Of a stretch of 64,000 nucleotides of DNA, positions 1 through 64,000 are shown in pieces (positions within the stretch are counted from its first letter, which is position 1; every line of letters begins with the position of its first letter). Source of the stretch: Saxidomus purpurata (Eukaryota > Mollusca > Bivalvia > Venerida > Veneridae); contig JAFMSR010000003.1 in assembly GCA_022818135.1 (NCBI GenBank), positions 17,964,351 to 18,028,350 of the forward strand, in the 5' to 3' direction. The notes under the pieces are model-generated. The model was given only the letters and a program-made list of their open reading frames with translations, had not been told where the DNA came from and searched no databases. The translations under genes were made by a program, and so were the position numbers.

Positions 1-560
1 CTAACACCAATGCATCCTTAAACTGGGAATGGCTAACACTGCATGGTCCTAAAATTGGGAATGGCTAACACTGTATTACCTTAAAACTGGGAATGGCCAT
101 CACTATATGATGCTAGAAATGAGAATGTGACATTACAATTGAAAACATTGTCTAGCACCGTGTGACATTTAATAACTGGAAATATTGATCACTGTTTGAC
201 ATTCAAGAACTGGAAATTGTCTAGCATGGTGCGACATTTAAGAACGGGAAATGTCTAGCACTGTGACATTAGAACTGGAATTATGTAGTACCGTGCAACA
301 TTTAAGAATGGGAAATGTCTAGCACTGTGACATTAGAACTTGAAATATCTAGCACCGTGCAACATTTAAGAATGGGAAATGTCTAGCATTGTGTGACATT
401 AGAACTGGAAAGATGTAGCACCGTGGCCTTTAAGAACTTGGAAATGTCTAGCATTGTGTGACATTAGAACTGGGAATATGTAGCACCATGCAACATTTAA
501 GAACCTGAAATGTCTAGCACTGTGTGACATTAGAACTGGGAATATCTAGGCAATGTGGAA
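1..560. repeat. Degenerate minisatellite, about 50-60 bp unit
   Basis: The motif 'tctagcactgtgtgacatt' recurs, alternating with 'agaactgg(g)aata' and 'gcaacatttaagaa'. Copies become more regular from about 120 to 545. No coding potential is seen. The array runs off the left edge of the window, so its full length is unknown. Confidence 0.8.
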
Positions 561-1229
561 TTATCTGTGTCTTGCCTAAGGACACTATTATTACTTGACT
601 TAAGAAATAGATTAACAATATACATATATAAATACCTTTATTCTGCTATGTTGGCAATAAAATGCAAATTCTTTCATTCATCTTGACACTTTAAACTTTC
701 TTCATAATCTGAAATGAAAACAAACATAATATAGGTACTAGTCACAGAAGAGACTGTGTCAATGTACAGACATAATACCAGTATACAGAGTTGCATTTTA
801 CACACTGGTAATTATCAACAACCTGGGATAAAACGGAGAAGTATGTCCTCAGTCAGAAATGTGTTACAAAACTGTAAATAATTATTTCAAAGCTTTCCAT
901 AGTTAATAAAAGACTAAAAAGAGTCTATTTTGCTTACGGAAAGCACTTTTTGGAGCAAAAATGACAAAAACACATTTTTTTAGCTAGAAAAGCTAGGCAG
1001 CATCTCTTGTAAATGCAAAGAGACTTTGGGACAGTAACTCTGAAATAACTGGGTGGATTAAAAGTTTCCAGCTTCATAACCGGTAAGGTAATTGCTACTG
1101 ATACCAAATACATGTTTAGTTTGTTACATTTATTATGATATTCAACTGAACCATTATCAAGATAAAAGCCTAAACAGACATTTTCTTGGAGATTTAAGGA
1201 CCATATCTCCATAGTTATTGAGAGGATTT
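561..1229. other. Intergenic, nothing recognised
   Basis: AT-rich sequence. The only ORF of any length (minus strand, 934-1212) has no recognisable domain and no splice partners, and I do not call it a gene. Confidence 0.6.
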
Positions 1230-1520
1230 ATAAACAAGAGGGCCAAGATGGTCCTATATCGCTCACCTGAGTACATGGCTATGAGCCAATGTGACCAAAA
1301 TTCAACCTTAAACTATATGACTTTGTGACCTAGTTTTTGACTACAGGTGACCCAGATTCTTACTTGGCCTAGGAATCATTCTGACAAATTTTCCTGAAGA
1401 CTAAATCCATGTCAACCATGGTCTCTAGAGTGTTAAGAAGGCAAGTGTGAACAGACGACAGACAGACAGATCACAGACAACAGGAGATCAAAATAGCTCA
1501 CCTTTGAGATCACAATAACC
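1230..1520 (+). mobile_element. Bivalve-type interspersed repeat
   Basis: It begins with the 'aacaagagggccaagatgg' motif followed by 'tcctatatcgctcacctgag', and ends in a gacagacagaca-rich stretch followed by 'aatagctcacctttgag'. The start and end motifs recur throughout clam genomes (my recollection of the family, not a search). A related fragment lies near 49612-49650. It is non-coding. Confidence 0.65.
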
Positions 1521-1665
1521 TCTCACAGATCGAGGGCCATGGGTTCACGCTCTGCTACCAAGCATGTATCTTTATGTGAGAAAGTTGGCAGTTTTTTATG
1601 GAGGATCAGAGTTCTACCCAGGAATGATTGTTACCGCCTGTTAAAACTAGAGCTATCACTAAATG
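1521..1665 (+). mobile_element. tRNA-derived SINE fragment
   Basis: A degenerate B-box-like stretch ('catgggttcacgctctgcta') is followed by 'tttatgtgagaaagttggca' and 'ctacccagga'. The same tail occurs at 45970-46060, after a better B box ('gggttcgagcc'). This layout fits a SINE body downstream of a tRNA-like head. The head itself is badly eroded here. Confidence 0.45.
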
Positions 1666-1759
1666 TGATTAATACCCCCAAAAGGATTGCTTTATAAACT
1701 GAAGAAGTTCGTAGTAACATAATACCTTGCAAACAAACTAAAAAGAGATATTGTTCTTA

Positions 1760-2880
1760 GAAGTTCCTCTCATTGTGCTTGACCATTGTATGAGTTGTAT
1801 TGAATTCCAACTTGGAGTTTTGAAAAATGCTCCAGACAGGGAAAAGTAACAAAGGGCAATAACACTGTAATTAGTCAAGATGGAGTTATGGTTCCTGTGC
1901 ACTGCACTCCCTCTCACTGTGCTTGACCATTGAATGAAGTTGTATTCAATTCAAACCAGAAGTTTTCAAGTTATGCTCCGGACAAGGAAAAGTAACAAAG
2001 GGTAATAACTCTGTAATGAGTCAAGATGGAGTTATGGTTCCTGTGCACTGCACTTCCTCTAAATGTACTTGACCATTGTATGAGGTTGTACTGAATTCCA
2101 ACTAGTAGTTTTCAAGTTATGCTTGGACAAGGAAAAGTAACAAAGGGCAATAACTCAGTAAATATTCAAGATAGAGTTATAGTTATTGTACCTGCCTTCC
2201 TCTGAGTGTGCTTGATCATTGTATGAAGTTGTATTGAATTCCAACCAGTAGTTTTCAAGTTATGCTCTGGACAAGGAAAAGTAACAAAGGGCAATTACTC
2301 TGTAATTAGTGAAGATGGAGTTATAGTTCTTGTGCACTGCACTTCCTCTCAATGTGCTTGACCATTGTATGAAGTTGTATTGAATTCCAACTAGTAGTTT
2401 TCAAGTTATGCTCCAGACAAGTAAAAGTAACAAAGGGCAATAACTCAGTAAATACTCAAGATAGAGTTATAGTTCTTGTACACTGCCTTCCTCTGAGTGT
2501 GCTTGATCATTGTATGAAGTTGTATTGAATTCCAACTAGTAGTTTTCAAGTTATGCTCCGGACAAGGAAAAGTAACAAAGGGCAATAACTCTGTAATTAG
2601 TCAAGATGGAGTTATGGTTCTTGTGCCTGCACTTCCTCTCAATGTGCTTGACCATTGCATGAAGTTGTATTGAATTCCAACTAGTAGTTTTCAAGTTATG
2701 CTCCGGACAAGGAAAAGTAACAAAGGGCAATAACTCTGTAATTAGTGAAGATGGAGTTATAGTTCTTGTGCACTGCACTTCCTCTCAATGTGCTTGACCA
2801 TTGTATGAAGTTGTATTGAATTCCAACAAGTAGTTTTCAAGTTATGCTCCGGACAAGGAAAATGCAACAGACCGCCCGAC
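1760..2880. repeat. Tandem array, about 145-bp unit, eight copies
   Basis: Unit starts can be read at 1762, 1909, 2054, 2198, 2342, 2488, 2632 and 2779 ('cttcctct..tgtgcttgacc'), so the spacing is 144-147 bp. Each unit contains 'tcaagttatgctccggac' and 'aagtaacaaagggcaataa'. Units at 2198 and 2488 resemble each other, as do those at 2342 and 2632, which suggests a two-unit higher-order repeat. The minus-strand ORFs over the array are by-products of the repeat. Confidence 0.9.
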
Positions 2881-2908
2881 CGCCCGACCAACCACCGGGT
2901 GACTCCTA

Positions 2909-2940
2909 TATACCCCCCTAAACTTCGTTTTGGGGGTATA
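2909..2940. repeat. Hairpin at the end of the 145-bp repeat family
   Basis: 'tatacccccct' pairs with 'tgggggtata' across a short loop. It follows a 'gaccgcccgaccgcccgacc' stretch. I recognise this cluster, hairpin and tandem units as one dispersed molluscan repeat family, so it probably marks the element's end. Confidence 0.6.
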
Positions 2941-4228
2941 ATGACCATCGTTGGAACGGGCGTTAAACTCATACAACTACAATGGGCATGGAAAGATCAA
3001 ACTGTGTGTAGTGGGTGGCGGATAGATCATAATATGTTGTTTATAAGGCTTATTTTCTGTCGGGATGTTCGCATGTTAAGTAGGAATTTCAATGGGATTT
3101 TTTTTAACTAAATGTGCGAAATTGCGCCATCCTTTCCTAACCACTGCAAGTTATTTAAAATGCATAAATGCATGACAAGAGTTACAGTCTGGAAGTGAAT
3201 GTGTGCACATACAAAGGGTTCCATTTATGTTAAACTTTAAGTGTGACCTTTACTTTTGAGGTAAGGACGTGGGTCTTGCACGCCATAATATGTCCTCCTT
3301 ATGTGATGAACATATGTGCTATGTTATAAGAAAATCCCTTCATGCATAACAAGGTTACAGCCCAAACACAGAAATAGGGAGGGATGGACATCTTTGGCGA
3401 CACAAACATGTGATGAATTATTTCAGTGGAAATACTTAAATAATACAATAAAATATGTCACATCAATTGGTGAAACTATTAAGATTGCCATTAAAGTGGA
3501 ATTATGCTCATTTATTTCAAGTAAAAATCCAGCTGAAATAGGTGTGTGTAAAAAAGGGTAGAGGAAATAATGGCTTATAACCCAATACACCAAACTTTTC
3601 CTGCTACCAGTACGAAATAATAACTTTCCAAATATTGCTTTTCCTATTTTGACTGGGGCAGTCTTTTTGAAAAAAAACAACAACTCAATGCAGGTGTTGC
3701 TTCCCTTCCACTGCCGAAATCTCTACCAACAACAACACAAGGGAGATCACTGCGAAGAAAGGAACCATTATTTTATTAGTCTGAGTTTTTATTTCTAAAG
3801 CACCATCTTCAAATACTAATGCGGCATTATCATTAATTTAGCTCATTTAAATGCACAGCAACCGAAAATTGCTTTTATAAAACTGTCACCAAAAATACAC
3901 TATGTGCAGTAAGATGCGCATAATGTCACTTTAATGTCATATTATAAAATAATATTCTTCTAAGACACTTGGTAATTCTTATCAAAGATGTAAGTGAATA
4001 ATTTCAGGGATATAATTAAACAGTACCACTCAAGGGATGAGTGGAATAAGCACTGGGCAAGCACAATTTACAAGAAAATCAACCAGTTCAGCAAGCCGAA
4101 GTTTGTTGATATTTTCATGTCTTTACTTTCTTTTTATAATCAGCGCAAGTTAAATAAGGTGAAATTACTAGGGACTTAATTCAGTTAAACATCTATAGTC
4201 ATACATGCAGTTCTCCTGAACATTCGTT
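2941..4228. other. Intergenic with one dispersed repeat
   Basis: Positions 3150-3310 ('gcatgacaagagttacagtc' and 'gaggtaaggacgtgggtctt') match, in opposite orientation, the sequence at 15690-15900. The small ORFs at 3316-3561 and 3994-4179 have no recognisable domain, no splice partners and no signal peptide. I leave them as unsupported. Confidence 0.5.
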
Positions 4229-6068
4229 GGGTTCTCCCATTATTTAGACCCTAACCTGGCGCCCCGGCGAAGCTCGCAAAAACACTAAAATCTTCAAGAA
4301 AATTAAAATTTTGGAACAAAACTACGAGGTTCATAAAATATCAACCTATATACATGGTTGATACCCTGACACATGATATCGATAATGAAGAAGTACTTGT
4401 ACATGTATTGTGTACACTCCATTAGGTGACGATGTGTTGACACAAGTTTGTGTTAATTGTCACTATCATCTTGCAGAGTAAACTGCCCGCAGAGTAGTTA
4501 GCAAAAGAGATGAATAGCCGATAATCCAGTCACTAAGCTCCAAACATGCTGCTAATCATATCATTTAACCAAGTTTTACAAAATTAAAAGATTTGATATT
4601 TTCGTAACAGTGCCAGAACAAATTAACACATTGATTTTCTCAGATGTCCATGCCATCATGCATCTATGTTGTGATAAATTATCGGAAACCTTTAAGTTCT
4701 GTTTCGATGAGAGTACATAACGGGTGACGCCTACAAATTTATCAGCTGTCAAACAGTGTATTGCAGATCACGATTAGTGACCCGTGTTTCCTCAAAGTTT
4801 GAATCCGTGTACTCTTCGTCGGATTATTAGCATTCTTTTCAAAAACAGTGTCTAAAAAGATACGTTCTGTGTACACTTACTACGGGAATAGTAAATCATG
4901 TTTGAAATGGGTAGGTATTTTTTTGTAAATACACCAAAAAAAAATGTCAAATACGTCTTTAGAAATGCATGATTTCCTGCTAAAAAATATTTCCTGGCGA
5001 GTTGTTCAAAAACACTGTTTGACAGCTGATGAAATTTTAAGGCGTCGCCCATTATGCACTCTCAACAAAGCAGAACACAAAGGGTTCCTTATGATGGATT
5101 ACAACCTAGATGCGTGATTGCATGGACACCCGCCAATAGATGAACTCAATTAGTTTGGCGTGGGGAAAAAAACACAGAAAATCACAGACATGTGAGGTCA
5201 CAAAAATATGTGACAGACGGGGAACAACGTACTTATATTGGCTGATGGAGCCTAGGAAAGGGATGAGCAGGTAGCTAAAGAAATTATAGAAAATACAACT
5301 GAAAAGCTGCAGGTGACACACTAAAGAATACAATATGATAGCCTCGAGTATATAACGCAACCCTATGACATGTGACATTTGAAAAAATTATTTTGGCTTT
5401 AGAGTCAATGACCCTTGAGTTTCAAAGCCTACTGAACACACTGATGTTCAACAATTATTTTTTTCTTTTTATCAGGTTCTTACTATTAGTCGACGAAAAA
5501 GTAAAAGTTGTGAAATGCCCGATTTAATTGTTAAATATATTGGGACATTATGAGAAAGAATTGGCAGTTTTGATAGAACATTTACAATGGTTGTTGAAAA
5601 CTTACTTGCTTTTTCTGAATTTTTGATCCTTGTTTCCTTTTTTCAAATGCACAGCAGTTTTCTCTTTACACACCATAATTATATATAAAGAATAATATCA
5701 AAAACAATAAAGAATGAACCTCCTGTTCTTATTTCCTAATTGTCGTTCTTTTTTGTCTCTTTTTATGTCGGTCAATTGCTATTCATAGCTAATGTTTTTT
5801 TTCTTGTTAACTCCACCGACTGTAAATTAAATTTTGTATCCTGTATCTTCAAAATGGTGGGATCCCAAGTTTTGGTGAAGGACACCATATTTTACCAGTA
5901 GGGATCCCTCAGGGATACCACTCAGAAAAGTTAGTGTCAAAGCCTGCGATTGATACTTTATGAACATTGTAGGTTTTTTTCTTCAAAATTTTAATTTAAC
6001 GGAAGTTTTCAGTGTTTTAGCAAGCTTCGCCGGGGCGCTGGGGTTAGGTCTAAATAATGGGAGAACCC
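4229..6068. mobile_element. Non-autonomous TIR element, 1.84 kb
   Basis: The left end 'gggttctcccattatttaga' continues through 'cgccccggcgaagct' and is mirrored at the right end ('cttcgccggggcgctgggg' then 'aataatgggagaaccc'). The inverted repeats are about 60 bp long with a few mismatches and continue more weakly inwards. There is no transposase ORF and no clear target-site duplication. A smaller inverted repeat is nested inside. Confidence 0.8.
4686..5090. repeat. Nested inverted repeat inside the TIR element
   Basis: The left arm (4686-4765, with 'ttctgttt', 'gagagt' and 'cagctgtcaaacagtgt') is mirrored by the right arm (5015-5090, with 'acactgtttgacagctgat', 'ctctcaac' and 'agcagaac'). 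The arms are about 75 bp, imperfect, and separated by about 250 bp. This looks like a foldback that inserted into the larger element. Confidence 0.65.
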
Positions 6069-6820
6069 GGCAAATATCATGAGAACAGCATATATGAGCT
6101 GAACAGATTATCTGCTGCCTGTTGGTCTAGCTCTTTGGCGACATAGTTTGAACTGTCAAATCCATGGATCTTGTGTGTAGTTACGCAACGTGAATTTCGG
6201 CCAGTGCCTCGATGGGCGACAATACAAATTTAGTTATTGTCAGATAATCATATAAAAACCTTAGATATGAATAGCTATTGACAGACTTCGGCATCATTCT
6301 AACACTGGACATGTGCAAGATCAATAATTGGTCTTTCAACTTTTTTGCCACTATATTTTATCTACTTGTATTTGATACGTTATATTAAGATGTCATGCTG
6401 TAATTACCAAACCATATTAAATGAGAAGATGAAATCAAAAAAGCAAGATGACCGATATCCAAAATTGATGCCCAATCCTGGCTTGTTTTGAAAAAAAAAT
6501 GACAGACACTTTATCGTCATTCAGATCTGAAAACTGTAAATGTGTTCCTTCTTTATCGTATATTTAAAGGGGTATCTGTGTTAAAATGTGTTCAAAACCA
6601 ACAATAAATTGGCCTTTACCATGTTTTATTATTTTCTATTTTTCAATCCACTTCCGCTGCATTCTGTGGTAAGGCGTAATTTCTTTCAAGCTAAAAATAT
6701 GTATCGTTATCGACTTACCACGGAGACATAAAGGCATCAACTCTTAATTTTACTCAATCAAATTAATATTTTCACGAACTGTACATCTCTAATATATTAT
6801 GTCTGTGATATAAAGTGCGC
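6069..6820. other. Intergenic, nothing recognised
   Basis: AT-rich sequence without a supported ORF. It lies between the right end of the TIR element and the decayed LINE. Confidence 0.5.
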
Positions 6821-7289
6821 ACTGCACAACTGAAGTTGTCAGACGATATCATATGTGGCTGTGAAACGTGGCTAAACCCAACAATCTATGACGCTGAAGT
6901 TCTTCCAACTAACAGCAACTACACCATTCACCGTAAGGATATGCCCTAATTATCATCGGCTCAGCTTACAGACCAACTATTAATGATGAAGAATTTTCAA
7001 AACATCCAAGCCATCTCACACATCTGTAACCAATTTAAGAACGCTACTATTTGGATTGCGGGTGACCCTACTGGTCAAACACCTCCATCAATGGACACCA
7101 ATACAGAAAGGCCATAAACGAATAATTTCTTCTCTTAGAACCTGAGCTAGGCCTCACACAAATTGTTGACTTCCCTACTAGAGGCGTCAATATACTTGAC
7201 CTTTTCCTCACCAATCGACCATAACTTGCCAACCGCTGCACAGCAACCCCAGGGATAAGCGACCACCATGCCATATTTGTTGACACCAA
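6821..7289 (+). pseudogene. LINE endonuclease fragment, 5' half of a split copy
   Basis: Broken frames give pieces of a non-LTR retrotransposon endonuclease: CETWLNPTIYDAEVLP, then IIIGSAYRPTINDEEF, then NATIWIAGD, then QIVDFPTRGVNILDLFLTNR, then DHHAIFVDT. The order matches the family (SETW-like motif, GD motif, DH(H) motif near the end). A deletion near 6946, frameshifts and stops show it is dead. The reading frame stops at the left edge of the 7290-14502 insertion and resumes in phase at 14503. Confidence 0.85.
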
Positions 7290-7307
7290 CAGGGGCGTAG
7301 CTAGAAC

Positions 7308-9101
7308 GGATGTTAGATGTTCCGTACCGTGGAGGTTACGTACCACTACATTTATGTACCAAAATTGGAGGTTCCGTACCACATATATATTTATAGAGGG
7401 TATAGAAAATGTGTGAATGAGGTGTGAAAAGGATTTGTTTGGGACATTGTCTGTTTATTTGCAGCTTGAAGCAATTATCGCACATTAGCACAATTTAAAA
7501 TAAAGACTGAAATTATGCTTTTTCTTTTATTATATGTCGATTTATTACATATATACAACTTAAAGAAATCATTAACAGAACAATTACATGCATTTATTGA
7601 TGTGAAATTTAGCGACATTAATAATGCCTTATGTATGTCATGTACATTGTATTTCTTAAATCAATCACTTCCTTTTACAGCTCCCAAGAAGTAGTTGCTA
7701 ATCAGTTCATCTACGGTCTGACCGGGGTGATATATGATTTTGTAAAACATTTTTTAGTTAGTGCTCTAGCACCATTTTCTACATTCAGTTTTTTATTGCT
7801 TTGTGAAATTTAACTAGGTTTTAATGTAACGATTAGCAGCTTCTCCTTGGCTTTATCTTGTATATATATGTAAACTAATGTGCTTTTGTTTTAATGATTA
7901 GTCTCTTATAATTCATTATTGAATGGCAATGTATATCATTTTAATGTTATTCTATTTATGAATGTGTCTTGTGATATACATTGATGAGACTCTAATAAAG
8001 ATTTATATTATTTTATGATAGTTACACAATGTACGTTTATTTTATTGTTGAAAATTTGTTTTGATCATATATACAGAAAAACATAAAATGACAAATGTGT
8101 CTTAATAATTAAGATTTAAGAATTTAAATGTTTCAGAAAATACAAAATTCAGCACTAAATAACAAATATAGAAAGCATGGAACAAAGCACAATTTGTAAG
8201 AAAAGAAAAATATAGCACATAGTACATAGCACACAGATGCAAGAAGGTAGATACAAGGCAAACGGCTAAAAAACGGCTAAAAAAAACAATTTATAGCTGT
8301 TACTTTAAACACAAAGCCGTTATTACGAAAGTGAAACAATAAGGAACTATTTCATTAATTGGTAAAAAAGAACGAAACAATTAAAATATAGCATCAAAAT
8401 ACGGTACACATATTGAATCACGCACGTTATACTAACCTGATATTTTACATATTTGTTATACTTATTTTATTGTGTCATAAAATATAAACAAGATGACATA
8501 TATTTATAAAATCAGTACAATATGCATCAATTTTACAGTTGTGAATCTAACAGTTGCTAGTTGTCAGATTCATTGAATAGAAAGAGCATGAATTAAGCTG
8601 AAACGTGCATGTCAAACTACGTTCATGATCCCTTCCGAAACGAAACGAAGAGATGGGATTTGTAGATACTTTACCTATACCTAAGTTTTTATTTACACAG
8701 TTTATCGTTCATTCATTAGAATAAAGATTTATGTCAAAGCCGTTAAAGCTAATCAGCTGAGTGATTACTAATTAATTAAAATGCGCTGTCAATTAACACC
8801 ACGGACCTATATACACATATTTATCTCTGTGTTTGTTAACAGCGTTGTTTGACAGACCTACAATGCGTGAATTATAAATATTGTTTTATGAATTATTGAT
8901 TTTTTAAAATATAAAACTCTAACATCTTAACTGAAAAACAAAATATACAATGTCTTTCCGTTTATATCTATATATGGTACGAAACAACTTATTCTTATAT
9001 GTGGTACGAAACAACTTATTATTGTATGTGGTACGGAACCTCCGGAAATGGTACGGAATAACCTGGTACGGAACAACCATGGTACGGAACAACCAGAATT
9101 C
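7308..9101. mobile_element. Nested element with GTTCCGTACC subterminal repeats
   Basis: The 8-bp sequence GCTAGAAC flanks it at 7300-7307 and 9102-9109. Just inside both ends are several copies of 'gttccgtacc' (right side as 'ggtacggaac'). The 16-mer 'ggaggttccgtaccac' at 7366 is mirrored at 9029. The interior is AT-rich and non-coding. The 8-bp duplication and clustered subterminal repeats suggest a non-autonomous hAT-type element. It inserted only 10 bp inside the left end of the larger element. Confidence 0.75.
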
Positions 9102-9109
9102 GCTAGAAC

Positions 9110-10160
9110 TATTTGTTATGTACGCACATATTTTGCTGGGGCCATGGGACCGTAGGTCCCCCGGTGGGTCCTGGACAAAGCCCTGGCCAGGGGGCCGAGG
9201 CCCTCGGAAAGCTCTGTACGTGGTTTTAGCAATTTCTGAACAATTCAGATACGTTTCCAAGAACCTGTTAGAATGTATCTATTGTAGACGAAACAAAAGT
9301 TCATATGAAATGAAATTACAAAACTGTCGAACTTTGAAAAGTTCTCTCTCCCAGTCTGTGTGAATTGAAAACTGTTTTAATTTAGAAAAAACATGACCCT
9401 TATACAAACTCTCTAGAAGCCCACTCCCCCTACTAGTGATTGTTAGTGGGACTATTCTTCGTTTTATGAATTGGTATTAATCATAAGGGACATAAACATG
9501 TAGAAAGTTAAAGTTTGATCATAGAACTTTAAATCATATTCTAAACAGTGTAGGGCTAAGCACACATGGTTTTGCATGTCCTGAAAACGTAAGACCAAAC
9601 GCTAAACTTTTTCTTTTATTGAATTTGTCCACAATCATCTCTGCATTAACTCAATGTCCATATGAATGTTCACAAGTGCAGTACGCCCTGTAGTCAGACA
9701 GGCTCTCTCTGGCATGTCTTCAACCGTCCTGTGCTATAATAACTGACGATGTACGCTGAGTTCTAGTATATGTATAGTCTTTTATATGATTTCTTTTGGA
9801 GTTTAAATACAGCCCATGTATGCAGTAGTTCGTTCGCAGACGAGTTTGGTTTTGAACCGATTAAGAAACCTTTATACATTTGATTTTTGCTGGACTCCAA
9901 TAATCAAAGGATCGAGTTTCATCTTCTTTAAGCGTTTAAGTGACAAGAGGTCTGTTAACTTATATATGATAAGGCAATGTAACAAAACTGTACAATATAA
10001 TTTATTAGCTTTCCGCAATATTGTCCAGGCGTAAATTGTGAATTAAAAGCTGACGGTAATATGTTATATTCGTTTACTTTACTTATCTTTTTTAAAGGCA
10101 TATGCATAGGTTGTAAGGTCTATAGTATATTTTAGTTCAAATAGATTAAATTAAATTGCA
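9110..10160. other. Interior of the 7.2-kb insertion, no gene
   Basis: After the nested element the sequence resumes with a GC-rich patch near 9135-9205 ('ccctggccagggggccgagg'), unlike the AT-rich rest. ORFs at 8950-9363 and 9816-10034 read through repeat sequence and show no domain. Confidence 0.55.
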
Positions 10161-10299
10161 GTCATGTGAAAAGGGTCCTTATGGTCAAAATTTAATATTT
10201 TTATGTTTTTTTACGGCATTGTCGCCTGCATAATCGATAACGTTCGACGTCATTTCCCGATAAGTAACGTCATAAGCTTAAGAACCCTTTTCACATGAC
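10161..10299. mobile_element. 139-bp MITE-like element
   Basis: The left end GTCATGTGAAAAGGGT and right end ACCCTTTTCACATGAC are perfect 16-bp inverted repeats. Pairing continues imperfectly inwards ('ccttatg' against 'cataagcttaag'). No target duplication was identified. Confidence 0.75.
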
Positions 10300-10309
10300 G
10301 CCAATCACT

Positions 10310-11109
10310 GAACTCAAAAGCAATGTCAGACATTTATTTTAAAGTCTTCTGGTGACGGAAAGAGCACGTGAGGTACTGGCTGCAGGCATTTTTATGCTTT
10401 AATCTGCTGTATCATAAATACATGTGTTAATGATCATTTGAAAGATCCATAAGCGCTGAACTTTTTATAGAATATGAAATATTACATGTAATATTAAATT
10501 GATTATGACACATACGTTATTGACTGTACTTGAATGCTAAAAGTCGTAAACGTTGTCCGAGTTTATTTTAAACTAGTTTCAAACTATATTTATTATTTAA
10601 TTTATTATTTTAATTTAAAACTTTCTGACATTTTTTGTTCTATGTTTTATCAGTCTCGTTTTTTGAACTAATTTGGAGCTGTTGATCTAGAAGAGGGGAA
10701 GACCAGTTCGTAATAAAGGCTTTAAACCGATTACTCCAAGCGTTGAGCGTTTACAGCGCTTTGGTCTAAGGGAAATAACTACGTTACAAGAAAAAGAAAT
10801 ATTGTACATACTTGCTCCATTTGTCACACTATGTTTGAAACTAGCGTAAAATAATACTCGGACAACGTTTACGACTTTTAGCATTCAAGTACAGTCAATA
10901 ACGTATGTGTCATAATCAATTTAATATTACATGTATATATTTCATATTCTATAAAAAGTTCAGCGCTTATGGATCTTTCAAATGATCATTAACAAATGTA
11001 TTTATGATACAGCAGATTAAAGCATAAAAATGCCTGCAGCCAGTACCTCACGTGCTCTTTCCGTCACCAGAAGACTTTAAAATAAATGCCTGACATTGCT
11101 TTTGAGTTC
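10310..11109. repeat. Long foldback (inverted repeat), arms about 280 bp
   Basis: The left arm 10310-10587 begins 'gaactcaaaagcaatgtcag'. The right arm 10830-11109 ends with its reverse complement. The arms match along their length apart from scattered substitutions and small gaps. The 242-bp spacer is unrelated. No ORF. It could form a very stable hairpin in DNA or RNA. Confidence 0.9.
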
Positions 11110-11940
11110 TGCTCACAAACGTACGAAGAAGCAGACTGACGACGTGGTAACTGTCAATCGTGACTTCGGAAAACATGAATAACGGACAATGTTATACCAT
11201 TAGACTGGGTACTATTAAGTCAATGGTGAGACCAAATATGAGGTTCGAAAGGAAAACCACAGCCATCTTGGGTCTCTGGTAGCTTTCTTCTTTAACAAGA
11301 CCAACTAAACATTTTAGATAATCATTGAAGAGTGTTCCATTCAGTCCCGAAGATTTTATTCTGACATAACAAAAGCATTCAATTGACACATTTCTTTCTT
11401 TTGAATTGGTTCGATGTAACATGCATATTGTCATTTGTATACGATGTAAAGTATTAATTGCTAGCTAAAACGTACACGATACGTATACGCACAACAAAAA
11501 CGCTATGACTATATCAAAACACTTTTTTCTTTCACATTTTAAAAAATTTAAATGGCGCAATTCCATTTAAAAATGATAATAGAAATTAATGTTAACTTCA
11601 ATCTGTTGATATTTTGAAATTTATTTACTCTTTGAAATGTTACAAAATTCTTCTATATATACTGTAGTAAAAGTTTCGAAGCTACAAATGTAAAAGTTAA
11701 CTTATTAACCAGTTTGCAAATCCCCACCGGGGACGCTTGACAGGTTACTAAAGTTAGCAATTGTTTCCCGATTTTGTTGGAAATCGGGAGTTTCCTTTAC
11801 GATGCGTGTATGTGGTCGCACGGTCGCAAAACTGTTCCATTTTTTCAAAAAGCTATTTCTATTAACATTAAATGATTCGTATTCATTTATATTTAAAGAA
11901 GTATTCCCCCTTTCTAACACCGCCATCTTTTTTTTATGAG
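11110..11940. other. Interior of the 7.2-kb insertion, nothing recognised
   Basis: AT-rich sequence with two minus-strand ORFs (11192-11434 and 11705-11971) lacking any recognisable domain. The second runs into the edge of the minisatellite. Confidence 0.5.
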
Positions 11941-13850
11941 TTTTCCTCAGTGAGTACTGTTCTATAAGCACTACTCACAGTGAGTGTTGTTCAGTGAGCA
12001 TTTCTCATGGTGAGTGTTGTTCAATGAGCATTTCTCACAGAGAATGTTGTTCAATGATCACTACTGATTGTGAGCACTACTCACGGTGAGTGTTGTTCAG
12101 TGAGCATTGTTCAGTGAGGACTTCTGACAGTGAGTGTCGTTCATTGAGCATTGTTCAATGAACACTTCTCACAGTGAGTGTTGTTCAGTGAGCATTTTTC
12201 ATGGTGAGTGTTGTTCAATAAGCACTTCTCACAGTGAGTGTTGTTCAGTGAGCACTACTCACAGTGAGTGTTGTTCAGTGAGCACTACTCACAGTGAGTG
12301 TTGTTCAGTGAGCACTTCTCACAGTGAGTGTTGTTCAGTGAGCACTTCTCACAGTGAGAGTTGTTCAGTGAGCACTACTCACAGTGAGTGTTGTTCATTG
12401 AGCACTACTCACAGTGAGTGTTGTTCAGTGAGCACTTCTCACAGTGAGTGTTGTTCAGTGAGCACTACTCACAGTGAGTGTTGTTCAGTGAGCACTTCTC
12501 ACAGTGAGTGTTGTTCAGTGAGCACTACTCACAGTGAGTGTTGTTCAGTGAGCACTACTCACAGTGAGTGTTGTTCAGTGAGCACTTCTCACAGTGAGTG
12601 TTGTTCAGTGAGCACTTCTCACAGTGAGTGCTGTTCAGTAAGCACTTCTCACAGTGAGTGTTGTTCAGTGAGTGTTGTTCAGTGAGCACTACTCATAGTG
12701 AGTGTTGTTCAGTGAGCACTACTCACAGTGAGTGTTGTTCAGTGAGCACAACTCACAGTGAGTGTTGTTCAGTGAGCACTTCTCACAGTGAGTGTTGTTC
12801 AGTAAGCACTTCTCATAGTGAGTGTTGTTCAGTGAGCACTACTCACAGCGAGTGGTGTTCAGTGAACACTACTCACAGTGAGTGTCGTTCAGTGAGCACT
12901 ACTCACAGTGAGTGCTGTTCAGTGAGCACTAATCACAGTGAGTGTTGTTCAGTGAACACTACACTGTCAGCACTTCTCACGGTGAGTGTTGTTCAGTGAG
13001 CACTACTCACAGTGAGTGTTGTTCAGTGAGCACAAGTAACTGTGAGCACTACTCACGGTGAGTGTTGTTCAGTAAGCATTGTTCGGTGAGCACTTCTCAC
13101 AGTGAGTTTTGTTCAGTGAGCACTTCTCAAGGTGAGTGTTGTTCAGTGAGCACTTCTCACGGTGAGTGTTGTTCAGGGAGCCCTACTCACAGTGAGTACT
13201 GTTCAGTGAGCACTACTGATGGTGAGTACTACTCACGTTGATTACTCTTCAGTGGGCACGTCTCACAATGAGTGCTTTTCAGTCAGCACTACAGCACTAC
13301 TGATGGGGAGCATTGTTCAGTGAGCACTTCCCACGGCGAGTACTGTCCTGTGAGCACTACTTATGGTGAACACTCTTCAGTCAGCACTACTCACAGTGAA
13401 TACCGTTCAGTAAACATTACTGACGGTGTTGTTCAGTGAGCACTTCTCATGGTGAGCATTGTTCAGTGAGCATATCTCATGGTGAGCATTGTTCAGTAAG
13501 CTACTTACAGTGATCACTACTCACGTAGAGAACAGTTCAGTGAGCACTACTCACGGTGACCACTGTTCAGTGAGCGCTACTCACAGTGAGCATTGCACAG
13601 TGAGCACTATACACGTAGAGAACACTGTTTAGTGAGCACAACTCGCGGTAAGTACAGTTCAATAGTTCAGTGAGCACTACTTACATTGAAATTGCTGAGT
13701 TCGTACTTCTCACAGTGAACATTGCTCAGTGAGCACTTCTCACCTTGAGTATTGTTCAGTGGACACTGTTCAAAGATCACTACTCATGGTGAGTTAATAA
13801 TCAGTTAGAACTTCTCCCAGGTAACATTAGTCAGTGAGCACTTTTGAGAT
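11941..13850. repeat. 30-bp minisatellite, about 60 units
   Basis: The core unit is 'gtgttgttcagtgagcac' plus 't(a/t)ctcacagtga', 30 bp long. It is nearly perfect between 12160 and 12960 and decays on both sides. Each unit contains the near-palindrome ACTCACAGTGAGT. Because 30 is divisible by three, frames stay open and yield ORFs of ten-residue repeats (ECCSVST(S/T)HS) at 12134-12685 and 12658-12999. There is no signal peptide, splice site or flanking coding sequence, so I read the ORFs as a by-product of the repeat. Confidence 0.92.
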
Positions 13851-14489
13851 ATTTTCGAACTTGAAATTATATCATAATTTTGCATAACACATTTGAGATA
13901 TTTTGGTACTGTGAATTATATAACTTTCGCATGACGAAAACTTCGCGATTTGTGAGCAGACAAACTTATTCTCTAATACTGAATTCAAGGAAGGAGATTT
14001 CTCTTATAGTACATCTATTTGAAATGAATATTCCGCGAGATTTTCTAATTAAGTGAGAAAATCGCGAAAAATATATGTAGGATCTGCTCGTCCTTTGAGA
14101 AAATTATATGTTTTAAGAATGCAGGCTTTCATTAGAGTGAAGTTCAATATCGTTCTACTTGAGCGAGCGAGGAAAAAGCTACATCTGGCCTTTTTGGCGA
14201 GAACAAACAGGCACGATCCGGATCTATCGCTTGTGACTCTCATCCCCTCACCTAGCCTAATTAATTTGGCGTTTCAGTGTGACCCTTTTCACAGACCTGA
14301 TATTTTATAACTGTCACACCTCTACAAGGCGGGCAACTGTACAATGTCAACCTGCAAAATCGGTTTGCCTTCGAAGTGGAAATAGTGAGACTACCTCTCA
14401 CCCTTTCATTTTTTATTGTATTTTCGGCACATTTAAGTTTTCGATCTTTGCTTGCGATGTATACGCACGTGCGTATTGTGTGTAACGGC
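13851..14489. other. Right end of the 7.2-kb insertion
   Basis: Non-repetitive AT-rich sequence with a small hairpin at 14035-14068 ('gattttct' against 'agaaaatc' within 'cgcga..tcgcg'). The overlapping ORFs at 14053-14485 have no recognisable domain. Confidence 0.5.
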
Positions 14490-14502
14490 AGCTACGGGCC
14501 TG

Positions 14503-15183
14503 ACCAACACCTGTGCCACACGTCTTAAACCGGCAAAGCGTACCATGTACATGTGGGGAAAGGCCAACATCAATACCATTAAAGAAAAAAGCAAAGCCTT
14601 ATCAGACACCTTACAAGAGAAAATCAACCCCTCTTCAGACATAAACTACATCTGGACTACTTTCAAAGACGGCTGCCAAAAGATCATTGAAGATGAAGTT
14701 CCACATCGCCAAAAGATGTAATCAGCCATGGCCTACCGGTAGTAACCGGGATATAAGGCGAATTACCAGACTGAAACGACGATGGTTCCGGCATGCCAAG
14801 AACTCTAATTCCAAATCTGACTGGTCAGACACTAAAGACATTAAAAGGAAAGCCCAGCGCCTATGCAGGTCCATTCACGATCCCCACATATCAGATATGC
14901 TCCAGACAGACCATCAGAACTCAAAAGTCTTCTGGAACTATATAAAATCCAAGAAGAAAGACAACTTTGGTGTGTCTTCACTCGCGAAGGACGGGTTGGC
15001 ATACAGCGATGATAAACAGAGAGCTGAACTTCTGAACGACCAGTTTCCTCACCATCCAACTACAGACTTATATCTCTAACATCAGTCTCCTGCAAGGTGT
15101 TTGAACACATCATCTTCAGCAACATCATGTCTCACCTTGACTCACAAAACATGATGCTTTCCAATCAGCTCTGGCCAGCCAAC
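14503..15183 (+). pseudogene. LINE fragment, linker and start of reverse transcriptase
   Basis: It continues the LINE broken at 7289: LKPAKRTMYMW is the linker after the endonuclease, and SKVFWNYIKSKKKDNFGVS is the conserved region before the reverse transcriptase. LISLTSVSCKVFEHI is the first RT block (compare 'YRPISLTS..KIFE' in the family). An internal deletion near 15047 removes the segment between the linker and the RT, and the copy is truncated at about 15183. It is not functional. Confidence 0.85.
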
Positions 15184-16497
15184 ATATAAAATACTAGTCA
15201 CGAGGAGATGTTTTTATCCTTTTAATAGAAATTGTAAATAGTGATAGTAATAAACTTTTTTATTTTGAAAACAGTCAGTCCTGCCTGCTGCCTATGTATA
15301 TACAGTTTTAGTCTGTTGCGAGTATACTCCTTGCGGAGTGATGCAACGACTGGAGATGGTGATAATGAAAAAATAAAAGACTCTTTGTTTTCATTATGTT
15401 CTTCTTGATTTTCCAGGCTTCTTCGACTGTCTCCGATAATTACGGAATAAATAGTGTTGCAGTGCCGTAAAACCATACCCAGCCAATAAAGATAACATAG
15501 ATCTATTAAGTCGACAAGATATGTAACAAAATAACTTAATGTGCCTTTAATAAGGCTAAAATACACCAATATACTTATTCAGTCGCATTCACACTAACAC
15601 GGAGATAGTTCCAATTCTTTTACGTGTTATACCATCGCTTGTGTTATAATACTGCCAACAGTCATCAGCAGAAAGCTAACAGCATGATCAGCACCTTACA
15701 GACTGTAACTCTGTCATGCATTGATGGAATTTAAAATAATTTGGCACATATGTTCAACACAAGACCCACGTTCCTTCCTCAAAGGTCAAGGTCACACTTA
15801 GAGTTTAAATGTATAGAGTCCTGTATGCATGGTAACTTTGTCATGCATGGAAGGATTTTAAAATTATAAGGCACAAGTGTTGAATAAAACATCGAGAGGA
15901 AACAGACTGTGAGATACCTCTTTTGGGGGCATTCGTCACTTACGACGGACAACTCTAGCTAACTATTATTCGCGATGCCTTTGCGCTCCATTTTGTATCT
16001 TATGCATTTGATATCTAACTTTCTAAATATATTCATATCAAGCACAAAACACGGCCCAGTGTATGAACCCCGAGAGCATCCATCACGGATAGCTAAAACT
16101 GGGAAATAAAAGGCCAGTTGACAGTGACACTGTCAACATGTAAATTGCATCAGAAAAAAATGAACTCGGTGATTTTCATTTTAATATTACAGCAGTACAT
16201 TAAAAAATCTCCAAATGCTTAGCGTCAAAACAGTCTGTAATCCGTCCCCTCTTGATAAATGATACCACCACATGTATTTTGTTCTGACCGACATACATTT
16301 TTTAAAGTACATACAAACTTGACGCATACATATACATATAACTCATGACCTGCGTAGAATTTAAATATCATTAAATAAAAGCATTCTTATCAGACAGATT
16401 TTAGATGTTCCAAATTATGTTTCATAGTCCGCAGTAGGTCGGCACACGAACGGAAACATTTAGAAATTTATTGAGAAGACCAACTTACACTAACAAT
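15184..16497. other. Intergenic region upstream of depolymerase gene 1
   Basis: Contains a dispersed repeat at 15690-15900 ('acaagacccacgttccttcc', 'caaggtcacactta'), the inverse of the one at 3150-3310. The promoter of gene 1 must lie here. A weak TATA-like stretch ('attaaataaaag', about 16370-16382) is the only candidate I see, and I would not rely on it. Confidence 0.45.
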
Positions 16498-16837
16498 ATG
16501 CATCTTAAACTTATTTGTTTCATTTGCTGCATTCCAGTCAGTTTTGGATTTCTGATCCTACCAAACTCTGGCAATCCATTGTCAAGCTTGTATGGCAACA
16601 ATTCTTTGGTTAGTGCGTATATGAATGCAATAAAAGCAGGAACGGACTTTTACCAAAACCTTCTGACAGGAGGAACGAGTGGCAGTCTTCCTGGACTGGG
16701 GTCCCTTTCAAACTTACCGGGAATGGGACTACTTTCGGGCGGAAGCAGTCTGCCAGGAATGGGATCATTAACAGGCGGCAGCAGTCTACCTGGGACAGGA
16801 ACATTATCAGGCGCCACAGGATCTAGTTCTAAACTAG
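16498..16837 (+). CDS. PHB depolymerase gene 1, exon 1
   Basis: Encodes the signal peptide, a short unique region and repeats of the form GSLPGMG / SGGSSLPG. The donor is ACTAG|GTATTT, phase 1. This exon is four times longer than exon 1 of gene 2. Confidence 0.82.
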
Positions 16838-19800
16838 GTATTTTGCAGTCGGATTTCAACTCAGTGTAACATTTATCCTATAGTTCATTTTCTGATTAGT
16901 TAACAATTTGTGTTTAGATACTAACATACTATTAAATATATTTATATTTATAGAAAGATAGTAATCGTTTCTGGTCAACTTAGAAATTGACACGTATTAA
17001 CATCTATGATAAAAAAATAACCATGGCAAGTAATGACCACGGCCAATAATGATCATGACAGGTAATGACCAATACAGGCAATGGTCATGTCAGGCAATGG
17101 CTATAAAAGACAACGTAAAATGGAAGGACATGGCTTTTACATGCAATGACCATGACAGGAAATGACGACAGACAATGACTATACCAGGTAATGAGAATGA
17201 TAGGCCATGCCTTTACCAGGTAATGACCATGGTAGGCCATTACTATACCAGGTAATGACCATGGTAGGCTATAACTATACCAGGTTATGACCATGGTAGG
17301 CAATAACTATACTAGGTAATGACCATGGTAGGCCAAAACTCCATGGCAGACCATAACTGTACCAGGTAATGACCATGGTAGACCATAACTATACCAGGTA
17401 ATGACCATAGTAGGCCATAATTATACCAGGTAATGACCATGAAAGGCCATAACCATACCAGGTAATGACCATGGTAGGCCATATGGTAATGACTATACCA
17501 GGTAATGACCAAGACAGATAATGATTTCGACAATGACTCTGTTAATTATACAACGACGATACTTCCAAGGTTCCTGCATTATCTTAACCAGTTACATATT
17601 TAATTTATGAACAGAGCAATACAACGTGGATCGATCTCAAATATCTGTATCTGGTATTTCTGCTGGCGGGGCCATGGCATCACAGGTACACGTCATCTTC
17701 TCCAAGGACATCATGGGTGTAGGCCTTATAGCTGGACGTGAGTGTACTTTCTTCATATTTTCGATTTACCTAAACGGTAAATCTCATGATATTTGTTTCC
17801 AAAAACATCCCTTCTGTCCTTAAAGCATAATGGCTAGCATGGTTGTCTTTCAAAGAAAAGGGTTTAGGGTCCCATCCTCAGCCCGAACGCTGTATGCGCT
17901 GGTTCCTGTGGGTCATTTGATTTTAAAATTTAAGTAACGTGGTATTTGCAATTCACTATCCGGTGATTCTAGTTGATCTAGTGTCTCAGGAAACATGCAC
18001 ATATAACTTGTCATGGTATAATAAGATACTTGTTTTTGTTCAAGGTGGACTCTGTTAGTAAAATATAGTCAGTTGTCGCTCATTGAAGCATATGTTTTAA
18101 GTTTATTTCTAATTGGTCAATGTTGACTTGATTTGATTAGTAGTATAATCGCACGACGCTTACACATATACTGATATTGTCTATATACCGTATACTGCAG
18201 TTCCTTACGGATGTTCCGGTGGAAACATGATGACCGCACTGACCACCTGTATGAAAATGCCAAACAGTGTAAGCGCATCGAGCTTGGAGGCATTGGCCGG
18301 TACCGAGGCTAGTCGTGGAGATATAGACGCTGTAGCCAACATGGCCAATGACAAGGTTTACATATTGAACGGAAGGGCGGATACAACAGTAAATCCTGGT
18401 AATATCTTCCCTGTAGAGATTGTTTGAAACTCTGTATCACTCATCATGTAACGTAAAGAAACGAAGGAGTTCAGTATATAAAGGTCTACACGCTACAACA
18501 TTTACATAAACCAGTTTGACTTAACCTATGCATGTCAAATTACATTATATATTTCCAGGAATTGGACCAGTCATAGAAACCTTCTACGGACACTTTGTCA
18601 CGGATCCCATCAATATTAAGACAAATTTTGACATAAACGCACAGCATTGCATGGTATAAAATATCAAACATATACTTGTATTTAATCACTGGCATGTTTA
18701 ATATCTCAACAATATGCAAATGCATACATCCTCTTTTCTTATTCATATATAGTTCTGCTTATTTTCTTGGGTTTGCAACAAGGCATTTCGATCCCAACAT
18801 ATTCTGCCCTCGTGAAAATTGCTCTAACATTTCTGTCCCTTTGGTCGACATTTCAACACTAGATTACTTAATATACCAACACAATTTATTTACAAAGGAA
18901 TTCAAATTTCAGATTTTTGTGGATGATACCTATTATAAATACTTAATCCTGATAGGCCGATGGCGATTTAGACCTGCGCGGATTTCAAGACGCCATTTCT
19001 GTTATATTTCGCATATTTACTGTTACTCACATTACATGTACTTTTTTTCGTCCGAGGTCAATACCACTTTTTTACAAGTCCGCAAATCTATATATTGCCC
19101 TTAACATTAGTCTATTAATTGTATAAATTATGAACAATTGCACTTATTGAGTTTTGGCACTCGGTAATATAGAAATCCGGAAAGACGGTCAATATGTATT
19201 TATAATACATGTACATGTATAATTTTTATATCCTATGAACCTATGGTAGCCGACAGACAACTACGGTGTTGCATGCTCGATGTCAGCAGCGGGGTCACAC
19301 TATATCAGCAACTGTAACTTCTCTGCAGCCTATCATTTACTGAATCACATTTATGGCGGCCACCTTAAAGTAAGTATTTTTGTTCTATGCATTACGGAGT
19401 TTTCCTTGCTTTATGTCTGTGATGATCTTTACTTGTTTCTATTTTCGAAAGCGTTACCATTGTGCACTTTGATATTGAAGTTAGACCCGTAGTTTGTGCC
19501 TTGTCCGTTGCCTTTCCTTACATGGCGGACAATTAATCTAGTACATTGCGTATATACTTGTTGGAGTGTCATGTTTCTGTTCTCCGGATATGAATGTTGT
19601 GCTTTATAATACGTATTTGCATTTCGGTGGGCTCTACTGCTAAAATGATTAAGTAGGTATCTATTAAGCAAACACTGAAGAAGCAATGCAACTAACTTCC
19701 TCTATTCCCGTTATATTATTCGAAATGATTATCGCATTTTCTCATGTTTTATGCAGATGCCAACGCCAGAGCAGCATGCCAATGGAAAGGTTACAATTTT

Positions 19801-21744
19801 ACATAATTCTGGATTTCTTCATATAAAACTCACTAGCAATTATAAAGAATGTATCCATGAGAACATCTTCCTAAATGACTTAAATTTTATTGGAATACCA
19901 AACATAATTGCTGTCGGTGTCCTTTGATACATGTGCATTGTACATGACGACATACAAATGTTTAGTCTGCGTTTCTTTCTTTCTTAGGTATAATTATGTT
20001 TTAAAAAGCTATTCGTAACCATGCATCTGCAAAATTAAAAATATCTATAGGCTTGTATATGTAATATTCATCACTGTAAAATTTTACGTAAGTTTTCATT
20101 TTACATAAGCTGCTGACATTCAGCCAATCAGAATTCTTCCCAAGTTCCAGCTCAGGCAGTATGGACACTACAGGTTACGTTTATATTCCATCTGGTTGCC
20201 TGGATAAATCTACAGGTGCGTGACCTTTTTGATGGACTTGATTTACATGCTTTTTTACCTATTGCACTCATTTTCATAATTGAATCCAAAAGGAAACCTC
20301 TTGGAACAATACAGAAAACTACAGGTACTTCACAGATATCTATAAAATGGTTTTGTTTCTCTATTCGGGTGACTATAGCAAAATAGTGGCATAGTCTTTT
20401 CTAAAACTATTATTTTCAGAATGCAAATTGCATGTTGCTTTCCATGGCTGCTTACAAGGACGGTAAGTTGTATTTTAACTGCAAAGTTCGCCTTTAAATA
20501 CTAATAAGTTCTTAATGTGCAATATTCCATTAAGAAGGTTGTCTTCCTTCGAAACCAGTTGTCAACTTCTTGGCTAAAGTGAACAGAAACTATAGCATAA
20601 CTTGTATCACTATTGAACTCATTTACCAAAGATAATTGCCCTTTATATGTCTTTTTAAAGAATATGTCCGGTCACAAAATATGTGTATCAAAGTATTATG
20701 CATACAATTTGATATCTGCTATAACAAATCTGATGCTACTATTTTGAAAGAGATACAGTTGGCGACGCCTACGTTCGACACAGCGGTTATAATGAGGTCG
20801 GAGAACTTAACAATATAATCATCCTGTACCCACAAGCTGTCAAATCCACCATGAATCCAATGAACCCGAACGGATGCTGGGACTGGTGGGGATATACCGG
20901 AACTTCATATGGTAGGATAGATAGTTTCTGTCATTGATAAGCCTACACAATATGTGTGTTTTTGACTCCCAACCAACCTCAACATTTTACTGCCGAGCTC
21001 AAAAGATGTTTTATGACCATTCTACCTTAGCGCATATATTTTTGCGTAACATTAATTATTCTAACGCAATACCGATGTGACGTCGTTTCTGATTGGTGAC
21101 GTCGTTTAAATTTGCGACTATCAAATAACGTATATATAGTCGCAAACTTCAAACGGCGTTTTAATTATCGCATTTAGACACATTGTGCGTTAGAAAAGGG
21201 ATAACTATTTAGTGATTTTGATATTTGCGACCGTATATACGGTTTTAATGGTCGCAAACAGTTTTAACAGCCTCCGGCTAACGCCGTCGCCGTTAAAAAT
21301 ATTTGCAACCATTAAAAACCGTATATACAGTCGCAAATATCAAAATTACAAAACAGTTATTCCTATAATGTATACCATTTAAAAATTCGACGCACAACAC
21401 GGTTTACTTGTATATTAAAACACTGTTTTGTATAAACTGTAAGGAAGTTATTGAAATTTATTGAATTGCTCTTGCTTAATAATATTTTAGTATCATCACG
21501 AAAGGGATTTGTCGTTGTTTCGCGTTGTCGTGTTGGCGACCATGCAGACACGAAATTGCAGAGATTAAGTACCATACAAACCAACACCAGATTATATACT
21601 ACATGACAATACAATATCAGTCAAAAACGAAGTATTCTTTACGTAATATAATTTAAATATGAATGCTATATTTAATTTACAGAGAAGAAGAGTGGATTCC
21701 AGCCTATGGCTATAAAGAGAATGATTGACAGAGTAACTGGATAA
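16498..21744 (+). CDS. Secreted PHB depolymerase-like enzyme, gene 1 (10 exons)
   Basis: Hand-built model: join(16498..16837, 17615..17737, 18201..18398, 18559..18653, 19250..19369, 19757..19789, 20110..20215, 20420..20462, 20751..20911, 21683..21744), 426 aa, in frame throughout, all GT-AG. Seen: an N-terminal signal peptide (LICFICCIPVSFG), a low-complexity Gly/Ser/Leu/Pro segment (about residues 65-112), the lipase box GISAGG with Ser129, NGRADTTVNPG with Asp215, and QHCMPTDNYG with His250. Further on are YISNCNFSAA, MDTTGYVYIPSGC, LHVAFHGCLQ, IIILYPQA and GCWDWWGYTG. Block order and spacing match the single-domain extracellular PHB depolymerases of fungi and bacteria (Penicillium funiculosum type), which hydrolyse poly-3-hydroxybutyrate with a Ser-Asp-His triad. 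Inferred: the protein is secreted and probably digests bacterial storage polyester. Substrate is not proven; another polyester or ester is possible. The ATG at 16498 is the first in frame and gives the signal peptide. Confidence 0.88.
16838..17614. repeat. Intron 1 of gene 1, with a 32-bp minisatellite
   Basis: From about 17030 to 17530 the intron is made of units such as 'ggtaatgaccatggtaggcc' plus 'ataactatacca' (32 bp), clean between 17216 and 17480 and diverged outside. Minus-strand ORFs here follow the repeat. Confidence 0.85.
17615..17737 (+). CDS. PHB depolymerase gene 1, exon 2 (catalytic Ser)
   Basis: After 'ttatgaacag' it encodes YNVDRSQISVSGISAGGAM and ends GLIAG before GTGAGT. 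It is 123 bp, the same length as in gene 2. It contains the G-x-S-x-G nucleophile elbow. Confidence 0.92.
18201..18398 (+). CDS. PHB depolymerase gene 1, exon 3 (catalytic Asp)
   Basis: Acceptor 'tatactgcag', donor CCTG|GTAATA. It is 198 bp, identical in length to gene 2. It encodes PYGCSGGN (family block after the nucleophile) and VYILNGRADTTVNP with the triad aspartate. Confidence 0.92.
18559..18653 (+). CDS. PHB depolymerase gene 1, exon 4 (catalytic His)
   Basis: Acceptor 'atatatttccag', donor ATG|GTATAA, 95 bp as in gene 2. It encodes GPVIETFYGHFV and ends INAQHCM, with the triad histidine three residues before the splice. Confidence 0.9.
19250..19369 (+). CDS. PHB depolymerase gene 1, exon 5
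   Basis: 120 bp, phase 0 at both ends. It encodes PTDNYGVACSMS and HYISNCNFSAAYHLLNHIYG. The Cys of SNCN is conserved in the family, where it takes part in a disulphide. Confidence 0.9.
19757..19789 (+). CDS. PHB depolymerase gene 1, exon 6 (33-bp microexon)
   Basis: Encodes MPTPEQHANGK between 'ttttatgcag' and GTTACA. Gene 2 has a matching 33-bp exon (MPTEHRQQNGK), which supports this very small exon. Confidence 0.85.
20110..20215 (+). CDS. PHB depolymerase gene 1, exon 7
   Basis: Encodes LLTFSQSEFF and SMDTTGYVYIPSGCLDKST, the start of the C-terminal half in the family. Acceptor 'ttttacataag', donor ACAG|GTGCGT, phase 1. Confidence 0.88.
20420..20462 (+). CDS. PHB depolymerase gene 1, exon 8
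   Basis: 43 bp encoding ECKLHVAFHGCLQG, the conserved 'LHVALHGC' block of the family. Acceptor 'attattttcag', donor ACG|GTAAGT, phase 2. Confidence 0.9.
20751..20911 (+). CDS. PHB depolymerase gene 1, exon 9
   Basis: Encodes GDAYVRHSGYNEVGELNN, IIILYPQA and NGCWDWWGYTG, the last being a hallmark near the C terminus. The acceptor 'ttttgaaag' was chosen over two nearby AGs because only it keeps the frame and aligns with gene 2. Confidence 0.88.
20912..21682. repeat. Intron 9 of gene 1, with compound palindromes
   Basis: A 165-bp hairpin at 21199-21363 has arms of about 70 bp ('ttttgatatttgcgaccgta' against 'tacagtcgcaaatatcaaaa'). A second inverted repeat at 21057-21197 ends in 'ttctaacgcaat' and its complement. 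Both look like MITE-type insertions. Confidence 0.8.
21683..21744 (+). CDS. PHB depolymerase gene 1, exon 10 (terminal)
   Basis: Encodes EKKSGFQPMAIKRMIDRVTG and stop TAA. It is 62 bp, the same length as in gene 2. Confidence 0.9.
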
Positions 21745-21753
21745 TCAAGTACA

Positions 21754-21759
21754 AATAAA
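21754..21759 (+). promoter_or_regulatory. Polyadenylation signal of gene 1
   Basis: AATAAA lies 9 bp after the stop codon. Confidence 0.6.
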
Positions 21760-24096
21760 TCATATTGTGAAATTACAGATACCGAAAAAGTAAAACAAAA
21801 TAAACTCGCAAATGGGACCGTGTTGTTTTCATTGCATGGTATGAATGACTACATCTTAGACCCCGTGGGATGAGTTCTCCTAGGTATTTACTAGAAAGTC
21901 TTCCTCTGTTGATACTTTATTACTCATTCTTTTCAAAGAAAATGTGCCAGCCGACTCTGGCTACAGTGTACACATCTACTTATCATCTTATACAACTATT
22001 ATTTTTTTGAGTACAAATATTTTGAAACCAGGATATATACAATCAAGGCCTTCTGTCACAAAGTTTGGTAATTTGTTCAGATACGTAAATTTACGACAAT
22101 TTAACAGTTCTTTTCCTTTATATATTTCTCATCTTGCTTGACAATATTCTTTTGTAATTGCTTCGCAATTTCTCAAATCGTTTGACTCGGGCTGACTTTT
22201 TAAGTTATTTTACCCTCCGAAATACCCATATGCTCAAAACACAAGATTAAGTACTTGGAAATACGTACGAATTAATGCTTATTAACAGACTGAATAAAAG
22301 TTAAACTGGGTTATCTCGTTCTGACTAGTATATAGGTAAGTTAAAAAAAAAGTTTGATAGAAACAAAATTGTTCAATTAATGATACTGAGTGTTCTACGT
22401 ATACAAAATGTCTCTTAAAATTATGATGGGCACTTTGAATGGTAATATCACTTATGAAATGGGTACGACATTTTGTTCATAGCCAGCTCTGATGCTTTCT
22501 GGACTATGATAAGACGCACGGTCTATACATGTGTACAGTATTTAGGATCATGAGTTGTATGCAATTTCGAGGATCGTCTGCCTTTTACGGCGGATCTCTC
22601 ATGTTGTGGGGAAAAAGAGTATGCATTACAATATCTATGAATGGTGTTTGCAATTTAAAACATTATCCAAAGTATTGTGCAGCAGTTAAAACATGTTGTT
22701 AACCCATTTTCACAAACTTAAATTCAACTTCTGAAAATAAAATGGTATTTGTGTAAATGCAACTATTCCTTTCCGAACATTGGACAAAAGAGGTGTTTTA
22801 GAAATACACTTAAAACAGAAAAGTGAAATGAACTACATTTCCATGGAAATGTACATTTTAAAGACCTATATTTAATAAAAATTCTCTATTCAGTGATGTG
22901 AAGGAAATAGAGCATTTTGAATAAAAATATGCTCTTATATACAAAGAAATATGTCTTACCTACAAAATTGACCGTCGTTTGTTTGGGAAACATTTCATAT
23001 CTATAACGTTACTTTTTTAAAGTCCTAGGATCTCTAAATTTACTGATATAGTAACATAGATTTATTGGTAGTATAATGATAGGTCATGTTATATTCACTC
23101 TAAAACAATGTTGACACATGCATTTCTTTTGTATTCAAGTTGTTTCTTTAAGAAAAAGAGTTGCCAGAAAGCCTTTCTTATTTTTTTTGTAATATCATTG
23201 AAAAAAATACTGTGCTATTATTCTAATATGTATTTACTCACTTAAAAAACAAAGTTAAGAATGTTTTTGATACAAGTAAAGGTCATTTTTGTCAGTAAGA
23301 CATCTTTCTTGATAAAAATGAGAGCTACTTATAAAAATGTAATCCGGGGACTTTAAATCGAAAGTTCATGCAGTTGTAACGGTGACCAGGCTAATAACCT
23401 TTTTAACTGAAAAACTTAACCTCAAACGCTGTAACCCATTTTAAACAACTGAAATTTAGTTATCATGAAGAACTTGCGGATAATGATTTATATAAATGCA
23501 TTTTGTAGAGAAGTTTGTACATTTTAAGGCCATGGGCAAGGGCGATGACAAATGTTCTTGTATGTACCGGTGCACGAGAGAGTTAAAGGAACATACCGGT
23601 ACCATACATCTAGCAGATTATATTCTCGAAACATAGATAATGTGTTCAATGAACATAAAATGATATATAAATGTAATTTTAAAGAACAACATATATCGTA
23701 AAATGCTCCTATTACCACAATAAATCAATAAAGAGGCCTTCTGTAATAAATCGCATCCACACATTAATTGTACAACAACTCTACATAGGTTATTGAATCG
23801 TCTACGGTACTGCAACATTTCTTAAAACGCTGATTTTATAGATAATGACAAGAATGCATAGCTGAAACTTTTGGGTAAGTTATAATACTTCAAAATGTTC
23901 CATTATTTATGTTTTGAGGTTATTTAGTTGACATCAGTTATAGGGTATGTCCCTTAACATCGAAATTTGCAGCCGAGTTATTGTTGTGGCGCTTTTAGAA
24001 CATAATTGGCCTATATTAGGAGACGAGTAAACTGTCAAGTCATGATACGGTTGTGCTGGAGATAAGACACGTATTTTAATAGTATAAGCAATCATA
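21760..24096. other. Intergenic and upstream region of depolymerase gene 2
   Basis: From about 22630 to 24015 the sequence is similar, with gaps, to 52030-52980. For example, 'tggcgcttttagaa' and 'atgatttatataaatgcatt' occur in both. The region immediately before the ATG (24020-24096) matches 61660-61740. A block at 23580-23974 is absent from the other copy and is probably an insertion here. The promoter must be in this stretch, but no core motif is convincing. Confidence 0.7.
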
Positions 24097-24181
24097 ATGC
24101 AGACATTAAAAATCTGCCTTTTATTTTTCTGCACGAATATTGCCGACGCCTTTCTTTTTTTTTCAAGTGGGAACAAGCTTG
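24097..24181 (+). CDS. PHB depolymerase gene 2, exon 1 (signal peptide)
   Basis: 28 codons plus one base, MQTLKICLLFFCTNIADAFL onward, donor CTTG|GTAAGT, phase 1. A near-identical exon exists at 61741-61825. Confidence 0.85.
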
Positions 24182-27100
24182 GTAAGTAGATGTTCATTTT
24201 CAAATAAGTATATTATTTTCGTTTGTTGTTTATAATTTAACGGCCATTTTGACTAAATGGCCTCATGTCTCAGGCAACTGGTCTTTAGCTAAATGACATC
24301 TTGAGTGAATATTGCTTCATTACCTTATACTCTACCTTGACAATTAATCATTTTATAAACGTTACATTCATTTGGTATTATTTGTCTTTTTAGTATTTAC
24401 TGTTTGTAGGCTCTACGACCTATATGGTGTCAAAGCAGCCATATTACATTTGATATCTTCAGGTGGCTGAAAATGACAATATTTAGCTTTTTTCTCTTAA
24501 AAGCTGATAAATATATTTTTAACATATACCTGACAGAAAGACAAATAGTTGCAGAGAAAGGTTGACAAGATTTTATACATGAACTATAATACTTTGCTGC
24601 TATTTCTTAAGAAAGACTGCGGAGTAAGTTTATAATTTTATATACATTTATGATATACATATATTAGCCTATAATTCAGACATTATCAAATTAATGTACA
24701 ATATTGTACTGCGTATGAATGACTGGTATGAATATTAAGCTGTGTTAAGGTCCCACGATTCCGTATGAAGGCGATTATTGATAATATTCACCCTCCTAAA
24801 TTGTACGATTCTTAATCTAGTAGATGCTGCGGTTCATAGCTGGTACTGTCAATGCATCAAAATTCTTGCATGTGATATTTCGCGGATACTAAATAAAAAC
24901 TAATTTTATGGGTACCTTGATTCGTGCACTACTTCAATAGAAAAAAAGTATTTTCCGATGGTTTTTCGTTGGAATCTTAAATTCTTAGATCGACACACCC
25001 AAGAAATCCATGAAAATTAGTGACCCACGTCAATTAATTGTTTAACTTTTAAAATATAAATGTTGCTTTCGCTGTATTGTAATGCAATTGTCCCTGTTGC
25101 AGAAAGCTACAATGTGGACCACTCTCAGATCTCTGTTTCTGGAATATCTTCTGGCGCTGCCATGACAACACAGATCCACGTGATATATTCAAAACACATT
25201 ATGGGCGTTGGAATGATTGCAGGACGTAAGATATCGCTCAGATTAAAATAATGGTCGGCGAATGAATTTAATAGCGATTTGCACACTTTGCTGACCTGAG
25301 TATACAGATTTTAAAAAATATATCCGTTATAAAAATGCGTATTCGGATGTACATTTTGACAGCCATTGGATCGAATGGTCTTTGCGAAGGGACAATGAAA
25401 ACACTAAGTAAACATATCACTTTGCCACTGCTTCCGCCGTTGTGTTTCCATTTTAAAAAGGAAATTAAATTTAATATGACAAAATTGGCGTTTTTTAGTG
25501 AAACAGTTTGTTCCTTAATTATGACTTTTTGTAATACATTATCACAGGATAATTTCTTATAACGAATGTATTACAGCGATTTGTTTTTATTGTTCAGCGC
25601 CGTTTGCGTGTTCCGCTGGTAATGCAGCGTTAGCAGTGAGCATTTGTATGACGACACCTTCCGCTATATCCGCTACTGCTTTAGAATTGACTACAGAGGC
25701 TGGGGCTAAAGTCGGTAACATCGATGCAACATCGAATATGGCAAATGACAAAATCTACATTTTTAACGGAATATCTGATTCTGTCGTCAATCAAGGCATG
25801 TATGTTTTCTTATGTGCCTTTTCATTTCATGGATGCTCACATATTTCAATATGGTATAGAGTTGATATTAGAATTTACGTCTAAGATCAAAGACAGTTAA
25901 TTAACTAATGATATAGCTTATAGTGCCGACCGACCCTTGAACCATTAGTCAGGCTGTCAAGAATTGCCATGATATAAAAAAGATATTTTACATATACGGG
26001 TAATTTACGCCAGTTCTTTGCAGCAGATAATCTGTTTTACACATAATTCAATTATAATCCATTAAGATTTTTAATGAAACATTTATTCCTTCGCATATTC
26101 AAGGCATTGGACGTGTGAGTCAAGCTTTCTACGAACATTTTGTTCAAGATCGTAACAACGTTAAAACAGTCTTTGACGTAAACGCCGAACATTGCATGGT
26201 AAGACTAAGGAATCAGTGGTATTTATGAACTACATTGATGGTTGATTAAACTATGAATAACAATACGATTATATTGGAATAAGTTAGTTTGAAAAAAAAA
26301 AAACCAACACTTAAGTTATGTAATGTAAAGTAAACTTATGACTTGTGACTTAACTTTTTAATTATGTAAGGACATTTTAAAGAAAATTAACAAAATTTTC
26401 AAATTCCTAGTCAAAAGAGAATTTAGCTATTTTCACATACATTCAACATAAACTGGTTTACAAATTAATGTATTTTAGTCAAGACACTGGTAACATTCTT
26501 AATTTGAACAAACCAGGGCTAAACGTCTTTATTAAAATCATGACTGTCATTTTGAGGGGTATTTTTTCACTTTTATAAGACAATATATATTGTTGATATT
26601 TTATTCATTTTCCCTATCAAAGTACACTGAAAGACTTTAATAACGCAACACTTTTATATGTTAATATTTTTTGGAGCAAAACAAAAAACCTATTTTCAGC
26701 ATTCTCATTTACTTCCCACACATAACACCTACTATCGGAATGCATTTTAAATGAAATTCACTCAACCTTGAAAATAGTGAGTAGTAATAAGGCAGAAACC
26801 ACGTTCTTTACGTGCGCATTACGGGTAAGTAATTTTTAAAAATTAAATCGAAACAAGTTGGTTCAGTAGGTCCCTGTTGATTAAAAACTCAAAGAAAAAA
26901 TATTTTTAGGAAGCGTTTTCAGCATTCAAAATGCCTCGCCTTTCAGAAGATAATAGGTAACAAGCCATTTGCATGTTACGCACTGGATTATCACAGACTT
27001 TCGGCAGAGGTGGATGCAAATTTCAGTATGAAAATGTGAGTCCATATGTCGCCAACATCACATTTCAGCATCTTCACCAAAAGGTCATGGACTGGACGGC

Positions 27101-30100
27101 CATTTAGTCCGATATGGAATCAATCGAGAATGTATGGGATGAGCTTAAAGGATGTGTACCTAAAGTCGTCAGTCACCCCCTGCCAACGTCACTGATATAC
27201 GTCAGGGCTTGACTGGGGAATGGGCAAACTATTCCACAACATTATGACTGCTTCTTTAATCCAGTCAATGCGAAGAAGATGCATGGCCTCCATTCACGCT
27301 AACATTGGCTATACCAACTATTTAATATTTGTGATTTTAGACTTGGAGGGCGATACATTTTGAAGCGATGAAATTGGTGTTTATCATGGTTGGATTTTTG
27401 TTAAATTTGGTCAAAACAGTAATTCTAGATTAAATTTCTATGCTAAATAAGTTTTCCTTTAATATCTTGTAATAGAACATTTTTACAGAGGTTTTTCAAG
27501 TTGTTGCGTTATTGAAGTCTTTGGGTGTAGGAGTGCATAACAGTTTTCAACAATAACACCTATATACTAATGTCAGGTTTTGCTTTTGCTTTCAGTTTAA
27601 GATAGAGTCTAATGTTTCGTAGCCAAATATTATTACCTGTAGTTTTAATCGGTTTTGGTTAAGAGCTTATTTTTTTGTTTGCAGCCAACTGATAACTATG
27701 GCGGAGTTTGTGATCAATCAGCTAAGCAAACACACTATCTAAGTAACTGCAACTACTCAGCCGCGTTTCACTTGTTGAATCACATTTATGGAGGTCACTT
27801 GCAGGTAAGGTTTGGTAAAGATCATCGACTTCTTACCACTATAAATTTATTATTCTCTAGTTGTTCCATTGCTTTGACTGAGAAAGCTAAAATATGGTAT
27901 AAATTTCATAACTTCAACAAAAGACAATGTTTTAATTATCGCATGCTTAGCAATATTAATATTTTTACAAAAAGCTCATTGATAAATCGTATTTACAGAT
28001 AATTTTGACATAGATTTGCAACTCCTAAACTAGAATTTTATGATCCAGATGCCGACAGAACACAGACAGCAGAATGGAAAGGTATAAAGACAATATAAAT
28101 AACATGCGAGAGTCTTTGAAGAGAACAAAAAAGGAGTAAAATACTTACTTTGAAAAGTTTTGTTATAATTTAGATTGGCATTTAATGAACTAATTATGTA
28201 AATTGATATTGGAGCAAAAATATAAGAAAACAGCATATCAGAAACCGAACACAGTTTTTTAATGGATTACTATTGTTGAAATGATTAATTTGTCGTAACA
28301 TCAGCTTTCCATGTGTGCCATTACACAATTATTTCTGTCATTTTATTTTGAAGTTGATGAAATTTAGCCAGGATGACTTTTTCTACTTTTCAACACCTGG
28401 AATGTACAGCATGGACACAGTAGGTTATATCTATGTACCATCAGGTTGTCTGGACAAATCGAACAGTAAGTCAAATAAATTATGTAATAAAAGTTGTATC
28501 CACAGGTCAACAGGGTTTATCTGCGTACCACCTTGTTGTTTTGACAAATTGAACAGTACGAAGAATAAATCATTTGAAAACATATATACGTAAGTGTTTG
28601 GTGCCTCAAAGATTGTCATATTCACCATAAAAAGAGACACAAGAACAATGAAACACCAAAAGTTTGCAAAATTAAATTATCAACATCATGTGCATGACGA
28701 GTTTATAATCGTCAAGGCTTTTGTGATATTTCTTCGGCGAAACTTAAAAGAAAGACATGAAATCTAACTTAAGAGACAATAATACCAACAGTTAAAACTG
28801 GAACTAGAACATGCAGCAGATAATTGTGTGCTTGGACATACATGTATAGTTATTTACTGAACTAACAGCATTAAAGATTGTGTGATTTTTTACTTACTTT
28901 TGTGATAACTTTCAGAATGCAAACTGCACGTTGCTTTCCATGGGTGCGAAATGGGACAGTAAGTGAAATAATGGTTTCAAGACCCACAGTGATGGGTTTC
29001 TTAGTTAGACTAGTTATTGGTTAGAGATCTAGATTTTATTGAGTAAATGAAAAAGGAAAAGAGGAAAAAATGTATTCAAATAGTTAATATAGAATTGACG
29101 GAAATGACAATTTGAAGTAAAAAAAAAACAAAAACATAAAAGCATATTATTTCACGTCAAGTTTCGAATGCATATTGATTTGTTTGTAGTTTTTATCAAG
29201 AAAAGTCTTGATCTTCACTGAATCAACAATTGTCTAATGATGCGGAATGATCAAACGTATCGCCAACTTTACAATGGATGTCGTCAAAAATAAAAAACAA
29301 CTACATGTAATATAATGGACATTGTCTGACCGTCTCAAATGAAAACATTTAGATAATGTATGCAGGCATGTTTAAACTAGCGTGTTTTGTTTTTGTTTTA
29401 AAGGAGTAAGATCGGGGATGCTTTTGTGAGGCATGGCGGGTACAACGAAGTCGGTGAACTAAACAACATAATCATACTTTATCCTCAGGCAAAAGCATCT
29501 ACCGTACCGTTAAACATTGCTGGTTGCTGGGACTGGTGGGGCTATACCGGGGCGCTTTTTGGTGAGTAAATTTTAATAGAAATGCCTTTGACTTGCAACT
29601 GTGTCATTTTAAAAATGATTAAAAGAAATGTTTCCAACCTTGCAGGCATAATCTCCGACGGCGAGCCTTCAACTAGATATAGTTTTACTGGAAAACAACA
29701 TATTTGAGTATTTATGTCGCGGTCCGCTTAGTGGTTCGGCGTAAGGTTTATTTTGTCTTCTCATCTGGATAGATATCTGTTCGGATGTCACAAACTTGTT
29801 AACGTAACGTTTGTTTTCATAAACAGCTAGGTTGATTTTAATGAAACCTGATAAAGGATAAAAGTGATAAGCACCGAGCATATTTGTTCAAATTGTCACG
29901 AAGAACTAAAAAAATATTGAAAAAGTTACAAGATCAGATTTTCATAGACAGTGCTAGTTTTTACTGGACGAATGTTTTGAAAAGATGATCTATGCTGACC
30001 CATGTTTGGAATAACACTCGAGGGCCAAGGTCACAGCTGGAGAAATAAAACTTCCTTTATATTGGCTTCTTGTCTTTTCGGATTCAGTACACGAGCAATT

Positions 30101-30321
30101 TTATATAAATTCCCATGCAATACTATATTGGAATGAGCTAGGAGAAGAAGACATATTCGGCTCCTAAAAAGTTGAAGTGCACTACTGACATATAAATTAC
30201 TGTTGATATAAAACGGTATAACATATAATTAATTCTCTGTTATTTTGTTTGCAATACAGCAACGAACAGTGGTTTCCAACCAACAGCGATCAAGAGGATG
30301 ATTGACAGAGTTGCCGGATAA
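24097..30321 (+). CDS. Secreted PHB depolymerase-like enzyme, gene 2 (10 exons)
   Basis: Hand-built model: join(24097..24181, 25103..25225, 25598..25795, 26104..26198, 27685..27804, 28049..28081, 28354..28465, 28916..28958, 29404..29561, 30260..30321), 342 aa, no internal stop. Seen: signal peptide (LKICLLFFCTNIADA), then directly the catalytic core: GISSGAAM with Ser44, NGISDSVVNQG with Asp130, EHCMPTDNYGG with His165, YLSNCNYSAA, MDTVGYIYVPSGC, LHVAFHGC, IIILYPQA and GCWDWWGYTG. All ten exons match gene 1 in phase, and seven have identical length. The Gly/Ser-rich N-terminal linker of gene 1 is missing, so exon 1 is only 85 bp. Inferred: same fold and reaction as gene 1; changes around the nucleophile (AGGAM to SGAAM) and the aspartate (ADTTV to SDSVV) may shift substrate. 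Intron 3 starts with GC instead of GT. Confidence 0.88.
25103..25225 (+). CDS. PHB depolymerase gene 2, exon 2 (catalytic Ser)
   Basis: Acceptor 'tccctgttgcag', donor GGAC|GTAAGA, 123 bp. Encodes YNVDHSQISVSGISSGAAM and GVGMIAG. Confidence 0.92.
25598..25795 (+). CDS. PHB depolymerase gene 2, exon 3 (catalytic Asp)
   Basis: 198 bp encoding PFACSAGNAALAVSICM and KIYIFNGISDSVVNQ. The donor is CAAG|GCATGT, a GC donor. Using the next GT four bases later would break the frame into exon 4. Confidence 0.88.
26104..26198 (+). CDS. PHB depolymerase gene 2, exon 4 (catalytic His)
   Basis: 95 bp encoding IGRVSQAFYEHFVQD and VNAEHCM, donor ATG|GTAAGA. Confidence 0.9.
26625..27527 (+). mobile_element. 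Decayed Tc1/mariner element in intron 4 of gene 2
   Basis: Terminal inverted repeats begin CACTGAAAGACTTTAATAAC on the left and, reverse-complemented, CACCCAAAGACTTCAATAAC on the right. The dinucleotide TA lies just outside both ends (26623-26624 and 27528-27529). Inside, broken frames spell a Tc1-type transposase: MPRLSEDN at the start, and near the end DWTAI*SDMESIENVWDELK, matching the family's 'WPAxSPDLNPIExxWD' block. Stops and deletions show it is inactive. Confidence 0.88.
27685..27804 (+). CDS. PHB depolymerase gene 2, exon 5
   Basis: 120 bp encoding PTDNYGGVCDQSAKQ and YLSNCNYSAAFHLLNHIYGG. Acceptor 'ttttgtttgcag', donor CAG|GTAAGG. Confidence 0.92.
28049..28081 (+). CDS. PHB depolymerase gene 2, exon 6 (33-bp microexon)
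   Basis: Encodes MPTEHRQQNGK between 'tatgatccag' and GTATAA, same size and phase as in gene 1. Confidence 0.87.
28354..28465 (+). CDS. PHB depolymerase gene 2, exon 7
   Basis: 112 bp, two codons longer than in gene 1. Encodes LMKFSQDDFFYF and MDTVGYIYVPSGCLDKSN. Donor AACA|GTAAGT. Confidence 0.9.
28503..28575 (+). pseudogene. Partial duplicate of exon 7 within intron 7
   Basis: It encodes TGFICVPPCCFDKLN, a diverged copy of VGYIYVPSGCLDKSN, followed by a copy of the donor (AACA|GTACGA) and 'aataaat', as after the true exon. It lies 84 bp downstream in the same reading frame and the intervening sequence has no stop. Spliced as a separate exon, it would be out of phase. Confidence 0.75.
28916..28958 (+). 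CDS. PHB depolymerase gene 2, exon 8
   Basis: 43 bp encoding KCKLHVAFHGCEMG, acceptor 'ataactttcag', donor GACA|GTAAGT, phase 2. Confidence 0.9.
29404..29561 (+). CDS. PHB depolymerase gene 2, exon 9
   Basis: Encodes KIGDAFVRHGGYNEVGELNN, IIILYPQA and GCWDWWGYTGALF. Acceptor 'gttttaaag', donor TTTG|GTGAGT. Confidence 0.91.
30260..30321 (+). CDS. PHB depolymerase gene 2, exon 10 (terminal)
   Basis: Encodes ATNSGFQPTAIKRMIDRVAG and stop TAA, acceptor 'gcaatacag'. Confidence 0.91.
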
Positions 30322-30365
30322 CATCATATCTGCTATAAATACTATGATGTTTTGACTGGATTGGA

Positions 30366-30371
30366 AATAAA
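30366..30371 (+). promoter_or_regulatory. Polyadenylation signal of gene 2
   Basis: AATAAA lies 44 bp after the stop codon. Confidence 0.6.
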
Positions 30372-30479
30372 TACAATGAAGTACTTATAAACTGCACTGC
30401 CTTTATAGTGATTGTTGAAATCAAACACTTTGAAGTACACTAATACCAAAAATAACATACATTTGAAAAGATCTCCATG

Positions 30480-30690
30480 CCAAAGTTTCACAGCCACAGG
30501 CCTCTTTAAGTAAAGAAATTGACTGGGAACCATTTTTCTATTTTTAGTCACTGGAACCTTATCCGTGACTCAATGTGTCCCTAATGCAATCTCATGGTAG
30601 ATCGCCATGAAAGCAGCCTACAGACCAAATTTCATTACCATAACACTATGCAGTATTCAAAACTGAAGTTATTGGCCGGAAATCATTTTT
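30480..30690. repeat. Dispersed molluscan repeat fragment
   Basis: The phrase 'aactgaagttattg(g/a)ccgga' followed by 'catttttctat' recurs at 34840-34870. It is non-coding and runs into the (GGAT)n microsatellite. Confidence 0.55.
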
Positions 30691-30701
30691 CTATCTATCT
30701 T

Positions 30702-30786
30702 GATAGATGGATGGATGGATGGATGGATGGATTGATGGTGGAGGGAGGGAGGGAGCGAGGGATGGATGGATGGATAGATAGATAGC
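30702..30786. repeat. (GGAT)n microsatellite
   Basis: A run of 'gatggatggatggatgg', interrupted by a 'gggagggagcgaggg' stretch, then GATA units. It produces a spurious ORF on the + strand. Confidence 0.9.
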
Positions 30787-30847
30787 TTTAAGTACATGTA
30801 TATCACAGATGTACCAACATGGTTAAAACAAACATGATGCATACATA

Positions 30848-32449
30848 CAGGGTGGTCATTAATATGATAGGATAAAAAAGTTACAGTAAATTTATCAAAT
30901 TTTGCACTAGAAGTCTAATTTTGGTATTGATTTGAAGAAAATTGAATACATTTTGTCTTGAAAATTCAAAATTTTGTCAAACTATGTCATGGTAACGTTG
31001 ATGACGTCATCAATGACATCATACTTTCCTTAGTATTCCAAAATGGCAATTAGATGCTAGTCATAAAAAATCAAACTTTACTATGGAATTGGATAAAATC
31101 CAACTTCGGTAAGAAGAAAATTACAATCAAAGCGCTGTGAGCGCTGAAAGCCTGGGGGCTATAGGTTAACTCCCCGAAAAACAACTTTTGACCTACGTGT
31201 TTTGCGCTGAACCTTACCTAAAGCGCGGGTCGAAATGTGCAGAGGACGAAATTCAATATATGACACAGAATGAATGATTCACAAATATATGGGTGGCAGG
31301 GAAGTTTGTTTTATTATAAAACGTACGTTAAATGAAAAACATTATAAATTGTTTAAGCCAATAAAAATAATTCGATCTGCGCTTTGTACAACTTCAAGCG
31401 ATATGATCTGATGATGTGGATCGAAAATTATTGTGTACCAAGAACAAAGACCTTGAAACAGAAATAAACAAAGCAATACCAGCAATGAAATATAAATACA
31501 GTACTGTACAATGTGTATAACAGAGAAAACCAAAAATGATTCTGGGTTACCTTGTAGTTGTAATCGGTGAAACCGTTCACTGGGCCTTGACATGCAGCGT
31601 CCTCGATAAATGGCGGGTGATTTTGATCACGTGAGTTCCTTCTCGGGAATGTACGTAAATTACATCTTTTTTTTAGAGAAATTTATTTTTAGGTAAATAT
31701 ATGTAATCGTTCGTAAATAACAAAGTTGTCAATGAAATAAAATCGAACTACAAACTCTTTTATCGAGCCCCGTACGTTTCCGTAAATTTCCGTAAATATC
31801 CGTACTTTTCCGTGATATGCATATGATTATCTTCCGTAATCAGCTAACAGCGCATTAATTTCTAAAACAGAAAAAATGTGTAATGCAGCCCGTAAGCTAT
31901 ATACCTTCCTGCAATCGTTTGAAGTTGTATGTACTCTTTTTATTTGTAATATGTTCTTTATCATATGCGACATTCAAACAGAAGATTGATCTGGTCTGTC
32001 GCACTACTTTCGCATAGCGCATGTTTACAGTTGTTATTCGCACATAGCACAGTTAAATTTCTTGCAGTGTTTGAAATGTGGTATGCTTACTTAGGCCTAG
32101 GGGACTTTCAGTCCCCAGGCCAAAAAACTATACAAATCTCATATATTGAAGTACTGAAAAGACTAACTTCCACGATGAGATGGCATTGTGCAGTGAAAAG
32201 GTACCGTTTTGTTGGCGGTTAGTGCTCACGAGACAATAGGGTCATATTTTTATTGTTGGTTTTGGTGAACTAGGGTGGCAATGTTTAACACCTGCTGTAC
32301 AAATTGGAAATGTGTTTTCATATAACTTTACACTTAGGACAAAATTTATGTATATGTGCTAAAATAATACACATTGTCCAATTGAATATCTTTAAAGATA
32401 AAGATCTTATTAAATTTTGTTGTCCTATCATATATTAATGACCACCCTG
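30848..32449. mobile_element. 1.6-kb TIR element, TA-flanked, non-coding
   Basis: The left end CAGGGTGGTCATTAATAT continues as 'gataggat'. The right end reverse-complemented reads CAGGGTGGTCATTAATAT then 'atgatagga'. TA lies outside both ends (30846-30847 and 32450-32451), as in the IS630-Tc1-mariner superfamily. No transposase frame is recognisable. Internal ORFs show no domain. Probably a non-autonomous or gutted copy. Confidence 0.82.
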
Positions 32450-32451
32450 TA

Positions 32452-33639
32452 TACAGATAATTAGATGCATACACAAGTTTATAAACCATGATATGCACAA
32501 AAAAGAAAAAGGGGAAAGTGATTCTCCCTTATTTCCATTGCGGTCCATGACATTGAAAGGCATGCCTACTTCTATGAATCAATGGTATCACATTTGCATA
32601 GTATCACAGACCTATGCTATTACAACAACATTGTATGCATGAGATCAAATTACTGTATGACTAAACATTTCAGTTATATGAACATCAAGCTGTCTTATTA
32701 CAATAAAAACACTGACTAGATTAAATACTAATATACGAAAATGCACTAAAATGCAAGAGATCGTTAAGAATGATAAGACAAAATGTTTAAACTAGAATAA
32801 CAGGTGATGTTTGACGGCTTCCTCAAAATGCTTAAAAACTGCAAGTCGTTCTACAAGCTACAACCCTAATAAGCAAAAGACTTTTTACCAAATCCCTTCA
32901 CATTGGGAATACAGAAACAATCACTGTCATTGAAATTTGGATGGATCATCAGAGTGGGGACAAGAAGTTACCCTAAATCTTGTACAAAGACTGCGTAATG
33001 AGTGTACAGGATTAATCTGTTGTCCCATGTTATCTGGAGCTATGCCTGACTTAACTTTGACTAGATTGGTGTTCAGTAGAATACTTGTGTCGCCCTCTTA
33101 CGCTTTGTCAGACTAACAAAAAAGTTTACAAGATGACATGCTTAACTGTTCAAGAAATATCTTTCCATAGCAACTGTTATTAAAAAAACAAAAACAACTG
33201 ATTGTTCCATGTTATACTTTTTTGGGTCTAACATTTCACAAAGTAACCACAAAATGTGTGAACTTTGTTGTAAATTTAAAGCTACAAATCAAATATGTCT
33301 TTGATCTACACAATTTGGAGTCATCGTTACCTTTTTTCATAAGCAGTACTATTTGAAAGTTTGATGAAGACATCTTAAAAATTGGCAAGGTTATAGCCAA
33401 CGTTAGGTTTTTGTGACAAATCTTTATACAAAAGGGGGCATAGCTCTGTCAAATATGACATTGACCTACAAAATACAATTTGAAAGTTTGATGAAGAAAT
33501 CTTAAGAAATGGCATAGTTAGAGCCAACGTTAAATTTTTGTGACGGACGGACGGATCGACGGACAAAGCGATTCCTATGTATAGCCAGGGCGACACAAAA
33601 ACATGACACAAAATAAGTTGGTTTAACTTTAACTTTAAA
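32452..33639. other. Intergenic, dispersed repeat near the end
   Basis: No supported gene. Around 33370-33600 two diverged copies of one unit lie in tandem ('aaagtttgatgaaga(c/a)atctta' and 'agccaacgtta..ttttgtga'), followed by 'gacggacggacggatcgacg', a molluscan repeat motif. Confidence 0.55.
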
Positions 33640-34790
33640 TACCTAAAATAGCCTCGACCAACATGAGACATAGAATCCATATTCACGACGAATCTCACTA
33701 ATTTGTTTTGGTTCGCTTGAAGTCTACTTTTCAACAACTCTGTCAAACCTTGGTACCAAAAGAAACAGGCATAATCAAAGTGGCACTGGATGAGGAATGT
33801 AACCAATAGCTTTCTGGTATGTTGTATCAGAAAATCACGTTTTATATACAGGAACTTTAACCTAGCATTGGCTTGTATTACTGACCTTGCCATAGGCTCA
33901 CCAGACAGGCTTTGGTTCAAAGTGGCGCCAAGATATTTACTGAATGTACAGCATCAATAATCTTGCCATTACATGATATTTCCATACTGAATTGAAACCT
34001 CATGTTTGGTTTTAAGCCAAACAAAATGGACTCTGTTTTGCCTAAATGAAAAGAAAACTTGTTACAAATAAGCCATTTATCGACTGTTTCCATTTCACCG
34101 GTTAACACAGTTTCAATCTGGCTTTTACTTTTACCTGTAACCAATATGGCATAATCATCAGCATATAAAAGTAATTTATTGTTTTACCACTGCTGACATG
34201 TCATTAACGTAGATTGAAAATAAAAGAGGTCCAAGTTTTGACCCAAGTATGGACCCTTGAGTGACACCACATGTGATTCTAGAGAAAAAAGATGATGTAC
34301 TTGATACATCACCGGTTGATGTCTATCACATAAGTATGATCTAAACCATCTGACGGCATTTTCACTTAGCCCAAGGGCTTCAAGTTTCATCAATAGAATA
34401 CCATGATCAGCAGTGTTTAAGGCCTTATGGAGATCAAGCAGTACCATCTTTACCATATGACCATTATCCATTTGGAATCGTACATTGTCAAATAAATGTA
34501 TAAGGCATTAACCGTCGAAAATCCGCGGAAAACTTTATACATGTAATAATTCTTATTGTAGTGATAATAATTTATTTAATCTCTGCTGCGAAACAAGTTC
34601 TTACACCTTAATTTGTTATCAATCAGATACGTTTCAAGTTGATCATATACAATATTTTCAAAGAGTTTTAATACGATTTTAAGAACTGACATCGGGCGAT
34701 AATAACAAACCTCAGTCTTGTCACTTTTCTTAAACAAAAGAACACCAGTGCCCTTGAAACAAGGGGCCACACATGTTATCCAAAGGTAGG
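33640..34790 (-). pseudogene. Decayed LINE reverse transcriptase
   Basis: On the minus strand, in order: GVLLFKKSDKTEVCYYRPMS (RT start), FENIVYDQLETYL, LLDLHKALNTADHGILLMKL (the 'DLSKAFDTVDH' block), LSENAVRWFRSYLCDRHQ, SLKGPYLGQNLDLF (diverged 'GVPQGSILGP' block), LLLYADDYAIL with the YADD box at about 34152-34170, and the C-terminal region ending near RYLKLKLN. Frames shift between pieces and the 'QG' of the substrate block is lost. The 5' half is missing. CR1/Jockey-like in style, clade not assigned. Confidence 0.85.
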
Positions 34791-35130
34791 TCTCGTAATA
34801 GCAACATAAAGACCGATTTTCATCACCATAGCTATATCCAAACTGAAGTTATTGACCGGAGACCGTTTTTCAATAATTAGTCGCAGTGGCATTGCCTTTG
34901 ATCCCAGGGACCCCAAATGCAAATCCTAAGACAGGCCTCTATGAGCGCAATATACAGACAGACGTTATTGGCATGAAACCGTTTCCCCTCCTCAATTTTC
35001 TAGTCTTTTCCTTCACTCAGGGGCCCCAAATGCAATCCTAAGACAGGTTTCTATGCAAAGTACCAAGTTTGAAATCAATAGGTAATTCCAATCTTCCGGA
35101 AACGAAACGTTTGATGTCGGCTCGCCCTCC
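34791..35130. repeat. Dispersed molluscan repeat, two diverged copies
   Basis: The phrases 'aggggccccaaatgcaatcc' and 'agggaccccaaatgcaaatc', each followed by 'taagacaggt/cct(c)tatg', show two tandem diverged copies. The left part matches 30640-30690. Confidence 0.6.
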
Positions 35131-37393
35131 CGACAACGACATCTTCATTCCAATAACCAGTTTTTTTCTTTAAAAAATCTAGTTATCACGTTAGCCCAAA
35201 CACTGTAATGCCTTCCCAAACGATAATTAAAATTAAATAAAAGATACATGGAACATACTTTCAAGACAAATGCAAAACAAAGTAGCACCGTTTGAACACA
35301 GACTTACGAAGGGAAGAATCAGCTGTCCGAGTCAATGGACAAGATCACGTTGCGATCTGATATTCGGAAATATATAACAATCACACTTGCCGACAAGAAT
35401 TTCAGTATTGTTTTAGAACCTCCATTTTCTATGATTTTGATATATTTATGTTTTCTCAAAGGTTGACAAGTGGTATCACTCTGAATAGAAAACTCAACAA
35501 CTTGTAGAATTTAATAACGAGCATTTATTTTTAAACACCAAAATCAATATAAATGTTATAATTTGAAGTATAGATTTCTATATCTGTATGACAAAGACCA
35601 CCACAATTCTCCTAGATTATGGTCTTCATATCATGTTTTGTGATATAATTCATAGGAGAAACTGTTTAGTATTTCGTGCTTCAGACAATCATTAAACTTC
35701 TCATCTTGTTTTAAACTGGCATTTAAATGGCGAACAAATGTCACTCGCCTTTGGTCAGTATTTCCGAGGCTTCTCCTTAAGAAATTAAGGATTTTGTATT
35801 TTTGGCAAATTAAAACTTCAGTGTTGTCTAAGACTCATGTAACTTTTCCATTATTCAGCTTTTTTCAATATTTTGTAAAATGATTTGTCATACTTTGACC
35901 TCTGAGTTTAACAGACAGAAATGTCTCCTTTAGAGTAGTTATTTTTAGTAATTAAGTCTTATAATAGAGTAAGAAGTATTACTTGCATTTTGAGTATTTA
36001 AAGCATGATCTTAATTCACGATTTTGATAAGCAGGCTCAGCTTTCTACTTGGAAATATCACACGTGACATTGGAAATTTGCACAAATTGTCGATTTTGTA
36101 GAAGATAAAACTTTTAAGTGACTTGTTTTATATATACAACCCATACATTTTCTTGAAGTTTATGGTTTAAACTATAGCTGCTGAAGTTTTCAAACTTCAA
36201 TTATGCTTTTAACTCTCAAAAAGGCCATGAAGTAAAGACCCACTTTCAGCGATTTGTCAATATATATAAATTTTTACAAAATATTCAAGACATATTATTA
36301 CTAACAATTGTAAAATATCAACATATAAATTGCAAAACATGAAAATATTTTTATTTGCAGCTAAAGTTTAATGTTTAAGTGTTTGATAATGACCACTGAG
36401 TTTTATTTGCTACAAAATAATAAACGTGCTGTCATGGGTAAAATTTCAGGATACAGCAGTGTTGCATATCTCCCTTTTCTAAGACTCTGTTTTAGATATA
36501 GAATCTAAGTACACAATGATCTGTGATTCGAAAAAACAAAAAAAACTTTAGCTGCTGATTTCGGAATAAAAACTTACTGACACCATATTTAAAATGCTGC
36601 TATCATAGAAGCATATGAAACTAGATTCAGTCCGGCAGTAGAACTTAAAAATTACTGTAACATCTGGAAGATGCTTTACCTGGGTGGTGTAAAGATGCGA
36701 GATCACTAAATAAAACATTTGATGAAAATGACACACATATATCTTTACATACATGTGTATAAATATACATGTGTATAAATATGTATTACTAAATAAATCG
36801 TTTACAGAACTTGTTCTATATTATCAGTTGCGCACCTCTTTAATCAAGCACGCTAAATCTACTTTCGGTTTCGGCCGATGCCTGAAGTCGATTTGGATAT
36901 TATATTATAATGTTATTTGGATGTATCGATATAAATTCTACGGTCACCTGAATATCGTTACAAGCGAAGCTTACTGTATATTGTTTTTGCATGCATGTAT
37001 GGAGGTCAATTTGCAGTACAGTACAACTTAATTTTAAATCGATTTTGTTTTCGAAAAATTAGATGAACTGTTAGTAGTATAAGTTCATACGGTGTGTGTA
37101 CAGTTTAATGTTAACAACAATTTAGCTTGTTATCAATTCAACTTTGGTTTATTAACAAAATTAGTTTCTACTTTTGAGTTTATTTCATATAAGTGTTGAT
37201 TACAATCGGACACGTAACAATAGGTTGTTTAAGGTAAAAAAACGCCCAATCGGAACAGGGAAGTAAATTATTACCCTTTTTGTACGACAAATTATAAAGA
37301 TAAGAGAACATGTGAAGGTAAATGGATCTAGAACAATTTGAGGTCATATGAAACACGTTTCTATTTTACGAAAATAAAATAATAAAGTCAGCA
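35131..37393. other. Intergenic region upstream of the B-box gene
   Basis: AT-rich, no supported ORF, no clear repeat structure. The promoter of the 37394 gene should lie at its right end. Confidence 0.5.
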
Positions 37394-38230
37394 ATGGAGC
37401 ACGACGCCGACACAGGGTCAGAGGAAATTCCTGAAATGTTCTGTGAACTGTGTAAAAAGAAAGGTAAAACTCGAACTGCAGACGGATTTTGTGTGGACTG
37501 TGTTCGGTATTTATGTTCTAAATGTCTGGCGTATCATACAGAATTTCTACCTGATCATAGCTACCAGGATAAGAAAAACATGCCCCAAGATGTGTGTTTG
37601 CAGAAGTGTCCGGATCATGCAGATGAAATAATCAAGTTCTACTGCACTAGTTGTAACGCATTCTTCTGTTGCCTGTGTAAGAAGAAGGATCACGACGAGT
37701 GTGAAGATGTTAATCATCTACCACAGCTTGTTTGTCAGCTTGAAAAAGGAAAAGAATTTCAAGAATTTAAGAGCGAAATGGAGAGTCTCGATGTTGAAAT
37801 AAGTAACATGGAATCAATTACAGAACGTGAAAAAGACTCGATAGAAGAAATGTCTAGTAAAGCGTTGTCAAAAATAGATACATCAAGACAGCAATTTATT
37901 GAGAGGTTAGACTCCAAACTTGATGAAAAAAAGAAAGAGGTTCAAGCCATAAAGGATAAAGATAAGAATATGATCGAAGAGCGAGGTTCAAAACTGTCCG
38001 TCATGAAAGAACAACTTAGTAAGGTGAAGTCGAACGTAGAGCAAATGCAAAGAGAAAATAAGAGATGTCAGTTGTTTATGGCGATGAAAGCTGCACAAAG
38101 CAAACAAACGAAAGTCTTTAAGGATTTGCGTCAGTTAAAGGAACATAGTATAAATAAATATGACTTTGTGGAAGCAAAAGAATGGAACGAGGATCTTGAA
38201 AACATTTTGCGGCTTTACAAGATTAGAAAG
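37394..38230 (+). CDS. Fusion gene exon 1: B-boxes and coiled coil
   Basis: 279 codons from the ATG in 'cagcaatggagc', ending KIRK before the donor AAAG|GTATAC, phase 0. The frame stays open past the donor only because it enters CT and 21-bp repeats; the protein character changes abruptly there, which supports splicing. If unspliced, it would be a stand-alone 413-residue ORF. Confidence 0.88.
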
Positions 38231-38313
38231 GTATACTTCCCACAAAATATTCATATAGGACAAAAAATCCACCAATTCGACATCTCTCTCTCTCTCTCTC
38301 CCCCCCTCTCTCT

Positions 38314-38351
<38 letters not shown>

Positions 38352-41300
38352 CTTTACATATATCTCTGAAAAAGAGATATCTGTTAAAACAGAAAGATAT
38401 CTCTGCAGCTAACAGCGATACCTCTCAAAGTTATGGCAATATCTTTCTAACCATTAGAGATATATCTGTTTCGATGAAAGATATCTTTATGATGGCCGTT
38501 AAGAGATATCTCTTGTCATTAAAGAGAAAATTATCTTTTTATTTTACAAAGATATCTCTGCAAAACTGTCCCTCATGCGCTTTTCGGACACTCAATCACA
38601 ATTTCCTTCCACGGAAAGATCACGTTAACTTATAATTATAAAAATGTTTGTCTACTTTAAAAAATTATTATTAATCATTTTTATCATAAAGTAGTAGCAG
38701 TAGCAGTAGCAGTAGCAGCACCAGCAGTAGCAGTAGTAGTAGTAGTATTTACATGAGTTAACTTTGTGGCAGTAGATATTATATAACTTATAGGACATAA
38801 AACACAAATGCTTTCAGATTTTAACAATACGACTTTGGGATGCAATGACCCTACACGAACAATTTAGAGTACGAAATAAACTGAACCAATAAAAGGTATT
38901 TTAAGAGATATCTCTTGCAGTTTCAAATATATCTTTAAAGCAAAACAAGATATCTTTCAAAAAGTGATATATTATCTATTGACATAGATATCTCTGTAAC
39001 TTTAAGAGATATCCCTCAAAAGTAAAAAGATATCTCTCAAATGACGTTAAAGAGATATCTCTGTATGTAGAAGAGATATATCTAAAAGTTCATGAGATAT
39101 CTTTCTGTTATACAAAGATATCTCTAATAATGAAAAACGTATCTCTACTAAAACGAAAAATACCTCTTTGAAATGAGAGAGATATCTCTTTTTAAAGTAG
39201 ATAAAATAGTCAAATGGATTGCGATACAATATTGTTACATGTGTATTTGCCACTGTGTTTAGACACTGTAAACTAAATTATTGCAGATAAATTTTGTTTC
39301 TGCACATTTTCCGGATGTAGAGGAACAAAAGAGCGTAATAGCGAACCAGTTGCAACGACCCTTAATAAAGGGCGATACATGGTAAGTTTTTTGTTTAATT
39401 AACTCATATTTATTAACAACATCGGTAGTTCTATATTTGAAATAACTGTTGTTTCTTGTGTTTTAGGATTCAAAATAAGCAGTCGTGTGTCCTTAAAAAC
39501 AAACTGTATGATAGGGACATTTTATATGTGAAACTGTTGTCGAAATATACTTATATTAAGTTATTTATTCGGTAGTATTCAAATCTCAGTACATGTATGA
39601 GTACATTTTGTCCTTGTTGTAACTGGTTAACAAAATCTGCTTCGAAACAAGTTTGGCATTACATATGTTGCAAATACTGTAGACAGTAAAACATATGTTT
39701 CACTACCCATTATATTTTATATGGACTCTTAAGTTAAAACCTTATCAACAGGCATCTTTTGGATGTGAAGTGGTTCAAACAGTGGAAGAGTTACGTAGGA
39801 TATGAGAGCTGGGATCACTATGTTGGTGAAGATTCAAGCCATCCTGGACCAATTGATAATACACCTATTTTTCAAGGTAAACCTAAATGTTCTACGAATT
39901 AATAAACTTATCAGATATTAGTAACATTTATATCATGGCCATTGTGAATATCGACAAGTAACTGTAATTCCAAGAACCTTAACCCAGCATATTCCTAACC
40001 GCACATCTTTAGAAGCTAAAGTAATAATATTGTCAACATTTGACCGGATATACTCTAGTAAGGTTGTTACTCCTTTCATAAAATGTTTTCATTGAACGTT
40101 ATAAGGTGTAGGACTGGGTGGGCAATTTCGCTATCCATAGACTTTAATTCACCTTAACCAAATGTATTGGACAATACTCTGGCAGACGTTAAGCAACTGT
40201 GTTGGATACTGTCACATTCCGTTCATCATATTTTCACAAACTACTTAAGACGGGGAAGGGTATTGATGCACAGATGATCGAAAGAACAATAGGTGTGTGT
40301 GTGTGGGGGGGGGGGGTGGTACTAGTATGTATTTGTGAAATAAAAACAGCTGAAATGGTCCTACTTATTGTTTGTAGAAGGCACAAAGAAGTTAAAGGAA
40401 CATTTAATAGACGGCTTAGATTATGCTCTTGTACCAGAAGAGGGGGGGGAACAAACTGCTGTCTTGGTATAGTATGTTTGACGATCAGGTATGTATGATA
40501 ACTGTGTTGTTAATTTTCTATCATTGTATCACAATACATTATTAGTTATACGGGTGTTTACCGTGTACATCAACTTTTATAAGAATTGATTAACCAATAG
40601 GAAGACTTTTCGTATATAGATATAAAGGGAAAGAAGCTGTACATTATTTAACGATAAAATACGGACACGTTTTCCACTAGCAAAACGTGGGGTTAATGTC
40701 GCACGCGTCCGATCGCATTCCGTGCTTGTAAGTTACTATGGAATGTTGCTACGCATCGAACATAGTTCTTGGTATTTTTCAAAGACAATTAGAATCGAAA
40801 TAATAAATGCATCTCTGTATTTAATAGTTTAATAAGATACAGCCAGTCACTCGGATGCGAAAAATCAGGGCGTCAAACATTGAAGAATAATTGCCATCTT
40901 TCTAAATTGCATATAAAATTAATGCCTTTTGAAAAAGAGGAAGGTGTTATAACCTTCGAAACGATAGACCGTTTTAGAATATGAATAAATATGCATTTAA
41001 CTACATATATATGAACAATATTTTGAAAAATATAACGTTTGCGTTTCTTCATTTGACAATTAATAGCAACATTACCGTGATTCGGGGGCTATACAACGTC
41101 GCATCTTAATAAATTTGACGTCGGAGGATATTTTCGCTAGACAAGCCTTATTTTGTATAAAAGTATCATTTTGTTACACTGGGCAGGCATATGGTATCAT
41201 TTGAAAGAAGAGAAAAACGCATTTTTCATACGATGAAGAATTTTACAATAAATCATCGGCTTAATTGTAATTACAATGTGGACATTTTCGCTAGACAATC

Positions 41301-44300
41301 ATGAATGCAATTTTAGCCGTTTTATTCAAATATATTCGAAAAGTAAAATTATTTTATTAATCCTCATTAAAAACGCATTACTATGCCCATTTTTTATATA
41401 GATATCTCTGATTTTCTTTATTTTCCATTCATTTGAACAAAATGAAAATACAGCTGTTCAAAGATGTGACACTTACGGAAACGTATATTGACCCCCTTTA
41501 TATATTTTCTACATTTGCTAAAGTTATCAAGATATGTAAATTTTGGGAATAAGTGTATGGCAAATATTTGACACATTGTACCAAACTAATGAGCTGAATA
41601 TTTCCTGCCAAAATAAAAGTGAGAGAAAACACAAAGAAATATTTCTCCCTCATTTTTAACTTCCTCAGCATTTAAGCTTACATACATTTCAGCATAAATG
41701 AATCACTTTTCACTATGTAGATCTACTACAATAAAATTGGTAAAAAGAGTATGAATGACTGATAAAAACATATTTCTTAATTTAAACACAAATTAATTAC
41801 AGTAAACTAGAACTTTGTATATTCGTTCTCAGTTAGAACGGTAAATAATTTGAAACTTATATAAAGGTTCAATTAAAAAAAAGAATGTTTTTACTGACTT
41901 AAATTATATAAATAAAGGGGGTCAATATACATTTCCGTAGACACTTTCTTCCTAACAGAAGTTTTATATATGTCTGCTCGAAGGAGCCGTTGGAAATGCT
42001 TTAGATTTTAATGGTAACTTTTTGCGACATTTAACATATCGTATACGCAAAATAAGAAAGTTTGACGTAAGTTTCATTGTACGTTTTTAACATAGTTATG
42101 TACAATAACCTTTTTCCTTTATTTTTATATACGGTTTCGCATATTTTTCTTAAAATTTACTACCATGCAGTCCGAAGGAATCATGTATACGCTAGAAATT
42201 GCCAGAACCCCGAACAACATCGGACGTTACGTCTATGCACTCGTGATTTAATTACTACGCATCCGAATTCCTGACTGTATTTTATTAAACGATAGAATTT
42301 TTATTAAACGATAAATGGAGGGACACATTTATTATTTTTTAATTATTCACTGTGATAGTCTCTTATAATTCATAATTAAATGGTCATGTACTAGTATTTT
42401 TATTGAAATGTTGTGATATTGTACATGATGAATTGTATGAAACGCATATAGCACAGTTAATTTCATTAATTAAATTTTTATTTTAAAGCCACATAAAATC
42501 ATTTTTATTTAATTCATTGTATGCATTGCATTTTCCGGCATTTTAAGGGTTTTAAACCTTAAGATTATATATATAATATATACTAAGACATAACAACACA
42601 ACTTTGACATTTCTTAAAATGATAGTCTTAAACATCTGTTCATATTTAAACTAATTTCAAGACCTCTTCGGTAATAATAATAGTTTGAGAATACAGTGTA
42701 TATAACACACATATATAAGGAATTGATTGTAATAGTATGTTGATAGTAAATTAAATGTTGGTAGTAAGGCTGAAAGGTTATTGAAAATGAACTGTGCGAA
42801 TGTATATATTTTATATAGACTAAGTTTAATATATAAACACGTGTATAATGCCATTCTCGTTATCGCTTTTCTTTCATTTATATTACTAGGCAAATGTGTT
42901 CACAAAACATTTTACATATCAGTATTATTTCCTGAAAAATAAATGAATACAGTATTAATTCTTTCACATTTTGATATGACCTAATGTTTATATCATAAAC
43001 TATATATAATGTACATGATATTTGGACATTTAATTAACTGATAAGCTATGTTGTAGTAAAACGTTTTTGTAATATAGCATTTACATTAAAATGTGTGTTG
43101 TTGAAATTTTGTTTTACCAGAAACCCTTACCAAGACGAGTGATTATGGAAGGTTTGTATACAAAGTCTCTAAAAATTGAAGTGTACCTGTGGCATCTGAA
43201 GTTGTGTGAAAACTCTAACCCGGATTGTCAAATTTCAAAGAATGTTAGCAGGAGTGACACTGTTGGTACGGGGAGCTCAATTTGTACACTCATTGTGTAG
43301 TTGTAACGAAGCTTACTTAACATGTGTTAAAGGGGGTCACTGCTGAAATTCAAAATAACAAGAAATTTTATTGACCCTGTTTTATATGGAGATATTTTCG
43401 TATTGTAAACGCTTATGTATGTGGTGTATGTTTCAGAATCGGTATCAATTTTTAATCTCTTCTAATGTAGTATGTCATACTTTAGAATGAAAAATTAGAG
43501 ATAGTGGTATTTCTATCATCATCTGAATAAATTTTACGCTCCTTATTATTACCCCACCCACTTTACTAGAATTCATTTTTTCAATTTTTGATAAATAAAT
43601 ATTTCATGATAAAGGAATAAGAAGGTTTTTCATATATTTTGCCTACAGTTGATTAAAACCTTTGTTTTACAATGCAAAAATAAAACATGGGGGTCAATGT
43701 GCATATGAGAAAGAAATTCAATAAAAACTGACAAAAATGTGTTTTTTAGATTTCGACGAGCTTTGAGATATGACGGCATAGGTCTGTAACAAAGAACAGT
43801 AAAAGGAATTGGTTATTAATAAATTTTTATATCCTAACAATTCTTCTTGTAATACAGTTTTAACTAAGTAAATATCTTAAACGGTTTTTGAGAAATGACC
43901 ATTTGTGTACTCCTATCCCCATTTTGGCATATGACAAAATTTGTCAATTTAATCACAAAATGTGAGGTCAAAATATTTTTTCTCAAAAATGTTCAATTTT
44001 TTTACACTAAAATATTTCTATTGTGCCTAAGTTTACTACTACATAATTGTTTTTTCCAGTTAACTCATCATTTTTGAAATATAACAAATGTAAATTTCCG
44101 GAAGTGCAAAAATCCAAAACCTCACCAGTGACCCCCCTTAAAAACCACCTCCGAATAAGGCCACCTTGTGAGCAAGGACCAGCTGGGAGAAAACCTTGCA
44201 CTATTAAGTTACTGTGGAAACATTTGTAAATAAAGAACACGTGCCAACAAAGACCGCCATAACTTCTTCCGGTCAATGGTCTTTGTTCACAGATTTTGTC

Positions 44301-45452
44301 TGTACCTCTGTACCAGAGACATAGACTCTGACTGTACAAACAAGTTCCAGTGTTAAATATAATCGTAAATAATTTCTGAGTAAACATAATCAACATAACT
44401 TAAACGCTTCTGTTGCATCATGGTTACAATATAAAAATAATCAAGCTATCATGGAATGATAAAAATTGTAAATTAATTCAGTACAGTATTTTTGATAGAA
44501 AATGCCTACTAGAGAAACAGAATATTATTTTTTTGCATCTTTTGTATTTTTTATTCATGGAAATGTAATTCATAATTTTTTCTTCATTTTAAAGAACAAC
44601 TTGAACATACTATGTGTGTAGAATTCAACATAGCGCCTGAAAAGGAAGTGAGGTTATGGAACAGATACATGACCAACATGTATGATCAGCTGAATGAGAA
44701 AGACAATACTTTACTGGAAGCAGGGTTATACCAAGGCCAACTGATTGTGATTGAACAACGGAACACTGACGGCACATGGCCAATGAACAAGTAATTATTT
44801 CTGTAAAAGATAACACTTCAGGTATATCTATCAAAGATACCTACCTCTATTAGCGCAGAGGTGAAGGGGGAAAGCATCGGATTTCTAACCCGGAAGTTGT
44901 AGATTCGAATCCTAGCAGCGAAATTTTACTGCAACTTTCAACGCGAGTATAAAATTTGCTTGTAAACCCTTGTTAAAGTCCAACTTGTGGTTCACAAAGA
45001 AAGGTTTGGAGAGAATAAAAGAGATGAAAATGACAAACGATAGTATTTTTCAAGTGTTTTGATACTTTCTATTTAGATTAAGACAAACAACACTAATACT
45101 GATCCAACAATCAGGCAAATAGAAAATGGCTTTTGTTTAACGCATCTTCTGAGAACGATCGTGTAACACAACAAAAATAATTGTATGAATTCTAATATGT
45201 CTATGCAACCTCTGAGTAAAACGCTTAAAAAAGTATTTAAAACATTCAATGTGTTGGGAGGCGACACGAATCTCTGGCAGCTGTATTGTGTTGGGAAATA
45301 TGTAAACTCGTCGCACTAAAGTATGAATTATGGGGGCAAAATATTTCTTTACAAGAATCCTGTTCGAAAATATCTTGTAGATCCAACTTTAAATCTAAAG
45401 TTTGTTTTCATATTTCAGGCTTCGACAAGGAAACCCTTTGGAAAATAATTGA
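37394..45452 (+). CDS. B-box/coiled-coil/DUSP/ubiquitin-like fusion gene, 7 exons
   Basis: Model: join(37394..38230, 39287..39381, 39752..39876, 40378..40488, 43121..43265, 44595..44790, 45419..45452). Seen: two zinc B-boxes (residues 17-55: C17, C20, C33, C36, C41, C44, H48, H55; and 72-108: C72, H75, C84, C87, C92, C95, H100, H108), a charged coiled coil (about 115-265), then [20 protein letters not shown] and GPIDN of a DUSP domain. [38 protein letters not shown] and [14 protein letters not shown] follow, with [14 protein letters not shown] and DGTWP of the ubiquitin-like domain at the end. Known: DUSP and UBL domains precede the protease in USP4/11/15; B-box/coiled-coil proteins oligomerise and often act in ubiquitin signalling. 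Odd: no RING, no USP catalytic domain, and one extra G in exon 4. Inferred: a scaffold or decoy in ubiquitin signalling, or a decaying fusion. Confidence 0.72.
38283..38350. repeat. (CT)n microsatellite
   Basis: An uninterrupted run of CT dinucleotides with two C-runs, in intron 1 of the fusion gene. Confidence 0.95.
38364..38575. repeat. AGAGATATCTCT palindrome array, intron 1, first block
   Basis: About nine copies or variants of the palindromic core AGATATCT, mostly 21-27 bp apart, separated by unrelated short spacers. The same array type occurs at 38888-39196 and 63355-63612. Confidence 0.8.
38690..38748. repeat. (AGC/AGT)n trinucleotide microsatellite
   Basis: 'agtagcagtagcagtagcag' continues into 'agtagtagtagtag'. 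Confidence 0.95.
38842..39200. repeat. AGAGATATCTCT palindrome array, second block with conserved flank
   Basis: A flank at 38842-38880 ('caatgaccctacacgaacaa') is followed by about thirteen palindromic cores. Consecutive units at 38990-39130 are 21 bp long (one is 25). The flank reappears inverted at 63632-63662 next to the third array, so flank and array move together as one repeat family. Confidence 0.82.
39287..39381 (+). CDS. Fusion gene exon 2
   Basis: Acceptor 'aattattgcag', donor CATG|GTAAGT, 95 bp. Encodes [20 protein letters not shown] and PLIKGDT. The second half corresponds to the start of USP4/11/15 ('..LLK..LRKGDTW'). Confidence 0.82.
39752..39876 (+). CDS. Fusion gene exon 3: DUSP core
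   Basis: Encodes [20 protein letters not shown], then [12 protein letters not shown]. The W-F-x-x-W and GPIDN motifs are diagnostic for DUSP. Acceptor 'cttatcaacag', donor CAAG|GTAAAC, phase 1. Confidence 0.9.
40378..40488 (+). CDS. Fusion gene exon 4: end of DUSP, one extra G
   Basis: The first part reads [20 protein letters not shown], the second part, one frame over, [13 protein letters not shown]; both match USP15-type DUSP in order. The switch falls in a run of eight G at 40442-40449. Exon length 111 is one more than the splice phases on both sides require. This is either a one-base insertion or a homopolymer read error. Confidence 0.75.
41472..41940. mobile_element. Foldback element in intron 4 of the fusion gene
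   Basis: The left end 'cttacggaaacgtatattga' continues to 'ccccctt' and is mirrored at the right end ('aaagggggtcaatatacatt' to 'tccgtag'). The arms are about 28 bp with one or two mismatches. The interior is AT-rich and non-coding. Confidence 0.75.
43121..43265 (+). CDS. Fusion gene exon 5: linker and start of UBL
   Basis: Acceptor 'ttttgttttaccag', donor GTTG|GTACGG. Encodes [20 protein letters not shown] and [14 protein letters not shown], aligned with the first strands of the USP15 ubiquitin-like domain. Confidence 0.88.
43330..44140. mobile_element. Possible TIR element in intron 5 of the fusion gene
   Basis: The left end 'aagggggtcactgctga' and the right end, reverse-complemented 'aaggggggtcactggtga', form short imperfect inverted repeats about 800 bp apart. 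Its ends resemble those of 41472-41940. No ORF with a domain. Confidence 0.45.
44595..44790 (+). CDS. Fusion gene exon 6: UBL core
   Basis: Encodes [40 protein letters not shown] and DGTWPMN. Acceptor 'tcattttaaag', donor ACAA|GTAATT. If not spliced, the next codons are K and stop TAA (44792-44794). Confidence 0.88.
44845..44930 (+). mobile_element. tRNA-derived SINE head (tRNA-Arg-like)
   Basis: An A-box-like TAGCGCAGAGG and a B-box-like GATTCGAATCC lie 47 bp apart, with a TTTCTAA stretch between that could be a TCT anticodon loop. The acceptor and T stems do not pair well, so this is a SINE or dead tRNA rather than a working gene. Confidence 0.5.
45419..45452 (+). CDS. Fusion gene exon 7 (tentative terminal exon)
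   Basis: Acceptor 'catatttcag'. In the phase set by exon 6 it encodes [10 protein letters not shown] and stop TGA. AATAAA follows at 45527-45532. Short and without family support, so it could equally be a 3' UTR exon. Confidence 0.4.
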
Positions 45453-45526
45453 TGACAGCCTGGCGACATGATTACAGAAGAATTGCACAATCGACAAATA
45501 CGTACAAAATGTATATGGAAATGGAA

Positions 45527-45532
45527 AATAAA
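45527..45532 (+). promoter_or_regulatory. Polyadenylation signal of the fusion gene
   Basis: AATAAA lies 74 bp after the tentative stop. Confidence 0.5.
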
Positions 45533-45671
45533 TATGAGATATTAGATGTGATCAATGATCCATGATAATTGAAAACTGTTAAAAGTAATACAGGGGCAAG
45601 AATATTTCTTTTTCGAAACATAACAAAAAGCAGGATATTTTTTAAATCAAGTACTACATACTAGTAGCTAG

Positions 45672-45740
45672 ATATTACGTCACCGGCATCATACACGTCA
45701 TCACCGGCATCACACGCGTCATCACCGGCATCACACGCGG
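45672..45740. repeat. Short tandem repeat, 22-bp unit
   Basis: Three copies of 'cgtcatcaccggcatcacac', GC-rich and CpG-containing in an AT-rich context. Confidence 0.85.
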
Positions 45741-46440
45741 TTTAACTCTAATTTATTTCTGGAAGTAAGAGGAGGCTAAAGCTATATCTAGCATAACATG
45801 TGAAAGCACCCACTGTGATTTTACCAACTTGGCCATATTAACGCAGTATGGTCATTTGAAAAAGATACCCGTATAGCATTAAAACGGTATTCTTATATTT
45901 GTGTATCTTTAACTATTATATGATGCAAATTGGTAGTTTAACAAGCCTGTTAACTCTCTTTTATTGATTTATTGATTCAGGGTTATGGGTTCGAGCCCCG
46001 CTAACGAACAGGTCTCTTTATGTGATAAAGTTGGCACCTTAGGATAGGGGTCTAGCACTCCAATGTACATAATTGAAACATTGTTGAAACGGACCTAACC
46101 AAGACAAAGTATTTATTGCCTTAAGTATTTTGATTTTTGCTCATCTTTCATGTTGTATTCGGCTTTTTCTTTCCCTGCAGATTTCGATATATGAAAATGT
46201 GGAAATGAATATTTGAAAAGGTTAATTATGTTGTTTATGACAGAGTGTGCGATACGGACAATTATATTCAATAACATGTTGCTTAATTAAATGCTGCATT
46301 TCTTCTTTTTGTTCACATAAAGAATCATATTTCCTGTACATCTTATAACTATTATGATTCATGAATAAAAGTTTAACTGATCAAACCCATTTGATGAAGT
46401 TAACATTGAGTTGAGTAATATGTCATTCTCTGTGCGTAAT
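45741..46440. other. Intergenic with a SINE remnant
   Basis: 45970-46060 holds a B-box-like 'gggttcgagcc' and the tail 'tttatgtgataaagttggca', the same family as 1521-1665. Nothing else is recognised. Confidence 0.5.
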
Positions 46441-46454
46441 TTTTGAAGGGTATC

Positions 46455-46690
46455 ATTTTGCGTAGAAAACTTGTTATTTTTCGAGATTGTCCATAGAAAG
46501 CTTGCTACTGTTTAAGATTGTCCATAGAAAACTTTTTTTTCGAGACTGTCCATAGAAAGCTTGCTACTGTTTTAGATTGCCCATAGAAAACTTGTTATTT
46601 TTTAAATTGTCCATAGAAAACTTTTTTTCGAGACTGTCCATAGAAAGCTTGCTATTTTTCTAGATTGCCCATAGAAAACTTGTTATTTTT
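46455..46690. repeat. Tandem repeat, about 31-bp unit
   Basis: Seven or eight copies of 'gtccatagaaa(g/a)cttg' followed by T-rich spacers. The array borders the GCGGCC satellite directly. Confidence 0.85.
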
Positions 46691-46845
46691 CGATGTCCGT
46701 GAAGTTGGCGGCCTAGCAGCGTGAAGTAAGCGGTCCAGCGGCCTAGCGGCGTGAACCTGGCGGCATAGTGGCGTGAATTTGGCGACCAAGCGGCCTAGCG
46801 GCGTGAACTTGACGGCCTGGCGGCCTAGCGGCCTGACTTGATGGT
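46690..46845. repeat. GCGGCCTAG / GCGTGAACTTG low-complexity block
   Basis: Nine-base units (gcggcctag, gcggcctgg) mixed with 'gcgtgaacttg'. The same words with CAG in place of CGG occur at 54820-54886 and 60363-60530. Confidence 0.85.
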
Positions 46846-49565
46846 CATTGAAATTAGTTAATTTTGCAAAGCGGAAACATTAAAAAAATATTAAAAACAC
46901 TAACAGACTTCCTTAATTGATTTCTTCATCAACATAAAACCCCAGAGGCCTAGCGGCCAAACGTCTAAACATCTTTTTTTTAAAACGAAAATATGGTATA
47001 TTCACTTTATTCAATGTCTCTCTTTCTGCGATAAAAATATCAAAACTTACGATTTCGTTATAAGAAAATATATTTCTTCATCAATCTAACACCCCAGCGG
47101 CCTAGCGGCCTGACGGCCTAGAGTATATCACAAAAATACAATGTCGTTATAAAAAATTGATTTCTTAATCAACATAAAACCCCAGCGGCCTGGCGGCCTA
47201 GCGGCCAAACGACTAAACATCATTTTTTCTTAAACGAAAATATGGTATATATTCACTTTTTTCAATGTCGCTCATTCTGCGATAAAAATATCAACAAGTA
47301 CGATTTCGTAATAAGAAAATATATTTATTCACCAACCTAACACCCCAGCGGCCTAGCGGCCTGGCGGCAAAACGACTTTACATCTTTTTTTTTAACGAAA
47401 CTATGGTAATTTTACTTTTTTCAATGTCGCTCAGTCTGCGATAAAAATGGCACAAAAACACAATTTCGTTATAAAAAATCAAACATCTAAATCAACATAA
47501 AACACCAGCGGCCTGGCGCCCTAGCGGCCTAGCGGCCAAACGACTTTTCATCTTGTTTTAACGAAACCATGGTAATTTTACTTTTTTTAATGTCGCTCAT
47601 TCTGCGATAAAAATATCACAATATTCGTTATAAAAAATTGATTTCTTAATCAACATAAAACCCTAGCGGTCTGGCGGCCTGGAGGCCTAGCGGCATAGCA
47701 GCCTGGCGGCCTAGCGGTCTGGCTGTCTAGCGGCCAAACGACTAAACATCTTTTTTTTAAATCGAAAATATTGTATATTCACTTTTTTTCACTGTCGCTC
47801 ATTCTGCGATAAAAATATCAAAAAGTACGATTTCGTTATAAGAAAATATATTTCTTCATCAACCTAACACCCCAGCGACTTCACATCTTTTTTTTTAACG
47901 AAACTATGGTAATTTGTCTGTTTTCAATGTCACTCATTCTGCGACAAAAATATCACAAAAATACAATTTCGTTATAAAATAATTGATTTCTTAAACAACA
48001 TAAAACCCAAGCGGCCTGGCGCCTAGCGGCCAAACGACTAAACATCTTTTTTTAAACGAAAATATTGTATATTCACTTTTTTCAATGTCGCTTATTCTGC
48101 GAAAAAAATATCACAAAAATACAATGTCGTTATAAAAAAATTGATTTCTTCAACATAAAACCCAAGCGGCCTGGCGGCCTAGCGGCCTAGCGGCCAAACG
48201 ACTACACATCTTTTATTTAAAACGAAAATGTGGTATATTCACTTTTTTCAATGTCGCTCATACTGCGATAAAAATATCACAAAAATACAATTTCGTTATA
48301 AAAAAATTGATTTCTTAATCAACATAAAACCCTAGAGGCCTGGCGGCCTAGCGGCCAAACGACTAAACATCTTTCTTTAAACGAAAATATGGTATATTTA
48401 CTTCTTTCAATGTCGCTTATTCTGCGATAAAAATATCACAAAAATACAATTTCGTTATAAAATAATTGATTTCTTCATCAACATTAAAACACAAGCGGCC
48501 TGGCGGCCTAGCGGCCAAACGACTAAACATCTTTTTTTAAACGAAAATATGGTATATTCACTTTTTTCAATGTCGCTCATTCTGCGATAAAATATCACAA
48601 GAATACAATTTCGTTATAAAATAATTGATTTCTTCATCAACATAAAAACACAAGCGGCCTGGCGGCCTAGCGGCCAAACGACTAAACATCTTTTTTTTAA
48701 ACGAAAATATGGTATATTCATTTTTTTCAATGCCGCTTATTCTGCAAAAAAAATATCACAAAAATACAATTTCGTTAAAAGAAAATTGATTTCTTCATGT
48801 ACATAAAATTTCAGCGGCATGGCGGCCGAGCGGCCTGGCAGCCTAGCGGGCTAGCAGTCTGGCGGCCTAGCGGCCAAACAACAACTTAACATCTTTTTTT
48901 CGGGTTTTTACGGTGCAAGCGACATAGCATCTTTGTTTTTTTAACGAAACTATGTTATGTTCACTTTATTCAATGTCGCTCATTCTGCGAAAAAAATATC
49001 ACAAAAATACAATTTCGTTAAAAGAAAATTGATTTCTTCATCAACATAAAACCCCAGCGGCCTAGCGGCATGGCGGCCTAGCGGCTTAGCATTTTTGTTT
49101 TTTAAACAAAAAAATGTACATTCACTTAATTCAATCTCGCTCAGTCAAAGATAAAAATATCGAAAAATACGATTTCGTTATAAGAAAATTGATTACACGG
49201 ATTGGCAGCCTAGCGGCCAAACGACTAAACATCTTTTTTTTAAACGAAAATATGGTATATTCACATTATTCAATGTCGCCCATTCTGCGATAAAAATATC
49301 AAAAAGTAAGATTTCGTTATAAGAGAATATATTTCTTCATCAACATAATACCCAAGCGGCCTGGCAGCCTAGCGGCAAATCCTGTTAGTTTATTTGTTTG
49401 ACGTGCTTATTACTCACCATCCCTTTTCAAGGTTTTTACTGTTGCAAGCTATAGAGAGACAGATGCAGTAAGAGACCATAGCTCTTTAAAATACAATTTC
49501 ATTATAAGAAAATAGATTTTTTCATCAACATAACAACCAAGCGGCCTGGCGGCCTAACGGTTTTT
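46846..49565. repeat. Satellite array, about 160-190 bp unit, about 14 copies
   Basis: Each unit holds a GC-rich head (gcggcctggcggcctagcgg), then 'ccaaacgactaaacatcttt', 'acgaaaatatggtatattca', 'caatgtcgctcattctgcga', 'aatacaatttcgttataa' and 'ttgatttcttcatcaacat'. The head varies in length through gain and loss of 9-bp subunits; the AT-rich body is more constant. No coding potential. Confidence 0.92.
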
Positions 49566-49699
49566 TCGAAATGTCTTAAGTTATCATACTTTAGAACGAA
49601 TATTCGAACAAAAAGGGGGAAAGATGGCCCTATATCGCTTCCATTGATTATAACACAAGGTCAACACTTCTAGAAGGTTTTTTTTACCAAGGGAGTGGG

Positions 49700-50912
49700 G
49701 TCCTCATCTTAACAATATTCATAGAGAAGCACTATATGATGCTACATTCAAATTATCTAAGATTGAAAAACCGATCTCGGATGGGGGTCTGAATATGATA
49801 GATATAAAAAGTTTCGTGTATTCCTTAAAATTAAGTTGGTTGCGAAGACTAGTAAAAGAAAACAAAAAAATAGCAAAATATAAAAGAACATTCCTATCCA
49901 GATATCTACAATTTTTCAAAGTTTGGGACAGAATATATGTTCAATAGCTAAAGAAGATAACAAATCCTTTCTGGAATAAAGTTTTTAAGTCGTTGTTTGT
50001 ATTAGGTCAAACAATTACTGTTACATCTTGGAATAAATTTTTAGCTCAACCTATTTGGGGGAATCCTTTAGTGAAGGTCGGGGGCAAAACTATTTATTAT
50101 AAAAATTTAGTTCAGAAAAGCATTTTATTTATTTCAGAATAAGTGAATAACGACGGATCATTCTTTGATTTGGAATTCATTGGAAACACCCTTCACATTA
50201 ATATAAATTTTCTACATTACCAGGGATTAATTCGATCACTTCACAAACTAAGAGAGAACTTAGGAATTCAACCGGAAACAATGAATCTAATAAAACCACT
50301 TCACCCAAAGATAATTCAGGTAATAACACATGATAAAAAAGGATGTAAGGATATTTATGAAATCACTGCAAAAACAGCACTAAACCTAATTCAGAATCAA
50401 AATGGAAAAACGAACTTTTGCTTGCCGGTGACTTTCAATGGCAATACGTTTATGAATTAACATTAAGTACAACAACAGATACAAATCTTCGATACTTTCA
50501 GTATAAACTAATGCACAGAATTCTTGCAACAAACATTTTTTTGAGTAAAATTGGCATTAAATATGATAAGAGATGTACATTTTGTAAAAGTACTTATGAA
50601 AATATTATACATTTATTCTGTGAATGTGAACATTTAACACTTTTCTGGCAATCTGTTATATTTCTGATTGAAACCAAATGCCCGCATATAGGGAAATTAA
50701 ACATTACAAAGGAAGACATTCTCTTTGGTATTAGGAATACTTCAAAAGCGGATCCAGTCCTAAATTTGATAATACTTGTTGCAAAAAGATATATTTATAC
50801 TTGCAGATACAAAAATTTAAATCTTAATTTGCAAAATTTCAAAAGAACTTTGTTAAGCTATTATAATACTGAAAATATGTACAATACTCTTTATGCGAAT
50901 GGGATAAATTAA
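49700..50912 (+). pseudogene. LINE ORF2 C-terminal remnant
   Basis: Pieces read ISDGGLNMIDIKSFVYSLKL, WNKFLAQPIWGNP, then LRYFQYKLMHRILATNIFLS and the zinc motif CTFCKSTYENIIHLFCEC. The order is that of the region downstream of the reverse transcriptase in L1/Tx1-like LINEs. A stop near 50140 and a frameshift near 50440 break it. The RT itself is absent. Confidence 0.85.
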
Positions 50913-52029
50913 AAAAAAGGTCTCTGTACGACTCTACTCAAGAACTGTCATTCTTAAGATTAATATCATTAGCGTTTTATCATGTTTGGAGTAGTCATCC
51001 AATCCAGCTTATAAATGATATTTCTGCATACAATGATTTTTCATAACTAATTTTCCAGATATCAACAAAATCAAATTTTATCCATGTTTTAGAAGTTTTT
51101 GTCAATTCCATTTCATATGTAGCATAGTAAAGTAAATAAATAAAAAGAACCTGTATAAGTAGACTAGAACTATAATTTTCTTCCCCAATAGTGTTGAAAA
51201 AAAACTGATGAATGTATTGTCTGAGCGGTAAATCACAATTGTTACGTTTGTGTTCTTGTCTTTGTATGTTCGTGTAGTTCTATGGCATTACAATTATACT
51301 ATTACAGTATAACTAGAACGGCTTTTACCAAGAGATATTTTTATAATAAAATGAAAATAGAAATAACGTCTACATAAATTCAAGCTAAAAAAAGTCGACT
51401 ATTTCAATCCATCTTTAGCTAAAAATTACATAAATACATGGCTTTTAGTAAAAAGCAAAATTCCATTTTATTAAATAATTGTAATAAACATGAAGACTTT
51501 CATCTCCCTTAAGTCAACCTAACCTTTTCGTTTTTCATATGTTGTAGGTTGTCACAAACAAGGGAACTTCTTTCAGTTCGTTACATATTATGTCGAATAC
51601 TATGTCGGATTTTTTAAATGGTACAGAACGCCTAAGCTTATTAAATAGAATTTGACACGAATGCTCATTATTTTATTAACATTCTGTTGGACGAGTTTAG
51701 GTTTTTGTTTGTAGGTATGCATGTGAAGAGCTTTATTACGGTATCCGGAACGAGTCTGATGTATAATAATGTATGTAATAGATGTATGGTATGGTATGTG
51801 ATAAATTTGTAAATTAAATGTTCAGCGAGTTAAGTTAAACATCACTAAGTTTATAAGTTTATCTTGTCAGGGATACAGTTTTTAAAAAAATACTTTGTTA
51901 ATGTAATATCTTAAAAAGGCCACAGAGCTTGTTTGTAACTATTATTTTTGTGTGTGAAAATAAATGGGGTTACGCATTAAGGGGCCTGAAAAAAACAACA
52001 ACAAAAAAACATCACTGTGTGTCGTTATA
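50913..52029. other. Intergenic, nothing recognised
   Basis: AT-rich; the first part may be the 3' untranslated region of the LINE remnant. No supported ORF. Confidence 0.45.
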
Positions 52030-52980
52030 AATATTACAGTATCTATAAACATTATTTGTAATCTAAACTATTATCCAAACTAGTACGCAACAGTAAGAAC
52101 ATGTCAGCCCATTTTCGCAAACTTAAATTCAGTAAAGGCAACAGTCCTTTTCCGAACATTTGGAAAGGAAATACACGTAAAACAGAAAAGTGATATGAAA
52201 TATTTTTCCATGAAAATTTACGTTTTAAAAAGCTATATTTAATAAATGATGTGAAGGAAAGAGTGACGTTTGTGTTATACGGAGAGTAGCTCTCGCGTAT
52301 ATGTATTTCAGTACTGGCCAAATTAGTGACCAGATCTACAGCTAAGGACATACTGTAACAATCAATTGAACATTTATCATCAAACTAAATATATATGGAG
52401 GAAAATGTGTTGAGTTTAATTAGCATATTTTCTAGTTTAAACAAATGTTAACATTTAGTGGGAATATCATAATTATTATTTTAGTTGAGGAAAATTTTAT
52501 TACTGGTTGAATGCATATCTTCTGGTAAAACTTAAAAAGAGATCATTATTCTGCTATGTCTGCATAGTATTAGTGCATAGGATGCAAGAAAAGTAGGTAC
52601 TGCATTCTGCACCATTTAAAGTCACAGGAGCACTTTGGATGAAAATGAGCTCTTATATTACCAAGAAATATATTTTACCTGCAAATTTGGCCATTGTTTG
52701 TTAGTGAAACATTTCATATTCATAACATTACTTTGTAAATCGAAAGCACATGCAGTTGTAACAGTTACCAGGTTATTAACAGGTTAACAAGTTAGCATGA
52801 AACGCTGTAACCTATAATTGAAATTTCAGTTATCATGGAGGACTTATGGACAATGATTTATATAAATGCATTTTGTAGATCTGTTTGTATATTTTAAGGT
52901 CATAGTGGAAAGGGCGATGGTAAATACTCTTGTATATACAGGTGCACGAGTTATTGTTGTAGCGCTTTTAGAATACTCAT
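52030..52980 (+). other. Upstream region of a third depolymerase copy (duplicate of gene 2 5' flank)
   Basis: Shared, in order, with 22630-24015: 'cattttcgcaaacttaaatt', 'taaaacagaaaagtga', 'cagttgtaac', 'aatgatttatataaatgcat', 'gcgatg..aaat.ctcttgta' and 'gagttattgttgtagcgctt'. Similarity stops at 'cttttagaa' (about 52972). The continuation is found at 61660. The 395-bp block 23580-23974 is missing here. Confidence 0.8.
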
Positions 52981-53639
52981 TTTGTTTATTAACTATTTAT
53001 ATATACAGTTAATAAAAGAAAAAAGAATTTATCAAGTAAATTTCAATAAAATATTTTGAAAAATGTCAAAGTGAGTTTAAAAACGGAAGCAATTAATGAT
53101 AAATAGAAATGGGAAGTAGAGCGTGAGAGTCCCCCCCCCCGTAAATTCGTCAACTTCTACAGGCACGGAACTTTACCTACGGCTTAATTACACATCAATC
53201 ATGACTTTAGATAATAATTTTAAAATAATCTACTTATCAAGGAAACGATTTTTTAAAGATCTCTTAAAAGAAGTCAGCACAATATTTATTCTTAGGTAAG
53301 CAAATCAACATAAATAGTTAGATAAACGGGCGTGTGCTAATTTTCGTTTAGGGCTTAAAGTACATATAGCTTCGTAATCAGTTTGAAAACAGATAATGAA
53401 AAAACGGATTAACAAAAAGTTTAATAAAAATATTGAAAAGTGTTGCCATAACACTGAAAGAAATGCAAAGAGAGAAAATGCTTTAAAGATGCTAACATAC
53501 TTCTATATCTGAATGTATATAAACGGGTGTACAGGCAGTTTTTATTCATTTATATCCCTACTTTTCAGACAGAAGACAAAAAATAACCAACACGCTGTGC
53601 ATGCAGTTTTCTTTCAGTTAACTATTACGCCTGCACCTG
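52981..53639. other. Intergenic, nothing recognised
   Basis: AT-rich with one run of ten or more C near 53131. No supported ORF. Confidence 0.45.
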
Positions 53640-54280
53640 TGTTTCAAAGTTTCAAAGTTTCAAAGTTTGTTAGTCAAGTCATGTCCCTTCAAGGGCATAA
53701 GACATGAACAAAAACAAATTTGATAACAAATTCAACTGAAGTATTGAGCAAATATTTCACATATGAGTGGAGAATGAGGTGACTTATCATATAGTGACAT
53801 ACATTCTATTTAGAACATACTAATAAAATCTTTTTGCGAAATAGTGCTTATTTTAACAATGTTTTTTATCTTCACAGTTCATCAATTGTGAGAACTTCAA
53901 GGTATTAGGATTTTTGAAATAATATACTTTATTCTATCAACATTTAAATGAGTACAGATAAAAAGGTAATGGAATTCAACACCTAAGAAGCTCAGAATTA
54001 CATAAGTGGCAGTGTCTCAAATTTCTTTCAATGCCAGTAAATCTACCCTTTTCGATTGGCATTTTATGAATACTAGTAATACATCTTTTACAAATCATAT
54101 TTGACAAATTAAAAGGTAAAATGCTCAAGTATTTTTCAAAATTAAAATCCTGTTTAAATATTCAGTGATTCAAACATTTACTTAACTCAGTTACAGAACT
54201 GTGCCAGTTTTGAACAAAGTAATCATTCAGTCTTTCATCAATAATCATTTTAAAGCTAGTTGGAGAAAAAAAGTCTTTGC
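53640..54280 (-). mobile_element. 3' part of a minus-strand LINE
   Basis: 'gtttcaaagtttcaaagttt' at its edge resembles a LINE 3' tail with short tandem units. The minus-strand coding remnant continues into 54281-54886. Confidence 0.55.
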
Positions 54281-54886
54281 TGTAGCCAATACTTAGACAA
54301 ACCAAAGCTATTTAAAGTATTTTTGACAAAAGCAAACCACTTGAGATTAATATTGTTCCGAGTATAAAGCAAATAAGAAGTTCTGTAAAGGATCTTTGAA
54401 ATCTTGTCTTCTTTATCATTAAGTAACATACACCAAGAATTTAACATTCTTCTCTTAATTTTGTACAGACAGAAGGGTAATCCCAAGTTCACCATATATC
54501 ATACAGTTTGGGTGGACTATTTCAGATATAAAATAATCTTACAAAACTTTATCTGAAACTTATCAATAATATCTACATGTTTCATACCCCATACTCCAGA
54601 TCCATATAAAAGGATAGGAGCTACCATAGTATAAACAAACTGAGTTGCATGTCAAAAGATAAGAAAAGTTTGCGTGATTTCTTTAATGCAGAAATCAGTG
54701 CCTTTCTTCCTTGGTCAACAAGATGTTTTTTAGTTCCATTAAATGCACCGTTAAAAGAGAATTGAACTCCCTGGTAGGTAAAATAATTAAAACTATTAAA
54801 TCTTCGTGAACTTGGCAGTCTGACAGCGTAGCAGCCTAGCAGCGTGAACTTGGCAGCCTGGCAGCCTGGCAGCCTAGCAGCTTAGC
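54281..54886. repeat. 606-bp direct repeat, left copy
   Basis: Identical along its whole length to 59838-60443 as far as I could compare by eye. It consists of a minus-strand LINE remnant (RMLNSWCMLLNDKEDK, WFAFVKNTLNSFGLSKYWLQ) and ends in GCAGCCTGG low-complexity sequence. It directly abuts the 5' end of the full-length LINE. Confidence 0.92.
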
Positions 54887-55063
54887 TTAAATGAATGAAG
54901 TGCGCATGCGTTGAACATGGCGGTTCAGTTTTTTCAAATCAGTGAAAATTTGCTTAAAAATATTGGATAAACGTGATAAAATGGACTTTAATGATTACAT
55001 TAGTTATGGATTATCGTCACTGGAATGTTGGTGAGCAATTTATTGAAAAACTGTAGACTTTAA

Positions 55064-56227
55064 ATGGGTCGTAAACGTAAAACTGATATCGTGTCTCCAA
55101 ACGAACAACAGCAGTTGACCCAAACAAAGAAAAAAACAAAGAAAAGCACCAAGATGGCTCAGAATGTTCCTATGCCGGCGAATACGTCACTTCCAGCTAG
55201 TAATCAAATAAACTGCCAGACACCACAGTCATATATTTTACCCTCAGCTTTTCAATATTCACCTTTTGTGCCAAATATGAACGTGAATTCTGGTTCACCA
55301 GTTTTCACCCAGCAAAACAACACAGTTTCTGACCCGCTGCAAATTATTGTGCAGAAATTGGAACATATTGAAATAAAGTTGGGACAGTTAGACAAAATTC
55401 AGTCAATAGTGAGCGACTTAACGGTACGGATAAATGAGATGGACAAAAAAGTATGTGAAATCGAGCATGGGCAAAAATTTGTAAGTGAGCAATATGAAAC
55501 TATTTCACACTGCACGGACACTAATAGAGAAGGATTACATAAGGTCGAAAAGGAGGTTCGGCAATTACAGTCAGAGAACAGTTCTCTCAAAAATTCAAAT
55601 GATGACATCTGTGAAGCCGTTATTGACCTTAAGTGTAGGTCAATGCGGGATAATTTGCTATTCTTCGGCATTCCGGAAGGACCCGTGTCAGGCTATGCTT
55701 TGCCTAAAACTAACAAGTTAGCTCCAGACAAAAGCCACTTATGTCCGCCTATGACAACAGGAAGTGAACAAGCAACAGCTGCACCTACTTCTCCTTCTAT
55801 AGAAGTGAATTTAACCGATGATGAAAATGCAGAACCAATATTGCCGATTATGACGGATGATTGCGTCGCGAAAGTTAATCTGTTTTGTAAGCAGGTTTTA
55901 AACATATCTCATCCAGAAACTGCCTTGAAAATTGAAAGAGCACACCGTGTCGGTGCATACGATCCAAAGAAGACCCGTCCTGTTGTTGTGAAATTTGATT
56001 CTAACTCAAAATCCATCATCAAAACTTCCCTGAAAAACGTGAACTTATTTCCTACAGCATATAATGTTAGTGATCAATACCCCCCGGAAGTGCAACAGCG
56101 TAGGCGTGACCTGGTTCCCAAGATGCAAGAGGCGCGCAAGGCCGGTAAGAAAGCTGTGCTTATCAGAGATAAACTATATATAAACAATGTACTTTACAAA
56201 CCTGGATTTTCAGCAATTGACAGTTAG
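55064..56227 (+). CDS. LINE ORF1 protein
   Basis: 387 aa. The basic N terminus (MGRKRKTD..KKKTKKSTK) is followed by a Ser/Thr/Pro-rich stretch and a coiled coil at about 95-185 (LEHIEIKLGQLDKIQSIVSD onward). RDNLLFFGIPEG begins an RRM-like domain, ending with KIERAHRVGAYDPKKTRPVV. The C-terminal domain contains QRRRDLVPKMQEARKAGKKA. This order is typical of L1/Tx1-type ORF1 RNA-binding chaperones, which coat the element's RNA. An insert (about 213-262) splits the RRM region. It ends in TAG. Confidence 0.9.
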   Translation: MGRKRKTDIVSPNEQQQLTQTKKKTKKSTKMAQNVPMPANTSLPASNQINCQTPQSYILPSAFQYSPFVPNMNVNSGSPVFTQQNNTVSDPLQIIVQKLEHIEIKLGQLDKIQSIVSDLTVRINEMDKKVCEIEHGQKFVSEQYETISHCTDTNREGLHKVEKEVRQLQSENSSLKNSNDDICEAVIDLKCRSMRDNLLFFGIPEGPVSGYALPKTNKLAPDKSHLCPPMTTGSEQATAAPTSPSIEVNLTDDENAEPILPIMTDDCVAKVNLFCKQVLNISHPETALKIERAHRVGAYDPKKTRPVVVKFDSNSKSIIKTSLKNVNLFPTAYNVSDQYPPEVQQRRRDLVPKMQEARKAGKKAVLIRDKLYINNVLYKPGFSAIDS

Positions 56228-59200
56228 GAATTATCAGAAAAGTGTGACATTAGTATTTTGTCATGGAACATTGAGGGTTTGTCAGTGTGTTTTGATGACG
56301 AGGACTTTTTAAACTTTGTATATGATTTTGATGTTGTCTTTCTTTCTGAAACCTGGGAACGAAAAAAGGATAAATTTATCTTAGAAGGGTATGAGTGTTT
56401 CTCTCTTCCTCGAACGGAAGCATTATCCACTCGTAACAAAAGAGGTCACGGTGGAGTGTGTTTATATTATAAAAGTTTTCTTTCTGATTATCTAGAAATA
56501 GTTGATACGGATAGTAATGGTATTTTTTGGTTAAAAATAAGCAAAGATTTACTGCAGTATGAGAACGATATTTACATGTGTTTTATTTATATACCTCCGA
56601 GTAATTCTATTTATTTCAACATGCATAATGTAGGTTTTTTTGAATCATTAGAGCGTGATATACGCAAATATTCACAATATGGTAAAGTATCAGTCATGGG
56701 TGACTTGAACTCTAGATGTGGTCAAAGGTCGGATATACTCGACCAAAACGTGCAATTTAATCGCTATATTAGTACTATTGAAAATGATCAATATGGCGAT
56801 ACTAATTCTACGTTGCCTTTAAGAACGTCTATGGATAACATAGTTAATTCATCAGGGTGTAAACTTTTAGACTTGTGTTTAAGTACAGATTTAAAAATTG
56901 TTAACGGCCGATTGGGTAACGATGCAAGTATTGGTAATTATACGTATATATCAAGTACAGGTAAAAGCTTAATTGATTATGCATTGTTGGCTCAAGAGTT
57001 ATTTCCCTTGGTCAGTAATTTCGTTATTCATGACCTGTTTTCATTTTCGCCTCATAAGCCAGTTCAACTAGATTTGTGTGCTAAATGTATTTTATCACCC
57101 AATGAGAATGAAAGTGTCAATGTTAATGTATTAAAATGGGACAATGAAAAATCCCATATTTACAGAGATATGATTAGTAAAGAAATTTCAAGTATTGATT
57201 GTATTGTAAATAGTGTAATTTGTGATGATATACATGTAGACTCCGGCGTGGAGAAAATATCCAGTATCTTATATGAAAAAGCTTTTTGTGTTTTTGGTGA
57301 GTCAAGGAACATTTTTAAATCAAATAATGTGAATAAGAGAAAGTATAAAAGTGCTTGGTTTAACAAAGAATGTGAATCTGCTCGACGTGATTTTAAACAT
57401 GCAAATAAAATGTACAGTAGAAAGAAATCTAACGATACTATGGAGTTACTTATTACTAAAAGGAGACTTTATAGAATAGCTAAACGGCGTGCTCGTACCA
57501 AGTTTCATTTAGAACAGAAAAACAAAATGTCGTCATTTGCTAAAAATAATCCACAAAAATTTTGGAGTGAGGTAAAAAGAATGAGAAAGCAATATTCTAA
57601 AAGTAAGATAACTACTGAGCAGTTTTATGATCATTTTAAGAATTTATACTCGAACGAAGATATATTTAATAATGATTTTGTTGAAGAACAATTGGAAAAT
57701 GATGAAGTAAATATAAATAATGTAGAAGAGCTAGATGCTGATTTTACTGCTGATGATGTTTGTAAGGCAATATCTTCTTTAAAAAGGGGTAAAAGTGCAG
57801 GAACTGACCAGCTTATCCCAGAAATATTTATTGAGTGCAAATTTGAATTAGCACCTATTTTGTGTAAATTATTTAACCATATATTTAACAGTGGTATTTA
57901 TCCAGATTCTTGGTGCAAAGGGGTTATAGTCCCTGTGCCGAAAAAGGGAAACCAAAATGATGTAAATAATTATAGAGGAATCACATTAACAAGTGTGTTC
58001 TCTAAACTGTTTTCAATTTTATTGGACATTAGACTGAGAGAATGGGCCGAAAACAATGAGCTATTGAATGAATATCAATTCGGATTTAGGAAAAATAAGA
58101 GCACTACTGATTGTATTTTTGTATTAACGTCTATTATTGATAGAATTGTGAAGCATGAAAAGCGAAATGTATATGCTTCGTTTATTGACTTTCGAAAATG
58201 TTTTGATTTATTGTACAGACATGGTATATGGTACAAACTACTGGAATCTGGTGTTACGCTAAAAATTGTTAATATCTTACGTAATATGTATAAATGTGTC
58301 AAATCTTGTGTAAAAGTGAATGGCTGTCTTTCTGATTATTTTGATAGCTATATGGGCTTGAAACAAGGGGAACCCCTATCCCCTCTGCTTTTTATTTTTT
58401 TCGTAAATGACATGTATGACTATCTTAAAGGTGATAATAATGATGCGATTACATTAGATAATTTGCAGATTTATTTGTTACTATTTGCCGACGATACTGT
58501 ATTATTTTCATATACTGAAGACGGATTACAAGCCTTGTTGAATAAATTATACAGTTATTGTGGAAATTGGGGTATAGAGGTGAACGTTGATAAGTCAGTT
58601 GTTATGTTGTTTAAATCTAGATACAGAAATGCAAATGTTCAATTATATTACAACAATAAGTTATTAAAGTTCGTAAACAGTTTCACATATCTAGGTGTTA
58701 CGCTGTCATCCAATGGGAATTTCTTTCATGCTCAGAAAGCTTTATCTAATCAAGCATTAAAAGCATTGTATTCTTTGAATTCACTATTCGATGTTATATC
58801 TTTAAACATCTCTGAAAAATTAAAACTATTTGATAGTATGGTATTACCAATTTTAAACTATGGAGCAGAAGTATGGGGCTTTCATGAAGCACCTGACATA
58901 GAAAAGATTCATCTTAAGTTTTTAAAACAAATGTTATGTGTTCGACAGCAGACGACAACCTCTGCAGTTCTAGGCGAATTTGGTAGATTCCCTTTATCAA
59001 TCATGCGTAAAATAAGAATAATCAAACACTGGTATAGAGTAATGAAAAGTCCAAATTCCTTATCGTACAAAGTAATGACAATGACAGATAGAAATGGTGA
59101 AATGATTAACACTTGGTCCAAAAAAGTTAGAAATTTGTTATCTACACTAGGATTTGCATATTTGTGGAATGACAGCAATATAACTGATATACAAATCAGG

Positions 59201-59650
59201 GATATTATACAAAGAATCTATGATCAACATTTGCAACAATGGTGCTTTGAATTAAATTCATCCTCGAAATTGGAAAGTTATAAATTATTTAAAAACGACT
59301 TAATACAAGAAAAATACTTAAGCTGTGTTGATAATGTTAAACATCGAATTGCTTTATCCAGATTTAGATGTTCTGCTCATAAATTAGCTATAGAAGAAGG
59401 CAGATTCCGAAATATAGAAAGAAGCCAACGTATATGTACTAAATGTAACATGAATCAAGTTGAATCTGAGTATCATTTTTTACTCGTTTGTCCATTTTAT
59501 ATTGAGTTAAGAAGGAAATTTTTACCAAGGTATTTTTGTGCATGGCCAAATATCCATAAATTCAAATCAATTATGATGTCATCCAAAAAAGCCACTATTG
59601 TAAACTTAGCTAAATATATTTATGAAGCAACGTGTAAAAGAAATGGCTGA
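56228..59650 (+). CDS. LINE ORF2: endonuclease and reverse transcriptase
   Basis: Same frame as ORF1, starting right after its TAG; no in-frame ATG precedes the endonuclease, so the start is unresolved. Domains: APE-type endonuclease (ISILSWNIEGLS, VVFLSETW, VMGDLNSRCG, SLIDYALLAQ, FSFSPHKPVQL), then reverse transcriptase (KGVIVPVPKKGNQNDVNNYR, NEYQFGFRKNKSTTDCIF, SFIDFRKCFDLLYRHGI, GLKQGEPLSPLLFIFFVND, LLFADDTVLFS). A C-terminal zinc motif follows (CTKCNMNQVESEYHFLLVC). About 1140 residues, full length for the class, and no stop or frameshift. Function: nicking target DNA and target-primed reverse transcription in the nucleus. Confidence 0.92.
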   Translation, partial: ELSEKCDISILSWNIEGLSVCFDDEDFLNFVYDFDVVFLSETWERKKDKFILEGYECFSLPRTEALSTRNKRGHGGVCLYYKSFLSDYLEIVDTDSNGIFWLKISKDLLQYENDIYMCFIYIPPSNSIYFNMHNVGFFESLERDIRKYSQYGKVSVMGDLNSRCGQRSDILDQNVQFNRYISTIENDQYGDTNSTLPLRTSMDNIVNSSGCKLLDLCLSTDLKIVNGRLGNDASIGNYTYISSTGKSLIDYALLAQELFPLVSNFVIHDLFSFSPHKPVQLDLCAKCILSPNENESVNVNVLKWDNEKSHIYRDMISKEISSIDCIVNSVICDDIHVDSGVEKISSILYEKAFCVFGESRNIFKSNNVNKRKYKSAWFNKECESARRDFKHANKMYSRKKSNDTMELLITKRRLYRIAKRRARTKFHLEQKNKMSSFAKNNPQKFWSEVKRMRKQYSKSKITTEQFYDHFKNLYSNEDIFNNDFVEEQLENDEVNINNVEELDADFTADDVCKAISSLKRGKSAGTDQLIPEIFIECKFELAPILCKLFNHIFNSGIYPDSWCKGVIVPVPKKGNQNDVNNYRGITLTSVFSKLFSILLDIRLREWAENNELLNEYQFGFRKNKSTTDCIFVLTSIIDRIVKHEKRNVYASFIDFRKCFDLLYRHGIWYKLLESGVTLKIVNILRNMYKCVKSCVKVNGCLSDYFDSYMGLKQGEPLSPLLFIFFVNDMYDYLKGDNNDAITLDNLQIYLLLFADDTVLFSYTEDGLQALLNKLYSYCGNWGIEVNVDKSVVMLFKSRYRNANVQLYYNNKLLKFVNSFTYLGVTLSSNGNFFHAQKALSNQALKALYSLNSLFDVISLNISEKLKLFDSMVLPILNYGAEVWGFHEAPDIEKIHLKFLKQMLCVRQQTTTSAVLGEFGRFPLSIMRKIRIIKHWYRVMKSPNSLSYKVMTMTDRNGEMINTWSKKVRNLLSTLGFAYLWNDSNITDIQIRDIIQRIYDQHLQQWCFELNSSSKLESYKLFKNDLIQEKYLSCVDNVKHRIALSRFRCSAHKLAIEEGRFRNIERSQRICTKCNMNQVESEYHFLLVCPFYIELRRKFLPRYFCAWPNIHKFKSIMMSSKKATIVNLAKYIYEATCKRNG

Positions 59651-59837
59651 ATTAGCGACATTGTAAGACATTGATTATGTGTGTATTATAACTATATATG
59701 TTGAAACTCATACCATACATTTTTTCATACTTTTCTGTAAATTTGATGTATCTATGTTATATTGAACCGCCTCGGTATATTGTGGCGATGAACATTGTAA
59801 TGTTTATGCCAATAAACTATTTGACTTGACTTTGACT

Positions 59838-60443
59838 TGTAGCCAATACTTAGACAAACCAAAGCTATTTAAAGTATTTTTGACAAAAGCAAACCACTTG
59901 AGATTAATATTGTTCCGAGTATAAAGCAAATAAGAAGTTCTGTAAAGGATCTTTGAAATCTTGTCTTCTTTATCATTAAGTAACATACACCAAGAATTTA
60001 ACATTCTTCTCTTAATTTTGTACAGACAGAAGGGTAATCCCAAGTTCACCATATATCATACAGTTTGGGTGGACTATTTCAGATATAAAATAATCTTACA
60101 AAACTTTATCTGAAACTTATCAATAATATCTACATGTTTCATACCCCATACTCCAGATCCATATAAAAGGATAGGAGCTACCATAGTATAAACAAACTGA
60201 GTTGCATGTCAAAAGATAAGAAAAGTTTGCGTGATTTCTTTAATGCAGAAATCAGTGCCTTTCTTCCTTGGTCAACAAGATGTTTTTTAGTTCCATTAAA
60301 TGCACCGTTAAAAGAGAATTGAACTCCCTGGTAGGTAAAATAATTAAAACTATTAAATCTTCGTGAACTTGGCAGTCTGACAGCGTAGCAGCCTAGCAGC
60401 GTGAACTTGGCAGCCTGGCAGCCTGGCAGCCTAGCAGCTTAGC
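59838..60443. repeat. 606-bp direct repeat, right copy
   Basis: Right copy of 54281-54886, immediately after the LINE tail. It reads on into more GCAGCCTAG sequence at 60444, which presumably continues the original locus. Confidence 0.92.
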
Positions 60444-60535
60444 AGCGTGAAGTCAGCAGCTTAGCATCCTGGCAGCCTGGCAGCGTGAAGTCAGCAGCCC
60501 AGCAGCCTGGCAGCGTGAAGTCAGCAGTCTGACAG
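60363..60535. repeat. GCAGCCTAG / GCGTGAAGTCA low-complexity array
   Basis: Nine-base words (gcagcctgg, gcagcctag, gcagcttag) interspersed with 'gcgtgaa(c/g)t'. The counterpart with CGG is at 46690-46845. Confidence 0.88.
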
Positions 60536-61165
60536 CCTTTTATTTTGATACTTTATATTTTCATATTCACATTATGATTATTTTTGCTTTTCAATGCGAC
60601 AGAAGCACGAAATATGCACAGATAAAATTATTTTACACGCCTTTTAATTATGATACTTTATATTTTATATTCATTAGTTTTCGCTGCTAGAAGAGTTTTC
60701 GCTGCTAGCAGACTTTTCGCTTCCAGCAGCTCAGCAGCCCAAAAGCTAATCAGCTCAGCAGACTAGCAGCCAAAACTTATCCAGCAGCGGAAAACTTCAA
60801 ACTACTGGGCTGCTGGGCTGCTTGCAGAGAAAAGTCTTCTAGCAGTGAAAACTAATGAGTATAAGATATAAAGTATCAAAATAAAAGGGCATGCAAAATA
60901 ATTGTATCTACGCACATTTCGTGCTTCTGTTGCATTTAAAAAACTCATTTTATCAAATTTAGCAGAACCTTTAAGTTTGAAGTTTCCGCTGCTGGATATG
61001 CTTTGGCTGCTAGGCTGCTGAGCTGCTGACAGCGAAAAGTCTGCTAGCAGCGAAAACTATTCTAGCAGCGAAAACTTATGAATATAAGATATAAAGTACA
61101 TTGTATCAAAATAAAAGGGCGTGTAAAATAATTGTATCTACTCATTTAAAAAGTTTTCGTTATTG
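60536..61165. repeat. Compound inverted repeat with GCTGC core
   Basis: The block 'gatactttatattttatatt' + 'cattagttttcgctgctag' at 60650-60710 is mirrored at 60838-60890 ('ctagcagtgaaaactaatga' + 'taaagtatcaaaata'). It appears a third time at 61045-61120. The earlier half (60540-60645) pairs with 60870-60945, including 'gcacgaaat'. GCTGC/GCAGC words fill the centre. Confidence 0.8.
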
Positions 61166-61659
61166 TATTGAAGTTTTGGCTGCTGGCAGGGAAAACTCTA
61201 TGGCAGCCAAAAGAAGAATCAGAATGTGAAAACTATGCTGAATCACATTGCCACGCTACCAGGCTGCCAACTTCACGAAAAGAACTATTAATCGTTACAG
61301 AGATTATTATAATTTTTAAACCATACCCCCATTTAGACAAAAAAGGTTGAAATTAAAATAGATTTACGTAAAATATATTTGAAATTGTTGCCGTACTATT
61401 TTATAAAAGAAAACCGTCGAGTAGATGTGTCCGTCTTTTCCCTTTTTTCATTGATCATTCTAACTATTAATTTTAAATACGTTTAAATAATTAAAATAAT
61501 AAAATATGATAACATCTGTAATGGCTTTTAACAATCTCGTTAAATAATTTAAATGATAGATCAATATATCAGTATATATCGCTTATACAGTTGCGCAGTT
61601 GATGATACAGGCGATATTCATTAAAGTCGCGCATGCGCAAAAGTGTGTGAAAACCCGTG
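61166..61659. other. Intergenic, nothing recognised
   Basis: AT-rich sequence. A GCGCATGCGC word (61628-61637) lies about 105 bp upstream of the third-copy exon. The ORF at 61168-61350 has no domain. Confidence 0.45.
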
Positions 61660-61740
61660 TTAGCAGATGAGTAAACTGTCAAGTCATGATACAGTTGTGC
61701 TGGAGATAAGACACGTATCTTAATAATATAAACAATCATA

Positions 61741-61825
61741 ATGGAAACATTCAAAATCTGCCTTTTATTTTTCTGCACGAATGTTGCCGACGCCTTTCTT
61801 TTGTTTTCAAGTGGGAACAAGCTTG
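61741..61825 (+). CDS. Signal-peptide exon of a third PHB depolymerase copy
   Basis: 28 codons plus one base, METFKICLLFFCTNVADAFL and then SSGNKL, donor CTTG|GTAAGT, phase 1. It has the same length, phase and nearly the same sequence as exon 1 of gene 2, including 65-80 bp before the ATG and about 40 bp of intron. No exon 2 (YNVD..SQISVSG) is found in the remaining 2.2 kb, so the gene either continues beyond the window or is an orphan exon. Its more distant 5' flank lies at 52030-52980, cut off by the LINE-bearing insertion. Confidence 0.75.
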
Positions 61826-61849
61826 GTAAGTAGATGTTCATTTTCAAAT

Positions 61850-63354
61850 AAGTATATATAAAATTCAGACAGAAATAAAACTTATGTTTTCTGAACGTTC
61901 AATGTCTGTAGTATCCATAAACACAAAGTACCCAAAAGTTCCCGCCTGGGAAACTCTACAATCCAAGATGGGCGCCAAGAAGGGGGCCAAGATGGCCGCC
62001 GAACTTTTAAAAAATACCCTATCACATTCAAGTTCTTACAAGTATCGCATATTTTATTAATGTTGGTAACTATCACTACTATATCAAACTTTATGGGCAC
62101 ATGTCTTGTTTTGATATTGTTTCCATTTCTGTTAAATTATCAGGAATTTGTACTAAAAATACCTATTTTTTTACTCTTTTGCAAAATTGTTATATTTTGT
62201 AAATATTTATTGCAAAAATTCTAAGAAAGAATATCATTTGTTTAACCAATTCTGTATGTGTAAATTTTGATACGTTTCGGATAGTTCTGAAGCTACTTAA
62301 ACAACAGCTAGTGACTTGTACAAGAAGGTATACTGCGCAAGGTGGGTGGGGAAATGTTACAGGCAGTTCAATAATTCAAATGTATCTAATCCTAACACAT
62401 AACTTTTAATCGTATTGTCCCTAAACGTGTGTATAATTAATACTAAACTATTGAATTATGATTTACTTTATATATGGAAAGTAGGAAATTTCTAATGTCA
62501 ATGCATAGGCTGTCTAGGCCATCGTAAATATCCAGAGTGGTTCTCTATGTACAAACAACCATTTCAAGATGTTAATAGAACTTCAGAAAATAATTATTGT
62601 AAAATCGACTTAATATAGTTTGATTGCTTTTAGTTTGCACTGGATTGTGCATAAGTCTTAGATATGGAACTGAATAATGAAAAGAGTGACTGCCCTTTGT
62701 TACAAAGAGCTCGACCCGTTATGTATGCAAATGTGCCTGAAATTTTCATTTCTAATAATTGTATGGTGAAAAAATATTATTAGACACCTTAGAACATCAA
62801 AAACGTCGACAATGTACAATGTGACGTCATGCGCAAAAAACGTCAAGGAAATAGACAAAATCGTCATTTCAACCGAAAAAATTTGAAGGTATTTCTCTGC
62901 GTCGCTGACCACGTCATTTTCATCAGTTATGCTTTCAATTAAAAAAACAAACAACAAAAACAGATAACATCTGCAGTAAGTTGCTTGTAGTGTCACTCTA
63001 AAACACGGGAAATGATAGAATGCGTATCATATGAACAGCCATTTTTACGTCGAATCGGCACGTACAAAGCATATTGTTTAGATATTCTAAGTGTCTTATA
63101 TCATCATTATATTGACAGCAGTAACATTTGGTCTTCAGTCTTTCTCCATCGTAACAAAATCTCAACACTTAATATCAGCTTCTTGTTGGAAAACTATTTG
63201 AGTTTTAATTTTATCTCAGACTTATTTAATTCTATTATCGGTTTGTATTCATGTCAAAAAACATTTTGTTAACTATTCGTTCTTCACGTACATGTAAACA
63301 AATCTGCTAGACGTAGATGTTTTTCTTATCGCAAGCCATTTTACTATTTACTCC
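61850..63354. other. Intergenic or long first intron of the third copy
   Basis: A GC-richer patch at 61935-62000 ('gggcgccaagaagggggcca') stands out; the rest is AT-rich. ORFs at 62700-62996 and 63012-63272 have no recognisable domain. Confidence 0.45.
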
Positions 63355-63665
63355 GAAAAGAGATATCTCTCTTATTTCAAAGAGATATCTTTCGATTTAG
63401 TAGTGATATTTTTTTCACGTTGAGAGATGTCTTTGTATCACAGACAGGTATCTCCTGTACAGAGACAGAGATATCTCTGTAAGTAGAAGATATATCACTT
63501 CTTGAAAGATATCCTGTTACGCAATAGAGATATCTCTGGAACTGAAAGAGATATCTCTTAAAAGACAAGATATATATTTCAAAAATTATTTGTGAGAGAT
63601 ATCTTTCAAAGCAACAAACACATAATAACTGACCCCCGTACGAAATTGTTCGTTTAGGGTCAGTG
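63355..63665. repeat. AGAGATATCTCT palindrome array, third block, inverted
   Basis: About twelve cores or variants of AGATATCT, mostly about 21 bp apart. They are followed by the flank 'gacccccgtacgaaattgtt' + 'cgtttagggtcagtg', the inverse of 38842-38880. The minus-strand ORF here is a by-product of the 21-bp period. Confidence 0.82.
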
Positions 63666-64000
63666 TATAACCAGGCTGGTAACATTGTGCTTCCCAAAGT
63701 CGTCTTCTTAAAAACTGAAAGCAGTTGTATTTGTTGTCATACAGATTGTATTATATGACATAGACAAACAAACCATATACTATTGTTAAGTGAAGTCAAA
63801 ATTACGATAAATCGCGAATATGAATGGCTTGGTATTTTCACAGAAAGTTATGAAAGGTCTTAGAGATATAAATAATGACAATAGAGTGTGAATAAACTTA
63901 TTTCACAAACAATAGATAGCCACAGTCACCTGAAGTTTGGATCCCCATCGCCATAATCCATCCTAGTAAAAACACGCAGTGAATGTAAACAAATAAAAGA
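63666..64000. other. Intergenic, nothing recognised
   Basis: AT-rich sequence to the right edge; no supported ORF. Confidence 0.45.

Follow-up and report, generated by a model that had tools for sequence, protein, structure and literature searches.

Two genes that lie in tandem in the genome of the clam Saxidomus purpurata, here named A and B, are read as a pair of animal genes for PHB depolymerases, a conclusion that is well supported by sequence and by fold. They are located in a stretch of 64,000 nucleotides, the whole of which was analysed and which we call the window. Both are probably working animal genes, paralogues of each other, whose products would be secreted serine esterases belonging to the type 2 extracellular short-chain-length PHA (PHB) depolymerase family. 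The structure of the genes, the family to which they belong, the conservation of the catalytic residues, the fold of a close relative, the grouping in trees and the pattern of selection could be read directly from the analysis, and they are presented below.

Gene models were derived from stop-to-stop reading frames and tblastn. Gene A (16498-21744, + strand) consists of 10 exons with a spliced ORF of 426 aa, and gene B (24097-30321, + strand) of 10 exons with a spliced ORF of 342 aa; the spacer between them is 2352 bases long. Position 16498 is the first base of the gene A ATG, and position 30321 is the last base of the gene B stop codon. In gene A, exon 1 (16498-16837, residues 1-113) encodes a signal-like N-terminus and a Gly/Ser/Leu-rich linker. 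It is followed by exon 2 (17615-17737) with the lipase box GISAG and Ser129, exon 3 (18201-18398) with Asp215, exon 4 (18559-18653) with His250, exon 5 (19250-19369), which encodes 40 residues, and exons 6 (19757-19789) and 7 (20110-20215), both taken from the spliced gene model. Exon 8 (20420-20462) carries the oxyanion-hole block HVAFHGC with Cys349, exon 9 (20751-20911) the block NGCWDWWGY, and exon 10 (21683-21744) the stop codon. Gene B has the same layout: a signal-like N-terminus in exon 1 (24097-24181), the lipase box GISSG with Ser44 in exon 2 (25103-25225), Asp130 in exon 3 (25598-25795), His165 in exon 4 (26104-26198), then exons 5 (27685-27804), 6 (28049-28081) and 7 (28354-28465) of the spliced gene model, the block HVAFHGC with Cys266 in exon 8 (28916-28958), the block AGCWDWWGY in exon 9 (29404-29561) and the stop codon in exon 10 (30260-30321). 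An AATAAA motif is found soon after the stop codon in each gene (21754-21759 for A, 30366-30371 for B), and both N-termini, read by eye, are hydrophobic and signal-peptide-like.

The nine introns are found at matching places in A and B, with phases 1,1,1,0,0,0,1,2,1 in both, and 17 of the 18 are of the GT-AG type, the sole exception being the GC-AG intron 3 of gene B, which follows exon 3. In Mercenaria, isoform X2 (P0025) is devoid of 40 residues of P0003 that match gene A exon 5; as it skips exactly the stretch equivalent to this exon, it gives independent support to the exon borders in the window. The tandem of two ten-exon genes within 16498..30321, as given in the preliminary description, is confirmed and correct to the base.

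Over 320 aligned positions, the two proteins have 65% of their residues in common (E 9e-162). Among the 313 codons compared, the genes differ 75 times at position 1, 69 times at position 2 and 180 times at position 3, and such piling up at third codon positions is the mark of selection acting on the protein. The GC-AG intron of B and the presence of transposon remains in introns could be taken as signs that one of the two genes is a pseudogene in decay, or even a chance exon chain. This is very improbable, given that both frames are complete, that changes accumulate at third positions, and that exon junctions are gap-free in the alignments of full-length relatives P0001 with B and P0003 with A; Mactra P0002 has six additional residues at the exon 8/9 junction. 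The transposon remains themselves, already reported in the preliminary description, were recovered: 28-nt inverted repeats (26623-26650 and 27502-27529) within gene B intron 4, bounding a decayed element (26623-27529, unstranded) that we presume to be Tc1-like from a sequence motif, and a fold-back element within gene A intron 9. Microbial contamination is an extremely improbable source of the sequence, considering the nine introns per gene, the non-LTR retroelement and satellites present in the same window, and the bivalve origin of the nearest proteins: of the rows gathered, Mercenaria P0003 is the closest to A (84% over 316 tree columns), and of the matches listed, the partial P0006 is the closest to B (90% over 64% of B). 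The genes are those of an animal, as first described, and these identities by themselves point to a bivalve close to Mercenaria yet of another species, probably a venerid clam.

The start of a third, B-like gene copy, with its exon 1 at 61741, is absent from the preliminary description. It was found on the + strand at 61660-61857, a segment 94.4% identical to 24016-24213. Piecewise comparison with B gave 6 changes in 81 upstream bases, 5 changes in 84 exon 1 bases (61741-61825 by analogy with B), where the frame is intact, and complete identity over 33 bases across the donor, which is intact as well. No further exon of this copy was detected up to the window end. About 2170 bases follow here, compared with 921 for the first intron of B, so the copy represents a gene whose intron 1 is longer or else a lone fragment. 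There are no other family copies in the 64-kb window, the remaining tblastn matches outside A/B and the third-copy start having E >= 0.46, and no tRNA genes were found in it by ARAGORN.

The enzyme family was assigned with the NCBIfam model NF050059 (type 2 extracellular short-chain-length PHA depolymerase), whose curated cut-off is 280 bits over the full model span. Gene A scored 349 bits (model positions 1-305) and gene B 330.4 bits (2-305), both above the cut-off, which upholds the family named at the outset. The lipase box has the form GxSxG with a hydrophobic residue preceding Ser in both proteins. The Ser-Asp-His triad, previously described as intact, is so when aligned to Penicillium residues 39, 121 and 155 (S129/D215/H250 in A, S44/D130/H165 in B), which are the catalytic residues of the Penicillium enzyme (PMC5445757). 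The oxyanion-hole HGC ends at residue 349 in A and 266 in B, C-terminal to His in both; the lipase-box rule for type 2 enzymes and the placement of the oxyanion hole C-terminal to the triad are given in a section of PMC2666664. The Mercenaria counterpart of gene A has the fold of 2D80, and it is by way of this close relative that the fold can be attributed to the pair; in the structure comparison, the VIA-align list was a second look at the Foldseek chains only. Other family models were considered and rejected. Filing A and B under the Pfam family PF10503 (Esterase_PHB) was discarded, their scores of 17.4 and 14.2 bits being below the 23-bit gathering cut-off, although some close relatives bear that label. 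The type 1 extracellular PHA depolymerase model NF050058 gave 94.7 bits for A and 87.7 bits for B, in two pieces, below its cut-off of 150 bits.

Relatives were collected by three protein searches, which found 2203, 2856 and 2817 proteins and from each of which the best 120 were taken. With B as the query against the protein database, 54 of the best 120 of 2203 matches bear animal names, and a taxon missing from these 120 is not to be counted as absent. The animal groups among the matches listed for B are bivalves, gastropods, a chiton, springtails, Daphnia, Capitella, sea urchins, starfish, acorn worms, amphioxus, frogs and a newt, and many of these matches are already named poly(3-hydroxybutyrate) depolymerase(-like). 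The search with the EukProt protein P0105 as the query (best 120 of 2817) returned Salpingoeca rosetta, transcripts from Phypoly, which we take to be Physarum, Pelomyxa, Anaeramoeba and 'Eukaryota sp. TZLM1-RC'. As to the initial suggestion that the tandem arrangement and its function may be undescribed, relatives are public, many are named PHB depolymerase, and both A and B have counterparts in Mercenaria. Our literature search on animal PHB/PHA depolymerases, part of which had other aims and which covered published papers, found no paper on the animal enzymes among those listed. A preprint reportedly deals with PHA depolymerases of animals, gutless worms included. The family is already known from many animals and protists, and A and B add a clam pair with a testable functional question.

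Tree rows were hand-picked from 358 database proteins, 80 loci, A, B and the 2D80 chain; the partial P0006 is in no tree. Between a 114-row and a 109-row tree, 36 rows were taken out (including the long-branched L006, L015, L050 and P0103) and 31 were brought in. An 88-row tree was obtained by dropping 21 rows of the 109-row tree for speed, and a 173-row quick tree included 90 bacterial rows, with all 80 prokaryote loci in. The root was not inferred, and the placing of bacteria as the outside is an assumption. The label 'protist' of transcript rows reflects their EukProt source, which may hold any eukaryote, together with tree position, and the label 'bacteria' of FN3 proteins without an organism name reflects contig and domain make-up.

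In the 88-row tree, 37 animal or animal-like rows formed one group (100/99), and 20 rows (19 labelled as protists, one unnamed) formed a second group (100/98) with choanoflagellates inside; S. rosetta grouped with amoebozoans and other protists, apart from animals. Animals and protists were joined against bacteria and fungi with 99/88 in the 88-row tree, where the joining branches are short, and with 98 in the 109-row tree. In the 173-row quick tree, too, the animals remained a single group (99), and the larger group of animals and protists was recovered (94) with a further six rows in it, namely five proteins without an organism name and L015. This long-branched bacterial MAG row was located beside the animals in the 114-row tree (88) and among the protists in the 173-row tree, and it was excluded from the 109-row and 88-row trees. 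Fungi in the 88-row tree fell within a group holding five bacterial-labelled rows (100/100), all five being MAG-derived or unnamed. In places the animal subtree of the same tree departs from the species tree, with amphioxus placed among molluscs (97/84). The preliminary description had called for a phylogeny with bacteria, fungi and metazoans: the animals do form one group, and it is the protists, not the fungi, that are nearest to them.

Constrained trees were compared by AU tests. Forcing all eukaryotes together, fungi included, cost 206.94 log-likelihood units (p-AU 7.3e-38), forcing animals with fungi cost 199.67 units (p-AU 2.6e-69), and forcing the Salpingoeca group (three rows, S. rosetta being the sole named one) to the animals cost 47.67 units (p-AU 0.026); the groups were chosen after the quick trees (114-row and 109-row) had been viewed, so the test was not blind and the p-values should be read accordingly. 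A fungal or bacterial source of the animal gene had been put forward initially, and the best solved relative is fungal. With fungi nested among bacterial-labelled enzymes and both joins with fungi rejected, the 88-row tree and the two AU tests reject a fungal source, which we now regard as hardly credible. So the animal genes appear to be one old family, kin to protist enzymes and not derived from fungi. The best explanation would be that the gene is old in animals, forming a single group that spans molluscs, arthropods, an annelid, ambulacrarians and vertebrates, within a wider eukaryotic group that includes protists.

Inheritance from a common ancestor and two or more early transfers are both candidate origins of the animal family. 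We tentatively suggest that PHB depolymerase could be an old digestive enzyme of bacteria-eating eukaryotes, common to protists and animals, which would have been retained by animals ingesting bacteria (filter feeders, deposit feeders, tadpoles) and lost in the others, the fungal enzyme having come separately from bacteria. This proposal is weakened by the fact that protists, choanoflagellates included, group apart from animals. It is rather unlikely that the animal gene entered an early animal by a transfer of its own from bacteria, apart from the protist genes, and gained its introns afterwards. A separate transfer of this kind is consistent with the finding that all 80 of the kept prokaryote loci have a family-matching open frame of more than 200 codons; it is strengthened by the protists, Salpingoeca included, forming their own group and by the disfavoured Salpingoeca-animal join, which plain descent would not predict. 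Against it stands the union of animals and protists versus bacteria and fungi in the 109-, 88- and 173-row trees. Plain descent with choanoflagellates beside animals is mildly disfavoured (p-AU 0.026 as above), and, the protists being separate, either simple descent or a separate early transfer may apply.

Digestion of bacterial polymer, as proposed initially, is the most sensible candidate role for A and B. The proteins would be exported to the digestive lumen or to digestive vacuoles, where a hydrophobic crevice, such as that described for the fungal enzyme as binding a single PHB chain (PMC5445757), would take one chain from the granules of bacteria taken in as food (or of symbionts). The serine would attack the ester bond, with backbone amides holding the oxyanion, and soluble 3-hydroxybutyrate oligomers or monomers would be released as food. 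Tandem duplication of the gene would have taken place in the clam lineage. Secretion, PHB activity, expression site, food role and the time of duplication are all points that we infer. Alpha/beta hydrolases switch substrates easily, and another ester could be the true substrate of A and B. It is improbable, in our opinion, that the enzymes are real and secreted and act mainly on such an ester (a host or dietary lipid, or another polyester), with PHB as an incidental substrate. The versatility of alpha/beta hydrolases would fit this alternative, as would the fact that PHB activity is deduced from sequence and fold, and the presence of HGC(E/K)M in B and several mollusc relatives, as opposed to HGCLQ in A and 2D80.

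If A and B do digest PHB, they may be an ordinary yet little-studied example of how animals digest bacteria, and an animal PHB depolymerase would add a bacterial storage polyester to the foods that animals can digest with their own enzymes. PHB feeding is reported, in a part of PMC5940922, to protect farmed aquatic animals from bacterial disease. The same part states that germ-free brine shrimp fed PHB contain 3-hydroxybutyrate, for which abiotic breakdown and/or the larva's own enzymes are the candidate sources; abiotic breakdown in the rearing water is deemed unlikely to explain its level, and no animal enzyme for PHB breakdown is named there. Daphnia carries the enzyme family, being among the matches listed for B. 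An old digestive enzyme, if that proposal is true, would supply an animal-encoded activity releasing 3-hydroxybutyrate in these shrimp, and an animal-encoded family makes its source directly testable. In the tree, the animal enzyme stands apart from its fungal model counterpart, a point of importance when such genes are called horizontal transfers.

The closest known systems are two Mercenaria mercenaria genes annotated as 'uncharacterized'. LOC123553387 (P0003) corresponds to A and has the same Gly/Ser-rich linker at its N-terminus, with 76.9% identity over 415 positions, and LOC123551697 (P0006, partial) corresponds to B. Each lies on a contig 100,968,995 bases long, presumably the same Mercenaria chromosome. 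The linker of A is common to P0003 and P0005, and therefore marks the A branch. The protist PHB depolymerases (Salpingoeca rosetta P0245, Phypoly P0279/P0300, Pelomyxa P0280) are the group nearest to the animal proteins, P0245 reaching 373.9 bits with NF050059, above the cut-off; they differ in forming a separate group of their own. The Penicillium funiculosum PHB depolymerase (PDB 2D80/2D81) resembles A and B in being a single-domain type 2 enzyme with the triad, the oxyanion Cys and eight cysteines (39.8% identity to A, 37.3% to B), but the fungal enzymes lie within the group labelled as bacterial and did not give rise to the animal genes. Finally, P0112, a type 2 extracellular dPHA-SCL depolymerase taken as bacterial, has the catalytic domain of A and B (41% to B). 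In such bacterial type 2 enzymes an FN3 domain lies behind the catalytic domain, whereas in A and B nothing follows the catalytic domain, and A has the N-terminal linker instead of the bacterial FN3 domain.

The position of one bacterial sequence, the depolymerase of the Burkholderiales MAG locus L015, depended on the tree. Its branch was long and adjoined the animals in the 114-row tree, whereas in the 173-row quick tree, which included all 80 prokaryote loci, it fell among the protists. This position may reflect contamination, an artefact or a transfer.

Within the two tandem predicted depolymerase genes, some introns contain repeated or mobile DNA. Intron 1 of the upstream gene A holds a minisatellite with a 32-base unit (17178-17483), and its intron 9 a fold-back element whose 50-nt arms are 90% complementary (21197-21364). 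Intron 4 of the downstream gene B carries a decayed DNA transposon with 28-nt inverted repeats (26623-27529), which a sequence motif suggests is Tc1-like. Between the two genes lies one copy (22625-23578) of a dispersed repeat; the other is at 52033-52950, and pieces of the two are 69 to 82% identical.

Elsewhere in the window, a long array with a 30-base unit (11948-13843) has one frame open for 183 codons; it is probably a satellite rather than a gene. The stretch 46914-49560 is an array of satellite DNA whose unit is roughly 159 bases long, with AGCGGCCT repeats interspersed. A TRIM-like reading frame at 37352-38635 has a B-box zinc finger, which scored 19.7 bits with Pfam, just below the 24.1-bit cut-off.

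An intact-looking non-LTR retroelement, with ORF1 at 55064-56224 and ORF2, encoding an endonuclease and a reverse transcriptase (RVT_1, E = 6.6e-33), at 56228-59647, is flanked at both ends by direct repeats of 606 bases each (54281-54886 and 59838-60443) that are 100% identical. If these repeats are the target-site duplication of the element, their length would be unusually great.
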